Assembly: GCA_002005505.1 (NCBI GenBank)
Contig: KV908632.1
Span: 67,791 to 131,790 of the forward strand
Reading direction: 5' to 3'
DNA from: Botryococcus braunii
Lineage: Eukaryota; Chlorophyta; Trebouxiophyceae
DNA length: 64,000 nucleotides
The translations under genes were made by a program, and so were the position numbers. Below the pieces are notes generated by a model that worked only from the letters and a program-made list of their open reading frames with translations, searched no databases and had not been told where the DNA came from. Positions 1 to 64,000 of this stretch are shown one piece after another; the first letter of the stretch is position 1, and the number at the start of each line of letters is the position of its first letter.

Positions 1-1338
1 TGATCTCTGTCAGTGGCAATTAATCGTCCTCTGATCATATTACTATGGTGAAGGGAACCTGGGATCCACTGGTTAGAGATTGAGCTCAACCCATTGACTT
101 GGATGATAGACCTAGAATACAACGTTAATCCAAGTTGGACGTCAGCGCGTAGATTTTATTGGTCAGCGAAGTCTGGTTTATGGCTTCGTGGTCGGAGCAG
201 CAGGTCAGACATTCGATGGAAGAAGAAGAAGAAGAACGATTACCATGGATTATTCTCTCCAAGCAAGCTTGCTATGTCTCACCTGCGCATACTCTTCGTT
301 CGGCATGCGTCCTTAACTGTGTTAACAACGTTCCGCATGCTTGTTACACAACCGGTAAACCCCGACTGGTGAGAAGCGTGTATCGCTTTTAATCATGTGT
401 TAGCACCCAAAGCATTGATGAGTCCAACTGGCGCAGGTGTTAGTGAATATGTCGAATGATATCCATCACCTGCGGTAGTAAAAATGTGGGCTTTGGGGTT
501 GCAGGTAAGAGTAGGCAGGAGTCGCACGTTTAGTCATACATATATGTGCATGTTTAGATTCATTTCCTTTGTAACAGACATTCGATGGAATATTCTCTCC
601 AAGCAAGCTTGCTATGTCTCACCTGCGCATACTCTTGTTCAGCATGCGTCCTTAACTGTGTTAACAACGTCCCGCATGCTTATTACACCGGTGTTAGTGA
701 ATATGTCGAATGACATCCATCACCAGCGGTAGCAAGAATGTCGGCTTTGGGTTGCAGGTGTGCTCATATGTCTACCGTTATGACCAACTGATTGATGCGG
801 TTGTGGATTGGTGTCGCTCTTCTGCGAATTAATCATCTAAACAGCGGCTATTTAATTCAACTACGACAGATGTGAGGTTCTTTTCCCTCGTCGCCTGAGA
901 CCCCCCATTGGTAGTTCCTTCTGCTTTCAGTGGGTTCGTGACTCATGGAATAATAATAAGGGGTTCACACTTCCCGTACTACACATTGATGCAGATGCTT
1001 TGCAAGACGTTCAATGGGAAGTTCTCGGTGGACGTCTGGCTCTCTTAAGACCATGCCACACATGATACAATTGTGTGCATTTTGCACAGGCTAAAATATA
1101 TATGCTTATACCTATGATGATTTTAAACCCTGGCTGGTTCAATTTTCAGAAGTCTGTTTAACAATTTCATTTTATCCCTCTATCGTGAACGTACCTTTAT
1201 GGCACCTTCGAGTACAAAAATAACCAGCATCGCAGGACTGGTGCACAAGTGACAAGATGACAATGTTGGTATTAGAGTAGGCCCTTGAACAAGCTCTGAC
1301 AAGACACCTATTTTTCTATAATACATTGGCGCGCGCAC
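1..1338. repeat. Non-coding stretch with a diverged direct repeat (206-479 and 574-731)
   Basis: No supported gene is visible. Two blocks of the same sequence occur in direct orientation: 206-479 and 574-731. Both begin with a CATTCGATGG motif, run through a shared stretch containing AAGCAAGCTTGCTATGTC, and end with a shared GTGTTAGTGAATATGTCGAA segment. The first copy has an extra GAA-rich insertion and extra sequence before the final segment. The blocks look like decayed tandem copies of a mobile-element end, but no element could be assigned. The short open frames here do not resemble known proteins. Confidence 0.6.
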
Positions 1339-1494
<156 letters not shown>

Positions 1495-1545
1495 TGACAG
1501 TCCTAATGATCGCATCCACGATATCCCCCAGAAAGGATCTACATA

Positions 1546-2380
1546 TGTCCTGATCGAAAGGTTACATTGATCTTCTTTAGGAAGACCCATATTGCATACT
1601 GTACAATTGGAGGTACAAATAACTAACTGACTTATACCTTAACCATTTTGTCCAATTTGCTAATATTGATACTGCATAATGCTTGAGTTGCAGTAAATAA
1701 GTCAAATATACAAAGTGCATGAGGACTTTCTGCCATTGTCTCAAGTAGATATTGGAGCATAAGTCCACTTGCTATAGTAAACCAAAGTAGCATATGAAGC
1801 TGCAGCACTTATAATGTCTAGTGCTAAAAACCAAAAGATCAACACTTCTGAACTGCCAGTGTTCTCTTTGAAAGCAAACAACTAGCACTTAGACATTTCT
1901 AATGCTTCAGTCAGCTCCATAGTGATCTCATCTCAGCAAAGGTGAACAGTAATGTCAATCAAAGCTAAACAGAAATGTCAATCAGCTTCTTCTTAAGTTA
2001 CTGCATGGGCTCATCCCATTCGGCTGTATCCACATCTTGCATGAGCTGCTGCATTTCCTTCTTTCGCAGCCTCCTTTCCTTATGAGAAAGCTTCTTGCCT
2101 TTGCGGATGGAGAGCACTTGCAATTTTGTCAGAGTTCCATTCTGCGAGTTCAACCATTCCCCCTTGTTCTAAAACTTCTCCTCATGAAAAGTCAAAAATG
2201 AAAAATGAGCAAATAAACAACTCCACTTGTAATGCCCGACGAGCGACTTTCCAGCCGCGCCTCTTAAAGGGCGAAACCTTGGATAGTCCGAAGTACTTTC
2301 ACGTGAGGAGATGTACTGCTAGTGGACACGTCACTAGCGTACCAGGTTCGCTAAGAACAAGACTAAAAAGCACCAGGACA
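1546..2380 (-). repeat. Element A 3' LTR
   Basis: An 835-bp block bounded by TGTCCTG and CAGGACA. The motif at its outer end (plus strand TGTCCTGATC then GAAAGG, 1546-1561) is repeated just inside the element at 2385-2400, separated from the LTR by TATA. The block resembles the LTR of element B (12159-13150) at both ends, including a shared AAGATCAA(A)TGTAAC stretch near the outer end, but the bodies have diverged. The identification as an LTR rests on this comparison and on position after integrase. No clear polypurine tract precedes it. Confidence 0.6.
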
Positions 2381-2753
2381 TATATGTCCTGATCCAAAAG
2401 GGAATGACTGATACCTGATAGTCGAATTCCCGTGCGGTTTCTCCAAAAGGATACCGGATCATCCTCGTTCTTGCTTCCGCACTAGAACGAATGTCATCCA
2501 GTACTAACTTGACATTGCAAAAAGCATCATGTCGAGCGTCCCACTCTTGCTTATCACCACACCATAGGTCTACTACCTCGGAGTCCGTTAGGTCCTGAGA
2601 TAGCACTTTATCAATGAACTCTTTCACTGGCAATAATTTAGAAGACACATCCGCTACTCGAAGCGCATTCGCGACAATTCTCAAACTCGGTTCCTGAGTC
2701 GGTGCCTGAGGCTCCGGTTGCATTTCCGAATCGAGATTCATCGCGGGATTCAT
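1998..2753 (-). CDS. Post-pol ORF of element A, possibly two exons, basic C-terminus
   Basis: An ATG at 2753 opens 113 codons with an acidic, proline-rich start (MNPAMNLDSEMQPEPQ) followed by probably helical sequence. The open frame continues to 2334. At 2415/2414 there is a CAG|GTATCA donor-like site and at 2142/2141 a CGCAG|AAT acceptor-like site. Joining them in phase 0 adds 47 residues rich in lysine and arginine (for example HKERRLRKKEM), ending at the stop 2000-1998. The second exon lies inside the 3' LTR. Element B has the same layout. The position, downstream of integrase on the same strand, is where env-like or accessory ORFs sit in LTR elements. No transmembrane segment is evident and no family is recognised. 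The splice is inferred, not shown. Confidence 0.35.
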
Positions 2754-3499
2754 GGCGGGCGTTACTGATTTGAAAGTAGATCAAAACTTGCAAAACTCGA
2801 AATCAACGAAATTCTGACGCTCCGAGTCGGTCCGATCGGTTCTTATAGACCGAACCGAGCCAAACCAAGCCATTGCCTAAATCACCAGTGTTACTCCTCC
2901 CGTGGGTAACTCCTGTACTGCTCTCCATCAGAAAGTGCATTTTCCATCAATACGCAGCAGGAAATCCCATCAGGGGGCGGAGGTTACGAAACCACACTTA
3001 AAGGGAGAACACAACACCATGGTGGTGTCCATGCTCTAAGTCTCCACAACCGCGAGCTCCATCTTGCTCCGAACGGTTGGAGTATACCAGCAACCGCGAG
3101 CTCCATCTTGCTCCGAACGGTTGGGTCTTACCAGCAACCGCGAGCTCCATCTTGCTCCGAACGGTTGGGCGTAATGCGTCCAGGTACAGGTCCAAGGTAC
3201 ACGTACGGGTACAGGCACAGGTTCTCGTCCAGGTACTCGTCCAGGTACACAAAAGTATAACAAAACATATATGGTGAACTTGAAATAACAACATGAACAG
3301 CGCAATTTGCTACCACAATATACGACCATCACCAAGACAATCAGGTTGGACCGCCACATCCACATCTCCACAAGTCATGGACAAGTCTGCTGTTGGGTTT
3401 ACAAAGTTAGGACAGAGTCCTTCCCCCCCCCCCCAAGCCAGCAGGCAGCTTTTCATGATACTTCACAAGATGACTTGTGTGGCGTTTGAATTCTCTTGG
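2754..3499 (-). repeat. Spacer between integrase and post-pol ORF of element A, with tandem repeats
   Basis: Three direct copies of a 44-bp unit containing CGCGAGCTCCATCTTGCTCC occupy about 3047-3178. They are followed at 3178-3250 by irregular repeats built on CCAGGTAC / AGGTACACG. A C12 run lies at 3423-3434. No gene is visible. The equivalent spacer in element B also carries short tandem repeats of different sequence. Confidence 0.8.
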
Positions 3500-5147
3500 C
3501 TATTTATGTTTGGTTTGTCCAGTGCGCAGCAATGCAATGTTGTGCGAGTGATTGATTGCAACAACAAGAAAGGGGCCTTTAACACAAGTTTTCAGAGGAC
3601 CAGCATTTTGAGTGATTTCTAGCACCAGGTCTCCTACTTTGATTTCTTTGTTAGGCGTTTTGGGTCCCATGCGTTTGATGCGGGCCATGACATTCTCATG
3701 CATGTTTTTGTCAATTGCAAGTACAGCAGCTTCTTGCTGTATTCTGAGTTTATCTTGCAACTGCTGAAAATATTCATGATGACCCAACACTGGAGAAATT
3801 TTCACAGATTTTGCTAAAACATCTGCCACAGCAAGGGGAAGCTTAGGCAGGAAACCATACAGCATTTCAAATGGAGCCATCCCATTTAAAGAAGTGTGGG
3901 GCCGACGCATATACGCAAATCTCATAGCATGCAATGCGGGAACCCAATCAGCAGGGTGCTCATTGAAAAATGCAGTTAGCATAGTTTTCATGGATTTGAC
4001 AAGCCGCTCAGCCACACCATTGGCTGAGGGGTGATTTGCAGAGGTATAAACATGATAGATGCCAAGCCGGGATACCATGTGTGCGAAGTCAGACTTAAAC
4101 TCGCCACCATTGTCAGTAGTAATCACAGAAGGGGCCCCATATCTACATATCCAATGATTATAAAAGGCATGTGCAATGGTTTCAGGTTGTTTGTTTTCGA
4201 CAGGAACAAATTCCGCAACCTTTGTGAAGTAGTCAACCATGACAGCCACATAGACATGAGAAGTGTCACGTTTTCCCGAGAGAGGATCAGCTAACATCTT
4301 GTCAATTGGACCAAATAAGTCAAGATGCACGTGAGCCATGGGGTGATACAAGGCAGGTCTCTCCGGAGGAACGTACACAGGCACATTTGCTTTCACTTTC
4401 TGACATGCATCGCAGGTTTTGACAAACAAAGCAATATCGTCTTTGATGCCGGGCCACTGAAAGTGCTGGTGCATCACAACAAGAGTTTGTGACACACCAG
4501 AATGACCCAACACATCATGAATCATTGAAATAATATCCCACCTAAATTCTACAGGTGGATAAACTAGCCATCTAGAAGGCCTTCCCCTTATCTTCTTATA
4601 TATCATGAGCCAGCCCGGTATCTTTGGGTGCTTCAACATGTATGAAGCTCTGACTCTGATAGTAGAAGCCTTTTGGGGTATCAAATCACAAAGTAAAGAC
4701 AAGTCATGACCGGATTCAATATACTGCATCATCGGATCATTTTCAGACAAAAAGGGTTCCGTGTGTTTGTACAATAACGGTGTTTCCTTGTTTTTCACTT
4801 CTTCCAATTTGGATCCACCTTTCTCTCCAAAGAATGGGTCACAGGCAGGACAATACCAGCATCCTCCTGGCACAAGAGAACGAGGGGGCACTAAACAGCG
4901 CAAGTGAAAGCAACGGTTGCATCCATCGTATATGACAATATTATCATGTCCTTGCGGGTTACCACACACAACACAAGGGATTTTGTCCAGATCACTTTGC
5001 CTTGCAGCATTTTGTGGCCAGACAGGCTTCACAGCACACGCATATACAGCAGCAGCACTCAAACAACGAGAAAGACAATCAGCCACAAGGTTTTCCTCGC
5101 CCTTCTTATATTTGACTTCATAGTCAAACTCTTGCAAGGCAATGGCC
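3500..5147 (-). pseudogene. Element A integrase with upstream PHD finger (3' part of pol)
   Basis: The frame enters from the solo LTR at 5147 with the end of RNase H (LQEFDYEVKYKKGEENLVAD) and continues into a PHD-finger region (plus about 4840-4980). Next come the integrase zinc-binding region (HSGVSQTLVVMHQHF then CDACQK) and the catalytic core. The core carries an Asp in LDLFGP, an Asp in ITTDNGGEF and a Glu in HPSANGVAERL, so the D,D,E triad is present. In the PHD finger the expected third zinc ligand is tyrosine (IYDGCNRC), where element B has cysteine (LCDGCNRC), so zinc binding is probably lost. The frame stops soon after a TGQT motif, where B continues for about 70 residues more. The solo LTR separates this piece from the rest of pol, so I call it a pseudogene. 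Confidence 0.85.
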
Positions 5148-6527
5148 TGTCGTGAAATGGCGTGTGGCTGTGACTGCAAGTGGACAATCAATAATTGTTG
5201 TGTTTATGATGCGAAACCGGTAGAAATATGATGCCGGCGAAAGAGAGACACTTGACAGCTCGGAATCGAAGAAGAAGAAGAAGTTACATCTGTGAATCGA
5301 GTGGAAATTGTGATAGTACATCTTCATCCCATTGGGGAATAAGACCTAGAAAAAGGGCAAGACCTTTTGCCCTGTGGCTCCTGATTTCTGGCCCCTTTCA
5401 AGGCCAATTAGGACCCTCAGGAAGTCCCGTGTTAGGGATTACAGCCAGAAGTAGACATTGGCTTCAGACTGAATAGATTTACCTTCTCGTGGGTGCTGTG
5501 TGGTGTCGCCCCATGGAAGTGATCGGCACTTAAAGGCACCTACCGATAGATGCCGACGGATGTACCTGAACCTAAATATTGATGATTTGGCAATTCTAAG
5601 CCGATCAAGACCGTTTCAGGTCTATTCCTAAAAGTTAGCTGCGTGAGAGCTACGCCGGTACGCTCATGAAAGCGCCGGTTGTATATAAAGAGGGATGCCT
5701 CCCCCTCACAGTGACAGTGAGATTCCAGAAAGTATGGTTGTAAAAGGTTTGCCACAAAATCTGCCTCCTGTCCGGGCCGCGCCCCGATAGTGTGTTATGA
5801 GTCCTGATTGAATGATCGTTGTTAGTCCCACCAAAGCAATACCTGCAGTGAAACCTGCCTGATTGTCTCATTTACGTAAGAATATCGAAATTATTGAGCA
5901 ACACCCCAGCAACAACTTTGTGCGAGTAACGTAGTACCATAAGCCAAGGAGCCGTAATACCCACGCGGGGATCCGCAACGACGCCACCGAGTACGAGTAA
6001 GTGCAAACACTTTAGACGAGATCAAACATTAAATACAGTTATAAGCAACACTTAGGTGAAGCAACAGCACCTAGAACAAGCCGCACGTTCAGTGCCACGC
6101 ACCCAAGCCGTAAGGAACAATCGTCCCAAGCCCTCGAGCCAAGGAAGAATAGATACAACCTTGAATAGCCTTGCAAGCTCGCCAAATATAGTTTTAGTAA
6201 TAACAGAACCGTGAAAGACGCAATCGTTTAAGTCCTCTCAACCGTAGCCGCACAGCTAGGTAGCCGCGCGCCTCACCGACTAAAATAGTCCGGCCAACCA
6301 GAAACAAGCCGGCCAGCCGAATCCGCAATCCGGAGCCTTTCCCCGGACCGTAAATCAATTATCACACCGTAACAGCTAGGTCTCAGGGCCGTAATCCCTG
6401 GGTGGCGATCCGACCAATCGATTCGAACCTACATTTATAACCCCGCAGCCCGACTGAATCTCGCTAACTAACCGAAAAATTTTGTGGGGGTACCGTTGGG
6501 CACGGAACCCTGTAGAAGCACGCTACA
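5148..6527 (+). mobile_element. Solo LTR of family E, inserted in element A pol
   Basis: A 1380-bp sequence from TGTCGTGAAATGG to AAGCACGCTACA, flanked by the 4-bp duplication GGCC (5144-5147 and 6528-6531). It matches the LTRs of E1 (36977-38315 and 45541-46618) nearly throughout. The main visible length difference is a GAA-repeat expansion at 5269-5282. Compared with the inner end of the E1 5' LTR it carries 13 extra bases (6515-6527) after the shared ...CCCTGTA. This is the outer-end motif B2 of family E. Removing the solo LTR plus one GGCC restores an open RNase H frame across the site, which supports the boundaries. Confidence 0.93.
5682..5690 (+). promoter_or_regulatory. TATA box in family E LTR (solo copy)
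   Basis: TATATAAAG followed by AGGGATGCC. The same site occurs in the other two family E LTRs, at 37482-37490 and 46043-46051. Its position in the LTR fits a U3 promoter with transcription starting about 25-35 bases downstream. Confidence 0.55.
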
Positions 6528-6996
6528 GGCCCACCTTTCTAACTTACTGCTTTTATGTCGCTTTGAATTTAACCATTGTAATGCGGAATGATCAGTGTAG
6601 ACAGTGAACTTCTTTCCATCCAAATAAATTCGAAACTTGTTGATAGCCCAGAACAAAGCAAGACACTCTCCTTCCGTCGGTGAATAATTTTGTTCCGCAG
6701 AAGTGAGTAGTCGGGATGCATAAGCTACCGGATGATCAAATTGAGTATCCGGGTCAATTTGACTCAACACAGCACCCACTGCCAGTTTGGACCAGTCAGT
6801 GGTAAGGATGAAAGGTAAATCAAGGCGGGGCATCCGCAAAACAGGCGGAGAGGTCATCACTCTTTTCAATTCATCAAATGCATTTTGGCATGCGGGTGTC
6901 CATTCCCATTTAACTTGTGCACATTTCTTGGTTAAATACGACATGGGGGCAGTTTTCAAAGCAAAGTTTTCAACATAACCCCTATAGTATCCATAT
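6528..6996 (-). pseudogene. Element A RNase H region, cut by solo LTR
   Basis: On the minus strand this encodes the RT connection and RNase H: WEWTPACQNAFDELK, then ILTTDWSKLAVGAVLSQ, then a YSPTEGECLALFWA motif and VYTDHSALQWL. Both align well with element B (15820-16290). The frame differs from that of the RT piece upstream: near 6995 the RT frame runs into a stop while the YYRGYVENF sequence continues in another frame, so a small indel lies there. At 6531 the frame runs into the solo LTR and ends in unrelated residues. Confidence 0.85.
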
Positions 6997-8157
6997 GCAC
7001 TCTAGTACAGACCTAACCATGTGAATGTCACGAGGGACAGGAAGTGCCAAAATTGCAGCAATGTTTTCAGGGTCCGGCTTCATTTCACCGTTCCCAACAA
7101 TGTGACCAAGCGCCTTGATGCGCGGAGCTCCAAATATACATTTTGGTAACTTCAACTTGATATGGTATTCAGCTAATTTCGCGAACACACTTTCAACATG
7201 AATAATGTGTTCTCCCCAGGTCTTAGAAAAGATGTAGATATCATCAAGATACACAGCAGTGAAATCACTCTGACCAATAATGTGGTCCATTAACCTCTGA
7301 AACGTGCTAGAAGCATTTTTAAGACCAAAAGGCATTCGCAACCACTCATACTTTCCAGTAGGGGTCATGAACCCAGTGTATTTCCGGTCACTGACATGCA
7401 TAGGAACTTGCCAAAAGGCAGATGCAATATCAACACTGGAAAAATAATTTGCTTTGGCCATTCTTCGCAACATCGCATCAATAACGGGCAAAGGATACGG
7501 GTCAGGGATGGTCACTTTGTTCAGAGGTCTGAAGTCAATGCACAAACGCAAAGTGCCATCATGTTTCTTGACAATCACAGGAGCTGATACCCATGGGGAA
7601 TCCGAGGGTTGAATAATTCCAAGTTTTAACAGCATGTCTATCTCCTTGATCATGAACTCGCGTTCTCTCTCGGAGTACGTAGACATGTGGCGAAAGCGAG
7701 AAGGAGGGGATGCATCAGGTTGCACAGTAATACGGTGACAGATTTCAGGATGTGCTATGCGTCCCAAGTCATCAGATCCAGTGCTAAACAATTGAGCATA
7801 TTTTGACAGTAAAATTTCAATGGCCCTCTTCTTCTCCTCGTCTTCAGGCAGAAGTTTCGGAACCGCAAGTACTTCGCACGCAATAACATTCTCACCAAAT
7901 AGATCTACATCCTCAATTTGCAGGGAGTGCATGGATATGAGAGATGTAGGTGGGAGGAACGGCACAGCATTACTATCTCCATAACACTGCAGATCTCCCC
8001 TCACATCAATAGAAAATGGTAAAAGGGAAGATTCGCACTTGCAGCCTCGTATTACTTGCTGCAGTGGATCAAAAGCCCACAATTCAGGGGGCAGACGCGT
8101 CTTCGGCGTCCAGTCGTTCCAGATGCATTCAATCTCCATCTCCATCAGCAGCTGCAC
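6982..8157 (-). pseudogene. Element A reverse transcriptase (second ORF start to RT)
   Basis: The frame opens near 8157 with an N-terminal region also seen in element B (23523 down), through an STYSERERE motif, and then the RT palm: SPWVSAPVIVKKHDG, LCIDFRPLN, a MPFGLKNASSTFQRLMD block and the catalytic VYLDDIYIFS. The YLDD is at about plus 7240. It stops at 6982 after a frame break near 6995. In B the equivalent ORF starts at an ATG about 55 bases after the gag-protease stop, so gag-protease and RT-integrase appear to be two ORFs in this lineage. The RT core itself looks intact; the frameshift and the nested LTR make the gene non-functional. Confidence 0.88.
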
Positions 8158-8302
8158 ACAAGTTAGTGCACCTAACCTAACACATTCAGAGTAAGTTTCT
8201 TGGTGGTGAATTTGATGGGCAAGGTCTGATAAGGACGGTAAGGTTCCTTGACTATCATGTTGTTTTGAGGGACCCCTATTGCTAATTGGGCATTTGCAGG
8301 TT

Positions 8303-8862
8303 TTATTTGCAAATTATACATGAACATGAATGAAAACCCAAGTAGTCCGTGGTCAAATTCTCAACAATCAAGAAATCCATAGTATAAAAGGCCTTGCCAA
8401 TCACAATCCTAGCCTTGGAGATGGATTCCACAGTAATGGTACCAGATTTCCCGTCAGCTAACTGGATGTGAAAAGGCTTGATTTTATGCAACACCGCTTC
8501 AGAGCCCATGCAACCGCCATTTCTGGCAAAGGCTCTCCTCGACATCAGATTAACGTTACATCCGGTATCTAGGTACGCTGCCCTAAATGCATTGGGCATC
8601 ACTGCCCCGGACTTATCCATCAACTGAAAACCTACTGTAGGCATCGAAGCAGCAGGAATGAAAAGGGATGGTACCTTGGCCAGTGCCGCTTGCAGGTAAC
8701 TCTGTTGTGTGATGTCTTCTTCTTCCACCGGTACGGAGGCTTGGTACGAAGGAGACAACAAAGAAAAGATGGGTACTACAGCAAGATTTTTAATACTAAC
8801 AGCAGATTCAACATGAGTGTGAACATTGCAGTTTGCGTAATGCGGTTGAGGATTGCGAGGTT
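8303..8862 (-). pseudogene. Element A aspartic protease region
   Basis: The frame is open from the G16 run at 8878-8863 and carries VPSLFIPAASMPTV and then the protease motif YLDTGCNVNLMS (a DTG-type catalytic triad in which C follows G). It matches the element B protease, which has HFDTGCNVNLMS. A second break near 8335 (after NLTTDYLG) diverts the frame to a stop at 8303, whereas B continues for roughly 60 residues more. In B, gag and protease are in one frame; in A they are out of frame. Confidence 0.8.
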
Positions 8863-11800
8863 CCCCCCCCCCCCCCCCTTAAACTGCAGTGGTTCAGAGT
8901 CTAAAGTGCATACCAGAGGGATGTTCATCTCTGCAGCTATAGACATCAAGGCATTTGACATGTTGATGACTGCCACCTTGTCAATGTCTTGTTTACCAAG
9001 CAGGTCATTAGTTGCCTCAATCCATGCAGGAAACTTTGGATTACGGCACAACTGAACAAGACTAAGAAAGGTGATTACAAACGAAGCATTACCTATCCGA
9101 GACTCGGGTGAATAAAAATATGGGTTGGGAGGATTAGGCTTGGGACCTTCCCTGTCCTGCTGCCTAAAATATTCTGCCCTATTCGGGCGCCTACCTTGCG
9201 CTGCATTCACTCCGAGTGGATCCAAACACGAATCGTAAATATTACCGGCCAGAGGTCCGAAGTCAGCATGGAACATGTTACACTGTACCTCAGGCTCTGG
9301 TGCAGGCTGAGATGCTGTCCTTGGTGGAGGCATATAATTAGCCATTGTTTCCTGATATGTCGGAGGTGGATTTGCTGCCAACTGCTGGCCTTGTGCAAGT
9401 GCTCGGAATTGCGTGATGTTGGCTTGCCGGCAATTCTGAAATTCTGCTACTTTTCTATCTGCAGCCGCCTTGGCATGCCTCTGCACATTCTCTGCAAAGT
9501 CCTCCTGGTGCAGGGGTGTATCTGACAGGTCCTTACTTTCCGGATTGTTCGAGTGCCGTGGCTGAACAATGTAATACTGGAATACTGGTTCCTTATCCGG
9601 ATTGGGTTGGTTCAGGAAAGTCAAACACAAATCCCCCTTTTCAGTATAATGCACCTGAGGTGCCACAGTGGTAACAACAGGTTTACCTTCCACAATATCT
9701 TGGGTGGTAATCATACGGTTCACTAGGATGTCAAATGGTAATTTTTCTTTCATGGCTATACATGAGCCTGGATTCAGAGGATTTGGTCCATATATTGGCT
9801 CAACATTACACAAGTAGTTACGAGCAAATTTAGCTAAATCCACTGTAGAGCCATTGTACAAGTTGTCATACGAATCCACATTGTTGTTAAATATCCAATC
9901 CGGTGTCTTAAGGGTACCATCCGGATGAGTGACATGATATTCGCGGATGTTTGGGATTTCGCCAAAGTGACCCAACGTGACAGGGTGGGGGTCACTGACA
10001 TCAGCGGGCCAATGAGGGGGCCTAACAACATGAGGCAATGTACATGGATCTGGAACACCTGCAGGCCTAGGCAATGAAGGGCCGGGTCTTACAGGACCTT
10101 GCGGTATAGCTGGTGCAGCTCTCGGAGGTGTGACAACTCTCCGAACTAGAATGCTGCTCTTGCTCGGATCATAAAATAAAGGGACTGATGCTGCAGCTAC
10201 TGCAGGCTTTGTTCGTACTGGCGGCCTGACTGATGTAGACTGCGGCACAGTTGGTTGCTTGAAGATCGCAGCCGTATCTATGACATTTGGAATAAAAATA
10301 TGTGGTCGCTGTGCCTGCCTTCTGACAGCCTGACGTTGCTGGTCGGACACATGCCGTGTTTGCCCACTGCCAGATCTATCTGATGCTGAAGATGGAGATA
10401 TCTCCGTCTGCCTGCCGTAATTAATGGGAGGCGGCGGGTCAATCTGCCTTGACTTCCTTTTCTTGTTCTTGGGCATCACTGTCTGCCAGGGGTACTCACG
10501 TGGTGTGGTCAAAGGCTCTGGCGTCTGCTGTGCTGGCTGGCTGATTGCTGGAGTTACGACGCGCGGGGCCTCGAGAGCCGGGCTTACCTTCCCGTGGCTA
10601 CGCTCTCGCGGAGAGATAGACATTGGTACAGGGGAGCCACCCCTACCACTCACATTTGCCTTAGGTTGATACACAGTTTTCCTAACTGCAGTAATTTGAT
10701 TCACCTTAAAAGGCTCTACTGCAGAGTGTATCCTTGTGATCCTATCTGATTCTTGTGGCATTGGTACCGCAGACCTCCCTACTATACCAGGTGTGGTAAG
10801 TGCAGGATTATCTGACACACCACCAACATCTACATCCTCCTCCTCATCTAAACCATCATCAACTTGGAGCATAAAAGAAGTGGCAAGAACCTCTTTAAAA
10901 ACATCAGCACCAGCAGCCTTGGCTTTGTTCTTTCTCTTCCTACCACCTTTATCATTCCCTTCCTCACCTTTCAATGCATTGGGGTCAATATTGGCAGCAT
11001 TGGACTGAGGAAGCTTCTCACCCTTAGCGTGCTTGGCTATCAATAAATCAGCATCACATTGCGAGGCCCATTTCTCTAAGTCTCCGAATGAGATAGGTTT
11101 TGCTGAGGTGCTCCTATCTAATGTCAGACGAGCTAACTTGTGCGTATGCAACATAAGCGGCTTACACTCGTCATTCATGGAGTTGGTAATTTGCAAAAAG
11201 ATCTCATCAGACTCGGGGACACCTACCCAGTGGTCATAACCCACATCAATGATGTGTGCAAGATACGACGTCGCTGACTGATTCTTTTGCTGATACTTAC
11301 CTCGCAAGGCATCGCGGTAAGAGGCAGTATCGGGTTTAAATACTTCACACAGGTCAGTAACATACTCATCGACATGATTGTACATTTTCCTTCCATGCAC
11401 ATCCTCAAAACGTCGAGCAACATCCTTATCAGCCTCAGCAGCTTTACGTACTATCATGAGCCTTTCGAGCTCATTCAGCCCCTGACCTTCTTGCCTCAAA
11501 GCACGAAATACTCTTTCTTTGTAGATTTGGATATTCGCACCTTTCTGCAGGGGTACGATAGCTTCCGTAAGCATCTTTCTTCTTAAGGCTTGCTCATGCT
11601 GTGAAGAAGACGATCTGCTGGGTTGTGTCTGCTGACTGACTGCACTGTTAACTCTCATTGCTGATGCAACAGCTGACTCGATGACATCGTGCAGACGAGA
11701 GGTATTGTGACGTATGCTCCTGTTAATAAACCTTGTAAAATTATCCATTAAAACAACCACAGCATCATAGGGAGCCCTATGGTTTACTGCAAGACATGAA

Positions 11801-12015
11801 TCTGCGAAGTCAGATGCAGCACCAGGCACACCCGTGTTATCAAGTGAATTCAGTAGCCTGCGCAAAGCATGGTGGGCTTCTGCATTCCTAGTCAACTCAG
11901 GGATGTACACCCTTTGTTGAGGTGGTTCTGGCGACTGACGATGTTCTGATTCATCATTCACGTCTTCTCTATTTTGATGAGATGGCAAACTTGCAGTAGA
12001 CGCATACTCAGCCAT
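8776..12015 (-). CDS. Element A Gag-like polyprotein (about 1079 aa)
   Basis: I start at the ATG at 12015 (MAEYASTASLPSHQN); the frame is open a little further upstream but without ATG. Roughly residues 130-320 look like a helical capsid-type region (EHEQALRRKMLTEAIV, then VFRALRQEGQGLNEL). A long proline-, arginine- and glutamine-rich middle follows, with a basic patch PKNKKRKSRQ, then a region before the G run that aligns with element B (KFPAWIEATNDLL against KFADACEALFQPS). No CCHC zinc knuckle is visible. The size is well above the usual 300-450 aa of Ty3/Gypsy Gag. The last 30 or so residues after the G16 run are out of frame with the protease and probably not native. Confidence 0.7.
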   Translation of the reverse strand: MAEYASTASLPSHQNREDVNDESEHRQSPEPPQQRVYIPELTRNAEAHHALRRLLNSLDNTGVPGAASDFADSCLAVNHRAPYDAVVVLMDNFTRFINRSIRHNTSRLHDVIESAVASAMRVNSAVSQQTQPSRSSSSQHEQALRRKMLTEAIVPLQKGANIQIYKERVFRALRQEGQGLNELERLMIVRKAAEADKDVARRFEDVHGRKMYNHVDEYVTDLCEVFKPDTASYRDALRGKYQQKNQSATSYLAHIIDVGYDHWVGVPESDEIFLQITNSMNDECKPLMLHTHKLARLTLDRSTSAKPISFGDLEKWASQCDADLLIAKHAKGEKLPQSNAANIDPNALKGEEGNDKGGRKRKNKAKAAGADVFKEVLATSFMLQVDDGLDEEEDVDVGGVSDNPALTTPGIVGRSAVPMPQESDRITRIHSAVEPFKVNQITAVRKTVYQPKANVSGRGGSPVPMSISPRERSHGKVSPALEAPRVVTPAISQPAQQTPEPLTTPREYPWQTVMPKNKKRKSRQIDPPPPINYGRQTEISPSSASDRSGSGQTRHVSDQQRQAVRRQAQRPHIFIPNVIDTAAIFKQPTVPQSTSVRPPVRTKPAVAAASVPLFYDPSKSSILVRRVVTPPRAAPAIPQGPVRPGPSLPRPAGVPDPCTLPHVVRPPHWPADVSDPHPVTLGHFGEIPNIREYHVTHPDGTLKTPDWIFNNNVDSYDNLYNGSTVDLAKFARNYLCNVEPIYGPNPLNPGSCIAMKEKLPFDILVNRMITTQDIVEGKPVVTTVAPQVHYTEKGDLCLTFLNQPNPDKEPVFQYYIVQPRHSNNPESKDLSDTPLHQEDFAENVQRHAKAAADRKVAEFQNCRQANITQFRALAQGQQLAANPPPTYQETMANYMPPPRTASQPAPEPEVQCNMFHADFGPLAGNIYDSCLDPLGVNAAQGRRPNRAEYFRQQDREGPKPNPPNPYFYSPESRIGNASFVITFLSLVQLCRNPKFPAWIEATNDLLGKQDIDKVAVINMSNALMSIAAEMNIPLVCTLDSEPLQFKGGGGGNLAILNRITQTAMFTLMLNLLLVLKILL
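8863..8878 (-). other. G16 homopolymer at the gag/protease boundary of element A
   Basis: A run of 16 G on the minus strand (C on plus) separates the gag frame from the protease frame. In element B the same place has only a short G run (about 24311-24317 on plus) and the frame is continuous. Slippage expansion is the likeliest cause of the frame change; programmed frameshifting is the alternative. Confidence 0.7.
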
Positions 12016-12158
12016 GATGTGTTTCTGACAGCGACGGATTACACTTGAAAACAAGTACTTCCAAAGTTTTCAGCTAGCTTTCATACCGCCGGGCTTCACC
12101 TTCCCGGTTGTCCCCCCACAAACGCGCTCTACCCGGAATTTATATCATTTCAAACGCC
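12016..12158 (-). promoter_or_regulatory. Short leader of element A with a TATA-like box
   Basis: Only 143 bases separate the gag ATG from the outer end of the element B LTR. The minus strand reads GATATAAATTCC at about 12147-12136, a possible TATA box. No tRNA primer-binding site starting with TGG is obvious next to the LTR end. Either A has lost its own 5' LTR or B's LTR now serves that position. Confidence 0.3.
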
Positions 12159-13150
12159 TGTCATGAACTAAAGTTACATTTGATCTTGTTTTTGCAAACA
12201 AGAAGTAGATCGTACGGCACTTGTACTGCACCTATTTGCAAGTACAACTATGGTACCATATAATGTCTGCTTTATAGTAGACTGAGTCCTGACTTGTGAT
12301 ATGTCACTTCACTTAAGACAAATAAGCCAATCATACCACTAGACCACGTTGGACTCCTGAGCTGAATTGTTCAATTCTTGCTTAACCGCAATCAATAAGT
12401 AGTAGGCAGGTTCTGGCTAAACATGTCTTGACCACCAGCTCCAAAACAAATAGCAAATGCTACTGGGATAGCTAATCCCAATTGAATTGTCAGTAATGCG
12501 TGAAGGTTGAAAACCAGCAGGTTTTGATGTATAGCAATGACTGGTGCTGCTGCCTGGTTCTGGCAGCACAACTTGCTCCATTTACTTCTCAAAAGTGCAG
12601 TCTCTCTTCCCTCACAGTAAGGCATATGTGCTTCTGCACAAAACAAAGGACTTCTGAATCACACACAAGTCTCTCAAACAGCTGTGGTAGCTGTATCATC
12701 AACTTCACTCAGCATGGCTGCCTCAGGCTCACAAACAACATCTTCCATGACTTCTGCCATCTTCCTGGCCTTGGCCGTCTTGCGAGCCGCACGAGTTCTT
12801 CCTCTGCTCTTCCTTTTCTTCTTCTTGGTGGTTGCATCTTCCATCTGCCCTTCTCCCTCACTATCTGTTTGGGCGTCAAGCAGATCTTGCCCCTGGACCA
12901 TCCCCTTTTCTTCACAAGTAGTTTTTCTCACAGCAGTATTCTCACGGTAGTTAGTTCAGCCGCCACCCAGTAATTGCCCAAGTCTGTGAATAATCATAAG
13001 AATCGTCGCTCCCAGTATGATCAACACGAAGGGAACTTTTGTGGCAGGCGAGCTTATCTATGCCCGCGAGACTGCTGCCCCACGTGATTGCCGTACCATG
13101 CAGTCACGTGGATTACCAATACATTATATGTCATAACTAAGGCTATGACA
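12159..13150 (-). repeat. Element B 3' LTR, with basic ORF tail
   Basis: A 992-bp block. Its outer end on plus is TGTCATGAACTAAAG, and the same 15 bases recur just inside the element at 13155-13169, separated from the LTR by TATA. The inner edge reads ATGACA-TATA-TGTCAT, a near palindrome. On the minus strand it contains an open frame of about 90 codons (near 12948 to 12674) without an ATG, rich in lysine and arginine (TKKKKRKSRGRTRAARKTAK) and ending in an acidic tail. This is the positional equivalent of the basic second exon proposed in the LTR of element A. The LTR assignment is by comparison with A and by position. Confidence 0.6.
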
Positions 13151-13156
13151 TATATG

Positions 13157-13483
13157 TCATGAACTAAAGGGGTGGCCCACCTCCAGGTCACCTATGCCAG
13201 ATGTCTCAAGTGAGACATTGACATTCTGATATATATGGTCAAATGTCTTCATGAGTATCCTCATATACTTCTGCACGTCCTTCACATGCGTCCTGGCCGT
13301 TTGATAGCGGCCATTCAACTGAGCTAGCAAAGTAGCAACGTACTGAGCTTTCTCTGCTATCTGACACTGTCTTAAGGTGATGTCAAGAGTTCTTTTCTCT
13401 TCTGGAACCACTACAGGAGGTGTCTCTACCACAGCCGGGATGACTTCGGACGGCACATCCGTCGTCGGTTCGGTTACGTCCAT
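13157..13483 (-). CDS. Post-pol ORF of element B (N-terminal part)
   Basis: 108 codons from an ATG at 13483 (MDVTEPTTDVPSEVIPAVV). After an acidic, proline- and valine-rich start comes a probably helical segment around RTLDITLRQCQIAEK and VKDVQKYMRILMKTF. It sits downstream of integrase exactly as the 2753-2415 ORF does in element A; both have a P/E-rich start, a helical body and a lysine-rich open frame beyond, in the LTR. The sequences are only weakly alike. A donor-like GT occurs near the end, but I could not settle on a convincing splice to the basic frame at 12948-12674. No known family is recognised. Confidence 0.4.
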   Translation of the reverse strand: MDVTEPTTDVPSEVIPAVVETPPVVVPEEKRTLDITLRQCQIAEKAQYVATLLAQLNGRYQTARTHVKDVQKYMRILMKTFDHIYQNVNVSLETSGIGDLEVGHPFSS

Positions 13484-13489
13484 ACGTAA

Positions 13490-13990
13490 CCGATGCAGCT
13501 AATCGCAATGATAAAACAAACAAAACAAATGAATGAATGACCAGTCTCTCACTCTCTCAATCCCAGCCCCCATCCCAGATCACGACCTAGATCCTGTCGA
13601 GTCTTCTGGAACATTGGCGCAAGTGCCAAAAAGGACGAAAGATGAAAGAATGGCGCAAGTGCCAAAAATATATTTAAGATAAAGACTTGGCGCAAGTGCC
13701 AATAATAATCCCAAATACATCTGTGGCGCAAATGCCAAAAGAAAGACAAAAAGCCAAGGGGGAAGCCCCTTGAAGGAAAATAAGGTACAAATAAGGTACA
13801 GGTCTATCTGCAAGCCAAGGGGGAAGCCCCAGAGTGCTGCAGCAACCTGAAAAGCATGGGGGAAGCCCCAAAAACATGACCTGTGGGTATTGCAAACCTG
13901 TAACTGTCTGCCATCCCAAGATCCAGCTGCATAAAACAAAATTGGAGTCCAGGTACCTGCACTGAGAGAGTACTACTACTGCCCCCACAT
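13490..13990 (-). repeat. Spacer of element B with two families of short hairpin repeats
   Basis: Four copies of an imperfect palindrome TTGGCGCAAGTGCCAA (13614-13629, 13651-13664, 13687-13702, and a variant at 13724-13737) lie 35-38 bases apart. Three copies of a second hairpin-forming motif, AAGGGGGAAGCCCC, follow at 13754-13769, 13815-13830 and 13855-13869. The region lies between the integrase stop and the post-pol ORF. No gene is visible. Confidence 0.75.
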
Positions 13991-13991
13991 G

Positions 13992-15446
13992 TCAGTGTTC
14001 CAGCTCCACCAAATGTCCCAACTCCACCTGGTCAAATATTTCATACTGCACGATGGCTGCTTGGTGATTGTTTTCAGGAAAATACTCAGGGGAAAATGTA
14101 AATTTGTAATCCCTGGAAGTATGCACTCTCCCCCCCCAATCACGAAGCGGTTCGTGGTATTTGACAAGGTGTGAGGTATGTCTTTTGAAATACTTTCTTT
14201 CCTTGAAACGTGTTTGGCCAGTTTCAAGGACTGCTATGGTTTTGGTGTCATTGATGCTAACTATTTTGAAGGGACCTTTGAGCCCAGTTTGTAGTGGACC
14301 AGCAATGTTTGTGACTTCCAAAACTAAGTCCCCAACCTCCAAATCAGTGCACTTTCTTTTGCCACGCAGTTTATGGGCTTGACCCACAATGTTTTTGTGC
14401 ATTGCATTGTCCAATGCACGTGCTACTCTGTCATACTGCTCTCGCAATTTGTCTTGTAACTTGCACACGTGATGTTCAGGAGAAAGGGCCTCTGCAACAT
14501 TTACAAGCACATCTCTCACAGCCAAAGGCAATTTAGGAATATACCCATACAACATTTCAGCTGGAGAGAGATTACATATCGACGTGTGTTTGCGCGACAT
14601 GTATGCTTGATGCACAGTGGGCAAGGACGAAGTCCAGTCAGTGGGAAAGTCATTATAATGCTTGGTCAACATTCCCTTCACAGTTCTAACCAAACGTTCA
14701 ACCACACCGTTGGCAGATGGGTGGTTGGGCGAGATCTGGATGTGATAGATTCCCAGTCTCGAAAGCATGTGAACAAATTCAGCAGAAAACTCATGACCAT
14801 TATCAGACGTGACTACAGCAGGTACACCATATCTACAAATCCATGCATGGTAAAAGGACTTAGACACTGAAAAGGGAGTTTTATTTTCAACAGTGGCAAA
14901 CTCCGCAACTTTGGTAAAGTAATCAATCATGAGCACAACCCAAAGCTTTTGCTTGTCGTGTCTGCCATTTTTATCCTTCGCGAGCATGCGAGGAATCGGA
15001 CCAAATAAGTCAATGTGAATATGATCCATTGGTCCGAACAGGGCAGGTTTTTGTAGCCGTGGTGGCTCAGGCAGTGAAGCTCTGAGCTTCTGACATGGTT
15101 CACAAGTACGAACAAACAAGTCAACATCAGCCTTTATGCCAGGCCAATGGAAGTGCTTGTGCAAAACAACAAGAGTTTGCGAGACACCAGGATGAGTAAG
15201 GACATCATGAATCATAGCAATAATGTCCCATCTGTACATAACAGGAGGGCAGACCAGCCAACGTGAGGGCTTACCGCGAATTTTCTTGTAGACCATAAGC
15301 CAGTCACTGATGGACGGGTGCTGCGCAAAGAAGGACCCTCTCCTTCTGTATTCTGCTGCAAGTTGGGGAGGAAGATTGACCAAAAGGTCTAAGTTGTGCT
15401 CACTCTGAATATAATCCAAGAATCTCCTGATCTCTGTAAGGATCAA
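13992..15446 (-). pseudogene. Element B integrase
   Basis: The frame picks up after a one-base shift near 15430 (RRFLDYIQSEHNLDLL) and encodes an integrase. The zinc-binding region has HPGVSQTLVVLHKHF and CEPCQK. The catalytic core has Asp in IDLFGPIPRM, Asp in VTSDNGHEF and Glu in HPSANGVVERL. The C-terminal region ends with LETGQTRFKERKYFKRH and about 60 further residues. Element A lacks these last residues. No chromodomain follows, unlike elements C and D. The triad is intact, but the frameshift separates it from the RT ORF. Confidence 0.88.
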
Positions 15447-16890
15447 ATCTGTGGCATACTAAAGGTGTCTCTGCATTTCTGAGCTCAGCAATCTTCAGTT
15501 CACCCCCCTTGCCTAAGTACGGGTCACAAGCTGGACAAAACCAGCAACCTCCTGGAACTACAGATCGAGGTGGAAACAAGCATCTCAAGTGGAAGCAACG
15601 ATTACAGCCATCACACAGGACAATGTTGTCGTCCCCCTGTGGGAACCCGCAAATAACACAAGGCACGGAATCCAAATCCTTTTGCTTGGCAGGGTTGGTT
15701 TCCCACACAGGTGCAGTGGCATAAACGTGAACAGCTTCAGAATGCACGCAACGAGACAAACAATCAGCAACAAGATTCTCTTCCCCCTTCTTGTATTTTA
15801 TTTCAATGTCGAAGTCTTGCAGGCGTAACGCCCACCGCTCCAACTTGGAGTTTGTGTGTCTTTTGGAATTCAAATACACAAGGGGTGAGTGATCAGTGTA
15901 TGCAATGAATCGTCTGCCATGCAGAAAAGGACGAAACTTCTCACAAGCCCATACTAAGGCAAGACATTCACCTTCAGTGGGGGAGTAATTCCGCTCTGCA
16001 TCCTTCAACAACTTAGAAGCAAACGCGACAGGATGATCAAAGTGCGTGTCAGGGTCAGGTTGACTTAACACAGCACCAATAGCAGTTTTAGACCAATCTG
16101 TCGTTAAAACAAAAGGAAGCTTGAAATTAGGAGCACGTAAAACAGGTTCAGAAGCAAGGCGATGTTTCACTTCATCAAAGGCAAGTTGGCACTCAGGGCT
16201 CCAGGCAAAGAAAGATGTCTTTTTCAAAAGGCGGGACAAGGGTTCAGTGATCCCAGCAAAGTTTTCAACATAAGTACGATAATAACCAGCAGCCCCTAAT
16301 ACTGACCTAGTGCCGGATACATCTGTCGGCTCTGGCAGATTTAGTATAGCTGCAACATTGTCAGGATCTGGACGTAAGCAACCATCCCCAACCACGTGTC
16401 CCAATGTCTTCAGATACTTAGCACCAAAAATGCACTTGGGCCGCTTGAGTTTGATTTTATGCAAGGCGAGCTTCTCAAATGTGTCTCGAATATGTTTTAC
16501 GTGTTGATCCCAAGTTTCGGTAAACACATGTACATCATCTAAGTATGCATGAGAAAATAAGGAGGAGCCTAACACATTATCCATCAGCCTTTGGAATGTA
16601 CTGGATGCGTTTTTAAGTCCAAATGGCATTCTCAACCACTCAAACTTGCCTTCATGGGTCATAAATGCAGTGTATTTCGAGTGTTCAGGATGCATAGACA
16701 CTTGCCAAAAAGCAGAAGCTATATCCATGGCAGAAAAGTATTTTGCAGGGGCCATTTTACGTAACATAGCTTCAATCAGAGGCAAAGGATAAGGATCTGA
16801 CACTGTACATGCATTCAAGGGTCTGAAGTCAATACAAAGTCTGAGCGAGCCATCTTGCTTTTTCACAATGACAGGCACGGACACCCAAGG
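15400..16890 (-). pseudogene. Element B RT - RNase H - PHD finger (3' part of split RT ORF)
   Basis: Begins at the element C insertion site with WVSVPVIVKKQDGSLRL, continuing the SPW motif found at 22979 on the other side of C. It includes LCIDFRPLN, MPFGLKNASSTFQRLMD, the catalytic YLDDVHVF, RNase H (VLTTDWSKTAIGAVLSQ, AYTDHSPLVYLNSKRH), VADCLSRC and then a PHD finger at plus 15660-15526. The finger reads CVIC, LCDGCNRCFHLRC, CWFCPAC, giving a full C4HC3 set. The residues upstream of WVSV belong to the LTR of C. The frame ends at 15400 after the shift near 15430. Confidence 0.9.
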
Positions 16891-17116
16891 TGTTATGGCA
16901 ATCAGCGGAAGAGTATTTGACAGAGGCAAAGAGATCCGTTCATGAAGACGAAGATAGCGACTGATTACAATGCGTGAAGTTCTCGTCTTAAATGCGACGC
17001 AGAGCGGCCAATTATAGAATGTACGCGTTCATCTAAGTATATATGAAAACCAGAGATAACTGTACGGGATCTCCCCATGCACGCATATGAAGTACAAGGT
17101 AATGGTTGTCTTTACA
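16891..17116 (-). repeat. Element C 3' LTR
   Basis: 226 bp, plus strand TGTTATGGCAATC to GTTGTCTTTACA, matching 22753-22978. The short LTR with TG...CA ends is usual for chromoviruses. It follows the PPT directly with no extra motif, in contrast to elements A, B and E. Confidence 0.96.
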
Positions 17117-17132
17117 TTCCCTCCCCCTTGGA
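17117..17132 (-). other. Polypurine tract of element C
   Basis: The minus strand reads CAAGGGGGAGGGAA immediately before the LTR start TGTAAAGACA. It is the plus-strand primer site of reverse transcription. Confidence 0.85.
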
Positions 17133-17704
17133 ATGAAGATGACGGGCAAGGGCCCTTCTTCATGAAACGCAGATCATGAAGATAGATCAAAAAGGCAAAG
17201 GAAACCCTTCCGATCTTGCGCAATTAACCCACACACATCGGGTCAATTACAAGTTGCAGAGAGACAAGACATTGGAAGATACTCCAGGCAGGGAAAAGAG
17301 GAACAATTCCCTCCAGTAGCACAGAAGATGGCCTTTAAGGACCTTCCCTTCCAATAGAAAGTCGCATCTAGGGAAGAACTGTCCACCACTATAAGTTGAT
17401 TCCAAGGGGCATGGCTCCCAATCCATATTACTTCCCCCCCATCATTCAACCCAAGTACAGTAGAACAGTAAGCCAGAAAAATAAGGTACAGTGTACCTTA
17501 TGCTGTACTGTGTGTTGTACTGCTTTTTTTGAAAGAGGGGCCACAGAGCCTAATTGCAAGGCAACAAACACCATAAGGAGTACCCTCCCAGCCCCAAACC
17601 CTCCCAACCAGAACCCACCCTCCCAAGTCTAAGCGCAGCCGCAGTACAGAGACCCATGCGGCGAAGATCCAGGCTGCCAAGAGGAAATCATTGCTCCAGC
17701 AAGG
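17133..17704 (-). other. 3' untranslated region of element C
   Basis: About 570 bases between the pol stop and the PPT. No gene is seen. A GGTACAGTGTACC-like palindrome lies near 17484. Confidence 0.6.
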
Positions 17705-20700
17705 TCATGGCAGTACTGGCGCAGCCGCGATAAGGTCTGTCAGGTGCCTGACATTCCGAAGCGCCTCCCAGGAATTATCATGATCTGACCAGCCTTTCCA
17801 TTTCACAAGAAAGCACCAAGAGCGTCCAAATTTCCTCTTGCCCAGGATGGTCTCCACTTCATAGTAATCTCCTTGTCTGCCTGTATACAAAGGACCAGGG
17901 TTTGTAGGTTCTGCAGTAGGGTTAGTGGACGATACGTATGGCTTCAATTGAGACACATGAAAAACAGGGTGAATCCTAAAATCAGCAGGCAATTCCAGCT
18001 TAAATGCATTCACACCTACAGCTTCCAGGATACAGAAGGGGCCCATATACTTAGCTGATAGCTTAGAGGACAACCCAGGGGGGAGCTGGTTTTGGCGCAC
18101 AGCCAACAACACTGAATCTCCAACCTGGAAAGGATGATCCCTCCTCTTCCTGTCAGCATAGTATTTCTGGCGCTGTTGGGAAGATGAAATATTAGATTTG
18201 GCACTATGCAAAGCCTTCTGCAAGTCCCCCACATATTCAGCAACGGCGGGCACCGACGAGCGCGTAGGAACAGCAGTGGACAAAGGCGTAAGAGGGTTTC
18301 TGCCATGGTTCAGGAAAAAGGGGCTATGCTGAGTAGTGGCCTGTACTGAATTATTGTAAGCGAATTCCACAATGGCCAAATACTTGCACCAATCATCTTG
18401 CCTGGGACCCACAAACCCTCTCAGCATGTCTTCAACGGTCCTATTAGCCCTCTCAGTCTGACCGTCGGTCTGAGGGTGGTACGCAGTAGACATATTCAGT
18501 TGCGTGCCGAGTAACGACATGAATGCCTTCCAAAAATGACTAGTAAACCTAGGGTCTCTGTCAGATACAAGGGAAGTAGGCATGCCAAACCGTCTAAATA
18601 CTGTGTCAATGAAGGTCTGAGCCAACTGAGGTGCATTCACAGTTTTAGAACAAGGCGCTAAGACAATCAACTTGGTCAAACGATCGACAAAGACTACGAT
18701 GGAGTCATGTCCACAGCACAATGGCAGGTCTGTCACCAGATCCAAAGAAACACTCTCCCAAGGCGACTCTGGTACAGGCAAGGGCTGCAACAATCCAAAA
18801 GGTACTTTGCTAGTCCCCTTCATCCGTTGACAGCTAGTGCACTCTCTGCAGTACCGACGTACGGCAGACAACATGGCTGGCCAATAGAAGAACCTGCACA
18901 CTTGCTCAGCAGTCTTGTGAGCGCCCAAATGGCCTGAAAAAGGTGTGCGGTGACACTCTGCTAGGATCCTCTCCCTCACAGGGCCTTCTGAAACATAAAT
19001 CTTGTCATGCTCGGTATACAGCAACCCCCTTTTCCAACTCACGGTTCCCTGATCCAACAAACCAGGGACCTGTGGATCATTTTCATAACCCTTACTCAAC
19101 TCTTCCAACAAGGTGTCTGACACAAGAGAGGAGACATGCAGAGTAGCTAAGTCTGCGCGCCGACTCAACGCGTCCGCGACCACATTATCAGTACCTTTGA
19201 CATATCTAATGTCAGGCATGAACCTCATAATGTCAGTCAAAAAGCGCTCTTGTCGATCAGTACGCGTCGGTGCAGTTAAGAGGAATTTTAAAGCTTTTTG
19301 GTCAGTGTACACAGTAAACTTCCCCCCAATCAGCAAATGCTTCCACTTACGCAGGGCGTGTACAAGGGCCAATAATTCTCTGTCATATGGAGCCAACTTT
19401 CGCTCACTGGGCTGCAGTTTCCTAGACTCAAAGGCGATCGGCTGCAGTCCCTTACCTTGATCTTGCTGTAACACACACCCAATAGCAAAGGCAGATGCAT
19501 CCACATGCACGACAAAAGGTTTTTGCAAGTCTGGTGGGAGCAAACAAGGAGCAGTACACATCAGATGTTTCAATTCACGGAAAGCCTTCTCATGCAAGTC
19601 ATCCCATTGCCATGGAGCATCCTTTTTAAACAACTCAGTAAGAGGGAAGGCAACATGAGCAAAGTGGTCTGCAAATGTATCATAGAACTGTAGAAGACCC
19701 ATGAACGAACGAAGTTCAGACACACAGGTAGGGGTGGGCCAATTCATGATAGCCTCAACCTTCTTCGGGTCCACCCTCACTCCCTCACTGGAAATGACAT
19801 GTCCCAAATACTCCACCTCGGGTGCGCAAAACAAACACTTGGAGCGTTTACAGAAAAACTGATGGTCTCGTAGTGCCTGAAGTACAAGTCTCAAGTGTTG
19901 CAAGTGTTCCTCAAAAGACTTACTATATATGAGGATGTCATCTAAATAAACCAGCACAAACCTGTCTAAGTAAGGCGCCAGAACAGTATTCATCACGTAT
20001 TGAAACGTTGCGGGGGCGTTTGTCAGACCAAAGGGCATCACAGTAAATTCATAGTGACCATACTTTGTCTTAAAAGCAGTCTTCTCTATACTATTCTCAT
20101 GCATACGGATCTGGTGGTACCCAGAGGCTAAGTCAAGTTTAGTAAAGAGCTTACTACCACACAACTGCTCGAACATTTCATCGATACGTGGCAACGGGTG
20201 TTGGTTTCTTATAGTCAATTTGTTTAGAGCGCGATAGTCAATACACAACCGCCAACCACCGTCCTTCTTGGGGACAAAAAGGATGGGAGCACCGTAAGGA
20301 CTAGAGCTGGGCCTGATGTACCCTCGTTCCAGCAACTCCTGCAGCTGTGCCCTAAGCTCAGCAAGCTGAGCTCCCGACAGCGGGTAAATGCGGGAAGCAG
20401 GAGGTCGAGCACCAGGTTCCAGGTGGATTTCGTGGTCTCCGACTCGAGGTGGTGGAAGACTGTCAGGCAAGCCTGATAGGACATCCGAGAACTCCTGCAA
20501 CAAGTCCTCCAACCCCGGCTGGGCATGTATTGGTTCAGAATCCCGTTGTACAGGTTTCAACTTGAGCACGTACAATTCTGTCAAATCAGAAGCAAATCTA
20601 TCCAACTCTATGGCAGAAATCACATATTTAGGCACATCAGAACGCTGACTACCCACCAAAACATGTGTGCTTTCACCATCAACAAGACAAACAGTGTTCA

Positions 20701-21580
20701 AGCGCCAATTTACACATGGATTAAACGCTGTCAACCAGGGCTTTCCTAACACAACATCATAGGTATGCAGCTCTGTAGGCAAACAATCCACACGGAACTG
20801 AAACGACCCCACAGACAAGTCAACTGCACACACCTGATCAGTTACCTTGGCTCTACCATCAGCGAGGTTCACTGTCAACAACGAGTTGAGAGGCATAGTG
20901 GATAAAACAAGAGCATGCATAAACTCTTCACTCACAAAATTAGCTGTAGCACCACTATCCAATAGCACCCTACATGCAACACCCTGCACCAATCCCTCAA
21001 ACTGGATACACGTATGTGACAAGTCAGGAGTCGCTACAGTAAAATCTGCGCTCATCTGTGCAATATGATGAAGGGGCTGGTAGGTGAGTTTACTAGGTAC
21101 AGCTACAAGCCTAGTAATGACAAACACCTCAACCATGTCCCGCCCGAAAACACTCTTAACAGTGGGAGGCGCCTGAATCGCAGTAGATTCTCCCCATAAC
21201 TGCAGTAGAGATGTCCAAGGGATAACGATGGTCGCATGGCGTTGCTCCTGCAGTTCTGGCCCTACAGCCTCCCCACCTGTGGACCTGGGGCAAAGCAGTG
21301 TTACCCTATCCCCGGGAAGGGCCCGTGTAATCACTCTTTCCCAAGCCATGGGAGCAGCTTCAGAACTCAAGGAAACAACCAACTCATGGGATCCATCAAC
21401 ATGCGTCTCTCTACCCTCACACTGCTCACAAGCAGGGGTGATCAGCCCAAAAGGGGTTTCAGACACAGGCAAGCGTTGCGAACTCGTCACATGAGTCACA
21501 ACACTCTCAGAAAAGGTGCGTAGGTAGGTAACAAACTCGTCAAACGCGGGAAGAACCGGGATCCCTGTTTGAATCTCCAT
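17705..21580 (-). CDS. Element C Pol: protease, RT, RNase H, integrase, chromodomain (about 1291 aa)
   Basis: I start at the ATG 21580-21578, which has a strong GGTACCATGG context and lies 36 bases after the gag stop in the same frame. Residues from that ATG: protease [10 protein letters not shown] (Asp208), RT catalytic YLDD (Asp547-Asp548), RNase [15 protein letters not shown], and integrase with the zinc-binding region [11 protein letters not shown]...CTSCQR. The catalytic triad is Asp947, Asp1007 and Glu1043 (D-x35-E spacing). A C-terminal chromodomain follows ([13 protein letters not shown], then [16 protein letters not shown]). Chromodomains of this family read histone methylation and direct integration. 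The frame has no break and all catalytic residues are present, so it is probably active. See gag for the TAA TAG junction. Confidence 0.96.
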
Positions 21581-21616
21581 GGTACCAACACCTGTCACAC
21601 CCCACAGCCACACCTA

Positions 21617-22690
21617 TTAGGCAGCCGTTTTGTTTTTTACTTTTCTCATTTCAGGGTGTAAGACCCAGCATGCATCGACATTATGTCCGGGTTTGCCGCA
21701 GTGGGGGCAGGTAGGCTTATTAGCCTCCTTAGCCGGGGAAGAAGGTGTGGGTTTGGTCTGGGATCCTCCGGAGGGAAACCCCTTCTGCCCGCCACCCTGA
21801 GGAGGGACACTTGCATGCAGATCAGATACTGCAACTGCAAGTGTGAACACCTCTTCCAGCGTCTGCGGACGCTGCACCGTAATCGCCCTGCGCAGGTCAT
21901 CCCGACACCCACGCTTAAACACAAACATTAACATCGCATCTGACATGCAGTCAGGTGCTTTGGCCCTACACGCATTGAAATGCGCAACATACTCCCTCAT
22001 GGACCGTTTTCCTTGTCTCATGACAAGAAAAGGCTCAAAGTAAGTATCCGTCAGCTCCACTGGTCGGACGGCCTCCTGTAAAGCCTGCATGTATGCGTGG
22101 AACGTTGCCAATTCCACGGCTTGCCCTTTAGCTGCCAATTGAGTCCGTGAGACGAGCCAATCAAGAGCCTTGCCCCGTAGGAACATACTGGCCATATCAA
22201 CGGCTACGTCTCCTGACAGATCTACACGATTCGCACGCAAGTACGTACGAACTTGCAGAAAATGGGCATCCAACATGTCAGGATCTCCATAATACAACAT
22301 GGGTTCAGGAAACTTGGTCTTCACAGCCGAGATGGGAACTTCCCTCAAGGTGGGGTCCGGAACCACAGGAGACGGTGCTGGGAAGACCATTCCACGCGAG
22401 CGCATCTCTGCTAGAAGAGATGCATCACTTAGACGGCTTGCATCTTGCACCACAGCACTGCCTGGGCGGCTCTCCGCCTCCTCATCAGTGGTGTCGTAAG
22501 TGGCTCCCGGGTCAAAGCCCCGAGCCAGCATCGACTCGTATAAAGGTTTGGAAACAAAAGTAGACACATCTACACGCTCAGGATCAACAAAATTCGGCCC
22601 TGAAGTGGGGATTCCTGCAGGAACCATCTGCTTCCTAGGCGTCGTAAAACTGACCCGCTTGCGCGGAGCCCCTGTCCTGGTTCGTCTCAT
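21617..22690 (-). CDS. Element C Gag (about 357 aa)
   Basis: ATG at 22690 (MRRTRTGAPRKRVSF). A basic N-terminus is followed by a capsid-type gag domain: MLYYGDPDMLDAHFLQ, then AVDMASMFLRGKALDWL and FLVMRQGKRSMREYVAHF. Near the C-terminus is one CCHC zinc knuckle (CPHCGKPGHNVDAC), which binds RNA in nucleocapsid. The stop TAA (21619-21617) is followed at once by TAG (21616-21614), and the pol frame continues beyond in the same frame. The length is normal for a chromovirus Gag. Confidence 0.95.
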   Translation of the reverse strand: MRRTRTGAPRKRVSFTTPRKQMVPAGIPTSGPNFVDPERVDVSTFVSKPLYESMLARGFDPGATYDTTDEEAESRPGSAVVQDASRLSDASLLAEMRSRGMVFPAPSPVVPDPTLREVPISAVKTKFPEPMLYYGDPDMLDAHFLQVRTYLRANRVDLSGDVAVDMASMFLRGKALDWLVSRTQLAAKGQAVELATFHAYMQALQEAVRPVELTDTYFEPFLVMRQGKRSMREYVAHFNACRAKAPDCMSDAMLMFVFKRGCRDDLRRAITVQRPQTLEEVFTLAVAVSDLHASVPPQGGGQKGFPSGGSQTKPTPSSPAKEANKPTCPHCGKPGHNVDACWVLHPEMRKVKNKTAA

Positions 22691-22739
22691 CACAAACGCA
22701 CCTAAGCCAAAGAAACAAGAAGATCAAGCGACAACTATG

Positions 22740-22751
22740 TCGCCGATACCA
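22740..22751 (-). other. Primer-binding site of element C
   Basis: The minus strand reads TGGTATCGGCGA one base after the 5' LTR end. It is like the initiator-Met tRNA site TGGTATC... used by many LTR elements. The same 12-mer occurs in elements D (24777) and G2 (about 49909), which suggests it matches this host's tRNA. Confidence 0.8.
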
Positions 22752-22752
22752 G

Positions 22753-22978
22753 TGTTATGGCAATCAGCGGAAGAGTATTTGACAGAGGCAAAGAGATCCG
22801 TTCATGAAGACGAAGATAGCGACTGATTACAATGCGTGAAGTTCTCGTCTTAAATGCGACGCAGAGCGGCCAATTATAGAATGTACGCGTTCATCTAAGT
22901 ATATATGAAAACCAGAGATAACTGTACGGGATCTCCCCATGCACGCATATGAAGTACAAGGTAATGGTTGTCTTTACA
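22753..22978 (-). repeat. Element C 5' LTR
   Basis: 226 bp, apparently identical to 16891-17116. The 5-bp TSD CAAGG follows at 22979-22983. Confidence 0.96.
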
Positions 22979-23523
22979 CAAGGCGACATCGAAGGACGAA
23001 TAATGCCTAACTCCAACAACATCTTCACATCACCAGACAGGAACTCTTTTTCCTTTTCTGAATAAGTGGACATGTTACGAAATTTGGAAGGTGGATAAGA
23101 TTCAGGTCGAAGGTTGATTTGGTGACAAATATTAGGGTCCGAGATACACCCCAAATCATCCTTGCCTGAACTAAACAAGTCAGAAAACTCTTCAAGCAAC
23201 ATTTCAATGTCCTTCCTCTTACTGTCATCAAGTTCTGACAGTTGAGGCATCACTTTTACTTCACAGAGGCGGGGACAAGAATCAAGCAAAGTGTCGTCCG
23301 GCTCTATCTCATGCATAGCAGCAAGTGTGGAGGAAAGAGGGGCTTCAATGGGATCACCCTCAAAAACGGTTGAGTTTCTCAGCTGCAATGAGAATGGCAG
23401 AATGGCACTATCCACCTTGCAGGATCTCATCAAATCAGTAATCTCATCAAAATCAATGAGCCCGTCCGGGACGCGGTGCTCATATGTACGGTCGTTGAAA
23501 ATACATTCGAAAAACATATCCAT
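22979..23523 (-). pseudogene. Element B start of RT ORF (5' part, cut by element C)
   Basis: ATG at 23523 (MDMFFECIFNDRTYEHR), 55 bases after the gag-protease stop. The region before RT includes LEEFSDLFSSGKDDLG, HQINLRPESYPPSKF, STYSEKEKEFL and LGIIRPSMSP, and breaks at the SPW codon where C begins. It aligns with 8157-7600 of element A. Residues read into the C LTR beyond this point are not native. Confidence 0.88.
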
Positions 23524-23577
23524 GATTAAGATAAAAAGACGTAAGTCGTAGAAAAAGTCCTGCAGGATCCCAGCACA

Positions 23578-24476
23578 CTACGGGGCGACTACCAATGTCA
23601 TCTTTTTAGTCTTGAATGACAAGTCAAGCAATTGGTAAGTCATATTGGGATCGTGTGTGTCAGGCCGCATAATTTGGTTGCTTGGCAGGCCTATGGCATA
23701 CTTGGAACGCATGGGCTTTAATTGAACATCATACTGCAACATGAAAGCCCATCCTATAAGGTAATCAATGGCCAAGTTGTCAATTACAAGAAAAGTAGCA
23801 ACATAGTATGCTTTGTCCATACAAAATATAACATTGTCTAATGCACGGACAGTCATAGTGTGCGACCTTCCATCAGCCATGTTCACCCTAAATGGTTTGA
23901 TTTTCTTGAAGGTATGTGTGAAGAGATGTTGATCAGCAGCAAACGCTTTAGCACTCATAAGATTTACATTGCAGCCAGTATCAAAGTGCCCTGTCCTAAG
24001 TGCCATGGGCGAGAAATGTGAGGGTACCTTGGCACCATTTTCTGCAGGCTTCAGAAAAGCGAATTTGAATGCAGGCATGCTAGCTGTTGGAATGAATATT
24101 GTGGGTACCTGATTTGTCGCTACTTGTGCAAAGTCTTCCTGCATTGGCTGTGGGACTGATTCTGCAATCTGCATTGCTGGAGTCAACAGTGAGATAATTG
24201 GTATTTCCTCAAAATTAATGCTTCTAGATGGAATGTACAAGGAAGGTTCCCTGTACAAAGGTGTTTCAAATGTGGTGTGTGGAGTAGCTGTCCCTGCATC
24301 CTGCATAAACATCTCCCCCCCTTGCAGGGGAAGCTCTCTGCCATTGAGGGAACAACTAAATGCAATCTGCTCCTGCTCAGCCATATGGTTTAGCGCAACC
24401 CCCATTTCAACTATGACTTTTTCAGCATCAACAGGGCTGGGCTGGAACAGGGCTTCACAAGCATCTGCAAACTTAG
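23578..24476 (-). pseudogene. Element B end of gag and aspartic protease (5' truncated)
   Basis: The frame is open from the junction with element D at 24476 (KFADACEALFQPS...) to a stop at 23578. It contains the gag end, the protease motif HFDTGCNVNLMS and a C-terminal region (LAIDYLIGWAFMLQYDV). Gag and protease are in one frame here, without the long G run found in element A. Most of gag and the whole 5' end of B are missing. Confidence 0.85.
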
Positions 24477-24775
24477 TGTAACAGGAATAGTCGCGTGTTA
24501 TAGGAAAATGACCGGACCACGAGGATTTGGACCTCCATAAAGGTCCCTTCGTGAGTTATGTTCCTCCACGCCAAGAAGTGGCTACTTCACGCGCCAAGGG
24601 AGTGACCCCTTACTTGACAAGGCGCATTGGCGATGGAGACAGGGACACACTTAGAACAGGATAGAATAAGGCTTTGGCAGAGGAAGGACCGGGCCGGACT
24701 GGACGGGTACTGAGGTGGAGCCCAAACAACTTGTAACCATTGTTTTCGCATCCTTTGGCCGTTTCTACTGTATCA
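24477..24775 (+). repeat. Element D 5' LTR
   Basis: 299 bp from TGTAACAGGAATAG to TACTGTATCA, matching 31055-31351 with a few differences (for example TTATGTTCC against TTATGGTCC, and TTTTCGC against TTCCCGC). Confidence 0.95.
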
Positions 24776-24776
24776 C

Positions 24777-24788
24777 TGGTATCGGCGA
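24777..24788 (+). other. Primer-binding site of element D
   Basis: TGGTATCGGCGA one base after the LTR, the same site as in element C. It is consistent with an initiator-Met type tRNA primer. Confidence 0.8.
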
Positions 24789-24991
24789 GAGGGGCCAAAT
24801 TTTGAGCTCCTCTCGTTGAAAAAATTTCCCAAAGAAGTTTTTCAGAGAATTCTATAGATTCGGATTGGGTTAGTTGTGGTGTGTGTGGCGCTTTTAGGGG
24901 CCTACGACTCGGGTCACCGAGTTGAGGGCCCCCACCCGGACTTTCTCGATTTCCTGTGTCACCGAGCCTCGCCAGCACTGACAGCTCAGAA

Positions 24992-26323
24992 ATGGCTAGA
25001 CGACAAGTCGAAGAGCTGCAGGCTGCTTTGGCCGAGGCCGAGGGGCGTGAAGCGGCAATGGCTGCCGAACTGGCTGAGTTACGACAACAGGCAGAAAACG
25101 CTGAAGTCGCGGCTCAAAACCCCGCGAACCCACAGGCAAGAATCCCGACAGTTCGAACGCATTTACCGGAAAAATTCGAGGGACGCAGGGACGATCTCGA
25201 ACAATTCCTAGACGATGTGAGGTCATATTGTGAACTCACCGGTGTGCCCGCGAACCTCAGGGTTGATTACGCAGTGCGCTGTTTAGGAAAGAGCGTGAAA
25301 AAGGTGTGGTTTACCAAAAAAGCAGCTTACATGAGGCAAAATCCAGGTGCTGTCATGGATTTAACTCTCTTTGGGGATCTGTTGTCTTCTGTCTATGATA
25401 ACACTGATAAGGTTGCAAAGGCAAGGGATAAACTTGATTCCGTATATCAGGGCAACGAATCAGTTGAGAAGTATGTTGAGCGCTTTACAACCTTGCTAGC
25501 AGAGGTAGAAGTCAGTGGGGCCCTATCCATGGGGGAGAAAATCCATAGGTTTCGTAAAGGCCTACGTGAGGATTTAAAGAAATATTCAGCAATTAACCCT
25601 ACAACAGGCAAAGGTTTTGATGATTTGGATGCCTTGATAAGTTTACTCACACGGTACGATGCCGCGGTGGGCGGGCCCTTACAGGCAAAGAGACTGAGAA
25701 CCGGCCCCGGGGGCCCTAACTCAAGCATTGCAACCGCCACCGTTGGCCCAGCACCGCACGTTGCTGGCGTCGGACAGGACTGGACAATCCCCTACTACAG
25801 TCATGAATTTGGGATGATGGCAGCTGCACCGATGGTGGCAGCGCCAATCCAGATGGCCCATGGTTACCCTGCGCCGCTCGCCACGGTCGCCGCGATCCAA
25901 GGCGCGACTCCTTATCCCCGCAGGGATGGTTTACCTCCCGAGTATCGGAGGGACACTAGAGTTGCCTTTCCCCTCAACAGAAGCTGTTACGCGTGCAATA
26001 CCCCTGGCCATGAATCTTGGTTTTGCCCACTCAAAAAACTTAGAGAGGACCCTAACGCCTATCTTAATCAACAACAGTGGGACATCTTGCAACACATTGT
26101 GAAGGCCAGACAGGAGGTAAACCAGCCTGCTCCACCAATTCCAGGTCTGGCTGGTGATTTGCTGCGGCGACGGGTAGGAGGGGGCCACAACAACTTTAGG
26201 TCCCTCGGTGTGGGAGCAGCCCCTATGCAAGGGTGGACAGCACAGGGTGGGGCCGGACGGGGACGGAGAATCAGAGGACGGGGCCGTGGACGGGGCCGGG
26301 CAAGGGGACGCGGTAGGCCATGA
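24992..26323 (+). CDS. Element D Gag (about 443 aa)
   Basis: First ATG at 24992 (MARRQVEELQAALAEAEGR); the frame is open 36 bases upstream without ATG. An N-terminal coiled-coil-like segment rich in Ala, Glu and Gln is followed by a capsid-type gag domain (LPEKFEGRRDDLEQFLDDV, then VEKYVERFTTLLAEV). A CCHC knuckle lies at Cys332-Cys345 (CYACNTPGHESWFC). The C-terminus is a run of Arg-Gly repeats (RGRGRGRARGRGRP) typical of RNA-binding tails. The stop TGA (26321-26323) overlaps the pol ATG (26320-26322) as ATGA. Confidence 0.95.
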   Translation: MARRQVEELQAALAEAEGREAAMAAELAELRQQAENAEVAAQNPANPQARIPTVRTHLPEKFEGRRDDLEQFLDDVRSYCELTGVPANLRVDYAVRCLGKSVKKVWFTKKAAYMRQNPGAVMDLTLFGDLLSSVYDNTDKVAKARDKLDSVYQGNESVEKYVERFTTLLAEVEVSGALSMGEKIHRFRKGLREDLKKYSAINPTTGKGFDDLDALISLLTRYDAAVGGPLQAKRLRTGPGGPNSSIATATVGPAPHVAGVGQDWTIPYYSHEFGMMAAAPMVAAPIQMAHGYPAPLATVAAIQGATPYPRRDGLPPEYRRDTRVAFPLNRSCYACNTPGHESWFCPLKKLREDPNAYLNQQQWDILQHIVKARQEVNQPAPPIPGLAGDLLRRRVGGGHNNFRSLGVGAAPMQGWTAQGGAGRGRRIRGRGRGRGRARGRGRP

Positions 26324-29300
26324 GTGGAGTTAGAGAAGGAAACCTCCACACTTTTGTTCCTTGGGAATCTTTTCATTCTTCTATCGAGCAACGTTGTTCT
26401 GAGTTTTTGCATTGTTCTTTTTCTAGAGGCCCCTTTGACAATACCCTACCCGATGGAACGTCTAAACCGACATTTGTTGCAGTACCTATAGGTAAAGCGG
26501 AGGACACCTTATTCACTTTCGCTCGTGAGCAACAAGCAAATAAACATTTAAGTGCTTGTTTTCTAATGGGTAGTAAAGTGGCGAAATCCAAGGCAGTGAA
26601 CCCATGGCTAAAAGGCATGAGAGTTATCCTGCAAGGTACCAAGGGACCTGATGTCCCCTACTCCTATGTAGTTTACCATGCCGGACCCAAATTTAGCGTA
26701 TCTTTTGCTCAAGCTTTTTCAAATAGGCATTTAGCAATGCTTTTTCATGTTAACTGTACTGGTGTGAAGGGCGTCGCTTTAGTTGATACCGGGGCGACGC
26801 ACTCGTTCGTCAGACAAGACTTCCTAGCTACTCTCGGAGTGAGGCTGTCAAAGAAGTGTGTGGATGTCCAGCTGGCAGGTGGACAGACCATGCGCTCGGC
26901 GGGGACAGCTAAGCTCAGGGTGCACTTATCTCAAACATATGTGGAACAGAGGGATTTCATTGTCTGCGAAACTCTGTTGGATGGGGTGGACTTAATCCTT
27001 GGGGAGGATTTTCTGAAAGAAAGAAAAGCTTTAATTGACTACAATCATGGCGCAGTTCATCTTAAACCGCCTCATTCCTCACACTACATTACACTCCTCA
27101 ACCCGCTGCCCCCTAGTGAAAGAGGTACCTTACCGGCGCAAAAAGTGAATGTTATAAGTGAAGGTCAAGCTAGGCGGGCTATGCGAAAGGGTTGTCCAGG
27201 GTTTTGGGGGGTTGTGCGAGAGGCAAGGAGTGGACAGGACTCAGTTTGTGCAACACACTATCTCCATAGGGTTGCAGTGGCAACTACAGAGGGGGATAAT
27301 CCTTGGGACGAAGACAGCGGAGCCACCGGCCTAGATTTAAACGAAAACTCCCGGCGTGTTATTGAGGGTATGACTGACAAGCCACAAGACTTGAAGCAAT
27401 TGTTGTTAGAGTTTTTGGATGTTTTTCCAGAGAAATTGCCAGATTTACCTCCAGACAGGGGCATCTTGCACACTATACCTATGACACCCGGCCATACGCC
27501 GCCCTGTCGCCCCACTTATAGGTTGGCTGAACCAGAAGTGGCGGAGTGTCGGAGGCAGGTTGAGGAATTACCAGCACAGGGTTTCATCAGGCCGAGTGCA
27601 TCACCGTATGGTAGCCCCATATTGTTTGTGAGAAAGAAAGACGGAACATTCCGAATGGTTATAGATTACAGGGCAGTTAATAACTTAACAAGGAAGGACA
27701 AATATCCGTTGCCACGGATAGACGATCTTCTGGACAAGCTGCAGGGTTCAAAGTTCTTTACCTCTTTTGATCTCTTGTCAGGTTACCATCAAGTGCGATT
27801 ACATGAATCCGATGTTCCCAAAACCGCCTTTAGAACACCCTTAGGTTCATTTGAATTTTTGGTGCTTCCTTTTGGTCTCACGAATGCTCCCTCCACGTTT
27901 CAGAGACTGATGAACAGTGTGTTTCATGATTTTATTCGAGAGGGTTTTGTTGTGGTTTACCTAGATGATTTGTTGGTATACAGCAAGTCCAGGGAACAGC
28001 ACTTAGAGCACTTAACTCGCATCCTTACTCAGCTGAGAGAGGAAAAACTTTATGCAAAATTATCCAAGTGTGAGTTTTTTGCTGACGAGTTGCGGTATTT
28101 GGGACATGTCGTGGGGCGCGACGGCATCAAAGTTGACCCTGCCAAAGTTCGGACTATTGTGGAGTGGCCAACACCCACGGGGAGCACGCACGTACGACAA
28201 TTCTTGGGACTAGCCAACTACTTCCGCAAGTTCGTCCCGGGTTACAGTACGCTCGCGGCCCCCTTAACCCGGCTCACTGGCAAAGTTCCTTGGACGTGGG
28301 GAGAAGCTGAAGAGCACGCGTTTCAAAGTTTAAAAGAAACTTTGTCCAATGCTCCTGTACTAGCACTCCCAGACAGTAGCAAGCCTTTCAAAGTGATCTC
28401 AGATGCCAGTGACTATGGGGTGGGTGCAGTACTATTGCAAGAAGGTAGACCTGTAGCATACATCAGTAAAAAGCTTAGTAATGCCGAACGCAATTATTCC
28501 ACAACTGAGAAAGAGCTTGCAGGTGTGTTGTATGCCCTCAAGGAGTGGAGGTGTTACTTATTAGGGCAAACTTTCACATTTGTTACGGACCATCGCGCGA
28601 ATAGTTTTTTGCAAACCCAAACCCTACTCTCACCCAGACGGGCGCGCTGGGCGGAGTTTCTACAGTTATTCGACATCCAATGGGAATATGCGCCGGGATC
28701 CACTAACCCTGCTGACCCATTGTCTAGGAGTCCTCACTTAGCCGGGGCCCACGTCCGAGCCCTAGCTCGGGCCCAGGCTGGGGTTCAGGCGTCGGTTCAG
28801 GCTAGGGCAGGGCCCCTGGGGGAGCACTCTCCCCCTGTCGGAGTAGGAGCGATGGGGGTTGGGGAGGCTGCAGACTCCACCACCCTACCCACGCCGATGG
28901 ACGGGTTGAGGGGATGGGGAAGGGTTTTAAGTGAGGCATATGAGATAGATGATTGGCTCCATCGTAAACAAAATCGCCGCAAGTTAAGCTTCCATAGTGG
29001 CTTGTGGAAGCGCGGTGCGCGCATTTACGTTCCCTCCCACCATATGAGTTCTGACGGTGTCGAACGTAACCTTCGTAGAGAAATCCTGGAAAATTTGCAT
29101 GGACCACCTATAGTTGGTCATCCAGGCAGGGACAGGACCCTCGAATTAGTTCAACGTTCCTGGTGGTGGCCAGGGATGGCCTCAGATGTGGCTGACTTTG
29201 TGGCCCAATGTGACTCGTGTCAGCGTGTCAAAGCCCCAGCACACTTACCTGTAGGGTTACTACACCCTCTAGAAATACCTGACAGAAAGTGGCAATCAAT

Positions 29301-30465
29301 GTCTATGGACCTAATCACTGGACTGCCAAGAACTAAGGAAGGATATGACGCTATCTGGGTTGCTGTTGATAGGTTGTCAAAGTATGCGCACTTCGCTCCG
29401 ACGACCACTGACGCAAGTGCAGAAGTGATAGCTCAACTGTTACGGACCCGGGTTTTCACCTTGCATGGGTTTCCCACTCACATTGTATCAGACAGAGATC
29501 CTAGGTGGGTGGGTCGCTTCTGTCAAGAGCTCTTTCGGTTGACCGGTTGTCGCTCTGCGCTATCTACAGCGTTTCATCCGCAGACCGACGGTCAAACGGA
29601 ACGAATTAATAGGATCTTGGAGGATTATTTGCGTCATTACGTCACTGGAAGACACAACGACTGGGATAAACATTTGTGTGAAGCTGAATTTTCTTACAAC
29701 AACACTTTTCAGCAATCAATCAACACTACTCCCTTTAGATTGACGTTCGGTCAGGATCCCACGATTCCCTTCCAGGAAGTCTATGAAGGTGTGACATCTT
29801 CTGTACGTGAGTATGTACCAGCAGCAGCAGAGTTTGTACGAAGGATGAGATGGGATCTAGAAAGAGCGCGGACATGTCTCAAAGCTGCGCAGGACCGCAT
29901 GAAGGCATATGCGGACGCGAGGAGAAAAGATGCTCCTATTTTAAAAATAGGCCAACCTGTCCTCCTCTCAACAAAGAATCTGAAATTCAAGCATACTCGG
30001 ACAAGAAAACTCTTACCTCGGTTTATTGGGCCTTTTCCCATCGTCCAGGAGGTATCATCGGTAGCTTTCAGAATTAGGCTTCCAAAAACTCTGAGGGTTC
30101 ATGATGTCTTCCATGTTTCTATGCTTAAGCCTTATAAGGAAGGTGGGACGGTACAACCTCCTCCTCTACCTGAGATTATTGATGGAGAAGAGGAGTATGA
30201 GGTCGAGGCTGTGCTAGCTCATAGGGAACGAAAGTTACGAGGTCGAAAAACTGCGCGAGAATATCTTGTAAAGTGGACCGGGTATCAGGATATTCATAAT
30301 ACTTGGGAGCCAGAGGATAACTTAGAACACGCCAGGGAGGCGTTACAGCGGTACTGGGATTTAACCACGGAGCACAGGCCGGAACAAAAAGAAAAGGTGG
30401 ACAAGAAACGTAAAGGACGTGGTAAAAATGCTGAGAAGCAGCGGAAGCGCGCTAGACGCGCTTAG
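26320..30465 (+). CDS. Element D Pol: protease, RT, RNase H, integrase, chromodomain (1381 aa)
   Basis: The ATG at 26320 overlaps the gag stop (ATGA), in the -1 frame relative to gag. Domains in order: a leader of about 130 residues, protease (LVDTGATHSF, Asp156), RT ([28 protein letters not shown], catalytic YLDD Asp549-Asp550), RNase H (VISDASDYGVGAVL, TDHRANSFL), integrase zinc region (HPGRDRTLELVQ...CDSCQR) and catalytic triad Asp997, Asp1058, Glu1094 (D-x35-E). A C-terminal chromodomain spans about residues 1290-1345 (EYEVEAVLAHRERK, then YLVKWTGYQDIHNTWEPE), followed by a basic tail. An Ala/Gln/Gly-rich linker lies between RNase H and integrase. There are no frame breaks; it is probably functional. 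Confidence 0.97.
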   Translation: MSGVREGNLHTFVPWESFHSSIEQRCSEFLHCSFSRGPFDNTLPDGTSKPTFVAVPIGKAEDTLFTFAREQQANKHLSACFLMGSKVAKSKAVNPWLKGMRVILQGTKGPDVPYSYVVYHAGPKFSVSFAQAFSNRHLAMLFHVNCTGVKGVALVDTGATHSFVRQDFLATLGVRLSKKCVDVQLAGGQTMRSAGTAKLRVHLSQTYVEQRDFIVCETLLDGVDLILGEDFLKERKALIDYNHGAVHLKPPHSSHYITLLNPLPPSERGTLPAQKVNVISEGQARRAMRKGCPGFWGVVREARSGQDSVCATHYLHRVAVATTEGDNPWDEDSGATGLDLNENSRRVIEGMTDKPQDLKQLLLEFLDVFPEKLPDLPPDRGILHTIPMTPGHTPPCRPTYRLAEPEVAECRRQVEELPAQGFIRPSASPYGSPILFVRKKDGTFRMVIDYRAVNNLTRKDKYPLPRIDDLLDKLQGSKFFTSFDLLSGYHQVRLHESDVPKTAFRTPLGSFEFLVLPFGLTNAPSTFQRLMNSVFHDFIREGFVVVYLDDLLVYSKSREQHLEHLTRILTQLREEKLYAKLSKCEFFADELRYLGHVVGRDGIKVDPAKVRTIVEWPTPTGSTHVRQFLGLANYFRKFVPGYSTLAAPLTRLTGKVPWTWGEAEEHAFQSLKETLSNAPVLALPDSSKPFKVISDASDYGVGAVLLQEGRPVAYISKKLSNAERNYSTTEKELAGVLYALKEWRCYLLGQTFTFVTDHRANSFLQTQTLLSPRRARWAEFLQLFDIQWEYAPGSTNPADPLSRSPHLAGAHVRALARAQAGVQASVQARAGPLGEHSPPVGVGAMGVGEAADSTTLPTPMDGLRGWGRVLSEAYEIDDWLHRKQNRRKLSFHSGLWKRGARIYVPSHHMSSDGVERNLRREILENLHGPPIVGHPGRDRTLELVQRSWWWPGMASDVADFVAQCDSCQRVKAPAHLPVGLLHPLEIPDRKWQSMSMDLITGLPRTKEGYDAIWVAVDRLSKYAHFAPTTTDASAEVIAQLLRTRVFTLHGFPTHIVSDRDPRWVGRFCQELFRLTGCRSALSTAFHPQTDGQTERINRILEDYLRHYVTGRHNDWDKHLCEAEFSYNNTFQQSINTTPFRLTFGQDPTIPFQEVYEGVTSSVREYVPAAAEFVRRMRWDLERARTCLKAAQDRMKAYADARRKDAPILKIGQPVLLSTKNLKFKHTRTRKLLPRFIGPFPIVQEVSSVAFRIRLPKTLRVHDVFHVSMLKPYKEGGTVQPPPLPEIIDGEEEYEVEAVLAHRERKLRGRKTAREYLVKWTGYQDIHNTWEPEDNLEHAREALQRYWDLTTEHRPEQKEKVDKKRKGRGKNAEKQRKRARRA

Positions 30466-31041
30466 TGCTCTGGCAGGTCGGGTCGGCCCCTCGGTGCGTC
30501 CTTGGGCCACCTTGGAAGCTCTAAGCTTGGCCCTTAGAGTGTACCCTGGGGGTATCCCAGTACTAGAGCGCACTCGGATGAATAGGACGTAAGCGGGGTA
30601 GAATGTCTACCTCGGGTGCGTGCGGTGATGACCGCTCACCCTGGACAGGACTCGTCGAGGTAGGGTGTCGTCTACCTCGGGTGCGTGCGGTGTTGACTGC
30701 TCACCCTTGTCAGGTTTCGGACGTCAATCATGTAATGTCGCGACATCCGTGCTAGCTCGTGCTGTAGCGTAACGCCCGCCGCAGATGGGTGGCCCCACTG
30801 CCGTTGGGTAGAATTCCTATTGGACAGGACGGGCGAATTTATGTATGGACAAGACAGATTTTACATTGTTATACGGACAGGGCTGGACAAGACAGGACAG
30901 GACAGGGGTCTGGCTTGGGCTGGGGACGCCAGACTAGTACCCGCGGACAGGACGTGACAGGACCGTACCTCTGCCAAGTGTGTTAGGTGCGTAGTGTAGT
31001 TGTTTAGAGTGAGTCTCCCTCTTGGCCGTGACGTCCAAGCT
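30466..31041 (+). repeat. 3' untranslated region of element D with short repeats
   Basis: About 575 bases without a gene. A unit containing CTACCTCGGGTGCGTGCGGT occurs twice (about 30609 and 30675), each followed by a variant of TGACCGCTCACCCT. At 30880-30960 there are repeats of GGACAGGAC type. Confidence 0.6.
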
Positions 31042-31054
31042 AAGGGGGGGAGGG
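31042..31054 (+). other. Polypurine tract of element D
   Basis: AAGGGGGGGAGGG immediately before the 3' LTR start TGTAACAGG. Confidence 0.88.
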
Positions 31055-31351
31055 TGTAACAGGAATAGTCGCGTGTTATAGGAAAATGACCGGACCACGA
31101 GGATTTGGACCTCCATAAAGGTCCCTTCGTGAGTTATGGTCCTCCACGCCAAGAAGTGGCTGCTTCACGCGCCAAGGGAGTGATCCCTTACTTGACAAGG
31201 CGCATTGGCGATGGAGACAGGTACACTTAGAACAGGATAGAATAAGGCTTTGGCAGAGGAAGGACCGGGCCGGACTGGACGGGTACTGAGGTGGAGCCCA
31301 AACAAGTTGTAACCATTGTTCCCGCATCCTTTGGCCGTTTCTACTGTATCA
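31055..31351 (+). repeat. Element D 3' LTR
   Basis: 297 bp, TGTAACAGG to TACTGTATCA. The following base begins a Copia gag fragment on the minus strand. Confidence 0.95.
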
Positions 31352-32304
31352 TGCAGGTTCTGTTGCATCTTCTCGTCCGCCTCCTTCTTGAGGCAGTTCC
31401 TCTCAAAATGGCCTAGCTTGTTGCAGTAGCGGCAGCGCCTGTTGTCACGCCGGTCCCGTCCCTCCACCTTGGTCGATGAAGCTTGGCCCCCCTGGCCTCC
31501 AGCTTGGGTCTCCTGTGGGCTTGCAGTCCCTGGTGTGGTGGAGTAGGCTGGTGTGATGGCTGCCCTGGCCACAGAGGTGACTCTGGGGACCTGGTCGTTG
31601 AAGCCCAGTCCCTTGGCTGTGGTGGAGATGATCTCCCACAGTCCCTCCAGATCCTTCCCAGCAGATGAGGAGAACATCCCAGTCTCCTTCGCTTCCTCTG
31701 GCAGGCCCTTGATGATTGCCAGCTTAGCTTCTCTCTCCATGATGGAGTGCCCATTTCGCTTGAGTGCATGGAAGAGTGCCACCTTCCTGTTGTAGTAGTC
31801 CTCCAACGTTTCTGTCTCTCCCATGCTGGTGTGTAGGAGCTCCAGCCAGCGTGCTGTTACCTCCTGGTCTGCCCCTCCAGTAAAACGCTCTCGAACCCAC
31901 TGGTAGGCATTGGCTGCCACTTGCATTGCAGCCAGCTTGGCACCCCACGCCTTGGGGACGCTCTCAATCAGCATTAGGAGCGCTGCTGCATTCTCCTCTG
32001 TGTCTGGCATTGGAGCTTCAATGGCTGCCTTGCACCTTTTGAGGCCACAGGCTGCCACATATGCCAGATCCCAGAGTGGAAATTCCACTCCCTCTCTCTC
32101 CAGGGTCACTGGACATTTGACATTCGTGGTGACGACGCCACCGGTTTTCGTCATTGCGATGCACATCTCTCCACTCTGCGCAGTGGAGTTTGCTGGCTGG
32201 CTGGGTGATGCACTGATGGAGGAGCCAGACCCAGCTGATCCAGACTCCGTTGCAGTGCGCTTACTTCTCGTTTTCATGATCACTTGTCTGCTTCTAGTTT
32301 TCAT
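31352..32304 (-). pseudogene. Copia element F Gag, 3' truncated by element D
   Basis: Reads from an ATG at 32304 (MKTRSRQVIMKTRSKR, with a small internal duplication). It has a Copia-type gag region (FPLWDLAYVAACGLKRCK, then ETETLEDYYNRKVALFHAL and AIIKGLPEEAKE) and a CCHC knuckle (CRYCNKLGHFERNC). The frame runs into the element D LTR at 31351, so protease and everything after are missing. The gag organisation resembles that of element H at the right end of the window (MSQ/LEDY-type region, knuckle CNYCNKKGHYWRDC). Confidence 0.85.
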
Positions 32305-33500
32305 GATCAAGCCAGTTCTTCACTCCAAGCCTTAAATGACTTCCCCTGGAAGCACTTCTTCCTAGCTCTGACACTGAGTTGATCAGTCCCAGAAGTACTT
32401 CTGCTTTCCCAGCCCAGTTGCTATTGTACAACAATTCCTTCCAGCACTACAGAAGGAATATTTTTACGTGACTAGCTCGATATGTTTGAACGGCCAGACC
32501 TCACTCGTCAGTGAAGCTCGCAGTCTCGAAGCAGGGTCCGAAACCCCCTTTCTCCCTGGAAATCTGTCGTGCGCCACTGCAAGCTCAGCTTGGAAAGCGT
32601 GGGCCCATAACCTCAAGCATTTCTGCTTGCGGCGTCACCTACAGTGATGGCACGACGGCAGCGTCAGTTCGTAGCCTGTGGGAAAAACCGTCCACGCTAC
32701 AACGTTTCCAGGAACAGCACACAGCACTCTCCAACAGTAGAGGTTGGTCAAGGATACCAACATGCTTCGGACAAGTCTTACAAATGATGTTAACTGCTCT
32801 CACTCTTGCTAAAGACCACGTAACACTACGCCTTGCCTGATAGCAGAGTTCAGCACCAAAGAGGCCTTGCGATGTCTACTTTACGTCACTAGAATACAAT
32901 AATAGTTCATCAGTAACTCAGCAAGGTCTCTTTGTGATGTTTGTACAGTGAAACTATCTTACCGCCACAACGGTGGACTTCAACATAAGTCTCAATGAGG
33001 TCAAACATTCAGTGCGCTCTCGTCATGCACTCTCATCAATGCACACAGCAAGTAATATCTAACTGGTCTGAATGTTTGAGCACAATCATATCTGGAACGA
33101 CTTTGAGAATCCTAAACACACCTGCAGTGATGGCACGACGGCAGCGTCAGTTCGTAGCCTGTGGGAAAAACCGTCCACGCTACAACGTTTCCAGGAACAG
33201 CACACAGCACTCTCCAACAGTAGAGGTTGGTCAAGGATACCAACATGCTTCGGACAAGTACCGAGCCCAGGCTGCCCAGGGATGGCTCGGACTGCAGGGA
33301 TCCTAAAGTACTACCATACGTAATGTCTATTGAGAACGCATATCGTACAAGTCACGTGTTATGTCATTGAGGTATGAGTATGATCTATACCGTTCATAAA
33401 GGGCTATAAAGGCTATAGTTTACACTGCTGTTGATGGCATGTGACAGGGGATGTCACTAAGTACAGTATTGACCAATTCATTCAACAGATTTTCAAAGTA
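32305..33500 (-). repeat. Probable 5' LTR/leader of Copia element F with a 135-bp direct repeat
   Basis: No gene is supported. A 135-bp block (from CAGTGATGGCACGACGGCAG to TTCGGACAAGT on plus) occurs at 32642-32776 and again at 33125-33259, 483 bp apart and nearly identical. On the minus strand the upstream copy is followed by CTGCAGGTGTGTTTAG. A similar TGCAGGTGTGTTTAG follows the first repeat copy in Copia G2. The LTR limits could not be fixed. Confidence 0.6.
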
Positions 33501-34123
<623 letters not shown>

Positions 34124-34125
34124 AA

Positions 34126-35530
<1,405 letters not shown>

Positions 35531-35856
35531 CATCCCGAACCGGTGAGGGTACTTTTCGAGAGATGGTGGGCCTTTTGGGACCCTTTTGGGGCCAATGAGA
35601 TAGGTGAAAGCCTTTCTCAGAATGGAGAAAGCGGCGTGAGGCCCCCTCACTGAGGGGGAAGGGGGGGCCGGGGGGGGGGGGGGAGGAAAGGAAAGGAAGA
35701 TTACATCCAAAGACCAGCCACTAGGGCTGAAGAGGACGGCAGTACAATGAATGACCCATATCTAGCCAACTAAGGTCGCACAGCACCTGGGAGAGTGTTT
35801 AGCATAATGGCATCATCAAAACAGAATTTGTAGAATTTGGAATTGGAATATAAATC
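35531..35856. other. Unassigned sequence with G-rich tract
   Basis: No gene is seen. An unusually G-rich stretch lies at 35653-35693, with runs of up to about 14 G. Confidence 0.4.
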
Positions 35857-36702
35857 CCTGTGACTCACACTCTTTTAGAGTAAGTGAACCGTACCCAAAC
35901 AAAAGCTTGTAGAAGTGGACGAAACACGACCAAGCAAACGGGACAGGAGCTTGATAAGGGAACTCAAGACTTGTTACAATAACAACTAATCTAATGATGT
36001 TGCAATTACCTGTAACTCACACTCTTTTAGAGTAAGTGAACTGTACCCAAACTAAAGCTTGTAGAAGTGGACGAAACACGACCAAGCAAACGGGACAGGA
36101 GCTTGATAAGGGAACTCAAGACTAACTGACCCTTTGAGCACTTCCTATTTATACTAACTAGGGAGACTAAACATTTATTAGCCTCCTGACAGGTTTGCAA
36201 CTCCAGATCTTAAAAGCGTACGGGCACGATCAAGTTTGCATGCCATCAGTACTATGCACTGGAATTTCAATGTACATCATGATTCGACATAGTCGTCGAT
36301 GAACAGTGCGAATCTCGGTCGATGATAGTCTCGAATCTAAGTGACCCGGAACTTTAACTCACCACCGACACGAACCTCGAATCAAACACCAAAGACCGCA
36401 GGACTTAAAGTCTCACGATCGATGAGATCCGGAACAAGTATACCTTCGTAGAAAACTGGCAGAAAACAGGCCGAAATTGTACCAGGGCCTCTATAAACCA
36501 CTATGAGTGTCTTTTACCCTTAGTACCATACAGTACGAACACACCCAAGTGAGATATGACTGTACCTTATTGTTTATATGTATTATAAGTATTACAAACC
36601 CTTGAAATGAATTGATGTGGCTCACAAACATGCTAATATGAAATGACCCAACATGTTGAAGAAATACCTAAGGTATACATGTTAGTGTCCATTTTTCTAA
36701 CA
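35857..36702 (-). repeat. Copia remnant 3' LTR with a 114-bp internal direct repeat
   Basis: On the minus strand, a purine-rich tract (GAGGGGAGG) at about 36711-36703 is followed by TGTTAGAAAAATGG, a typical LTR start, at 36702. Further on, two near-identical blocks lie at 35857-35970 and 36012-36123 (shared CTCACACTCTTTTAGAGTAA ... GGGAACTCAAGACT). The outer LTR end is not certain. Confidence 0.6.
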
Positions 36703-36763
36703 CCTCCCCTCATGTGTAGGGAGAAACATCTCTCAGAAATATTGTTTGAAGGTAGGTCACAAC

Positions 36764-36976
36764 TTATTTAATACCTGCCATTGCTCTAAGCTTGGCAAAA
36801 ATGACCTTGGAAAGTACCTTGGTGAAGAAATCTGCAACAACATATGACCAAGTGCCTAATGCCTTCAATGAATTCATTTCATCTTGCATTGCACTAACCC
36901 ACTTGTCACTCTCGGGTGAATTTATTGCATCAATATATTTTGCTGGCTCAATAATCAGTGTGTCTTTTTGAACTTG
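36764..36976 (-). pseudogene. Copia pol remnant: RT start fused to RNase H end
   Basis: A 70-residue open frame. It starts with the conserved beginning of Copia RT (EPAKYIDAINSPESDKW, then AMQDEMNSLKALGTW). It passes without a break into the end of Copia RNase H (VADFFTKVLSKVIFAKLR) and stops at 36766-36764. All of the RT core and most of RNase H have been lost in a single in-frame deletion. The upstream part is cut by the E1 5' LTR at 36977. Confidence 0.85.
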
Positions 36977-38315
36977 TGTCGTGAAATGGCGTGTGGCTGT
37001 GACTGCAAGTGGACAATCAATAATTGTTGTGTTTATGATGCGAAACCGGTGGAAATATGATGCCGACGAAAGAGAGACATTTGACAGCTCGGAATCGAGT
37101 GGAAATTGTGATGGTACATGTTCATCCCATTGGGGAATAAGACCTAGAAAATGGGCAAGACCTTTTGCCCTGTGGCTCCTGATTTCTGGCCCCTTTCAAG
37201 GCCAATTAGGACCCTCAGGAAGTCCCGTGTTAGGGAGTACAGCCAGAAGTAGACATGGGCTTCAGACTGAATAGATTTACCTTCTCGTGGGTGCTGTGTG
37301 GTGTCGCCCCATGGAAGTGATCGGCACTTAAAGGCACCTACCGATAGATGCCGACGGATGTACCTGAACCTAAAGATTGATGATTTGGCAACTCTAAGCC
37401 GATCAAGACCGTTTCAGGTCTATTCCTAAAAGTTAGCTGCGTGAGAGCTACGCCGGTATACATGTGAAAGCGCCGGTTGTCTATATAAAGAGGGATGCCT
37501 CCCCCTCACAGTTACAGTGAGATTCCAGAAAGTATGGTTGTAAAAGGTTTGCCACAAAATCTGCCTCCTGTCCGGGCCGCGCCCCGATAGTGTGTTAATG
37601 AGTCCTGATTGAATGATCGTTGTTAGTCCCACCAAAGCAATACCTGCAGTGAAACCTGCCTGATTGTCTCATTTACGTAAGATTATCGAAAGTATTGAGC
37701 AACACCCCAGCAACAACTTTGTGCGAGTAACGTAGTACCATAAGACAAGGAGCCGTAATACCCACGCGGGGATCCGCAACGACGCCATCGAGTACGAGTA
37801 AGTGCAAACACTTTAGACGAGACCGAACATTAAATACAGTTATAAGCAACACTTAGGTGAAGCAACAGCACCTAGAACAAGCCGCACGTTCAGTGCCACG
37901 CACCCAAGCCGTAAGGAACAATCGTCCCAAGCCCTCGAGCCAAGGAAGAATAGATACAACCTTGAATAGCCTTGCAAGCTCGCCAAATATAGTTTTAGTA
38001 ATAACAGAACCGTGAAAGACGCAATCGTTTAAGTCCTCTCAACCGTAGCCGCACAGCTAGGTAGCCGCGCGCCTCACCGACTAAAATAGTCCGGCCAACC
38101 AGAAACAAGCCGGCCAGCCGAATCCGCAATCCGGAGCCTTTCCCCGGACCGTAAATCAATTATCACACCGTAACAGCTAGGTCTCAGGGCCGTAATCCCT
38201 GGGTAGCGATCCGACCAATCGATTCGAACCTACATTTATAACCCCGCAGCCCGACTGAATCTCGCTAACTAACCGAAAAATTTTGTGGGGGTACCGTTGG
38301 GCACGGAACCCTGTA
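36977..38315 (+). repeat. E1 5' LTR (A1 block)
   Basis: 1339 bp, TGTCGTGAAATGG to ...CACGGAACCCTGTA, followed at once by the PBS. TATA box TATATAAAG at 37482-37490. It lacks the AAGCACGCTACA end found on the solo LTR, so its inner end does not have the usual CA. A 98-codon open frame near the start (MKWRVAVTAS...) is shared by the LTR copies but has no recognisable function. Confidence 0.93.
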
Positions 38316-38333
38316 TGGCTGCACCGTCCAGGG
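38316..38333 (+). other. E1 primer-binding site
   Basis: TGGCTGCACCGTCCAGGG directly after the LTR. The related element E2 has TGGCGATCCGTCCAGGG at the same place. It differs from the TGGTATCGGCGA site of elements C, D and G2, so a different tRNA is implied; which one cannot be told here. Confidence 0.6.
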
Positions 38334-39232
38334 AGTTTTAGCGCGTAGACTTAGTCATCGCCTAGGCTCTGCGAATCTGACTCTTCTGCGCAGATTTGCC
38401 GTCTATATTGTACACAGACGTACCGTATTTCGAATCAGTTGAGCTTTGTCCACATATAGGACTGGGTATACCCCTTCAGGAGGGGCTTGATTACATTCCG
38501 TTTGTCGCAGGAACTAACAGCAAAAGCAACAGCAACGACCGTTTGGAGCGGAACCATACTTTAGGAAAGTTCAGTTTGAAGCACATCATCATCTGTACTG
38601 CAGAGTTAGTTGAGACAAAGTAATTGATTGTAGCACTTGATTTCTGTTTGTGTGAATCGTATCAACAGTAAAGACCTTAATTCTATATCCGCGATTGCTT
38701 GATTGTTTGTTTATCGAAATCTTTGCAGCCCCAAAGATCGCGGTAGTTGATACGCATCAGGAAGAATATATATTTGATCGATCTAAGCAATTGTAGAAGC
38801 AGTTGTTGTAGTATTTAAAGATCATTCATAGTACCTTTGAAAGGATTGACTTTATCATCTGGAAGTCCAAGGTTGGTGGTATGACCTTGGGGAGGTTTGA
38901 GATACTGCAACATTAGTAAAACAATACGTTAACTTTATAACTGCAGTGAACGTAATTAGCAGAAAGGAACCTCGTAATACCGAATTTACAATAGACTAGC
39001 ATTGCACGATTGCAACTAGGTTCGCGGAATGCCCCTTTAGGAGGGGTCTGATTACACTCCGTTTGTTGAACAGGCACCCCTGCAGCCAGCTAAAACAGCA
39101 GAATCAGCAATACAGTAAGTAGCAGTACCAGCCATATCTGACATTAATTTGTGTCGTGAACACACGAGCGTAATCTCTAATAGTGTGTTAGGCCATCTAG
39201 AGCGCAAGGCCTTGTTTGATTAAACAACTAGA
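38334..39232 (+). promoter_or_regulatory. E1 leader with a duplicated hairpin motif
   Basis: About 900 bases without a gene. A conserved motif with the hairpin CCCCT(T/C)AGGAGGGG-type core followed by TGATTACA(T/C)TCCGTTTG occurs at 38464-38514 and again at 39026-39074. E2 carries both copies at matching places in its own leader (58574-58624 and 58013-58060 on minus). Conservation in non-coding leader sequence suggests an RNA element, for example for packaging, dimerisation or translation; this is inference. Confidence 0.55.
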
Positions 39233-42200
39233 ATGGCAGACGTACAAACTCCTGTTCGTTTAGAATTTTTCTATGGAAAGCCCATAGAAGACCCTTTTCA
39301 GTGGCTTGAGTCCTTTGAGTTGTTTATTGAGATCAACCATGTTGTGGGCGATCGAGTTTTACGATTTGTCAAACACGCAATGCGTGAAGAAGCATATACC
39401 TGGTTTCGTGCAAATCAAGATGACTTTAATGACTGGGATGAATGCAAGGAGGCTTTTCTCGAAAGATTTGGCCTCGACGAGGACACCCTTATGGTGAAAC
39501 TAGACACATGCACACAACAATCCAATGAGACTGTTAGGAGTTATGCTGACAGATTTAGGAAATTAGTGGGTTACTTGCAGAACTCTCTGCCACCCAGAAT
39601 GATAACACAACTATTTGTTAAAGGTCTAGTACCACATCTACGTGAGAGGGTTCAAATGACCTACCCCGGCAAAGGAGCGTTAGCCGACATTATAAAATTG
39701 GCAGCTGATTATGAACAAACATTCGGACACGCGCCTTTAGGGGGCATGTATTCAAACCAGACCATAGAAGTGCCGGTGCGCGAGAGGATTGAGCAATGGA
39801 ATCGCCGCGCCGATGACAATGTGGATCAGCGTGCAGCACGCCCGCCGCCGCAGCAAAATCAGAGAGAGAACAATAGAGACAACAGAAATTGGCAGCGTCA
39901 GCGAGACTTTCCGGAGCGACGCAACCAGCAGCCAGCAGTACCGCCTAGACAGATTGCTCCAATCAACCCACCAAGGGAGGCACCTGCGCCAACCCCAATT
40001 AATGACATTGACACCCTCACAAGGGAGATGGAGAGACTACGAATTCAAATCGCAGAACTACAGCGACAGCCCACAGCCAACTTCACCAAGTTTGTGGAGC
40101 ATGAACAGCAACCCGAGCAACCGCCCCCGGAGCACGCCACAATAATGTATGATGGATTTACGGATCCTTTTCCCGTGTATCCTATATATGCCACTAAGAG
40201 GCCAGCAGAAAGTCCACCTGAAGCAAACCAACCGCTGCTTCGGCGCCGCCCCAACAATCTGGAGGACACTACAGTTGACCCAAGAAACATACCAAGGCCT
40301 GCCGCCCCTCGGCCTGCACCAGCTCAGAGACAACCAGTAGAACCTACAACACCAGCAGCACCCCCGCCTGCACCTGCAAGGGAGCCAGCAGCGCGTCCAC
40401 ACGTGGACCTTGGAGGATTGCCTCCCCTACCTAATGCCGCACGTCCCGCCGCCTACAGGAGACCAGTGGCCATCGCACCAGCAACGGCAGAACCCATACA
40501 GCAGATTAAAGGGCTTCCCATGAAGCTCACCGTACAAACCTACCTGAACCACATCAGCGAGGAGGAGTTCAACAAGTCAATCAAGGAGCTAAAGGAGTCC
40601 CGTGAGGAATTCCTGCGTGACAGACAGCGAGACCCGCCGCCAGCGAGAGCTACCAATGCGGAAGTTATCTACGTTTCTGGAGGGACCACCTCAACTAGCA
40701 GGACTGACAACGAGGAGTCACCTTCAACGCAAATGCCACAATCAAACCTGCAAAGGAATCCGGTGAACACTACTGTTGCCACCGTACCTATAATCATTAA
40801 TGACTTAGTATTTGAGGATGGCATCATTGATACTGGTGCCACAAACACAATGATTTCACAATCAGCCGCACGACAGTTAATTTTAATTGACCAGATTGAG
40901 CCTTCACGTCTTAGATACTCGTGTGCAGATGGGAAAATGTCCACTCCTTGGGGCATTATTCGCAAGCTCCCTGTAGGAGTTGAGGGCTTAGTAATACCAA
41001 TTGACGTATTTGTTAGTGGAGCGACTTCTTATGATGTACTTCTTGGAACAGATTGGCTTACTCAGGCTCACGCCGAGATAAGCTTCGCCAAGCAAGAGAT
41101 GTCTTTTCGAATAGAACCACAAATGATGGGGAGAGTTCCCATCACTGTCATGCCTGCCAGTAAAAGCAGCAACCGATATTGCGTCGCGAGAGTCCCAGGA
41201 ATAGATTTCGATGGTCCCGCGGGTCATCCCGCCGACCCAAGGGTACCTGGGGTACCCGGCCTACCGAACGAAATTTTAAACATTGAGAACGATCTGTCAG
41301 AAGAATCCCAGGAAGAAACAGACCTTTATTCCGGGAGTGAGGGAGAAATTCCTAGTACTGAACCCTCCGATGAGGAGGAAGAGTATTCGGAGGAGCATGA
41401 GGCTTTCTCTTCCGAAAGTGAGATTGAGATTTACAATGCGACAGTAAGCAACGAGGGTCGAGAGCTTGAGTTAGCAGCCCATCCTTACATGACTGAAGAT
41501 TGGATGTTAGAAACTAATATTTTTAGAGAAATTGAAACACAGTGGGGTCCTTTTGACCTCGACGCATGTTGTGATCTCCAAGGTCACAACTCTCAGTTAC
41601 CTTTGTTTTGGTCCGCTGAGGACGATTGTTTACAGCAGAGCTGGACCCATTTGAGTATATATTGCAACCCACCTTTTTCGATAATTGACAGAGTTGTGAA
41701 TCACTGCCTCGCGTGTTTCACCAGTAGTCCCTTTACCACTAGTGCAGTACTTGTGCTACCATGGTGGCCTTCTGCCCCTTGGTTTCCTACAGTAATGGAG
41801 CAATTTGAGATCATCAAACAATACCCTCCTGGTGTGCAGCTTTTCACAGCCCCGGGAGAGGACCCTGCAGGTCCGCGACGTCGTTATGGCCCTACCAGAT
41901 GGCCTGTCATAATTGTTCGTGTCCCCACCTCCCTTAGGAAGGAAGATCCTGGTATGCAGAAGTTGAGAGAGATAATAAATACTGAAAAGATGAAACAGGA
42001 CCCCGATCCCATGTTAAAAATCACCACCGGGATGCGAAAATTGGGTCCTATGAGAGAACAAGAGATTGAGAGATTAGTACAGGAGTACAAGGATGTATTC
42101 ACCCCAGGTATAGTACAAGAAAGAACCACCTTGATGCACCACCGCATAGACACTGGGGATGCGGTCCCCATTAAAACACGCCCTTATCGCTTGTCCCGTT

Positions 42201-44095
42201 CGGAGGATCAGGTGATCGAGGAAGAAGTTCACAAAATGCTAGAGGCTGGAGTGATAGTGCCTTCCAGCTCTCCTTGGTCTAGTTCGCCTGTGTTAGTAGG
42301 CAAGCCGGATGGCTCTGTCCGGTTTTGTATTGACTACCGTCCGTTAAATGCAGTTACCAGACGGGACAATTACCCCATGCCTAGGATAGATGAGACCCTA
42401 GATTCCTTAGGTCAGGGGTTGGAATACTTGAGTAAGATTGATTGCAAGTCAGCCTTCTGGTTGATACCAGTAGCCCCAGAGGACCGTGCAAAAACCGCTT
42501 TTACTACCAAAGAAGGTTTATTCGAGTTTGTATCAATGCCGTTCGGCTTGCGTAACGCCCCGGCTACGCTACAGAGATTTGTTAACACTCTGTTGCAAGA
42601 CTTAATAGGAAAGTGTTGTGTCATGTATCTAGATGACTGTTTGATATACAGCCGCACATTTGAGGACCACCTCACACATCTGAAATTAGTGCTTGAACGC
42701 TTCCATGCGGTGGGCTTTAGAGCCAACCCAGCCAAGTGTGAGTTATGTTGCAGTGAAGTGTTGTACTTAGGATACATTATTACGCCCCAAGGCATAAAGC
42801 CCAACCCTTCCAAGGTTGAGGCAGTACTCAACGCAGCACCGCCGACGAACGTTACCGAAGTCAGGTCCTTTCTGGGACTTGCAAACTACTACAGGAGATT
42901 TCTGCACAACATGGCCGCCATATCTGCCCCTTTGACGCGGCTCACGAAAAAGGGGGTTGTTTTCAACTGGACCACTGACTGCCAAGCCGCCTTCGAAGCC
43001 ATCAAGGCCATGCTAGTGGATGCGCCGCTTCTACGATACCCCGACTTCAACAAGAAATTCACGCTATATACTGACTGGCAGCCCGGAGCCGCCGCCGCTA
43101 TTCTGGGCCAGGAGCTCGAGGATGGTGACCATGTGATCGCATACGCCAGCAAAACTTTACAAGGAGCAGAGCTCAACTACTCTCCAACGGATGGGGAGCT
43201 GCTTGCCATAGTGTGGGCCGTGAAGCTATTCCGCCCCTACCTCTATGGAGTTCAATTTACTATAGTAACAGACCACAAAGCTTTAAAGTGGTTACTCACC
43301 ACACGCAATTTGTCCGGCAAGCTAGCACGATACGCCATCGAACTACAAGAATATGACTTTGACATCCAGCACCGCTCGGGGACCTTGCATGGGAATGTGG
43401 ACTGCCTTTCTCGTCTACGCCTAATGCCGCCCCCTGGAGAAGACTACAGTGAAGAGCCGCCGCCGCCGCCGCTAGAAGAAGAAAATAATGAGGAGAACCG
43501 CATGCACTGCTGCTACACCATGACCTTTGACAAGGAAAAAATGCCGCCTGCTGGAGACACAATGGACCTGGACCAACCTTACCAGCCACCCGCGCCCGAC
43601 ATCACCCAGCGCGGAGAGATAGTAACTTCACCAACCCTACGCCGCATGACGACCCCGGAGGATGATGCACCCCCTTCTAGGGGCTGCCTTCCGGAGATGA
43701 GAATTGAATCAACACAGGTTTATGACCTGCCGCCGCCTACTGAGACTTTATCTGGCCGTTCTGCCGCCCTGGCCAGCCAAGAACCTATGACTACACCGCG
43801 TACGCGTTTTGACAGCCCGCCGCTTATGGAGGATGTACCGTGCCAAGTATGCACGGGAAGAGATGATGAGGAGACCATGCTACTATGTGACCTCTGCAAC
43901 CACGGATACCACATCGACTGTTTGGAGCCTGCACTGGCCCGGGTACCCAGGGGACCCTGGCTATGCCCTTTATGTGACCAGATTGCAGATGCCGTCCCCA
44001 CTCGTGACATTGTGGACGATGAAGAAGTACTTGACTACCTAGCCGCCGACAAACGACACCGACCGGGACAAGCCGCAAGGATGCTAAGCGAATAG
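39233..44095 (+). CDS. E1 polyprotein: Gag, protease, Dam-like adenine methyltransferase, RT, RNase H, PHD finger (1620 aa)
   Basis: ATG at 39233 (MADVQTPVRLEFFYGKP). Gag domain about residues 1-170 (DPFQWLESFELFIEINHVV, then ETVRSYADRFRKLVGYL), then a long Pro/Arg/Gln-rich region without a CCHC knuckle. Protease IIDTGATNTM has Asp533. Residues about 756-905 resemble phage-type DNA N6-adenine methyltransferases of the Dam family: DWMLETNIF, GPFDLDACCD (774-781), FWSAEDDCLQQSW, YCNPPFS (catalytic NPPF 812-815) and VLVLPWWP. RT follows with MYLDDCLIYS (Asp1134-Asp1135), RNase H (LYTDWQPGAAAAIL, TDHKALKWLL), then a PHD finger about 1537-1581 (CQVC, LCDLCNHGYHIDC, WLCPLC). The frame ends at 44095 where integrase continues in the -1 frame. 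A methyltransferase between protease and RT is most unusual for a DDE-integrase element. Confidence 0.93.
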   Translation: MADVQTPVRLEFFYGKPIEDPFQWLESFELFIEINHVVGDRVLRFVKHAMREEAYTWFRANQDDFNDWDECKEAFLERFGLDEDTLMVKLDTCTQQSNETVRSYADRFRKLVGYLQNSLPPRMITQLFVKGLVPHLRERVQMTYPGKGALADIIKLAADYEQTFGHAPLGGMYSNQTIEVPVRERIEQWNRRADDNVDQRAARPPPQQNQRENNRDNRNWQRQRDFPERRNQQPAVPPRQIAPINPPREAPAPTPINDIDTLTREMERLRIQIAELQRQPTANFTKFVEHEQQPEQPPPEHATIMYDGFTDPFPVYPIYATKRPAESPPEANQPLLRRRPNNLEDTTVDPRNIPRPAAPRPAPAQRQPVEPTTPAAPPPAPAREPAARPHVDLGGLPPLPNAARPAAYRRPVAIAPATAEPIQQIKGLPMKLTVQTYLNHISEEEFNKSIKELKESREEFLRDRQRDPPPARATNAEVIYVSGGTTSTSRTDNEESPSTQMPQSNLQRNPVNTTVATVPIIINDLVFEDGIIDTGATNTMISQSAARQLILIDQIEPSRLRYSCADGKMSTPWGIIRKLPVGVEGLVIPIDVFVSGATSYDVLLGTDWLTQAHAEISFAKQEMSFRIEPQMMGRVPITVMPASKSSNRYCVARVPGIDFDGPAGHPADPRVPGVPGLPNEILNIENDLSEESQEETDLYSGSEGEIPSTEPSDEEEEYSEEHEAFSSESEIEIYNATVSNEGRELELAAHPYMTEDWMLETNIFREIETQWGPFDLDACCDLQGHNSQLPLFWSAEDDCLQQSWTHLSIYCNPPFSIIDRVVNHCLACFTSSPFTTSAVLVLPWWPSAPWFPTVMEQFEIIKQYPPGVQLFTAPGEDPAGPRRRYGPTRWPVIIVRVPTSLRKEDPGMQKLREIINTEKMKQDPDPMLKITTGMRKLGPMREQEIERLVQEYKDVFTPGIVQERTTLMHHRIDTGDAVPIKTRPYRLSRSEDQVIEEEVHKMLEAGVIVPSSSPWSSSPVLVGKPDGSVRFCIDYRPLNAVTRRDNYPMPRIDETLDSLGQGLEYLSKIDCKSAFWLIPVAPEDRAKTAFTTKEGLFEFVSMPFGLRNAPATLQRFVNTLLQDLIGKCCVMYLDDCLIYSRTFEDHLTHLKLVLERFHAVGFRANPAKCELCCSEVLYLGYIITPQGIKPNPSKVEAVLNAAPPTNVTEVRSFLGLANYYRRFLHNMAAISAPLTRLTKKGVVFNWTTDCQAAFEAIKAMLVDAPLLRYPDFNKKFTLYTDWQPGAAAAILGQELEDGDHVIAYASKTLQGAELNYSPTDGELLAIVWAVKLFRPYLYGVQFTIVTDHKALKWLLTTRNLSGKLARYAIELQEYDFDIQHRSGTLHGNVDCLSRLRLMPPPGEDYSEEPPPPPLEEENNEENRMHCCYTMTFDKEKMPPAGDTMDLDQPYQPPAPDITQRGEIVTSPTLRRMTTPEDDAPPSRGCLPEMRIESTQVYDLPPPTETLSGRSAALASQEPMTTPRTRFDSPPLMEDVPCQVCTGRDDEETMLLCDLCNHGYHIDCLEPALARVPRGPWLCPLCDQIADAVPTRDIVDDEEVLDYLAADKRHRPGQAARMLSE

Positions 44096-45285
44096 CACGC
44101 CGGGCCCAGAACTACTACTTTGCCGCCGAAGAATTCCCTATTGAATGGAGGACCCGCAACTGGCCACTTGTACGAAAGGCCACAAGAGGATTTGGCCCAC
44201 GTACCGTACCATGGTACGAGGACAGACTTGACATCATTAAGGAGCTACACGATGACATGGGCCACTACGGAATTAACCGTACAATACATCTTATAAAGGA
44301 GCGCTTTTACTGGACAGATATGTCCCTCGACGTCAAAATATACATCCAGCATTGCCCTGGATGTCAATTCAGGACCATTCAGCTCACCAAGCCGGTGGAG
44401 CTGACTCCCGTAGCCGTCACGGGGGTCTTCCATATGATTGGAGTGGACCTGACAGGACCCATGGATGCGCCCTCGGGGCGAGAGAAAGTGTACACTTGCC
44501 CCGCCATAGACTACCTCACCAAATGGGTGGAGGCCAAGATTATCCCAAACAAAGAGGCATCGACTACCGCAAAATTTTTCAAAGAAGAGATTCTGGCACG
44601 GCACGGCTGCCCCCAGATTGTTATTACGGACAATGGCCAGGAATGGCAAGGAGAATTCCAGATATTAATGGACCAATGCTTCATAGAAGTAAGGAAGACC
44701 AGCCCATACCATCCACAAGCCAACGGCCTCGTCGAGAGGTTTCATGGCACTTGAAAGAGAAGCTCGGGCAAGCCGCCCTTGAAAGCCCTGGAGCATGGGA
44801 CCGCAAGCTACCTGACATTCTTTGGGGTACCGGACGAGTCCCCAGGGTTCCACCAAGCACAGCCCCTTCCGGTTGTTGTACGGAAGAGCAGCCACCCTAC
44901 CTATCGACAACAAGACTTTACCAAGCACCACGCCGGACATGGCAGGCGGGGAAGGAAGTTGCCCCCGCGAGAGACATCAAGAGGAGATAGCAGCCGCCCA
45001 CACCAACATTTTGCGCGCCCAAGAGCGCCAGAAAAGAGAATACGCTCAGAAGCTGAAGCCCACCAAGCGTGGACGAGAGATTGAAGAAGGGCTACGTAAC
45101 CTACAGCCTGGAGACTTAATAGCCGTCAAAAATCGAAAGAAGCACAAGTTGGCCCCCCCTTTGTGGGCCCCTTCATCTTCAAGGAGTACTACGACGACAG
45201 CACGCTTGTTATCCAAAATTCTAAAGGAAAGATGTGGAGGGAATCCATCCACACTATTGGAAAGTACCATCACGACCGCCGTTAA
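44083..45285 (+). pseudogene. E1 integrase, broken by frameshifts
   Basis: Integrase continues in the -1 frame from about 44083 (KRIARRAQNYYFAAEEF). It has a zinc-binding region (HYGINRTIHLIKERF, then CPGCQF) and catalytic Asp (VDLTGPMD), Asp (VITDNGQEW) and Glu (HPQANGLVERF). Frame changes follow near 44750, 44820 and 45165, each needed to keep the alignment going (LKEKLGQAALESPGAWDRK, then YRTSPQGSTKHSPF, then a final segment ending YHHDRR at 45285). The first shift at the PHD/integrase boundary could be a real -1 frameshift signal, but the later ones are decay. Confidence 0.85.
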
Positions 45286-45515
45286 AATCCAGCCTGAGAG
45301 TTGGCTTGAGAACAAACAAGCAATAGAATCTTATTGAGAATCATACAAGACTGAAAGACATGAACAATAGTACTGTTTAAATAAAGGAGTTGTGCCTCCC
45401 TGTGGAGGACAAGCTGCACTTGAGATACCTGCATGATGTACCTTATGCTCGGATGATCGTACCTTATCTTTATAACCAAGCACCAGAAAGACGTTTCACA
45501 GTCTTTCTCTCCTTT

Positions 45516-45540
45516 TAGGGGGGGGAAAGCACGCTACATA
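45516..45540 (+). other. E1 polypurine tract and B1 motif
   Basis: AGGGGGGGGAAA is followed by AAGCACGCTACA (B1, 45527-45538), then TA, then the 3' LTR start TGTCGTG at 45541. B1 matches the outer end of the family E solo LTR (6516-6527) but not the inner end of the E1 5' LTR. Confidence 0.85.
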
Positions 45541-46618
45541 TGTCGTGAAATGGCGTGTGGCTGTGACTGCAAGTGGACAATCAATAATTGTTGTGTTTAT
45601 GATGCGAAACCGGTGGAAATATGATGCCGACGAAAGAGAGACATTTGACAGCTCGGAATCGAGTGGAAATTGTGATGGTACATCTTCATCCCATTGGGGA
45701 ATAAGACCTAGAAAATGGGCAAGTCCTTTTGCCCTGTGGCTCCTGATTTCTGGCCCCTTTCAAGGCCAATTAGGACCCTCAGGAAGTCCCGTGCAGGGAG
45801 TACAGCCAGAAGTAGACATTGGCTTCAGACTGAATAGATTTACCTTCTCGTGGGTGCTGTGTGGTGTCGCCCCATGGAAGTGATCGGCACTTAAATGCAC
45901 CTACCGATAGATGCCGACGGATGTACCTGAACCTAAAGATTGATGATTTGGCAATTCTTAGCCGATCAAGACCGTTTCAGGTCTATTCCTAAAAGTTAGC
46001 TGCGTGAGAGCTACGCCGGTACGCTCATGAAAGCGCCGGTTGTATATAAAGAGGGATGCCTCCCCCTCACAGTTACAGTGAGATTCCAGAAAGTATGGTT
46101 GTAAAAGGTTTGCCACAAAATCTGCCTCCTGTCCGGGCCGCGCCCCGATAGTGTGTTAATGAGTCCTGATTGAGTGATCGTTGTAGTCCCACCAAAGCAA
46201 TACCTGCAGTGAAACCTGCCTGATTGTCTCATTTACGTAAGAATATCGAAATTATTGAGCAACACCCCAGCAACAACTTTGTGCAAGTAACGTAGTACCA
46301 TACGCCAAGGAGCCGTAATACCCACGCGGGGATCCGCAACGACGCCATCGAGTACGAGTAAGTGCAAACACTTTAGACGAGACCGAACATTAAATACAGT
46401 TATAAGCAATACTTAGGTGAAGCAACAGCACCTAGAACAAGCCGCACGTTCAGTACCACGCACCCAAGCCGTAGGGAACAATCGTCCCAAGCCCTCGAGC
46501 CAAGGAAGAATAGATACAACCTTGAATATCCTTGCAAGCTCGCCAAATATAGTTTTAGTAATAACAGAACCGTGGAAGACGCAATTGTTTAAGTCCTCTC
46601 AACCGTAGCCGCACAGCT
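45541..46618 (+). repeat. E1 3' LTR (A2 block), 3' truncated
   Basis: About 1078 bp matching 36977-38060, with TATATAAAG at 46043-46051. The match ends at CGCACAGCTA (46618), where Copia G1 sequence begins. The outer end and TSD are therefore missing. Confidence 0.9.
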
Positions 46619-49130
46619 ACGTGTGGCGCGGACTTGCAGCACTTGTGTAACAGTGGGCGCGGACTTGCAGCACTTGTGTAACAGGGTTCTGGATCCAAAG
46701 CGTCCGTACTTCCCGCGGCTGCACTTTTACCATGCTTAGTCCCACTAGGATCAAGACCAAAGTGGTCCTGATCCTTTCCCGTTTGCTCTCCAGCACTAAC
46801 TAGTGTAGTACCCTGATCTAGCTCTAAGCTAATTTCTGAGATATCTAATGCAGAAGAGACATCAGGCATTTGCTCAGTGTTATCACCATCATCAGAATGT
46901 CCATCTTCTGAGTCAGAATCAGAGACACTCACTAGTGATGGGCAAGTGTCATCCTCATCGTCTTCAGCCAATGCTTCAGGCAGATCATGAACAGCATGTT
47001 CAGAGAAGTTGACATATTCTCTGCAGTAAACATCAATCTTTCCATCAACAAGAACTTTGTAGTTCTTGCTAAGGCCATCATAACCTACAAAGATACCCTC
47101 AGCACTGACAGGCTCAAATTTCCCTCCCCTCTTTGACTTAGGAAGAAGGAGAAAACATTTGGAGCCAAAGATTCTGAGATGTGAAACATTGGGAGCCTTT
47201 CCATGCATCATTTCAAATGGGGTTTTGCTCAAGTGCTTAACAGGAGACATATTTCTAACATAATTTGAAGTAAGAAGAGCTTCACCCCAGTTTTCAGATG
47301 ATAAACCTGAGGCAGCTAGCAAACACCTTGCTTTCTCCTGTAGCGTACGGTTGAGCCTCTCTATTTTCCCATTCTGCTGATGTGCATATGGGGCAGTCTT
47401 CTGGTCAACTGCCCCATGCTCCCTACAGAATTTGAACAACCCATTGAACTCAGTACCATTATCTGTTCTGATAAATTGTACTTTACAGTCTTGCTGGTTT
47501 TGCAAAGCTGTGAGAATGTATGTAGCTTCTTTTGCTGCATCACTCTTAGATTTAATCAGAACAACAAGTGAGTACTCTGTGAACTCATCCAAAATGACAA
47601 GGGCATACTTGTATCCTTCAGGAGTTTCAGGATCTATGGGGCCCATAAGGTCCATGTGAATGACTTCAAGAGGTTTTGAACAAGTATTTTGGGTTGATTT
47701 AAATGGTGAGGCTGTCTGCCTCCCATGCATACAGGCATCGCAAGTACCTTGATGACCAATGCACTTGGATAGGTCACCTGATGGGAGTTTCAAGCCTTCT
47801 ACCATTTTCTCCCTGCTCAACCTTTGCAAGTTCTGAGCAGAGAGATGACCAAAACGCTGATGCCATATGTTTACCAGATCTACATCCACCTTTGTATGGT
47901 TGCACTGTGTCTTTTCATTTGACACTGGTAGGGAAACACTGTTTTGTATAGAAAGGTCTGTGAGCCACTGATAAGGGTATACATGTTCAGCAATGCCCAC
48001 AAGATCACCATTTGAATCTGTAAGGTGACAGTGAATGCCATTTATATGAACATCTAACCCATCATGATAGGCCTTCCCTACAGACAATAAACGCTTTTTA
48101 GCTGAGGGTACATGTTTAACATTGTACAGGTAAAGAGAGTTTCCTGTTTCCAGGAAGACCTGCACAGTACCCTCACCAATGATTTCCTCCCTACCACCAT
48201 TTGCTACTATCAGGATATCTGGTTTATCATACTTGACATAATTCATCATATTCTCACAGTCAGGGGAAATATGATCTGTTGAACCAGAATCTATCAGCCA
48301 ACCAGAAATAGAGGGTTCAGAGCAAACTGTATATAGCTGTGTGCAGTGGCTCTGCTTTGGTGGAGAAGCAAAGCTAACTCTCTTCCCCTCCAACTTTGGG
48401 CAGGTCTCTATGCTGTGTCCATCCTGCTTGCAGTACCTGCAAAATGGTAAAGGCCTCCCTATCTGTTGGAAGGCTGTTTTACCACTCTGCCCACCACCAC
48501 CTTGATTAGCACCTTTCTCTACAGCATTTGAAGTAGGAGAATTTGGTGCCTTATACTTAAGGTTGTAACCTTGACCAGGAGAGGACTTCTGGTTAAAGGT
48601 GTTGGTTTTAGGTGGTGGGGTTTGGAGTTTCTTATTCACTATCTGCATATGTGCCAGCTCTAAAGAGTGTTGTAGCAGATTCACATCAGGATTGGACACT
48701 ATAATAGATTGTTGAACCTGCTTATGTATATTATACTCCTCAGGGAGTCCATTTAAAAGCATAGTGCAGAGTGAGAGGTCACTGAACTCATGTCCTAAGC
48801 TTTTAATTGTGTTGGCTATTTTTCTACCCCTTAACACATATGAGGAAGGTTTCTCATTTGTATGCATCTTGAAGGTGCGGGACTCTTCCTGGAGGGATAT
48901 GATTTTGCCATTTGCTTTTGTAACAAATAGGGCCATTAAGTAGTCCCACAAAGAGTAGGCAGACAAATGATCAGAGATTTGTATTTGATACTCCTCTGAA
49001 CATGACTGTGTTATAATGCTCTGGGCCTTATAATCATCTAAATAGCCTCTCATGTCATGAAGAATACAGTATTCTACCCCCATCTCTATAAGCATTGCAT
49101 GAACATATCTAGACCATATGACCCAGTTAT
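46619..49130 (-). pseudogene. Copia element G1: gag to integrase fragment
   Basis: One continuous minus-strand frame with no RT. It starts inside gag at 49130 (NWVIWSRYVHAM), followed by a Copia gag domain (DYLMALFVTKANGKIISLQ). A CCHC knuckle (CRYCKQDGHSIETC), protease (WLIDSGSTDHIS), the pre-integrase motif IWHQRFGHLS and the integrase core (HMDLMGPI, FIRTDNGTEF, HQQNGKIERLN) follow. It then passes into a Ser/Asp/Glu-rich linker where RT should follow. The right flank is where G2 inserted (49131); the left is broken at the E1 LTR (46618). A 31-bp unit containing GCGCGGACTTGCAGCACTTG is duplicated at 46625-46685. The last roughly 20 residues to the stop at 46555 come from the E1 LTR. Confidence 0.9.
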
Positions 49131-49908
49131 TGTTGGCAAAGACATCTTTTATTGGACATATAATGTCTTAGCATAAGTTGCATGTTCGTATGAACCTTAG
49201 TTTATGGCCCTACAATAATGAACAGTTATCTTACTTTGCAAAAATTGGGTTTTTCCGTAAAATCCGGAGGTTCTTAGAGATACGGATATTTTAGGACGAC
49301 AACGGATGTTTCGGACTCTTGTTGATTCGGTCGATTTCGAAGTACGAGTCGATCGGACACGTACAATAAACAATTGGCTGCAAAGTGTACTTGTTCTTAA
49401 GTACGATCGGTTATTTTACGAATGAGTCGACGAGGCCGATCGACAAGGCGTAGAAGTATTTCTGTCCATAAGTGTCGACGGAGCTGATCGACTGGGCCGA
49501 TCGACGCGGCATATAGCATTCTGGCAAGTAGTATTCTGTCAATAGGAATCTGTTTTGCACGGAACAACGATTCTAGGTTGATAAAGGGGTAGAGACAGAG
49601 TCGTATCCTCAGACATTCGATTGCTGTCTCCGGTGCCTCAAGTCGGACCTCTGTATTTCCGTTTGGCACCGTCCTTTGCCTGCATTAACTCAGCTGTCGC
49701 TTGCTATGCAGGTGTGTTTAGTTGTTTCGAGCTTTATTGTATAGTTTGATATATGTAAAAGACATTCGATTGCTGTCTCCGGTGCCTCAAGTCGGACCTC
49801 TGTATTTCCGTTTGGCACCGTCCTTTGCCTGCATTAACTCAGCTGTCGCTTGCTATGCAGGAATCCTGAAACTGTTTTTGATCAAATTGACATCAAATAA
49901 TCGAATAT
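49131..49908 (+). repeat. Copia element G2 5' LTR with a 102-bp internal direct repeat
   Basis: G2 begins with TGTTGGCAAAGAC exactly where the G1 sequence stops. Within it a block (AGACATTCGATTGCTGTCTC ... GCTTGCTATGCAGG) occurs at about 49611-49712 and 49760-49861. The first copy is followed by TGTGTTTAG. A PBS-like TGGTATCGGCGAC follows at about 49909. The exact 3' limit of the LTR is not certain and no 3' LTR of G2 is visible. Confidence 0.65.
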
Positions 49909-49921
49909 GGTATCGGCGACA
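49909..49921 (+). other. Primer-binding site of Copia G2
   Basis: TGGTATCGGCGAC, the same sequence as the PBS of elements C and D, at the position expected between LTR and gag. Confidence 0.65.
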
Positions 49922-50258
49922 CCGTTTGGTGTCGATACTGGTCACTGCTCCCGCCAGCAGCGAGGAGAATAATACGCATACAACTATTTGCAAGCTTCAG
50001 CAAGTCTCCAAAAATTTTCGCCCATTTCTCTGCTTTCAACGTAGTTGTTTGTAGTGTCTTGGGTTGAACGATCGCTTGGAACTTCGGGTTGCTGGATTGT
50101 CTCGCTGGAAAGGCACTTGTGTTGATCCAGTAGTGAGAGACAATTGGATGTATTGGCTGTTGGGATCTGGTGGTTGTGGAATATCTGTTTAAAGTGCAAG
50201 CAAGTTTGTTTTCCTTTTAATCTTTCTTTGCCAGTTGCCCGTCAAGGCTTCTGGAATA

Positions 50259-51983
50259 ATGTCACAGACAGAATCACACGATGAAGGATTCAATGTCAGT
50301 ATTGAGATAGAACCTGCCAGCCCAATGGGCAGGAATGTCTTTAGGAATCCTACCTATGATGCAGAAGCAGTTACTGATGATTCTGTGTCACATGTTACAG
50401 GGGTCCTCAATGGAATGCAGCAGCAAACTGATGAGGGTCTACAAAGACCACAGGGAGACTCAGAATGGGAAGCATGGGGATATGATCCACAGACTCAAAA
50501 CATACCTCTAAACCCTGCTTTCTCAAGACGAGACAACCTTGGTACCTTTGTACCTGCTCACCAAGCTGCTGCATCTCCTGCCCCTATGTCTTCTAGAGTG
50601 CTAGGCTTTCAAACAAATTTGCCTGCCTCTAGACCTGTCTTAAGCCCTTTGTTTGGGATACCTAGGACTGCAGTCAGGATGCCAGTGAGGCCTACACACT
50701 TACCTGTACCTAGTGCACCACTGGCAGGTGCACCAGTCAATGTTTCCTCATTCATGACAAGTGTACCACACACAGGTATTATGCTCCTTTCAGGAAACAT
50801 AAATCAGGCAAGTACAGCATCAGGTACTACAGTAGTGCATGTTCCCTTGGCAACTGGTGGCACCATGCCAATCAGTTTGCCAACATCTACAATTTTAAAC
50901 TCTATTGCACCAACTGTTCAAAGTGTGAGTGCTACACAGGGAACTGCTGCACAGTCAACGGCACAAGTGTCTGCCCCACCTCCTCCACCTCCACCAGGTG
51001 GTGGGCCTCCTTATAGTGGTCCTCCAGGAGGTGGTGGCTGGCCTCCAAATCCACCAGGGGGTTCTTCCTCAGGCCCTCCCTGGTTTAGTGGTGTACCTGG
51101 CAGTTGGGGTATGGTGAATTCCAACCCCTATGGTTACAGTGGGTATCCCTTCATGAAGTTCAATTCTCCTTCTCAAAGGCTTACTCCAAAGTTAGAGCCT
51201 TTGAAACTTAATGATGATAACTGGGTCATATGGTCTAGATATGTTCATGCAATGCTTATAGAGATGGGGGTAGAATACTGTATTCTTCATGACATGAGAG
51301 GTTATTTAGATGATTATAAGGCCCAGAGCATTATAACACAGTCTTGTTCAGAGGAGTATCAAATACAAATCTCTGATCATTTGTCTGCCTACTCTATGTG
51401 GGACTACTTAATGGCCCTATTTGTTACAAAAGCAAATGGCAAAATCATATCCCTCCAGGAAGAGTCCCGCACTTTCAAGATGCATACAAATGAGAAACCT
51501 TCCTCATATGTGTTAAGGGGTAGAAAAATAGCCAACACAATTAAAAGCTTAGGACATGAGTTCAGTGACCTCTCACTCTGCACTATGCTTTTAAATGGAC
51601 TCCCTGAGGAGTATAATATACATAAGCAGGTTCAACAATCTATTATAGTGTCCAATCCTGATGTGAATCTGCTACAACACTCTTTAGAGCTGGCACATAT
51701 GCAGATAGTGAATAAGAAACTCCAAACCCCACCACCTAAAACCAACACCTTTAACCAGAAGTCCTCTCCAGGTCAAGGGTACAACCCTAAGTATAAGGCA
51801 CCAAATTCTCCTACTTCAAATGCTGTAGAGAAAGGTGCTAATCAAGGTGGTGGTGGGCAGAGTGGTAAAACAGCCTTCCAACAGATAGGGAGGCCTTTAC
51901 CATTTTGCAGGTACTGCAAGCAGGATGGACACAGCATAGAGACCTGCCCAAAGTTGGAGGGGAAGAGAGTTAGCTTTGCTTTG
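50259..51983 (+). pseudogene. Copia element G2 Gag (5' part, cut by E2)
   Basis: ATG at 50259 (MSQTESHDEGFNVS). About 280 residues rich in Pro, Gly, Ser and Thr are followed by a Copia gag domain (PKLEPLKLNDDNWVIWSRY, then LCTMLLNGLPEEYNIH) and a CCHC knuckle (CRYCKQDGHSIETC). The frame then enters the E2 end at 51984; residues beyond this to 52100 are not native. The DNA is a near-identical inverted copy of G1 where both exist. The rest of G2 resumes at 60279. Confidence 0.92.
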
Positions 51984-53500
51984 TCACGTCCTTATCGGGT
52001 TCCCGTTACCCAAGGTAGACAAATTTTTTTTCTGATTGAAATTAGAGATTGTGCAACTAACGTTAGTAATAGCTGGGCTGCGGCTTCTGTATCAAGGTAA
52101 ATTATTCGGATCGCCACTCAAGGATTCGGCCTTGAGACCTGGGTTACCGGATTACTGGATTACTGGTACTTTCGATTCTGCGATTCGATGGCTGGAGGTT
52201 AGAATCGGAGACTGCTGCGGTTCAAGTCACGGATGTTTTAGTCGGAGTTTCGTAGTCGGGATCACCGGCTTGCGGCCTAGCGCAGGCCGGACTATCGGAC
52301 TTTGGGTCGACGGCTGGAGTATGAAGTTAACTGGAGTTATAAATCAGATATTTCACTTTCAAAGGTGTTAATCTATCTTATTCTAGTCCTGCTGTCAGGG
52401 TTTGATGCTCCTCTTCAGGATCCGGATTGGTACTACGGTGCGTGATGTTACGACTGATGTGTGGCGGCTACGTACCAAGTCACTTGCGGCGCTTGTCAAA
52501 TGAAACTTATGAACGACTATACGATAAACCAACAATTACTAAAGGTACTGGAACAGGTTAAATGATTATTACTGCACGAGAGTGGGACGGCTAGATCTCG
52601 ATAGTGATCGTCGGTTCTTGCTAAAGAGGCGGAATGCTCACTGATACTATTAAGATTTGATAGATGATATTCAAAGCGATACTGACACCGAGTTTCAGAG
52701 GTGTTGCTTCACAATTACGACAAGTTACGACTGACAAGTCGGGTAGATCAAGTTACGACTAGGACATTCAAGGACAAACAGACACATGCACTTTAACGCA
52801 GGCGAGACGGACGTGGCTGGTAGGAATCTTGGGGTTCAACTTGTGCTTACAAAGAGATTTGCGACAGAGGTTTCCCTCTCCTAACACCTAGCACAGCGTG
52901 GTTTAGAGGACGGCTGGTCGCCCTTAAATAGTATTCCCCGAACTTACGCGGGGATTCGGGATCTTTCAGGACCCCGCTGGAACGAAGTGTCCAGAGGAAT
53001 CACGTTCCTCTAGTGCCCAGGTTACAACTGATTCTGAGCTGCCACGTAATCCACAAAGCAGGATCACTTGACACGTAAAGAGAATCTAGATAGTTCTGGT
53101 TAAATCAAGCAGATCCTGAACATGAAGTTCACAATGAAGAGACGCTAAACATTACACGTCACCACTTTTCTAGAAAGTACGAGCTGATTCCTGAAACATC
53201 AAGGAACTGTTTAGCAGCTGCGTAGGTACTGCACATTAAAACTGGCCTTCAAGCGGGCCCACAACGTGTCAAATAGCAAATTTCCTTCTAAGTCCCACTC
53301 CAGACCAACACGTGCGGGGCTGGGACTTGAAAGGGCACAAGATTGAGGGTTTTATCAAGCAGTACAAAATCCTCTCGAGCCGCGCAAGTCCCGACTCGAG
53401 GGCGCAGTCTTCCCGGTCTCCAGGGCACCCGGAAAGGACATATTCTGTTCGAAATCCATTATGGCTACTTAGTATAACAGGCACTTGCTATATCGTCACA
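51984..53500 (-). repeat. E2 3' LTR (A2 block 53500-51995) plus terminal B2 motif (51994-51984)
   Basis: On minus the LTR starts TGTGACGATATAGC and runs to GGGAACCCGATA, then AGGACGTGACA at the outer end before the TSD. The 11-base outer motif is not present at the inner end of the 5' LTR (58772), where the PBS follows GGGAACCCGATA directly. Except for this motif the block matches 58772-60278 with only a few differences (for example near 52616, and around 52933-52947). Confidence 0.92.
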
Positions 53501-53530
53501 TATGTCACGTCCTTTCCCCCCCTAAAAGGA
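53501..53530 (-). other. E2 polypurine tract and B1 motif
   Basis: Minus strand: TTTTAGGGGGGGGAAAGG leads into AGGACGTGACA, then TA, then the LTR start TGTGACG. The junction reads CGTGACA-TA-TGTGACG, as if the right end of the element were joined to its left end. Confidence 0.85.
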
Positions 53531-54002
53531 AGGAAAAGACTGGGTACGTCTTTTCGAGAAGTAGCACTTTGGCTTGCATAAGGTACAGCTTGTTAGGTAA
53601 GATAAGGTACGATTCGATGTTGCATGAGATGTTGAGTATAATTTAGGGGCCAACTCCCCATTTACTTGGAAACTCCTGACTCCCAAAGAGGGTTTGCTCG
53701 CATTGAGATGGTCACAATATATTCTAGTACTGCATTGAATGAGTCAATAAGGTACAACCTATGTACTGCGTGCCGATGCGTAACTTTTGCCAACATGGTG
53801 GCATATCAGACACCACTTGTAGAAACACATAATTACTGCAGACGACTACTTATTCTCCTCCACCAGAGTTCAAATGCTTCAGATTGCTTCCACCATGAAG
53901 GCGTAAATGCTTGATCAAAGCCAGTTCTTCTGGACTAGAAGCCTGTGTGATATTATTGCTCCCACTTCGGGAATCCAAACCCTTCCACATATGCTGCTCC
54001 AT
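53531..54002 (-). other. 3' untranslated region of E2
   Basis: About 470 bases between the ORF stop and the PPT. Several GGTAC-containing short repeats occur (AGGTAC, GGTACAA). No gene is visible. Confidence 0.5.
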
Positions 54003-57000
54003 TTAGATTGATGCTCGGATGCGCTGACGTGTTGCATATTTCTCGTTGAGATATCCATGATAGCAAAATGACCCAAGTTGTGACGGCGGCATGCGGCACA
54101 CCTGGTCCTTGGTCATTGACCCTGGAATAAGTTCTTGTACTTCGCCCTTGCTGCAAGGTACTTTGTAGGTGTTGTTGTCGGTTGCTGCGTGTTGGGGAGG
54201 TGATTCAGAATGCACCGCATTTGCGGCATCACCGTTGTTGATCAGGGACCCTTGGTCCATGAGTATAGTTGCGCAGGGCTGAATTGCTCGTGCCGCGGCT
54301 CCTTGCTTACGTATTCCTTCCAAATCCAAACTCCGACATGCCAACGTGATACTGCTTTGGCTGAAGTCCTTTAGAGCAAGCTTCTTATCATGCATGGTCT
54401 TCCTCCGTAGGGAGGTTGCATCCTTTAGCATTCTACCGGTGGTGATATAAGCTACTTTAAACCTTTTCAATGCGGGCAATACTATTCCTTTTCTAAATAT
54501 TTCAACAAGTCTTGTGGGAATTCCAAACACTCTAGGTAAAACACTACAACATTTGTGCGTCCAGCCTAAAGAAGGCATGGCACTCCCAGTACTATCATGT
54601 GGGGCACTTTTAAAGTGAACTGGTTCTAACATAGAACACATTACTTTTGCTGACGCGAACAGTGGGCTGAAGTGGTCTGAGTCTTTTATGTTGCATGAGT
54701 TCGCTGGGGCGACGCACAAGCGAGGGCTCGTGGGGGTACTTAATACATTGTGACTACGGTCAATCTGAGGCTTCTGCGTACTATTTACTGCGTGTTGAAG
54801 GTGATCCGGGGAATGCGCATCCCGGGGTTGCGTCGGTAGACATAAATTAACTACTTTTGATTGTATTGCGGCAGACTTAGGCTGCATGGGGACTCCCGTT
54901 AGACTGTTGTCCTGGTGTACCACTGCTTCTGCAGGGACAGCGATAAGGTGCGGCAAACCGGGGTCTATCCTATGATGAATTAAAGTAGTACGTTGCTGCG
55001 TATTGCCAGGGGAAAACACATCCCTGCACTCCATGACAAGTCCAAGGGCGCGCTTGCGCTCCTCGGGTAAAATTTTGGTCCCCAGGGGAACCTCTTCCGG
55101 CTCAAGGTGGTATGTCTCTTCTTCAATTATTTGGATGTCTGGCAATTTCTGTAGGCCGGGGTCTTCAGTCAAGTTGGGTGCAGGGGTCTTCACAATCATC
55201 ACCTGCCAACGGGTAGGCCCCACACGCATGCGAGAAGAGCTGGGGGATCGTCCCGGGGCTGTAAACAGCTGCACTCCTGGAGGATATTGTCGAACGATTT
55301 GGAATTTCTCCATTACTATCGGAAACCATGTGGCTTCAGGCCACCAGGGTAAAACAAGGACGGCTGACGTCGTGGTTGGGCTGCTATCATAATATGTGAG
55401 GCAGTGCTGCACAATCTCCATTGCTTTTGAAAAAGGTGGGTTGCAGTAAATGTTCTTGTGGGTCCAATCTTGCTTCAAACAGTCTTGCTGGGGTGTCCAA
55501 AAGTAAGGCAATTGAGAGTTGCGGCCTTCCTGATCGCAGCAAGCGTCAAGGTCAAATGGGCCGAATTGCTCCTCAATGTCTTTGAATATATTCTTTTCTA
55601 GCATCCAATCTTCGGTGTTACTCGTTGAAGGCGGCGAGAGAGATGGTCCCTCTGCAAGGGTGATGTCGGCGGCGGTGGAATTTAAAAAGCCTACTTGCAT
55701 TGCTTGTGGCTCCTCAATAAGGTCAGGGTATTCTTCCACAGATGATGAACTGGCAGTCTCTCCACTACTGACTTCTTCTTCGCTTGAATCCTCGGGCGCA
55801 GAGGTGTCAGAGGCGCTCTCGTCGAAATAAATTACTTCTGGCAGTGCCGGTACCTCCGGTCCCTCCGGGTCTCCCAGGTTCTCAACGGGAGCCCGCATAA
55901 CACAATAACGATTAAAAGTCTTATCAGATGGCAGTACTGTTATAGGGACTTTCCCAATGAGGTTAGGGTCTATTTTGTATGACATTTCTGACTTGGCAAA
56001 GCTGATCTCTGCGTGGGCTTGGGTAAGCCAATCGGTACCCAGCAGTACATCGTAGTTCGTCGCTCCACTAACAAAAACGTCAATTGGGAATATCAATCCA
56101 TCAACACCTACTGGTAGCTTTCTAATTATGCCCCATGGGGCAGACATGTTGCCATCAGCACATGAATACTTAAGTCTACAAGGCTCGATCTGGTTAAGCA
56201 TGCCCAGTTGTCTAGCTGCAGATTGCGATATCATGGTATTGGTTGCTCCAGTGTCAATAATTCCTTCCTCAAAGATAGTATTGTTAAGAATAATAGGGAC
56301 TGTGGCTACAGTGGTGCTGATCGGGTTGCGTTGCAGATGCTGTTGGACTCGCGGTGCCTCCGGCGTATCGCTGGCTGAGGGGCTCTCGGAGGTGTCACTA
56401 GAGATTACTACAAGCTCTGCCTCCGCAGCTCTTGGCGGGGTTGAAGTGGTTTGCTTGCTTCGCTGGAATTGTTGGCGGGACGCATGTAGCTCTTGGATGG
56501 ATCTTTGAAATTCCTCCTCACTAATATGATTCAAATAGGATTGTACTGTCAGCTTCATAGGTAGCCCTTTAATTTGTTGGATAGGCTCGCTGGAAGGGGC
56601 TGGCACAACTGGTGGTCTCCGGTACGCCGGCCGGGGAGGATCTGGAAGTGGTGGCAGTCCCCCTAAGTCGACTGGCGGGCGCGGCGCAGGTGCCCTCCTA
56701 GGAAAAGCAGGTACTGGGGCTGGCGTAGGCGGTGCAGCAGTTGAAGGATTATTTCTTGGTGCTGAAGGTTCATTAGGCCCTGGGGCAGCTGGCCTATTTG
56801 AAGATCTGGGGTCCACAGTGGTGTTTTGCACATTATTAGGCCGGCGGCGTAGCAATGGCTGATCCAATTCAGGTGGATTTTCGGCTGGTCTTTTGGTGGC
56901 GTAGACGGGGAATGGGTCAGTAAACCCATCATACATCATCCTTACTTGGGGCTGTTCTTCTTCGGCTGGGTCCTCATGAAACTGAGTAAAATTAGCGGCG

Positions 57001-57854
57001 GGCATGGGCCTCTGTAATTCTGCAATTTGAATTCTGAGTCTCTCCATCTCTCTGGTAAGCGTATCTATATCGGTTGCGGGTGGCGGAAGAGGTGCCTCCC
57101 TAGGTGGGTTAGCTGGTGCAATCTGTCTTGGCGGTGCTGCTGGTTGCGGCTGATTACGCCTCTCGGGGAAATCTCGCTGACGCGGCCAGTTTCTATTTTC
57201 TCTATTATCTCTGTTGTTCTCCCTTTGATTTTGCTGCTGCGGCGCGCGTGGCGCTCGCTGATCCACATTGTCAATGGGGCGGCGAGACCAAGGCTCACTT
57301 CTCTCGCGTGCTGGTACTTCTGTGTTTTGATTGACGTACATACCTCCTAATGGTGCATGCCCAAAGGTCTGTTCATAGTTTGCAGCCAAACGTATTATGT
57401 CGGCTAACGCTCCATTGCCGGGGTAGGTCATCTGTACTCGCTCCCTAAGATGGGGAACTAAGCCTTTCACAAATAACTGGGTCACCATCCTGGGTGGCAG
57501 AGAGTTCTGCAAGTAACCCACTAATTTCCTGTATCTGTCAGCGTAGCTGCGAACGGTCTCATTTGACAATTGTGCACATGTGTCTAACTTTAACATAAGG
57601 GTGTCTTCATCAAGGCCAAATCGTTCAAGAAAGGCCTCTTTACAGTCATCCCAGTCATGTATATCATCTTGATTTGCGCGGAACCATGTGTAAGCCTCCT
57701 CGCGCATGGCATGCTTAACAAAACGTAAAACCCGATCACCCACTACTTGGTTGATCTCAAGAAAAAGTTCAAAAGACTCTAACCACTGAAAAGGGTCCTC
57801 TGTAGGCTTTCCATAGAAAAATTCCAAACGTACTGGGGCTTGTATGTCTGCCAT
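54003..57854 (-). CDS. E2 polyprotein: Gag, protease, Dam-like methyltransferase, then an unknown ~300-residue tail (1283 aa)
   Basis: ATG at 57854 (MADIQAPVRLEFFYGKP). Gag and protease (IIDTGATNTM) align closely with E1. The methyltransferase region keeps every marked motif: DWMLEKNIF, GPFDLDACCD (767-774), FWTPQQDCLKQDW, YCNPPFS (NPPF 805-808) and VLVLPWWP, with the same 38-residue spacing between FDLD and NPPF as E1. The match to E1 stops after TTLIHHRIDPG, just before the RT would begin. About 300 further residues follow that I do not recognise (for example SAMPSLGWTHKCCSVLPRVF and RRKTMHDKKLALKDF), open to the stop at 54003. RT, RNase H, PHD and integrase are all missing. An open frame of this length in a recently moved element argues for a product that is still used. 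Confidence 0.9.
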   Translation of the reverse strand: MADIQAPVRLEFFYGKPTEDPFQWLESFELFLEINQVVGDRVLRFVKHAMREEAYTWFRANQDDIHDWDDCKEAFLERFGLDEDTLMLKLDTCAQLSNETVRSYADRYRKLVGYLQNSLPPRMVTQLFVKGLVPHLRERVQMTYPGNGALADIIRLAANYEQTFGHAPLGGMYVNQNTEVPARERSEPWSRRPIDNVDQRAPRAPQQQNQRENNRDNRENRNWPRQRDFPERRNQPQPAAPPRQIAPANPPREAPLPPPATDIDTLTREMERLRIQIAELQRPMPAANFTQFHEDPAEEEQPQVRMMYDGFTDPFPVYATKRPAENPPELDQPLLRRRPNNVQNTTVDPRSSNRPAAPGPNEPSAPRNNPSTAAPPTPAPVPAFPRRAPAPRPPVDLGGLPPLPDPPRPAYRRPPVVPAPSSEPIQQIKGLPMKLTVQSYLNHISEEEFQRSIQELHASRQQFQRSKQTTSTPPRAAEAELVVISSDTSESPSASDTPEAPRVQQHLQRNPISTTVATVPIILNNTIFEEGIIDTGATNTMISQSAARQLGMLNQIEPCRLKYSCADGNMSAPWGIIRKLPVGVDGLIFPIDVFVSGATNYDVLLGTDWLTQAHAEISFAKSEMSYKIDPNLIGKVPITVLPSDKTFNRYCVMRAPVENLGDPEGPEVPALPEVIYFDESASDTSAPEDSSEEEVSSGETASSSSVEEYPDLIEEPQAMQVGFLNSTAADITLAEGPSLSPPSTSNTEDWMLEKNIFKDIEEQFGPFDLDACCDQEGRNSQLPYFWTPQQDCLKQDWTHKNIYCNPPFSKAMEIVQHCLTYYDSSPTTTSAVLVLPWWPEATWFPIVMEKFQIVRQYPPGVQLFTAPGRSPSSSRMRVGPTRWQVMIVKTPAPNLTEDPGLQKLPDIQIIEEETYHLEPEEVPLGTKILPEERKRALGLVMECRDVFSPGNTQQRTTLIHHRIDPGLPHLIAVPAEAVVHQDNSLTGVPMQPKSAAIQSKVVNLCLPTQPRDAHSPDHLQHAVNSTQKPQIDRSHNVLSTPTSPRLCVAPANSCNIKDSDHFSPLFASAKVMCSMLEPVHFKSAPHDSTGSAMPSLGWTHKCCSVLPRVFGIPTRLVEIFRKGIVLPALKRFKVAYITTGRMLKDATSLRRKTMHDKKLALKDFSQSSITLACRSLDLEGIRKQGAAARAIQPCATILMDQGSLINNGDAANAVHSESPPQHAATDNNTYKVPCSKGEVQELIPGSMTKDQVCRMPPSQLGSFCYHGYLNEKYATRQRIRASI

Positions 57855-58754
57855 GATAATTGTTCAATCAAACAAGGTCTTATGCTCTAGATTGCCTAAC
57901 ACACTATTAGAGGTTACGCTTGTGTGTTCACGATACTAATTAATGTCAGATACTGTTGATACTGCTATATACTATATTGCTGATTCTGCTATTATAGCTG
58001 GCTGTAGGGGTGCCTGTTCAACAAACGGAGTGTAATCAGACCCCTCCTAAAGGGCATCCCACTAACTCTGATAATGGAGTTGCAGGTAAGTTTTCCTTCA
58101 AACCAGGGTACTGTGAAGCTTGTTAATAATTTTATTTCTCCAACAAACGATAAAACAAATATAAGTATTTCACGATTTGCAGAAGCTCGAGTCTCAATTC
58201 AGCTAGTTACGCCAACCTCGGACCTTCAACTCATAAATGCAAACAGTGCAGATGAACTCTGGAAGTACTTTTAATGTGAAATAAGACCTCTCTTCTACAG
58301 AGGAGATCGAAATGTTATGTATTTCCACAGATGCGTATCACAAAACCGCGATCTTTGATGTTGCTAAGATTTCGAAAAAGAAACAGATATGCAAACGCGA
58401 TTCCAAAAGTATAGTATTTACTATTTCTCAATTGTATTCAAACAGAAAACAAGTACTGAGAGCTATCAGATTGTCTCAACTAACTTCTGCAGTACACTGA
58501 TGGGGTGCTTCAAACTGAACTTTCCTAATATATGGTTTCGCTGCAAATGGTCGTTGCTGATGTCTTTGCTGTCGTTCCTGCGACACACGGAATGTAATCA
58601 AGCCCCTCCTAAAGGGGTATACCCAGTTCTATAAGCGGACAAAGCTCAACTGATTCCAAATACGGTACTCACGTGGTGCTATAAACACGGCAAATCTGCG
58701 CAGAAGGCCAGATTCGGAGAGCTCAGGCGCTGACTAATTCAACGCGCTAAAACT
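57855..58754 (-). promoter_or_regulatory. E2 leader with a duplicated hairpin motif
   Basis: Non-coding leader between PBS and ORF. The motif seen in E1 occurs twice (plus 58013-58060 and 58574-58624), each with the hairpin CCCCTCCTAAAGGG(G) on plus next to a conserved GGA(G/A)TGTAATCA. Confidence 0.55.
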
Positions 58755-58771
58755 CCCTGGACGGATCGCCA
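58755..58771 (-). other. E2 primer-binding site
   Basis: The minus strand reads TGGCGATCCGTCCAGGG directly after the A1 LTR end GGGAACCCGATA. Confidence 0.6.
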
Positions 58772-60278
58772 TATCGGGTTCCCGTTACCCAAGGTAGACA
58801 AATTTTTTTTCTGATTGAAATTAGAGATTGTGCAACTAACGTTAGTAATAGCTGGGCTGCGGCTTCTGTATCAAGGTAAATTATTCGGATCGCCACTCAA
58901 GGATTCGGCCTTGAGACCTGGGTTACCGGATTACTGGATTACTGGTACTTTCGATTCTGCGATTCGATGGCTGGAGGTTAGAATCGGAGACTGCTGCGGT
59001 TCAAGTCACGGATGTTTTAGTCGGAGTTTCGTAGTCGGGATCACCGGCTTGCGGCCTAGCGCAGGCCGGACTATCGGACTTTGGGTCGACGGCTGGAGTA
59101 TGAAGTTAACTGGAGTTATAAATCAGATATTTCACTTTCAAAGGTGTTAATCTATCTTATTCTAGTCCTGCTGTCAGGGTTTGATGCTCCTCTTCAGGAT
59201 CCGGATTGGTACTACGGTGCGTGATGTTACGACTGATGTGTGGCGGCTACGTACCAAGTCACTTGCGGCGCTTGTCAAATGAAACTTATGAACGACTATA
59301 CGATAAACCAACAATTACTAAAGGTACTGGAACAGGTTAAATGATTATTACTGCACGAGAGTGGGACGGCTAGATCTCGATAGTGATCGTCGGTTATTGC
59401 TAAAGAGGCGGAATGCTCACTGATACTATTAAGATTTGATAGATGATATTCAAAGCGATACTGACACCGAGTTTCAGAGGTGTTGCTTCACAATTACGAC
59501 AAGTTACGACTGACAAGTCGGGTAGATCAAGTTACGACTAGGACATTCAAGGACAAACAGACACATGCACTTTAACGCAGGCGAGACGGACGTGGCTGGT
59601 AGGAATCTTGGGGTTCAACTTGTGCTTACAAAGAGATTTGCGACAGAGGTTTCCCTCTCCTAACACCTAGCACAGCGTGGTTTAGAGGACGGCTGGTCGC
59701 CCTTAAATAGTAATCCCCGAACTTACGCGGGATTCGGGATCTTTCAGGACCCCGCTGGAACGAAGTGTCCAGAGGAATCACGTTCCTCTAGTGCCCAGGT
59801 TACAACTGATTCTGAGCTGCCACGTAATCCACAAAGCAGGATCACTTGACACGTAAAGAGAATCTAGATAGTTCTGGTTAAATCAAGCAGATCCTGAACA
59901 TGAAGTTCACAATGAAGAGACGCTAAACATTACACGTCACCACTTTTCTAGAAAGTACGAGCTGATTCCTGAAACATCAAGGAACTGTTTAGCAGCTGCG
60001 TAGGTACTGCACATTAAAACTGGCCTTCAAGCGGGCCCACAACGTGTCAAATAGCAAATTTCCTTCTAAGTCCCACTCCAGACCAACACGTGCGGGGCTG
60101 GGACTTGAAAGGGCACAAGATTGAGGGTTTTATCAAGCAGTACAAAATCCTCTCGAGCCGCGCAAGTCCCGACTCGAGGGCGCAGTCTTCCCGGTCTCCA
60201 GGGCACCCGGAAAGGACATATTCTGTTCGAAATCCATTATGGCTACTTAGTATAACAGGCACTTGCTATATCGTCACA
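58772..60278 (-). repeat. E2 5' LTR (A1 block)
   Basis: 1507 bp; the outer end on plus is TATCGTCACA, followed by TSD GCTT. On the minus strand a TATA-like TATTTAAGG lies near 59706-59698. It is nearly identical to 51995-53500. Confidence 0.92.
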
Positions 60279-61345
60279 GCTTCTCCACCAAAGCAGAGCC
60301 ACTGCACACAGCTATATACAGTTTGCTCTGAACCCTCTATTTCTGGTTGGCTGATAGATTCTGGTTCAACAGATCATATTTCCCCTGACTGTGAGAATAT
60401 GATGAATTATGTCAAGTATGATAAACCAGATATCCTGATAGTAGCAAATGGTGGTAGGGAGGAAATCATTGGTGAGGGTACTGTGCAGGTCTTCCTGGAA
60501 ACAGGAAACTCTCTTTACCTGTACAATGTTAAACATGTACCCTCAGCTAAAAAGCGTTTATTGTCTGTAGGGAAGGCCTATCATGATGGGTTAGATGTTC
60601 ATATAAATGGCATTCACTGTCACCTTACAGATTCAAATGGTGATCTTGTGGGCATTGCTGAACATGTATACCCTTATCAGTGGCTCACAGACCTTTCTAT
60701 ACAAAACAGTGTTTCCCTACCAGTGTCAAATGAAAAGACACAGTGCAACCATACAAAGGTGGATGTAGATCTGGTAAACATATGGCATCAGCGTTTTGGT
60801 CATCTCTCTGCTCAGAACTTGCAAAGGTTGAGCAGGGAGAAAATGGTAGAAGGCTTGAAACTCCCATCAGGTGACCTATCCAAGTGCATTGGTCATCAAG
60901 GTACTTGCGATGCCTGTATGCATGGGAGGCAGACAGCCTCACCATTTAAATCAACCCAAAATACTTGTTCAAAACGTCTTGAAGTCATTCACATGGACCT
61001 TATGGGCCCCATAGATCCTGAAACTCCTGAAGGATACAAGTATGCCCTTGTCATTTTGGATGAGTTCACAGAGTACTCATTTGTTGTTCTGATTAAATCT
61101 AAGAGTGATGCAGCAAAAGAAGCTACATACATTCTCACAGCTTTGCAAAACCAGCAAGACTGTAAAGTACAATTTATCAGAACAGATAATGGTACTGAGT
61201 TCAATGGGTTGTTCAAATTCTGTAGGGAGCATGGGGCAGTTGACCAGAAGACTGCCCCATATGCACATCAGCAGAATGGGAAAATAGAGAGGCTCAACCG
61301 TACGCTACAGGAGAAAGCAAGGTGTTTGCTAGCTGCCTCAGGTTT
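60279..61345 (+). pseudogene. Copia element G2 protease-integrase (3' part), truncated by element H
   Basis: Continuation of G2 after E2. Protease WLIDSGSTDHISPDC, pre-integrase motif IWHQRFGHLS, a CX2C motif (CDACMHGRQT), and integrase with Asp in HMDLMGPIDPE, Asp in FIRTDNGTEF and Glu in HQQNGKIERLN. The frame is open and nearly identical to G1 up to GCCTCAGGTTT (61345), where element H begins. The open frame upstream to 60090 lies in the E2 LTR and is not native. Confidence 0.92.
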
Positions 61346-62104
61346 TGTTGTGTTAATTAATTTTATGCCTTTCCCTCAGAGGAGTAATAATGGCAAGTCT
61401 CCGTATGAAGACAATACCAATTAGGAAAGAGAGGCAGAACCCTGAGTTCTGCCAGGCAATACATGCATTTGAACGAAGACTATCATAACGCAAGTTACAG
61501 ACACGTTTGTAGAAAGGAGGCATATGGGGCAAGCACGGATAGGGAAGGCACTTGGTTGGAACTATAGTGGCACTCCGGGTGCCTATCAATCAGTTGCTAA
61601 CCAGTCCTTGACTTGTATATGTCCGTGCCTACTTAACAACGCACAAGTAGGAGGACATCGTCTAACACCCTCCGTGCCGCCACCATGCAGGTGACTTAAT
61701 CCTTATTGTATTCCTGGATTTAGCACTCAGATGAACATTGTTAGAACATGTTAGACATATAGAGTTGAGTTTAGCTCATCGGACAAAGTAATGAACACGA
61801 CCTGGGTGAGAGCAGGTTAGGCGTGTTTGAACTGCGTCACCTTGTTAGGAGAGATGAGAGATATTGTAACACTTGGTTGGAACTATAGTGGCACTCCGGG
61901 TGCCTATCAATCAGTTGCTAACCAGTCCTTGACTTGTATATGTCCGTGCCTACTTAACAACGCACAAGTAGGAGGACATCGTCTAACACCCTCCGTGCCG
62001 CCACCATGCAGGATACGCCAAGCCCAGAATATTTCAGGTTATGGGCCCACGGGCTCGGATGCTGAGAGTGGGTGGCGCCTAAATCGGAGCTCACTAGACT
62101 GTGA
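61346..62104 (+). repeat. Copia H 5' LTR/leader with a 143-bp direct repeat
   Basis: A 143-bp block (CACTTGGTTGGAACTATAGT ... GCCGCCACCATGCAGG) lies at 61549-61691 and again, apparently identical, at 61870-62012. The first copy is followed by TGACTTAATCC, the second by ATACGCC. Each copy includes an ATG in a strong GCCGCCACCATGC context. The inner LTR boundary and the PBS were not resolved. Confidence 0.7.
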
Positions 62105-62377
62105 ATGGCGAAGAAGCGGACAAAGCAAACAGCCAGGAAGACCACCAACCTCAACGTTCCAGCGCGCTTGAGATCAGGACCTCCGTCATACAACGAACTA
62201 ATCAGAGAAGGAGGACAACGTGGAGACCGCAATCCTGACGAGAGAGCCTTTATCGTCAAAGACTACATCTTTCACCTTCACGTTGGCTGTCCGTTAGCTC
62301 AACCCACCTGGTTCAGAAGTAAGATCTTGCTGCTACCTTGCGAGTACTGGAGTTATAAGACAACTGGGGAATTATGA
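62105..62377 (+). CDS. Upstream ORF of element H with a histone H3-like N-terminal tail (90 aa)
   Basis: ATG at 62105. Residues 2-14 read AKKRTKQTARKTT. From Arg5 on this equals the start of histone H3 (ARTKQTARK followed by S/T,T), including the positions matching H3 R2, K4, R8 and K9; two extra lysines sit after the initial Ala. The similarity ends after this; the rest (NLNVPARLRSGPPSYNEL...) does not look like H3 or any family I know. The stop TGA (62375-62377) overlaps the gag-pol ATG (62374-62376) as ATGA, which suggests coupled translation. It might mimic the H3 tail and be bound or modified by chromatin proteins, or be a captured H3 fragment. Chance similarity over nine or ten residues at the exact start of an ORF is unlikely but possible. 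Confidence 0.6.
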   Translation: MAKKRTKQTARKTTNLNVPARLRSGPPSYNELIREGGQRGDRNPDERAFIVKDYIFHLHVGCPLAQPTWFRSKILLLPCEYWSYKTTGEL

Positions 62378-64000
62378 CTTCCAAGAAGAAAGGATCATCA
62401 GCTAGTGGAGCATCAACGTCAAGCAGTGAACCAGCCTCATCCACACCCATCAGAGAACCGTGTACTCCCAGCACCTCAAGAGGCAGCGGAGATGAGCTGC
62501 CCAAGATTATCCCAACAAATGTCAAGGTACACATAAAACTGAAGGAACGGGGGACAAATATTATTGTTTGGAAGAATGCATTTTTGGCAGCAAATGAGTC
62601 AAAAGGGTCTTTGCCTGCCATCCTGGAGGCTATGCCTGGTACAGCACATGACGCAGCCGCAATGTTACTGATTTATGAGTCAGTCCCAGAGGAATGGCTG
62701 GGACCTCTGTCTAATCTGCCCTCTGCTTATGATGCATATGAGTTCATCTGCAGAAAGTTTATTGGTGGATATAATATCGAGGCCAATGCAGATTGGCTCC
62801 AAGAAATGAGCCAGGGAATGAAACATGACGAGACGATTTCGCAATATGTCAACAGAATGATCAACCTGAAGGCATGCCTTGACAGGAACAACCATGCTCT
62901 ACTGGATGCACACGTTGCAACCCAGATTATGCAGGGCTTGCCTGATGCAGCTAAAGAGCCAGGAATGATCACAACTGCTGCAGCACAACCCCTGGAGAAG
63001 CTGGCTGGACTTCTGCGCAACACAGCAGCTGCAGTGGGTTTTGATGAATATGCTCCTCGCCAACCAAGGGTTTTGGCTCTTGGACAAGGCTCCAGTGGAG
63101 CCAATACCCCACCAGCTGCCAGTGCAGTCCATCAGCAGGCCCAACCAACTGTCTCTGAGGCCAAGTCCGAGACTAAGGGCATCTGCAACTACTGCAATAA
63201 GAAGGGGCATTACTGGAGGGACTGTCGAAAGAGGAAGCGGGACGAGGAGACCCAACGGAACGTAGTGGCAGCGGTCCAACAATTGCAGGGAATGTGGCCA
63301 CAGGGACCTCCACATATGGGTGGCCCACACCCTCCTGCAGCCCAGCTGGCGCACCCTGGACTGGATGCCTTTCCGGCATGGTTCCAACCCCCAGCTCCCC
63401 CACCTCCACCACCTGGAGGTATGCCATACATAATTTCCCTCAACATCCTGAAGACTCCTGTCAGAAATTCGTCTCTGCAATCCTGGCTGGTGGACAGTGG
63501 AGCATCTGTACATCTGGTGAATGATGTGACCCTACTACATAATCCAACTGTGCATGCCAAACCCATCCCATTACATCTGGCCACTTCAGATGCCACTGGA
63601 GGAATTGTAGCATCAGGCTCTGTCTGCATCCTCAGTCGAGTGGGAGTTCCCCTGTGGATACATCATGTTCAGTGTGTTCCTTCTGCAACCTCAAACATAC
63701 TGTCAGTATCTGCAGCATTGCGGGATGGGGCAGTCTTTCGCACAGATGATGTTGGAGCGTTCACTGAAGTCTGTGGTCCAAACAGCTGGAGGTCTCGGAT
63801 CAGTGCAGAGAAAGGGCTATTTTATATTCATCAAGTTGTAGCTCTGAGTCCCAGTGTTAACCACAGAAGAATTTCAGCTGCTGTGAAGTCCAAAACCCCC
63901 ACCCAAAACTCACACAACTGTGCCAGACGATACCTCTGGCATAGCAGAATGGGACATCCAGGTGAAACATGGATGCAGCGCCTAACCAATGAGGACCTGG
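62374..64000 (+). CDS. Element H Gag-Pol (5' 542 codons; continues beyond the window)
   Basis: ATG at 62374, overlapping the stop of the upstream ORF. The frame is open to the window end. A Ser/Thr/Lys-rich start (MTSKKKGSSASGAS) is followed by a Copia gag domain (VWKNAFLAANESKGSLPAIL, then SVPEEWLGPLSNLPSAYDAY and SQYVNRMINLKACL). A CCHC knuckle lies at Cys271-Cys284 (CNYCNKKGHYWRDC), with a Pro-rich linker, protease WLVDSGASVHLVND (Asp374) and a pre-integrase motif LWHSRMGHPG (His523). Integrase, RT and RNase H should follow outside the window. It resembles Copia F in gag layout. There is no frame break in the visible part. Confidence 0.93.
   Translation, partial: MTSKKKGSSASGASTSSSEPASSTPIREPCTPSTSRGSGDELPKIIPTNVKVHIKLKERGTNIIVWKNAFLAANESKGSLPAILEAMPGTAHDAAAMLLIYESVPEEWLGPLSNLPSAYDAYEFICRKFIGGYNIEANADWLQEMSQGMKHDETISQYVNRMINLKACLDRNNHALLDAHVATQIMQGLPDAAKEPGMITTAAAQPLEKLAGLLRNTAAAVGFDEYAPRQPRVLALGQGSSGANTPPAASAVHQQAQPTVSEAKSETKGICNYCNKKGHYWRDCRKRKRDEETQRNVVAAVQQLQGMWPQGPPHMGGPHPPAAQLAHPGLDAFPAWFQPPAPPPPPPGGMPYIISLNILKTPVRNSSLQSWLVDSGASVHLVNDVTLLHNPTVHAKPIPLHLATSDATGGIVASGSVCILSRVGVPLWIHHVQCVPSATSNILSVSAALRDGAVFRTDDVGAFTEVCGPNSWRSRISAEKGLFYIHQVVALSPSVNHRRISAAVKSKTPTQNSHNCARRYLWHSRMGHPGETWMQRLTNEDL

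Follow-up and report, generated by a model that had tools for sequence, protein, structure and literature searches.

Why should the Gag-Pol polyprotein of an algal LTR retrotransposon contain a Dam-like adenine methyltransferase, and is the enzyme maintained there? This question is raised by a stretch of 64,000 nucleotides from Botryococcus braunii (contig KV908632.1), denoted here as the window, in which two elements, E1 and E2, harbor such a domain (Table 1). The E1 Gag-Pol is an open frame at 39224-44095 (+), with 1620 residues counted from the first ATG, along which the Pfam matches follow in the order Retrotrans_gag, aspartic protease, Dam (PF05869), reverse transcriptase (RT, RVT_1), RNase H, and PHD finger. 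PF00665 is listed in the single open frame of P0003, a close relative of E1. The order of Gag, protease, RT, and RNase H, together with the LTRs and the DDE-integrase region, identifies E1 as a Ty3/Gypsy element. An assignment of E1 to the DIRS elements was ruled out by its protease, which E2 also has, its DDE-integrase region, and the absence of PF00589 from the E1 frame. Neither a target-site duplication nor a tRNA primer site was recognised at the E1 repeat ends as given by BLAST. The best solved matches of the PHD finger are KMT2D, KMT2C, ATXR5, and Lid.

Table 1. Features of E1 and E2 in the window, and related protease copies elsewhere in the genome.
Feature	Position	Strand	Remarks
E1 5' LTR	36977..38059	+	97.4% identity to 45541-46619, 1083 columns
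E1 Gag (capsid-type) region	39233..39772	+	Retrotrans_gag E 7.7e-13, residues 45-132
E1 aspartic protease	40784..41110	+	PF13975, PF13650, PF08284 over cut-off, residues 518-626
E1 Dam-like N6-adenine methyltransferase domain	41492..41941	+	PF05869, AlphaFold, 72 genomic matches
E1 reverse transcriptase	42299..42781	+	RVT_1 E 3.8e-34, residues 1023-1183
E1 RNase H	42968..43354	+	PF17917 E 2.9e-34; PF17919 E 1.7e-31
E1 PHD finger	43841..43975	+	PF00628 E 2e-11, residues 1537-1581
E1 integrase region, frame interrupted	44059..45267	+	tblastn with P0003 integrase region, 54% identity
E1 3' LTR	45541..46619	+	pairs with 36977-38059
Repeat beside E2, probable LTR, ends approximate	51990..53500	-	99.7% to 58769-60278, 1511 columns
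E2 open frame coding for Gag, protease, Dam, and a tail but not for RT, RNase H, PHD, integrase	54003..57863	-	
E2 tail in place of RT-to-integrase, weakly constrained	54006..54983	-	common junction, omega 0.64
E2 Dam-like domain	55179..55616	-	PF05869 E 5.4e-16; 68% identity to E1 domain
Repeat beside E2, probable LTR, ends approximate	58769..60278	-	pairs with 51990-53500
Protease copies with no detectable Dam, fourth, diverged group	G000 C48:132864, C164:22070, C206:132442, C184:99033		

The initial annotation had placed a Dam-like domain between the protease and RT of a Gypsy-type Gag-Pol, and this is borne out by PF05869, which matches E1 residues 756-858 with E 4.8e-13 and 49.6 bits (Pfam cut-off 28.1). 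The motifs described there are all present in the order and spacing claimed: motif I, GPFDLDACCD, starts at residue 772 (position 41546), FWSAEDD lies 20 residues past it, and motif IV, YCNPPFS, 38 residues past it, from 41660. E2 keeps the same 38-residue spacing, as had been stated, and reaches E 5.4e-16 and 59.2 bits against the same cut-off. The domain extends beyond the motifs, profile and model spanning about 41492-41941. Significant PF05869 matches were obtained for E1, E2, 72 genomic loci, and 20 of the 21 members of alignment A2. TIGR01712, the profile of phage N6-adenine methyltransferases, matches E1 and E2 with E 9e-13 and 4e-13 (48 and 49 bits); its equivalog cut-off of 97 is missed, which denotes a relative and no member of that group. 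The AlphaFold model of the E1 domain (pLDDT 87, pTM 0.82) gave VIA matches to N6-adenine methyltransferases upon structure comparison, and the domain is confidently predicted to adopt the fold of these enzymes. Since no relative among the solved structures was matched significantly by sequence, its contacts with cofactor and target are putative.

The domain is widespread in the host. A six-frame Pfam search of the genome (176 Mb, 989 contigs) found Dam at 72 places with scores exceeding the Pfam cut-off, spread across many contigs, which excludes chance; this number is a lower bound, as a query with the E1 domain added others (e.g. C93:500420 and C25:38612). Of these loci, 70 lie outside the window; extended flanks were included for 20 of them, and the remaining 50 were analysed as short pieces. 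Dam is open for at least 150 residues in 57 of the 72, the other 15 being partial or showing stops or frameshifts. The open copies form three subfamilies: A (26 copies, E1 type), B (13), and C (18, E2 type), with 81-83% (B) and 66-69% (C; E2 itself 68%) identity to the E1 domain. Dam evolves under purifying selection in all three. Between A and B, dN is 0.12 and dS 1.05, a ratio of 0.12, and the median dN/dS inside the subfamilies reaches 0.18 in A, 0.21 in B, and 0.19 in C, based on the pairs with dS > 0.05 (164/325, 12/78, and 136/153, respectively); comparisons with C are saturated in dS for 422/468 A-C and 234/234 B-C pairs. Catalytic residues are conserved in most copies, YCNPPFS being kept in 49 of the 57 open ones and altered in eight. 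The 21 columns that do not vary among the 11 retroelement rows in alignment A1 depart from the subfamily majority in 8/1197 cells, the other columns in 145/6783 (p 2e-4).

E2 is no complete Gag-Pol: RT, RNase H, PHD finger, and integrase are missing downstream of Dam. It is a member of a non-autonomous family keeping Gag, protease, and Dam. Twelve C elements with long sequence are available (11 loci plus E2, counting L011, whose Gag is broken up), and eight of them consist of Gag, protease, Dam, and then a tail, with no RT, RNase H, PHD finger, or integrase. Two of the remaining four are complete to the integrase, one retains RT and, as far as its sequence extends, part of RNase H, and one is devoid of both RT and tail. 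The junction is identical across 12 non-autonomous copies, not counting a further one (L134) that was displayed out of frame. Over 12 copies with Dam and tail, distinct changes amount to 32 synonymous and 26 non-synonymous ones in Dam versus 53 and 112 in the tail (p 0.003), and pooling over two groups of copies gives an omega of 0.23 in Dam versus 0.64 in the tail (p 3.2e-4). Gag (five copies) and protease (six copies) are under stronger constraint than Dam, with an omega of 0.04 each; the pairwise ratios are 0.10 for Gag, 0.13 for protease, 0.15 for Dam, and 0.66 for the tail. In the non-autonomous copies, Dam has a synonymous diversity (pS) of 0.133, exceeding the 0.079 of the tail, and Dam distances and tail distances disagree, so that recombination with full-length copies is likely; part of the diversity and of the selection signal of Dam may thus stem from these, which are subject to selection as well. 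As stripped copies keep Dam under selection, the encoding element itself seems to need the domain.

Two observations concern the surroundings and the tail of E2. Copia-type Gag/Pol parts at 50193-52100 and 60018-61424 (+) flank E2, as if it had inserted into a copia element. In three subfamily A loci (L025, L026, and L028), most of the integrase has given way to sequence that shares about 64% identity with the E2 tail; a related tail has therefore replaced different parts in two subfamilies.

Relatives of E1 also live without Dam. In a genome search with the protease, for which 150 of 576 candidates were scored, at least 91 matches were obtained; 23 shorter than 110 residues were set aside, leaving 68. 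Among the matches listed, 61 of these 68 have a Dam from the Pfam list at most 1.5 kb downstream on the same strand. The other seven comprise one copy with a Dam found by the E1-domain search, one of C type with Dam 7 kb off, perhaps split by an insertion, one on C178, and four copies, 68-70% identical to E1, in which the E1-domain search found no Dam (nor did reading of one of them). From these four it follows that related elements do without the domain. Within the window, PHD-finger Gypsy elements occur at 3500-12069 and 13992-17028 (-), with RTs 39% and 35% identical to that of E1; Dam was looked for in both and none was found. Elsewhere in the window (33860-35520), long TAA/AAT repeats contain, by eye, a near-identical pair of pieces, each about 400 bases long, which start with CCGTACCGTCGCAAAATATTGACCC and end roughly with its inverse, like a small inverted-repeat transposon within the microsatellite.

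Outside this genome, the E1 Dam part was searched against a collection of 5.8 billion proteins, among those with lengths of 0.55-1.75 times that of the E1 protein. All ten proteins found are retroelement polyproteins: eight of the Gypsy kind of E1, one chromodomain Gypsy, and one DIRS-like. According to Pfam lists, Dam and RT positions, and sequence reading, P0003 and P0006-P0010 show the order protease-Dam-RT-RNase H-PHD-integrase (the sequence of P0010 starts at Dam), and P0004 and P0005, the latter starting inside Gag, consist of Gag-protease-Dam plus an E2-like tail. P0004 may come from the same genome as E1 or a very near one. In the chromodomain Gypsy P0011, Dam lies upstream of the protease and not, as in the E1 kind, between protease and RT. 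P0012 is classed as DIRS-like by its order RT-RNase H-Dam; this label rests on domain order, no tyrosine recombinase being seen in the rows that bear it. A profile search among short proteins yielded eleven, of which P0023 and P0025 continue from Dam into an apparent protease. NPP plus F or W is kept in P0001-P0010 (10/10) and in P0011. Eight of 11 DIRS-like rows (P0012-P0016 and P0019-P0021) have NPD or NAD at motif IV instead of NPP, and one further row has no NPP-type motif; the change to NPD or NAD may mean altered or lost catalysis. The Gypsy fragment P0026 carries NTPF at this place. The DIRS-like P0020 (1439 aa) harbors both a C5-cytosine methyltransferase (PF00145) and Dam beside RT.

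The origin of the module was addressed by trees. In a Dam tree of 59 rows, drawn from the domain hits to the A1 profile after exclusion of duplicates and of viral-contig hits weaker than 1e-9, 30 retroelement-type rows (14 Gypsy, 11 DIRS-like, and five of unassigned context) are divided from 29 phage rows by a branch with support 100/99, and by 100/100 after removal of four long-branched rows. Since the retroelement-type domains group apart from those of phages, a fresh capture from phage into Gypsy each time is disfavoured; most of the phage rows were collected by a motif-based scan, beyond which there may be a nearer donor. In the tree reduced by the long-branched rows, all 14 Gypsy rows fall to the same side of a branch (94/98) if four rows of unassigned context are disregarded. 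The 14 Gypsy rows alone as one group, with P0028 outside, were rejected (AU p 0.005), and a transfer from DIRS to Gypsy received weak support (65/30). The RT tree comprises 13 Gypsy rows, eight DIRS-like rows having been dropped for scores of at most 5.1 bits versus at least 131. Here, P0011 joins two Dam-less chromodomain Gypsys of the window (100/99), and a single RT clade of the nine Dam bearers, a group named after viewing a first tree, was rejected (AU p 2.3e-5). In terms of RT, Dam occurs in two distinct Gypsy lineages. Neither the second of these, with Dam at another position, nor the non-autonomous nature of E2 had been noticed in the initial annotation. The presence of Dam in distinct RT lineages thus suggests movement between retroelement lineages, and the module was probably exchanged among DIRS-like, PHD-Gypsy, and chromodomain-Gypsy ones.

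What the enzyme does can be proposed from its place beside RT, the selection on it in copies devoid of RT and integrase, and the general life cycle of Ty3/Gypsy elements. On balance, with confidence leaning slightly to the positive side, a PHD-finger lineage of Ty3/Gypsy is supposed to have a lasting phage-type Dam in its Gag-Pol, an exchanged module that methylates the element's own cDNA in the particle. The E1 or E2 polyprotein would be packaged together with its Dam domain, which the element's protease would free; the freed domain would then methylate adenines in freshly synthesised cDNA of the element, or in the hybrid of RNA and DNA, and the new copy would reach the nucleus bearing N6-methyladenine (6mA). 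Such a copy could escape silencing or could pass as active host DNA, because 6mA, along with H3K4me3, marks expressed genes in Chlamydomonas and several other protists (PMC12695648). A similar benefit has been proposed for cytosine methyltransferases of retrotransposons (PMC5890265); the reported lack of 6mA enrichment in transposable elements of Trichomonas counts against it (PMC12695648). As full-length relatives can supply RT and integrase and the non-autonomous copies nonetheless retain Dam, the enzyme probably works in cis, on the very genome with which it is packaged. Speaking against the main reading are also the eight open copies with an altered YCNPPFS, the NTPF of P0026, the four related protease copies in which no Dam was detected, the weaker constraint on Dam than on Gag and protease, and the probable share of recombination in its diversity. 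Somewhat doubtful, and put forward tentatively, is the selfish variant that packaged Dam writes 6mA on each new cDNA in cis, with which the cDNA would enter chromatin under the host's own sign of active DNA, and that the module has passed among three lineages; parasites would then shed RT, RNase H, PHD finger, and integrase but not Dam because the mark is made in cis. The host genome contains five MT-A70 matches at two places. It also gave 35 matches to chlorophyll a/b-binding proteins and one exon that, among solved chains, comes closest to LHCA3, which marks the host as a photosynthetic eukaryote of the green lineage. GATC counts gave no consistent signal (26 versus 37 expected in E1, 36 versus 32 expected in E2).

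Other roles are conceivable. Dam might methylate RNA, namely the genomic RNA of the element, at adenosines in general or at the one adjoining the cap, and aid its stability, translation, or packaging; this is held to be unlikely, and a likeness to PCIF1 was discarded as a sign of an RNA substrate, as a phage control is alike. An action on host or rival DNA, either by altering host 6mA near targets or as a defence against DNA viruses and competing elements, would agree with the anti-viral functions proposed for transposon-borne methylases (PMC6338049), and the PHD finger could tether the enzyme to chromatin; this role is nonetheless very improbable, as selection is seen in copies without PHD finger and integrase, which fits a function in the particle better. 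The domain may instead be kept as a catalytically dead part of the polyprotein that binds nucleic acid or serves its structure. The DIRS-like rows with NPD, NAD, or no motif, as well as the NTPF of P0026, speak for this, and parts of the family may do without catalysis; the NPP plus F or W of P0001-P0011 and the depletion of changes in columns invariant across families make it quite improbable. An assembly chimera or chance similarity is refuted by the 72 loci on many contigs and the ten public polyproteins, one of which (P0004) is perhaps from the same or a near genome, and has virtually no probability left. Methylation of the element's own cDNA stays the preferred reading.

A retroelement class whose biology is well understood is now seen to carry the same enzyme family as DIRS elements, in two lineages and at two positions, and this indicates that enzyme modules cross retroelement superfamilies. 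Derivatives stripped of most enzymes and yet keeping Dam constitute a natural experiment, and what a retroelement gains from adenine methylation becomes a testable question. That Dam domains in DIRS elements and cytosine methyltransferases in LTR elements are known, as the initial annotation had stated, is in print, C5 methyltransferases being reported from both Gypsy and DIRS (PMC3783388, PMC5890265, PMC6338049). For Dam in an element with a DDE integrase, no report was found in the open-licence literature searched; for PF05869 combined with retrotransposons, that literature returned the fungal DIRS paper alone.

DIRS elements are retroelements that resemble E1 in that their pol polyprotein, too, contains a domain of the Dam family PF05869 (PMC3783388, PMC3266345), and the Dam tree joins DIRS-like and Gypsy domains against phages. 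They show, however, the order RT-RNase H-methyltransferase with a tyrosine recombinase and no protease (PMC3783388, PMC3266345), whereas the E1 kind has protease-Dam-RT-RNase H-PHD-DDE integrase between LTRs; the function of the DIRS methyltransferase was called unknown in 2011 (PMC3266345). KnitGypsy-Dnmt3 of Klebsormidium is likewise a methyltransferase in the Gypsy Pol of a green-lineage alga, with key residues kept and under purifying selection, but it is a Dnmt3-type C5-cytosine enzyme structurally unrelated to the Dam family (PMC5890265); the searched text of this paper contains no terms for non-autonomous forms or PHD. Elements of the Sola1-1_Ec32 type are algal mobile elements with a possible N6-adenine methyltransferase, but they are DNA transposons of other architecture, in which a ParB plus N4C/N6A methyltransferase protein is encoded by a separate gene (PMC12477816). 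Phage N-6-adenine-methyltransferases share an FDxDAC-like motif I and the NPPF motif IV, arranged and spaced alike (hhalign probability 99.6, E 6e-24); they differ by their separate tree branch (100/99), by the TIGR01712 cut-off that E1 and E2 stay below, and by the absence from seven phage rows of alignment A3 of the C-terminal FT.P stretch and R...G...W found in 11 A1 rows (P0004 and P0005, outside A1, are also without LFTAP). TR-GAG and other non-autonomous LTR elements retain Gag alone. E2 resembles them in keeping Gag without RT and integrase, but differs in that it also keeps protease and Dam under selection.
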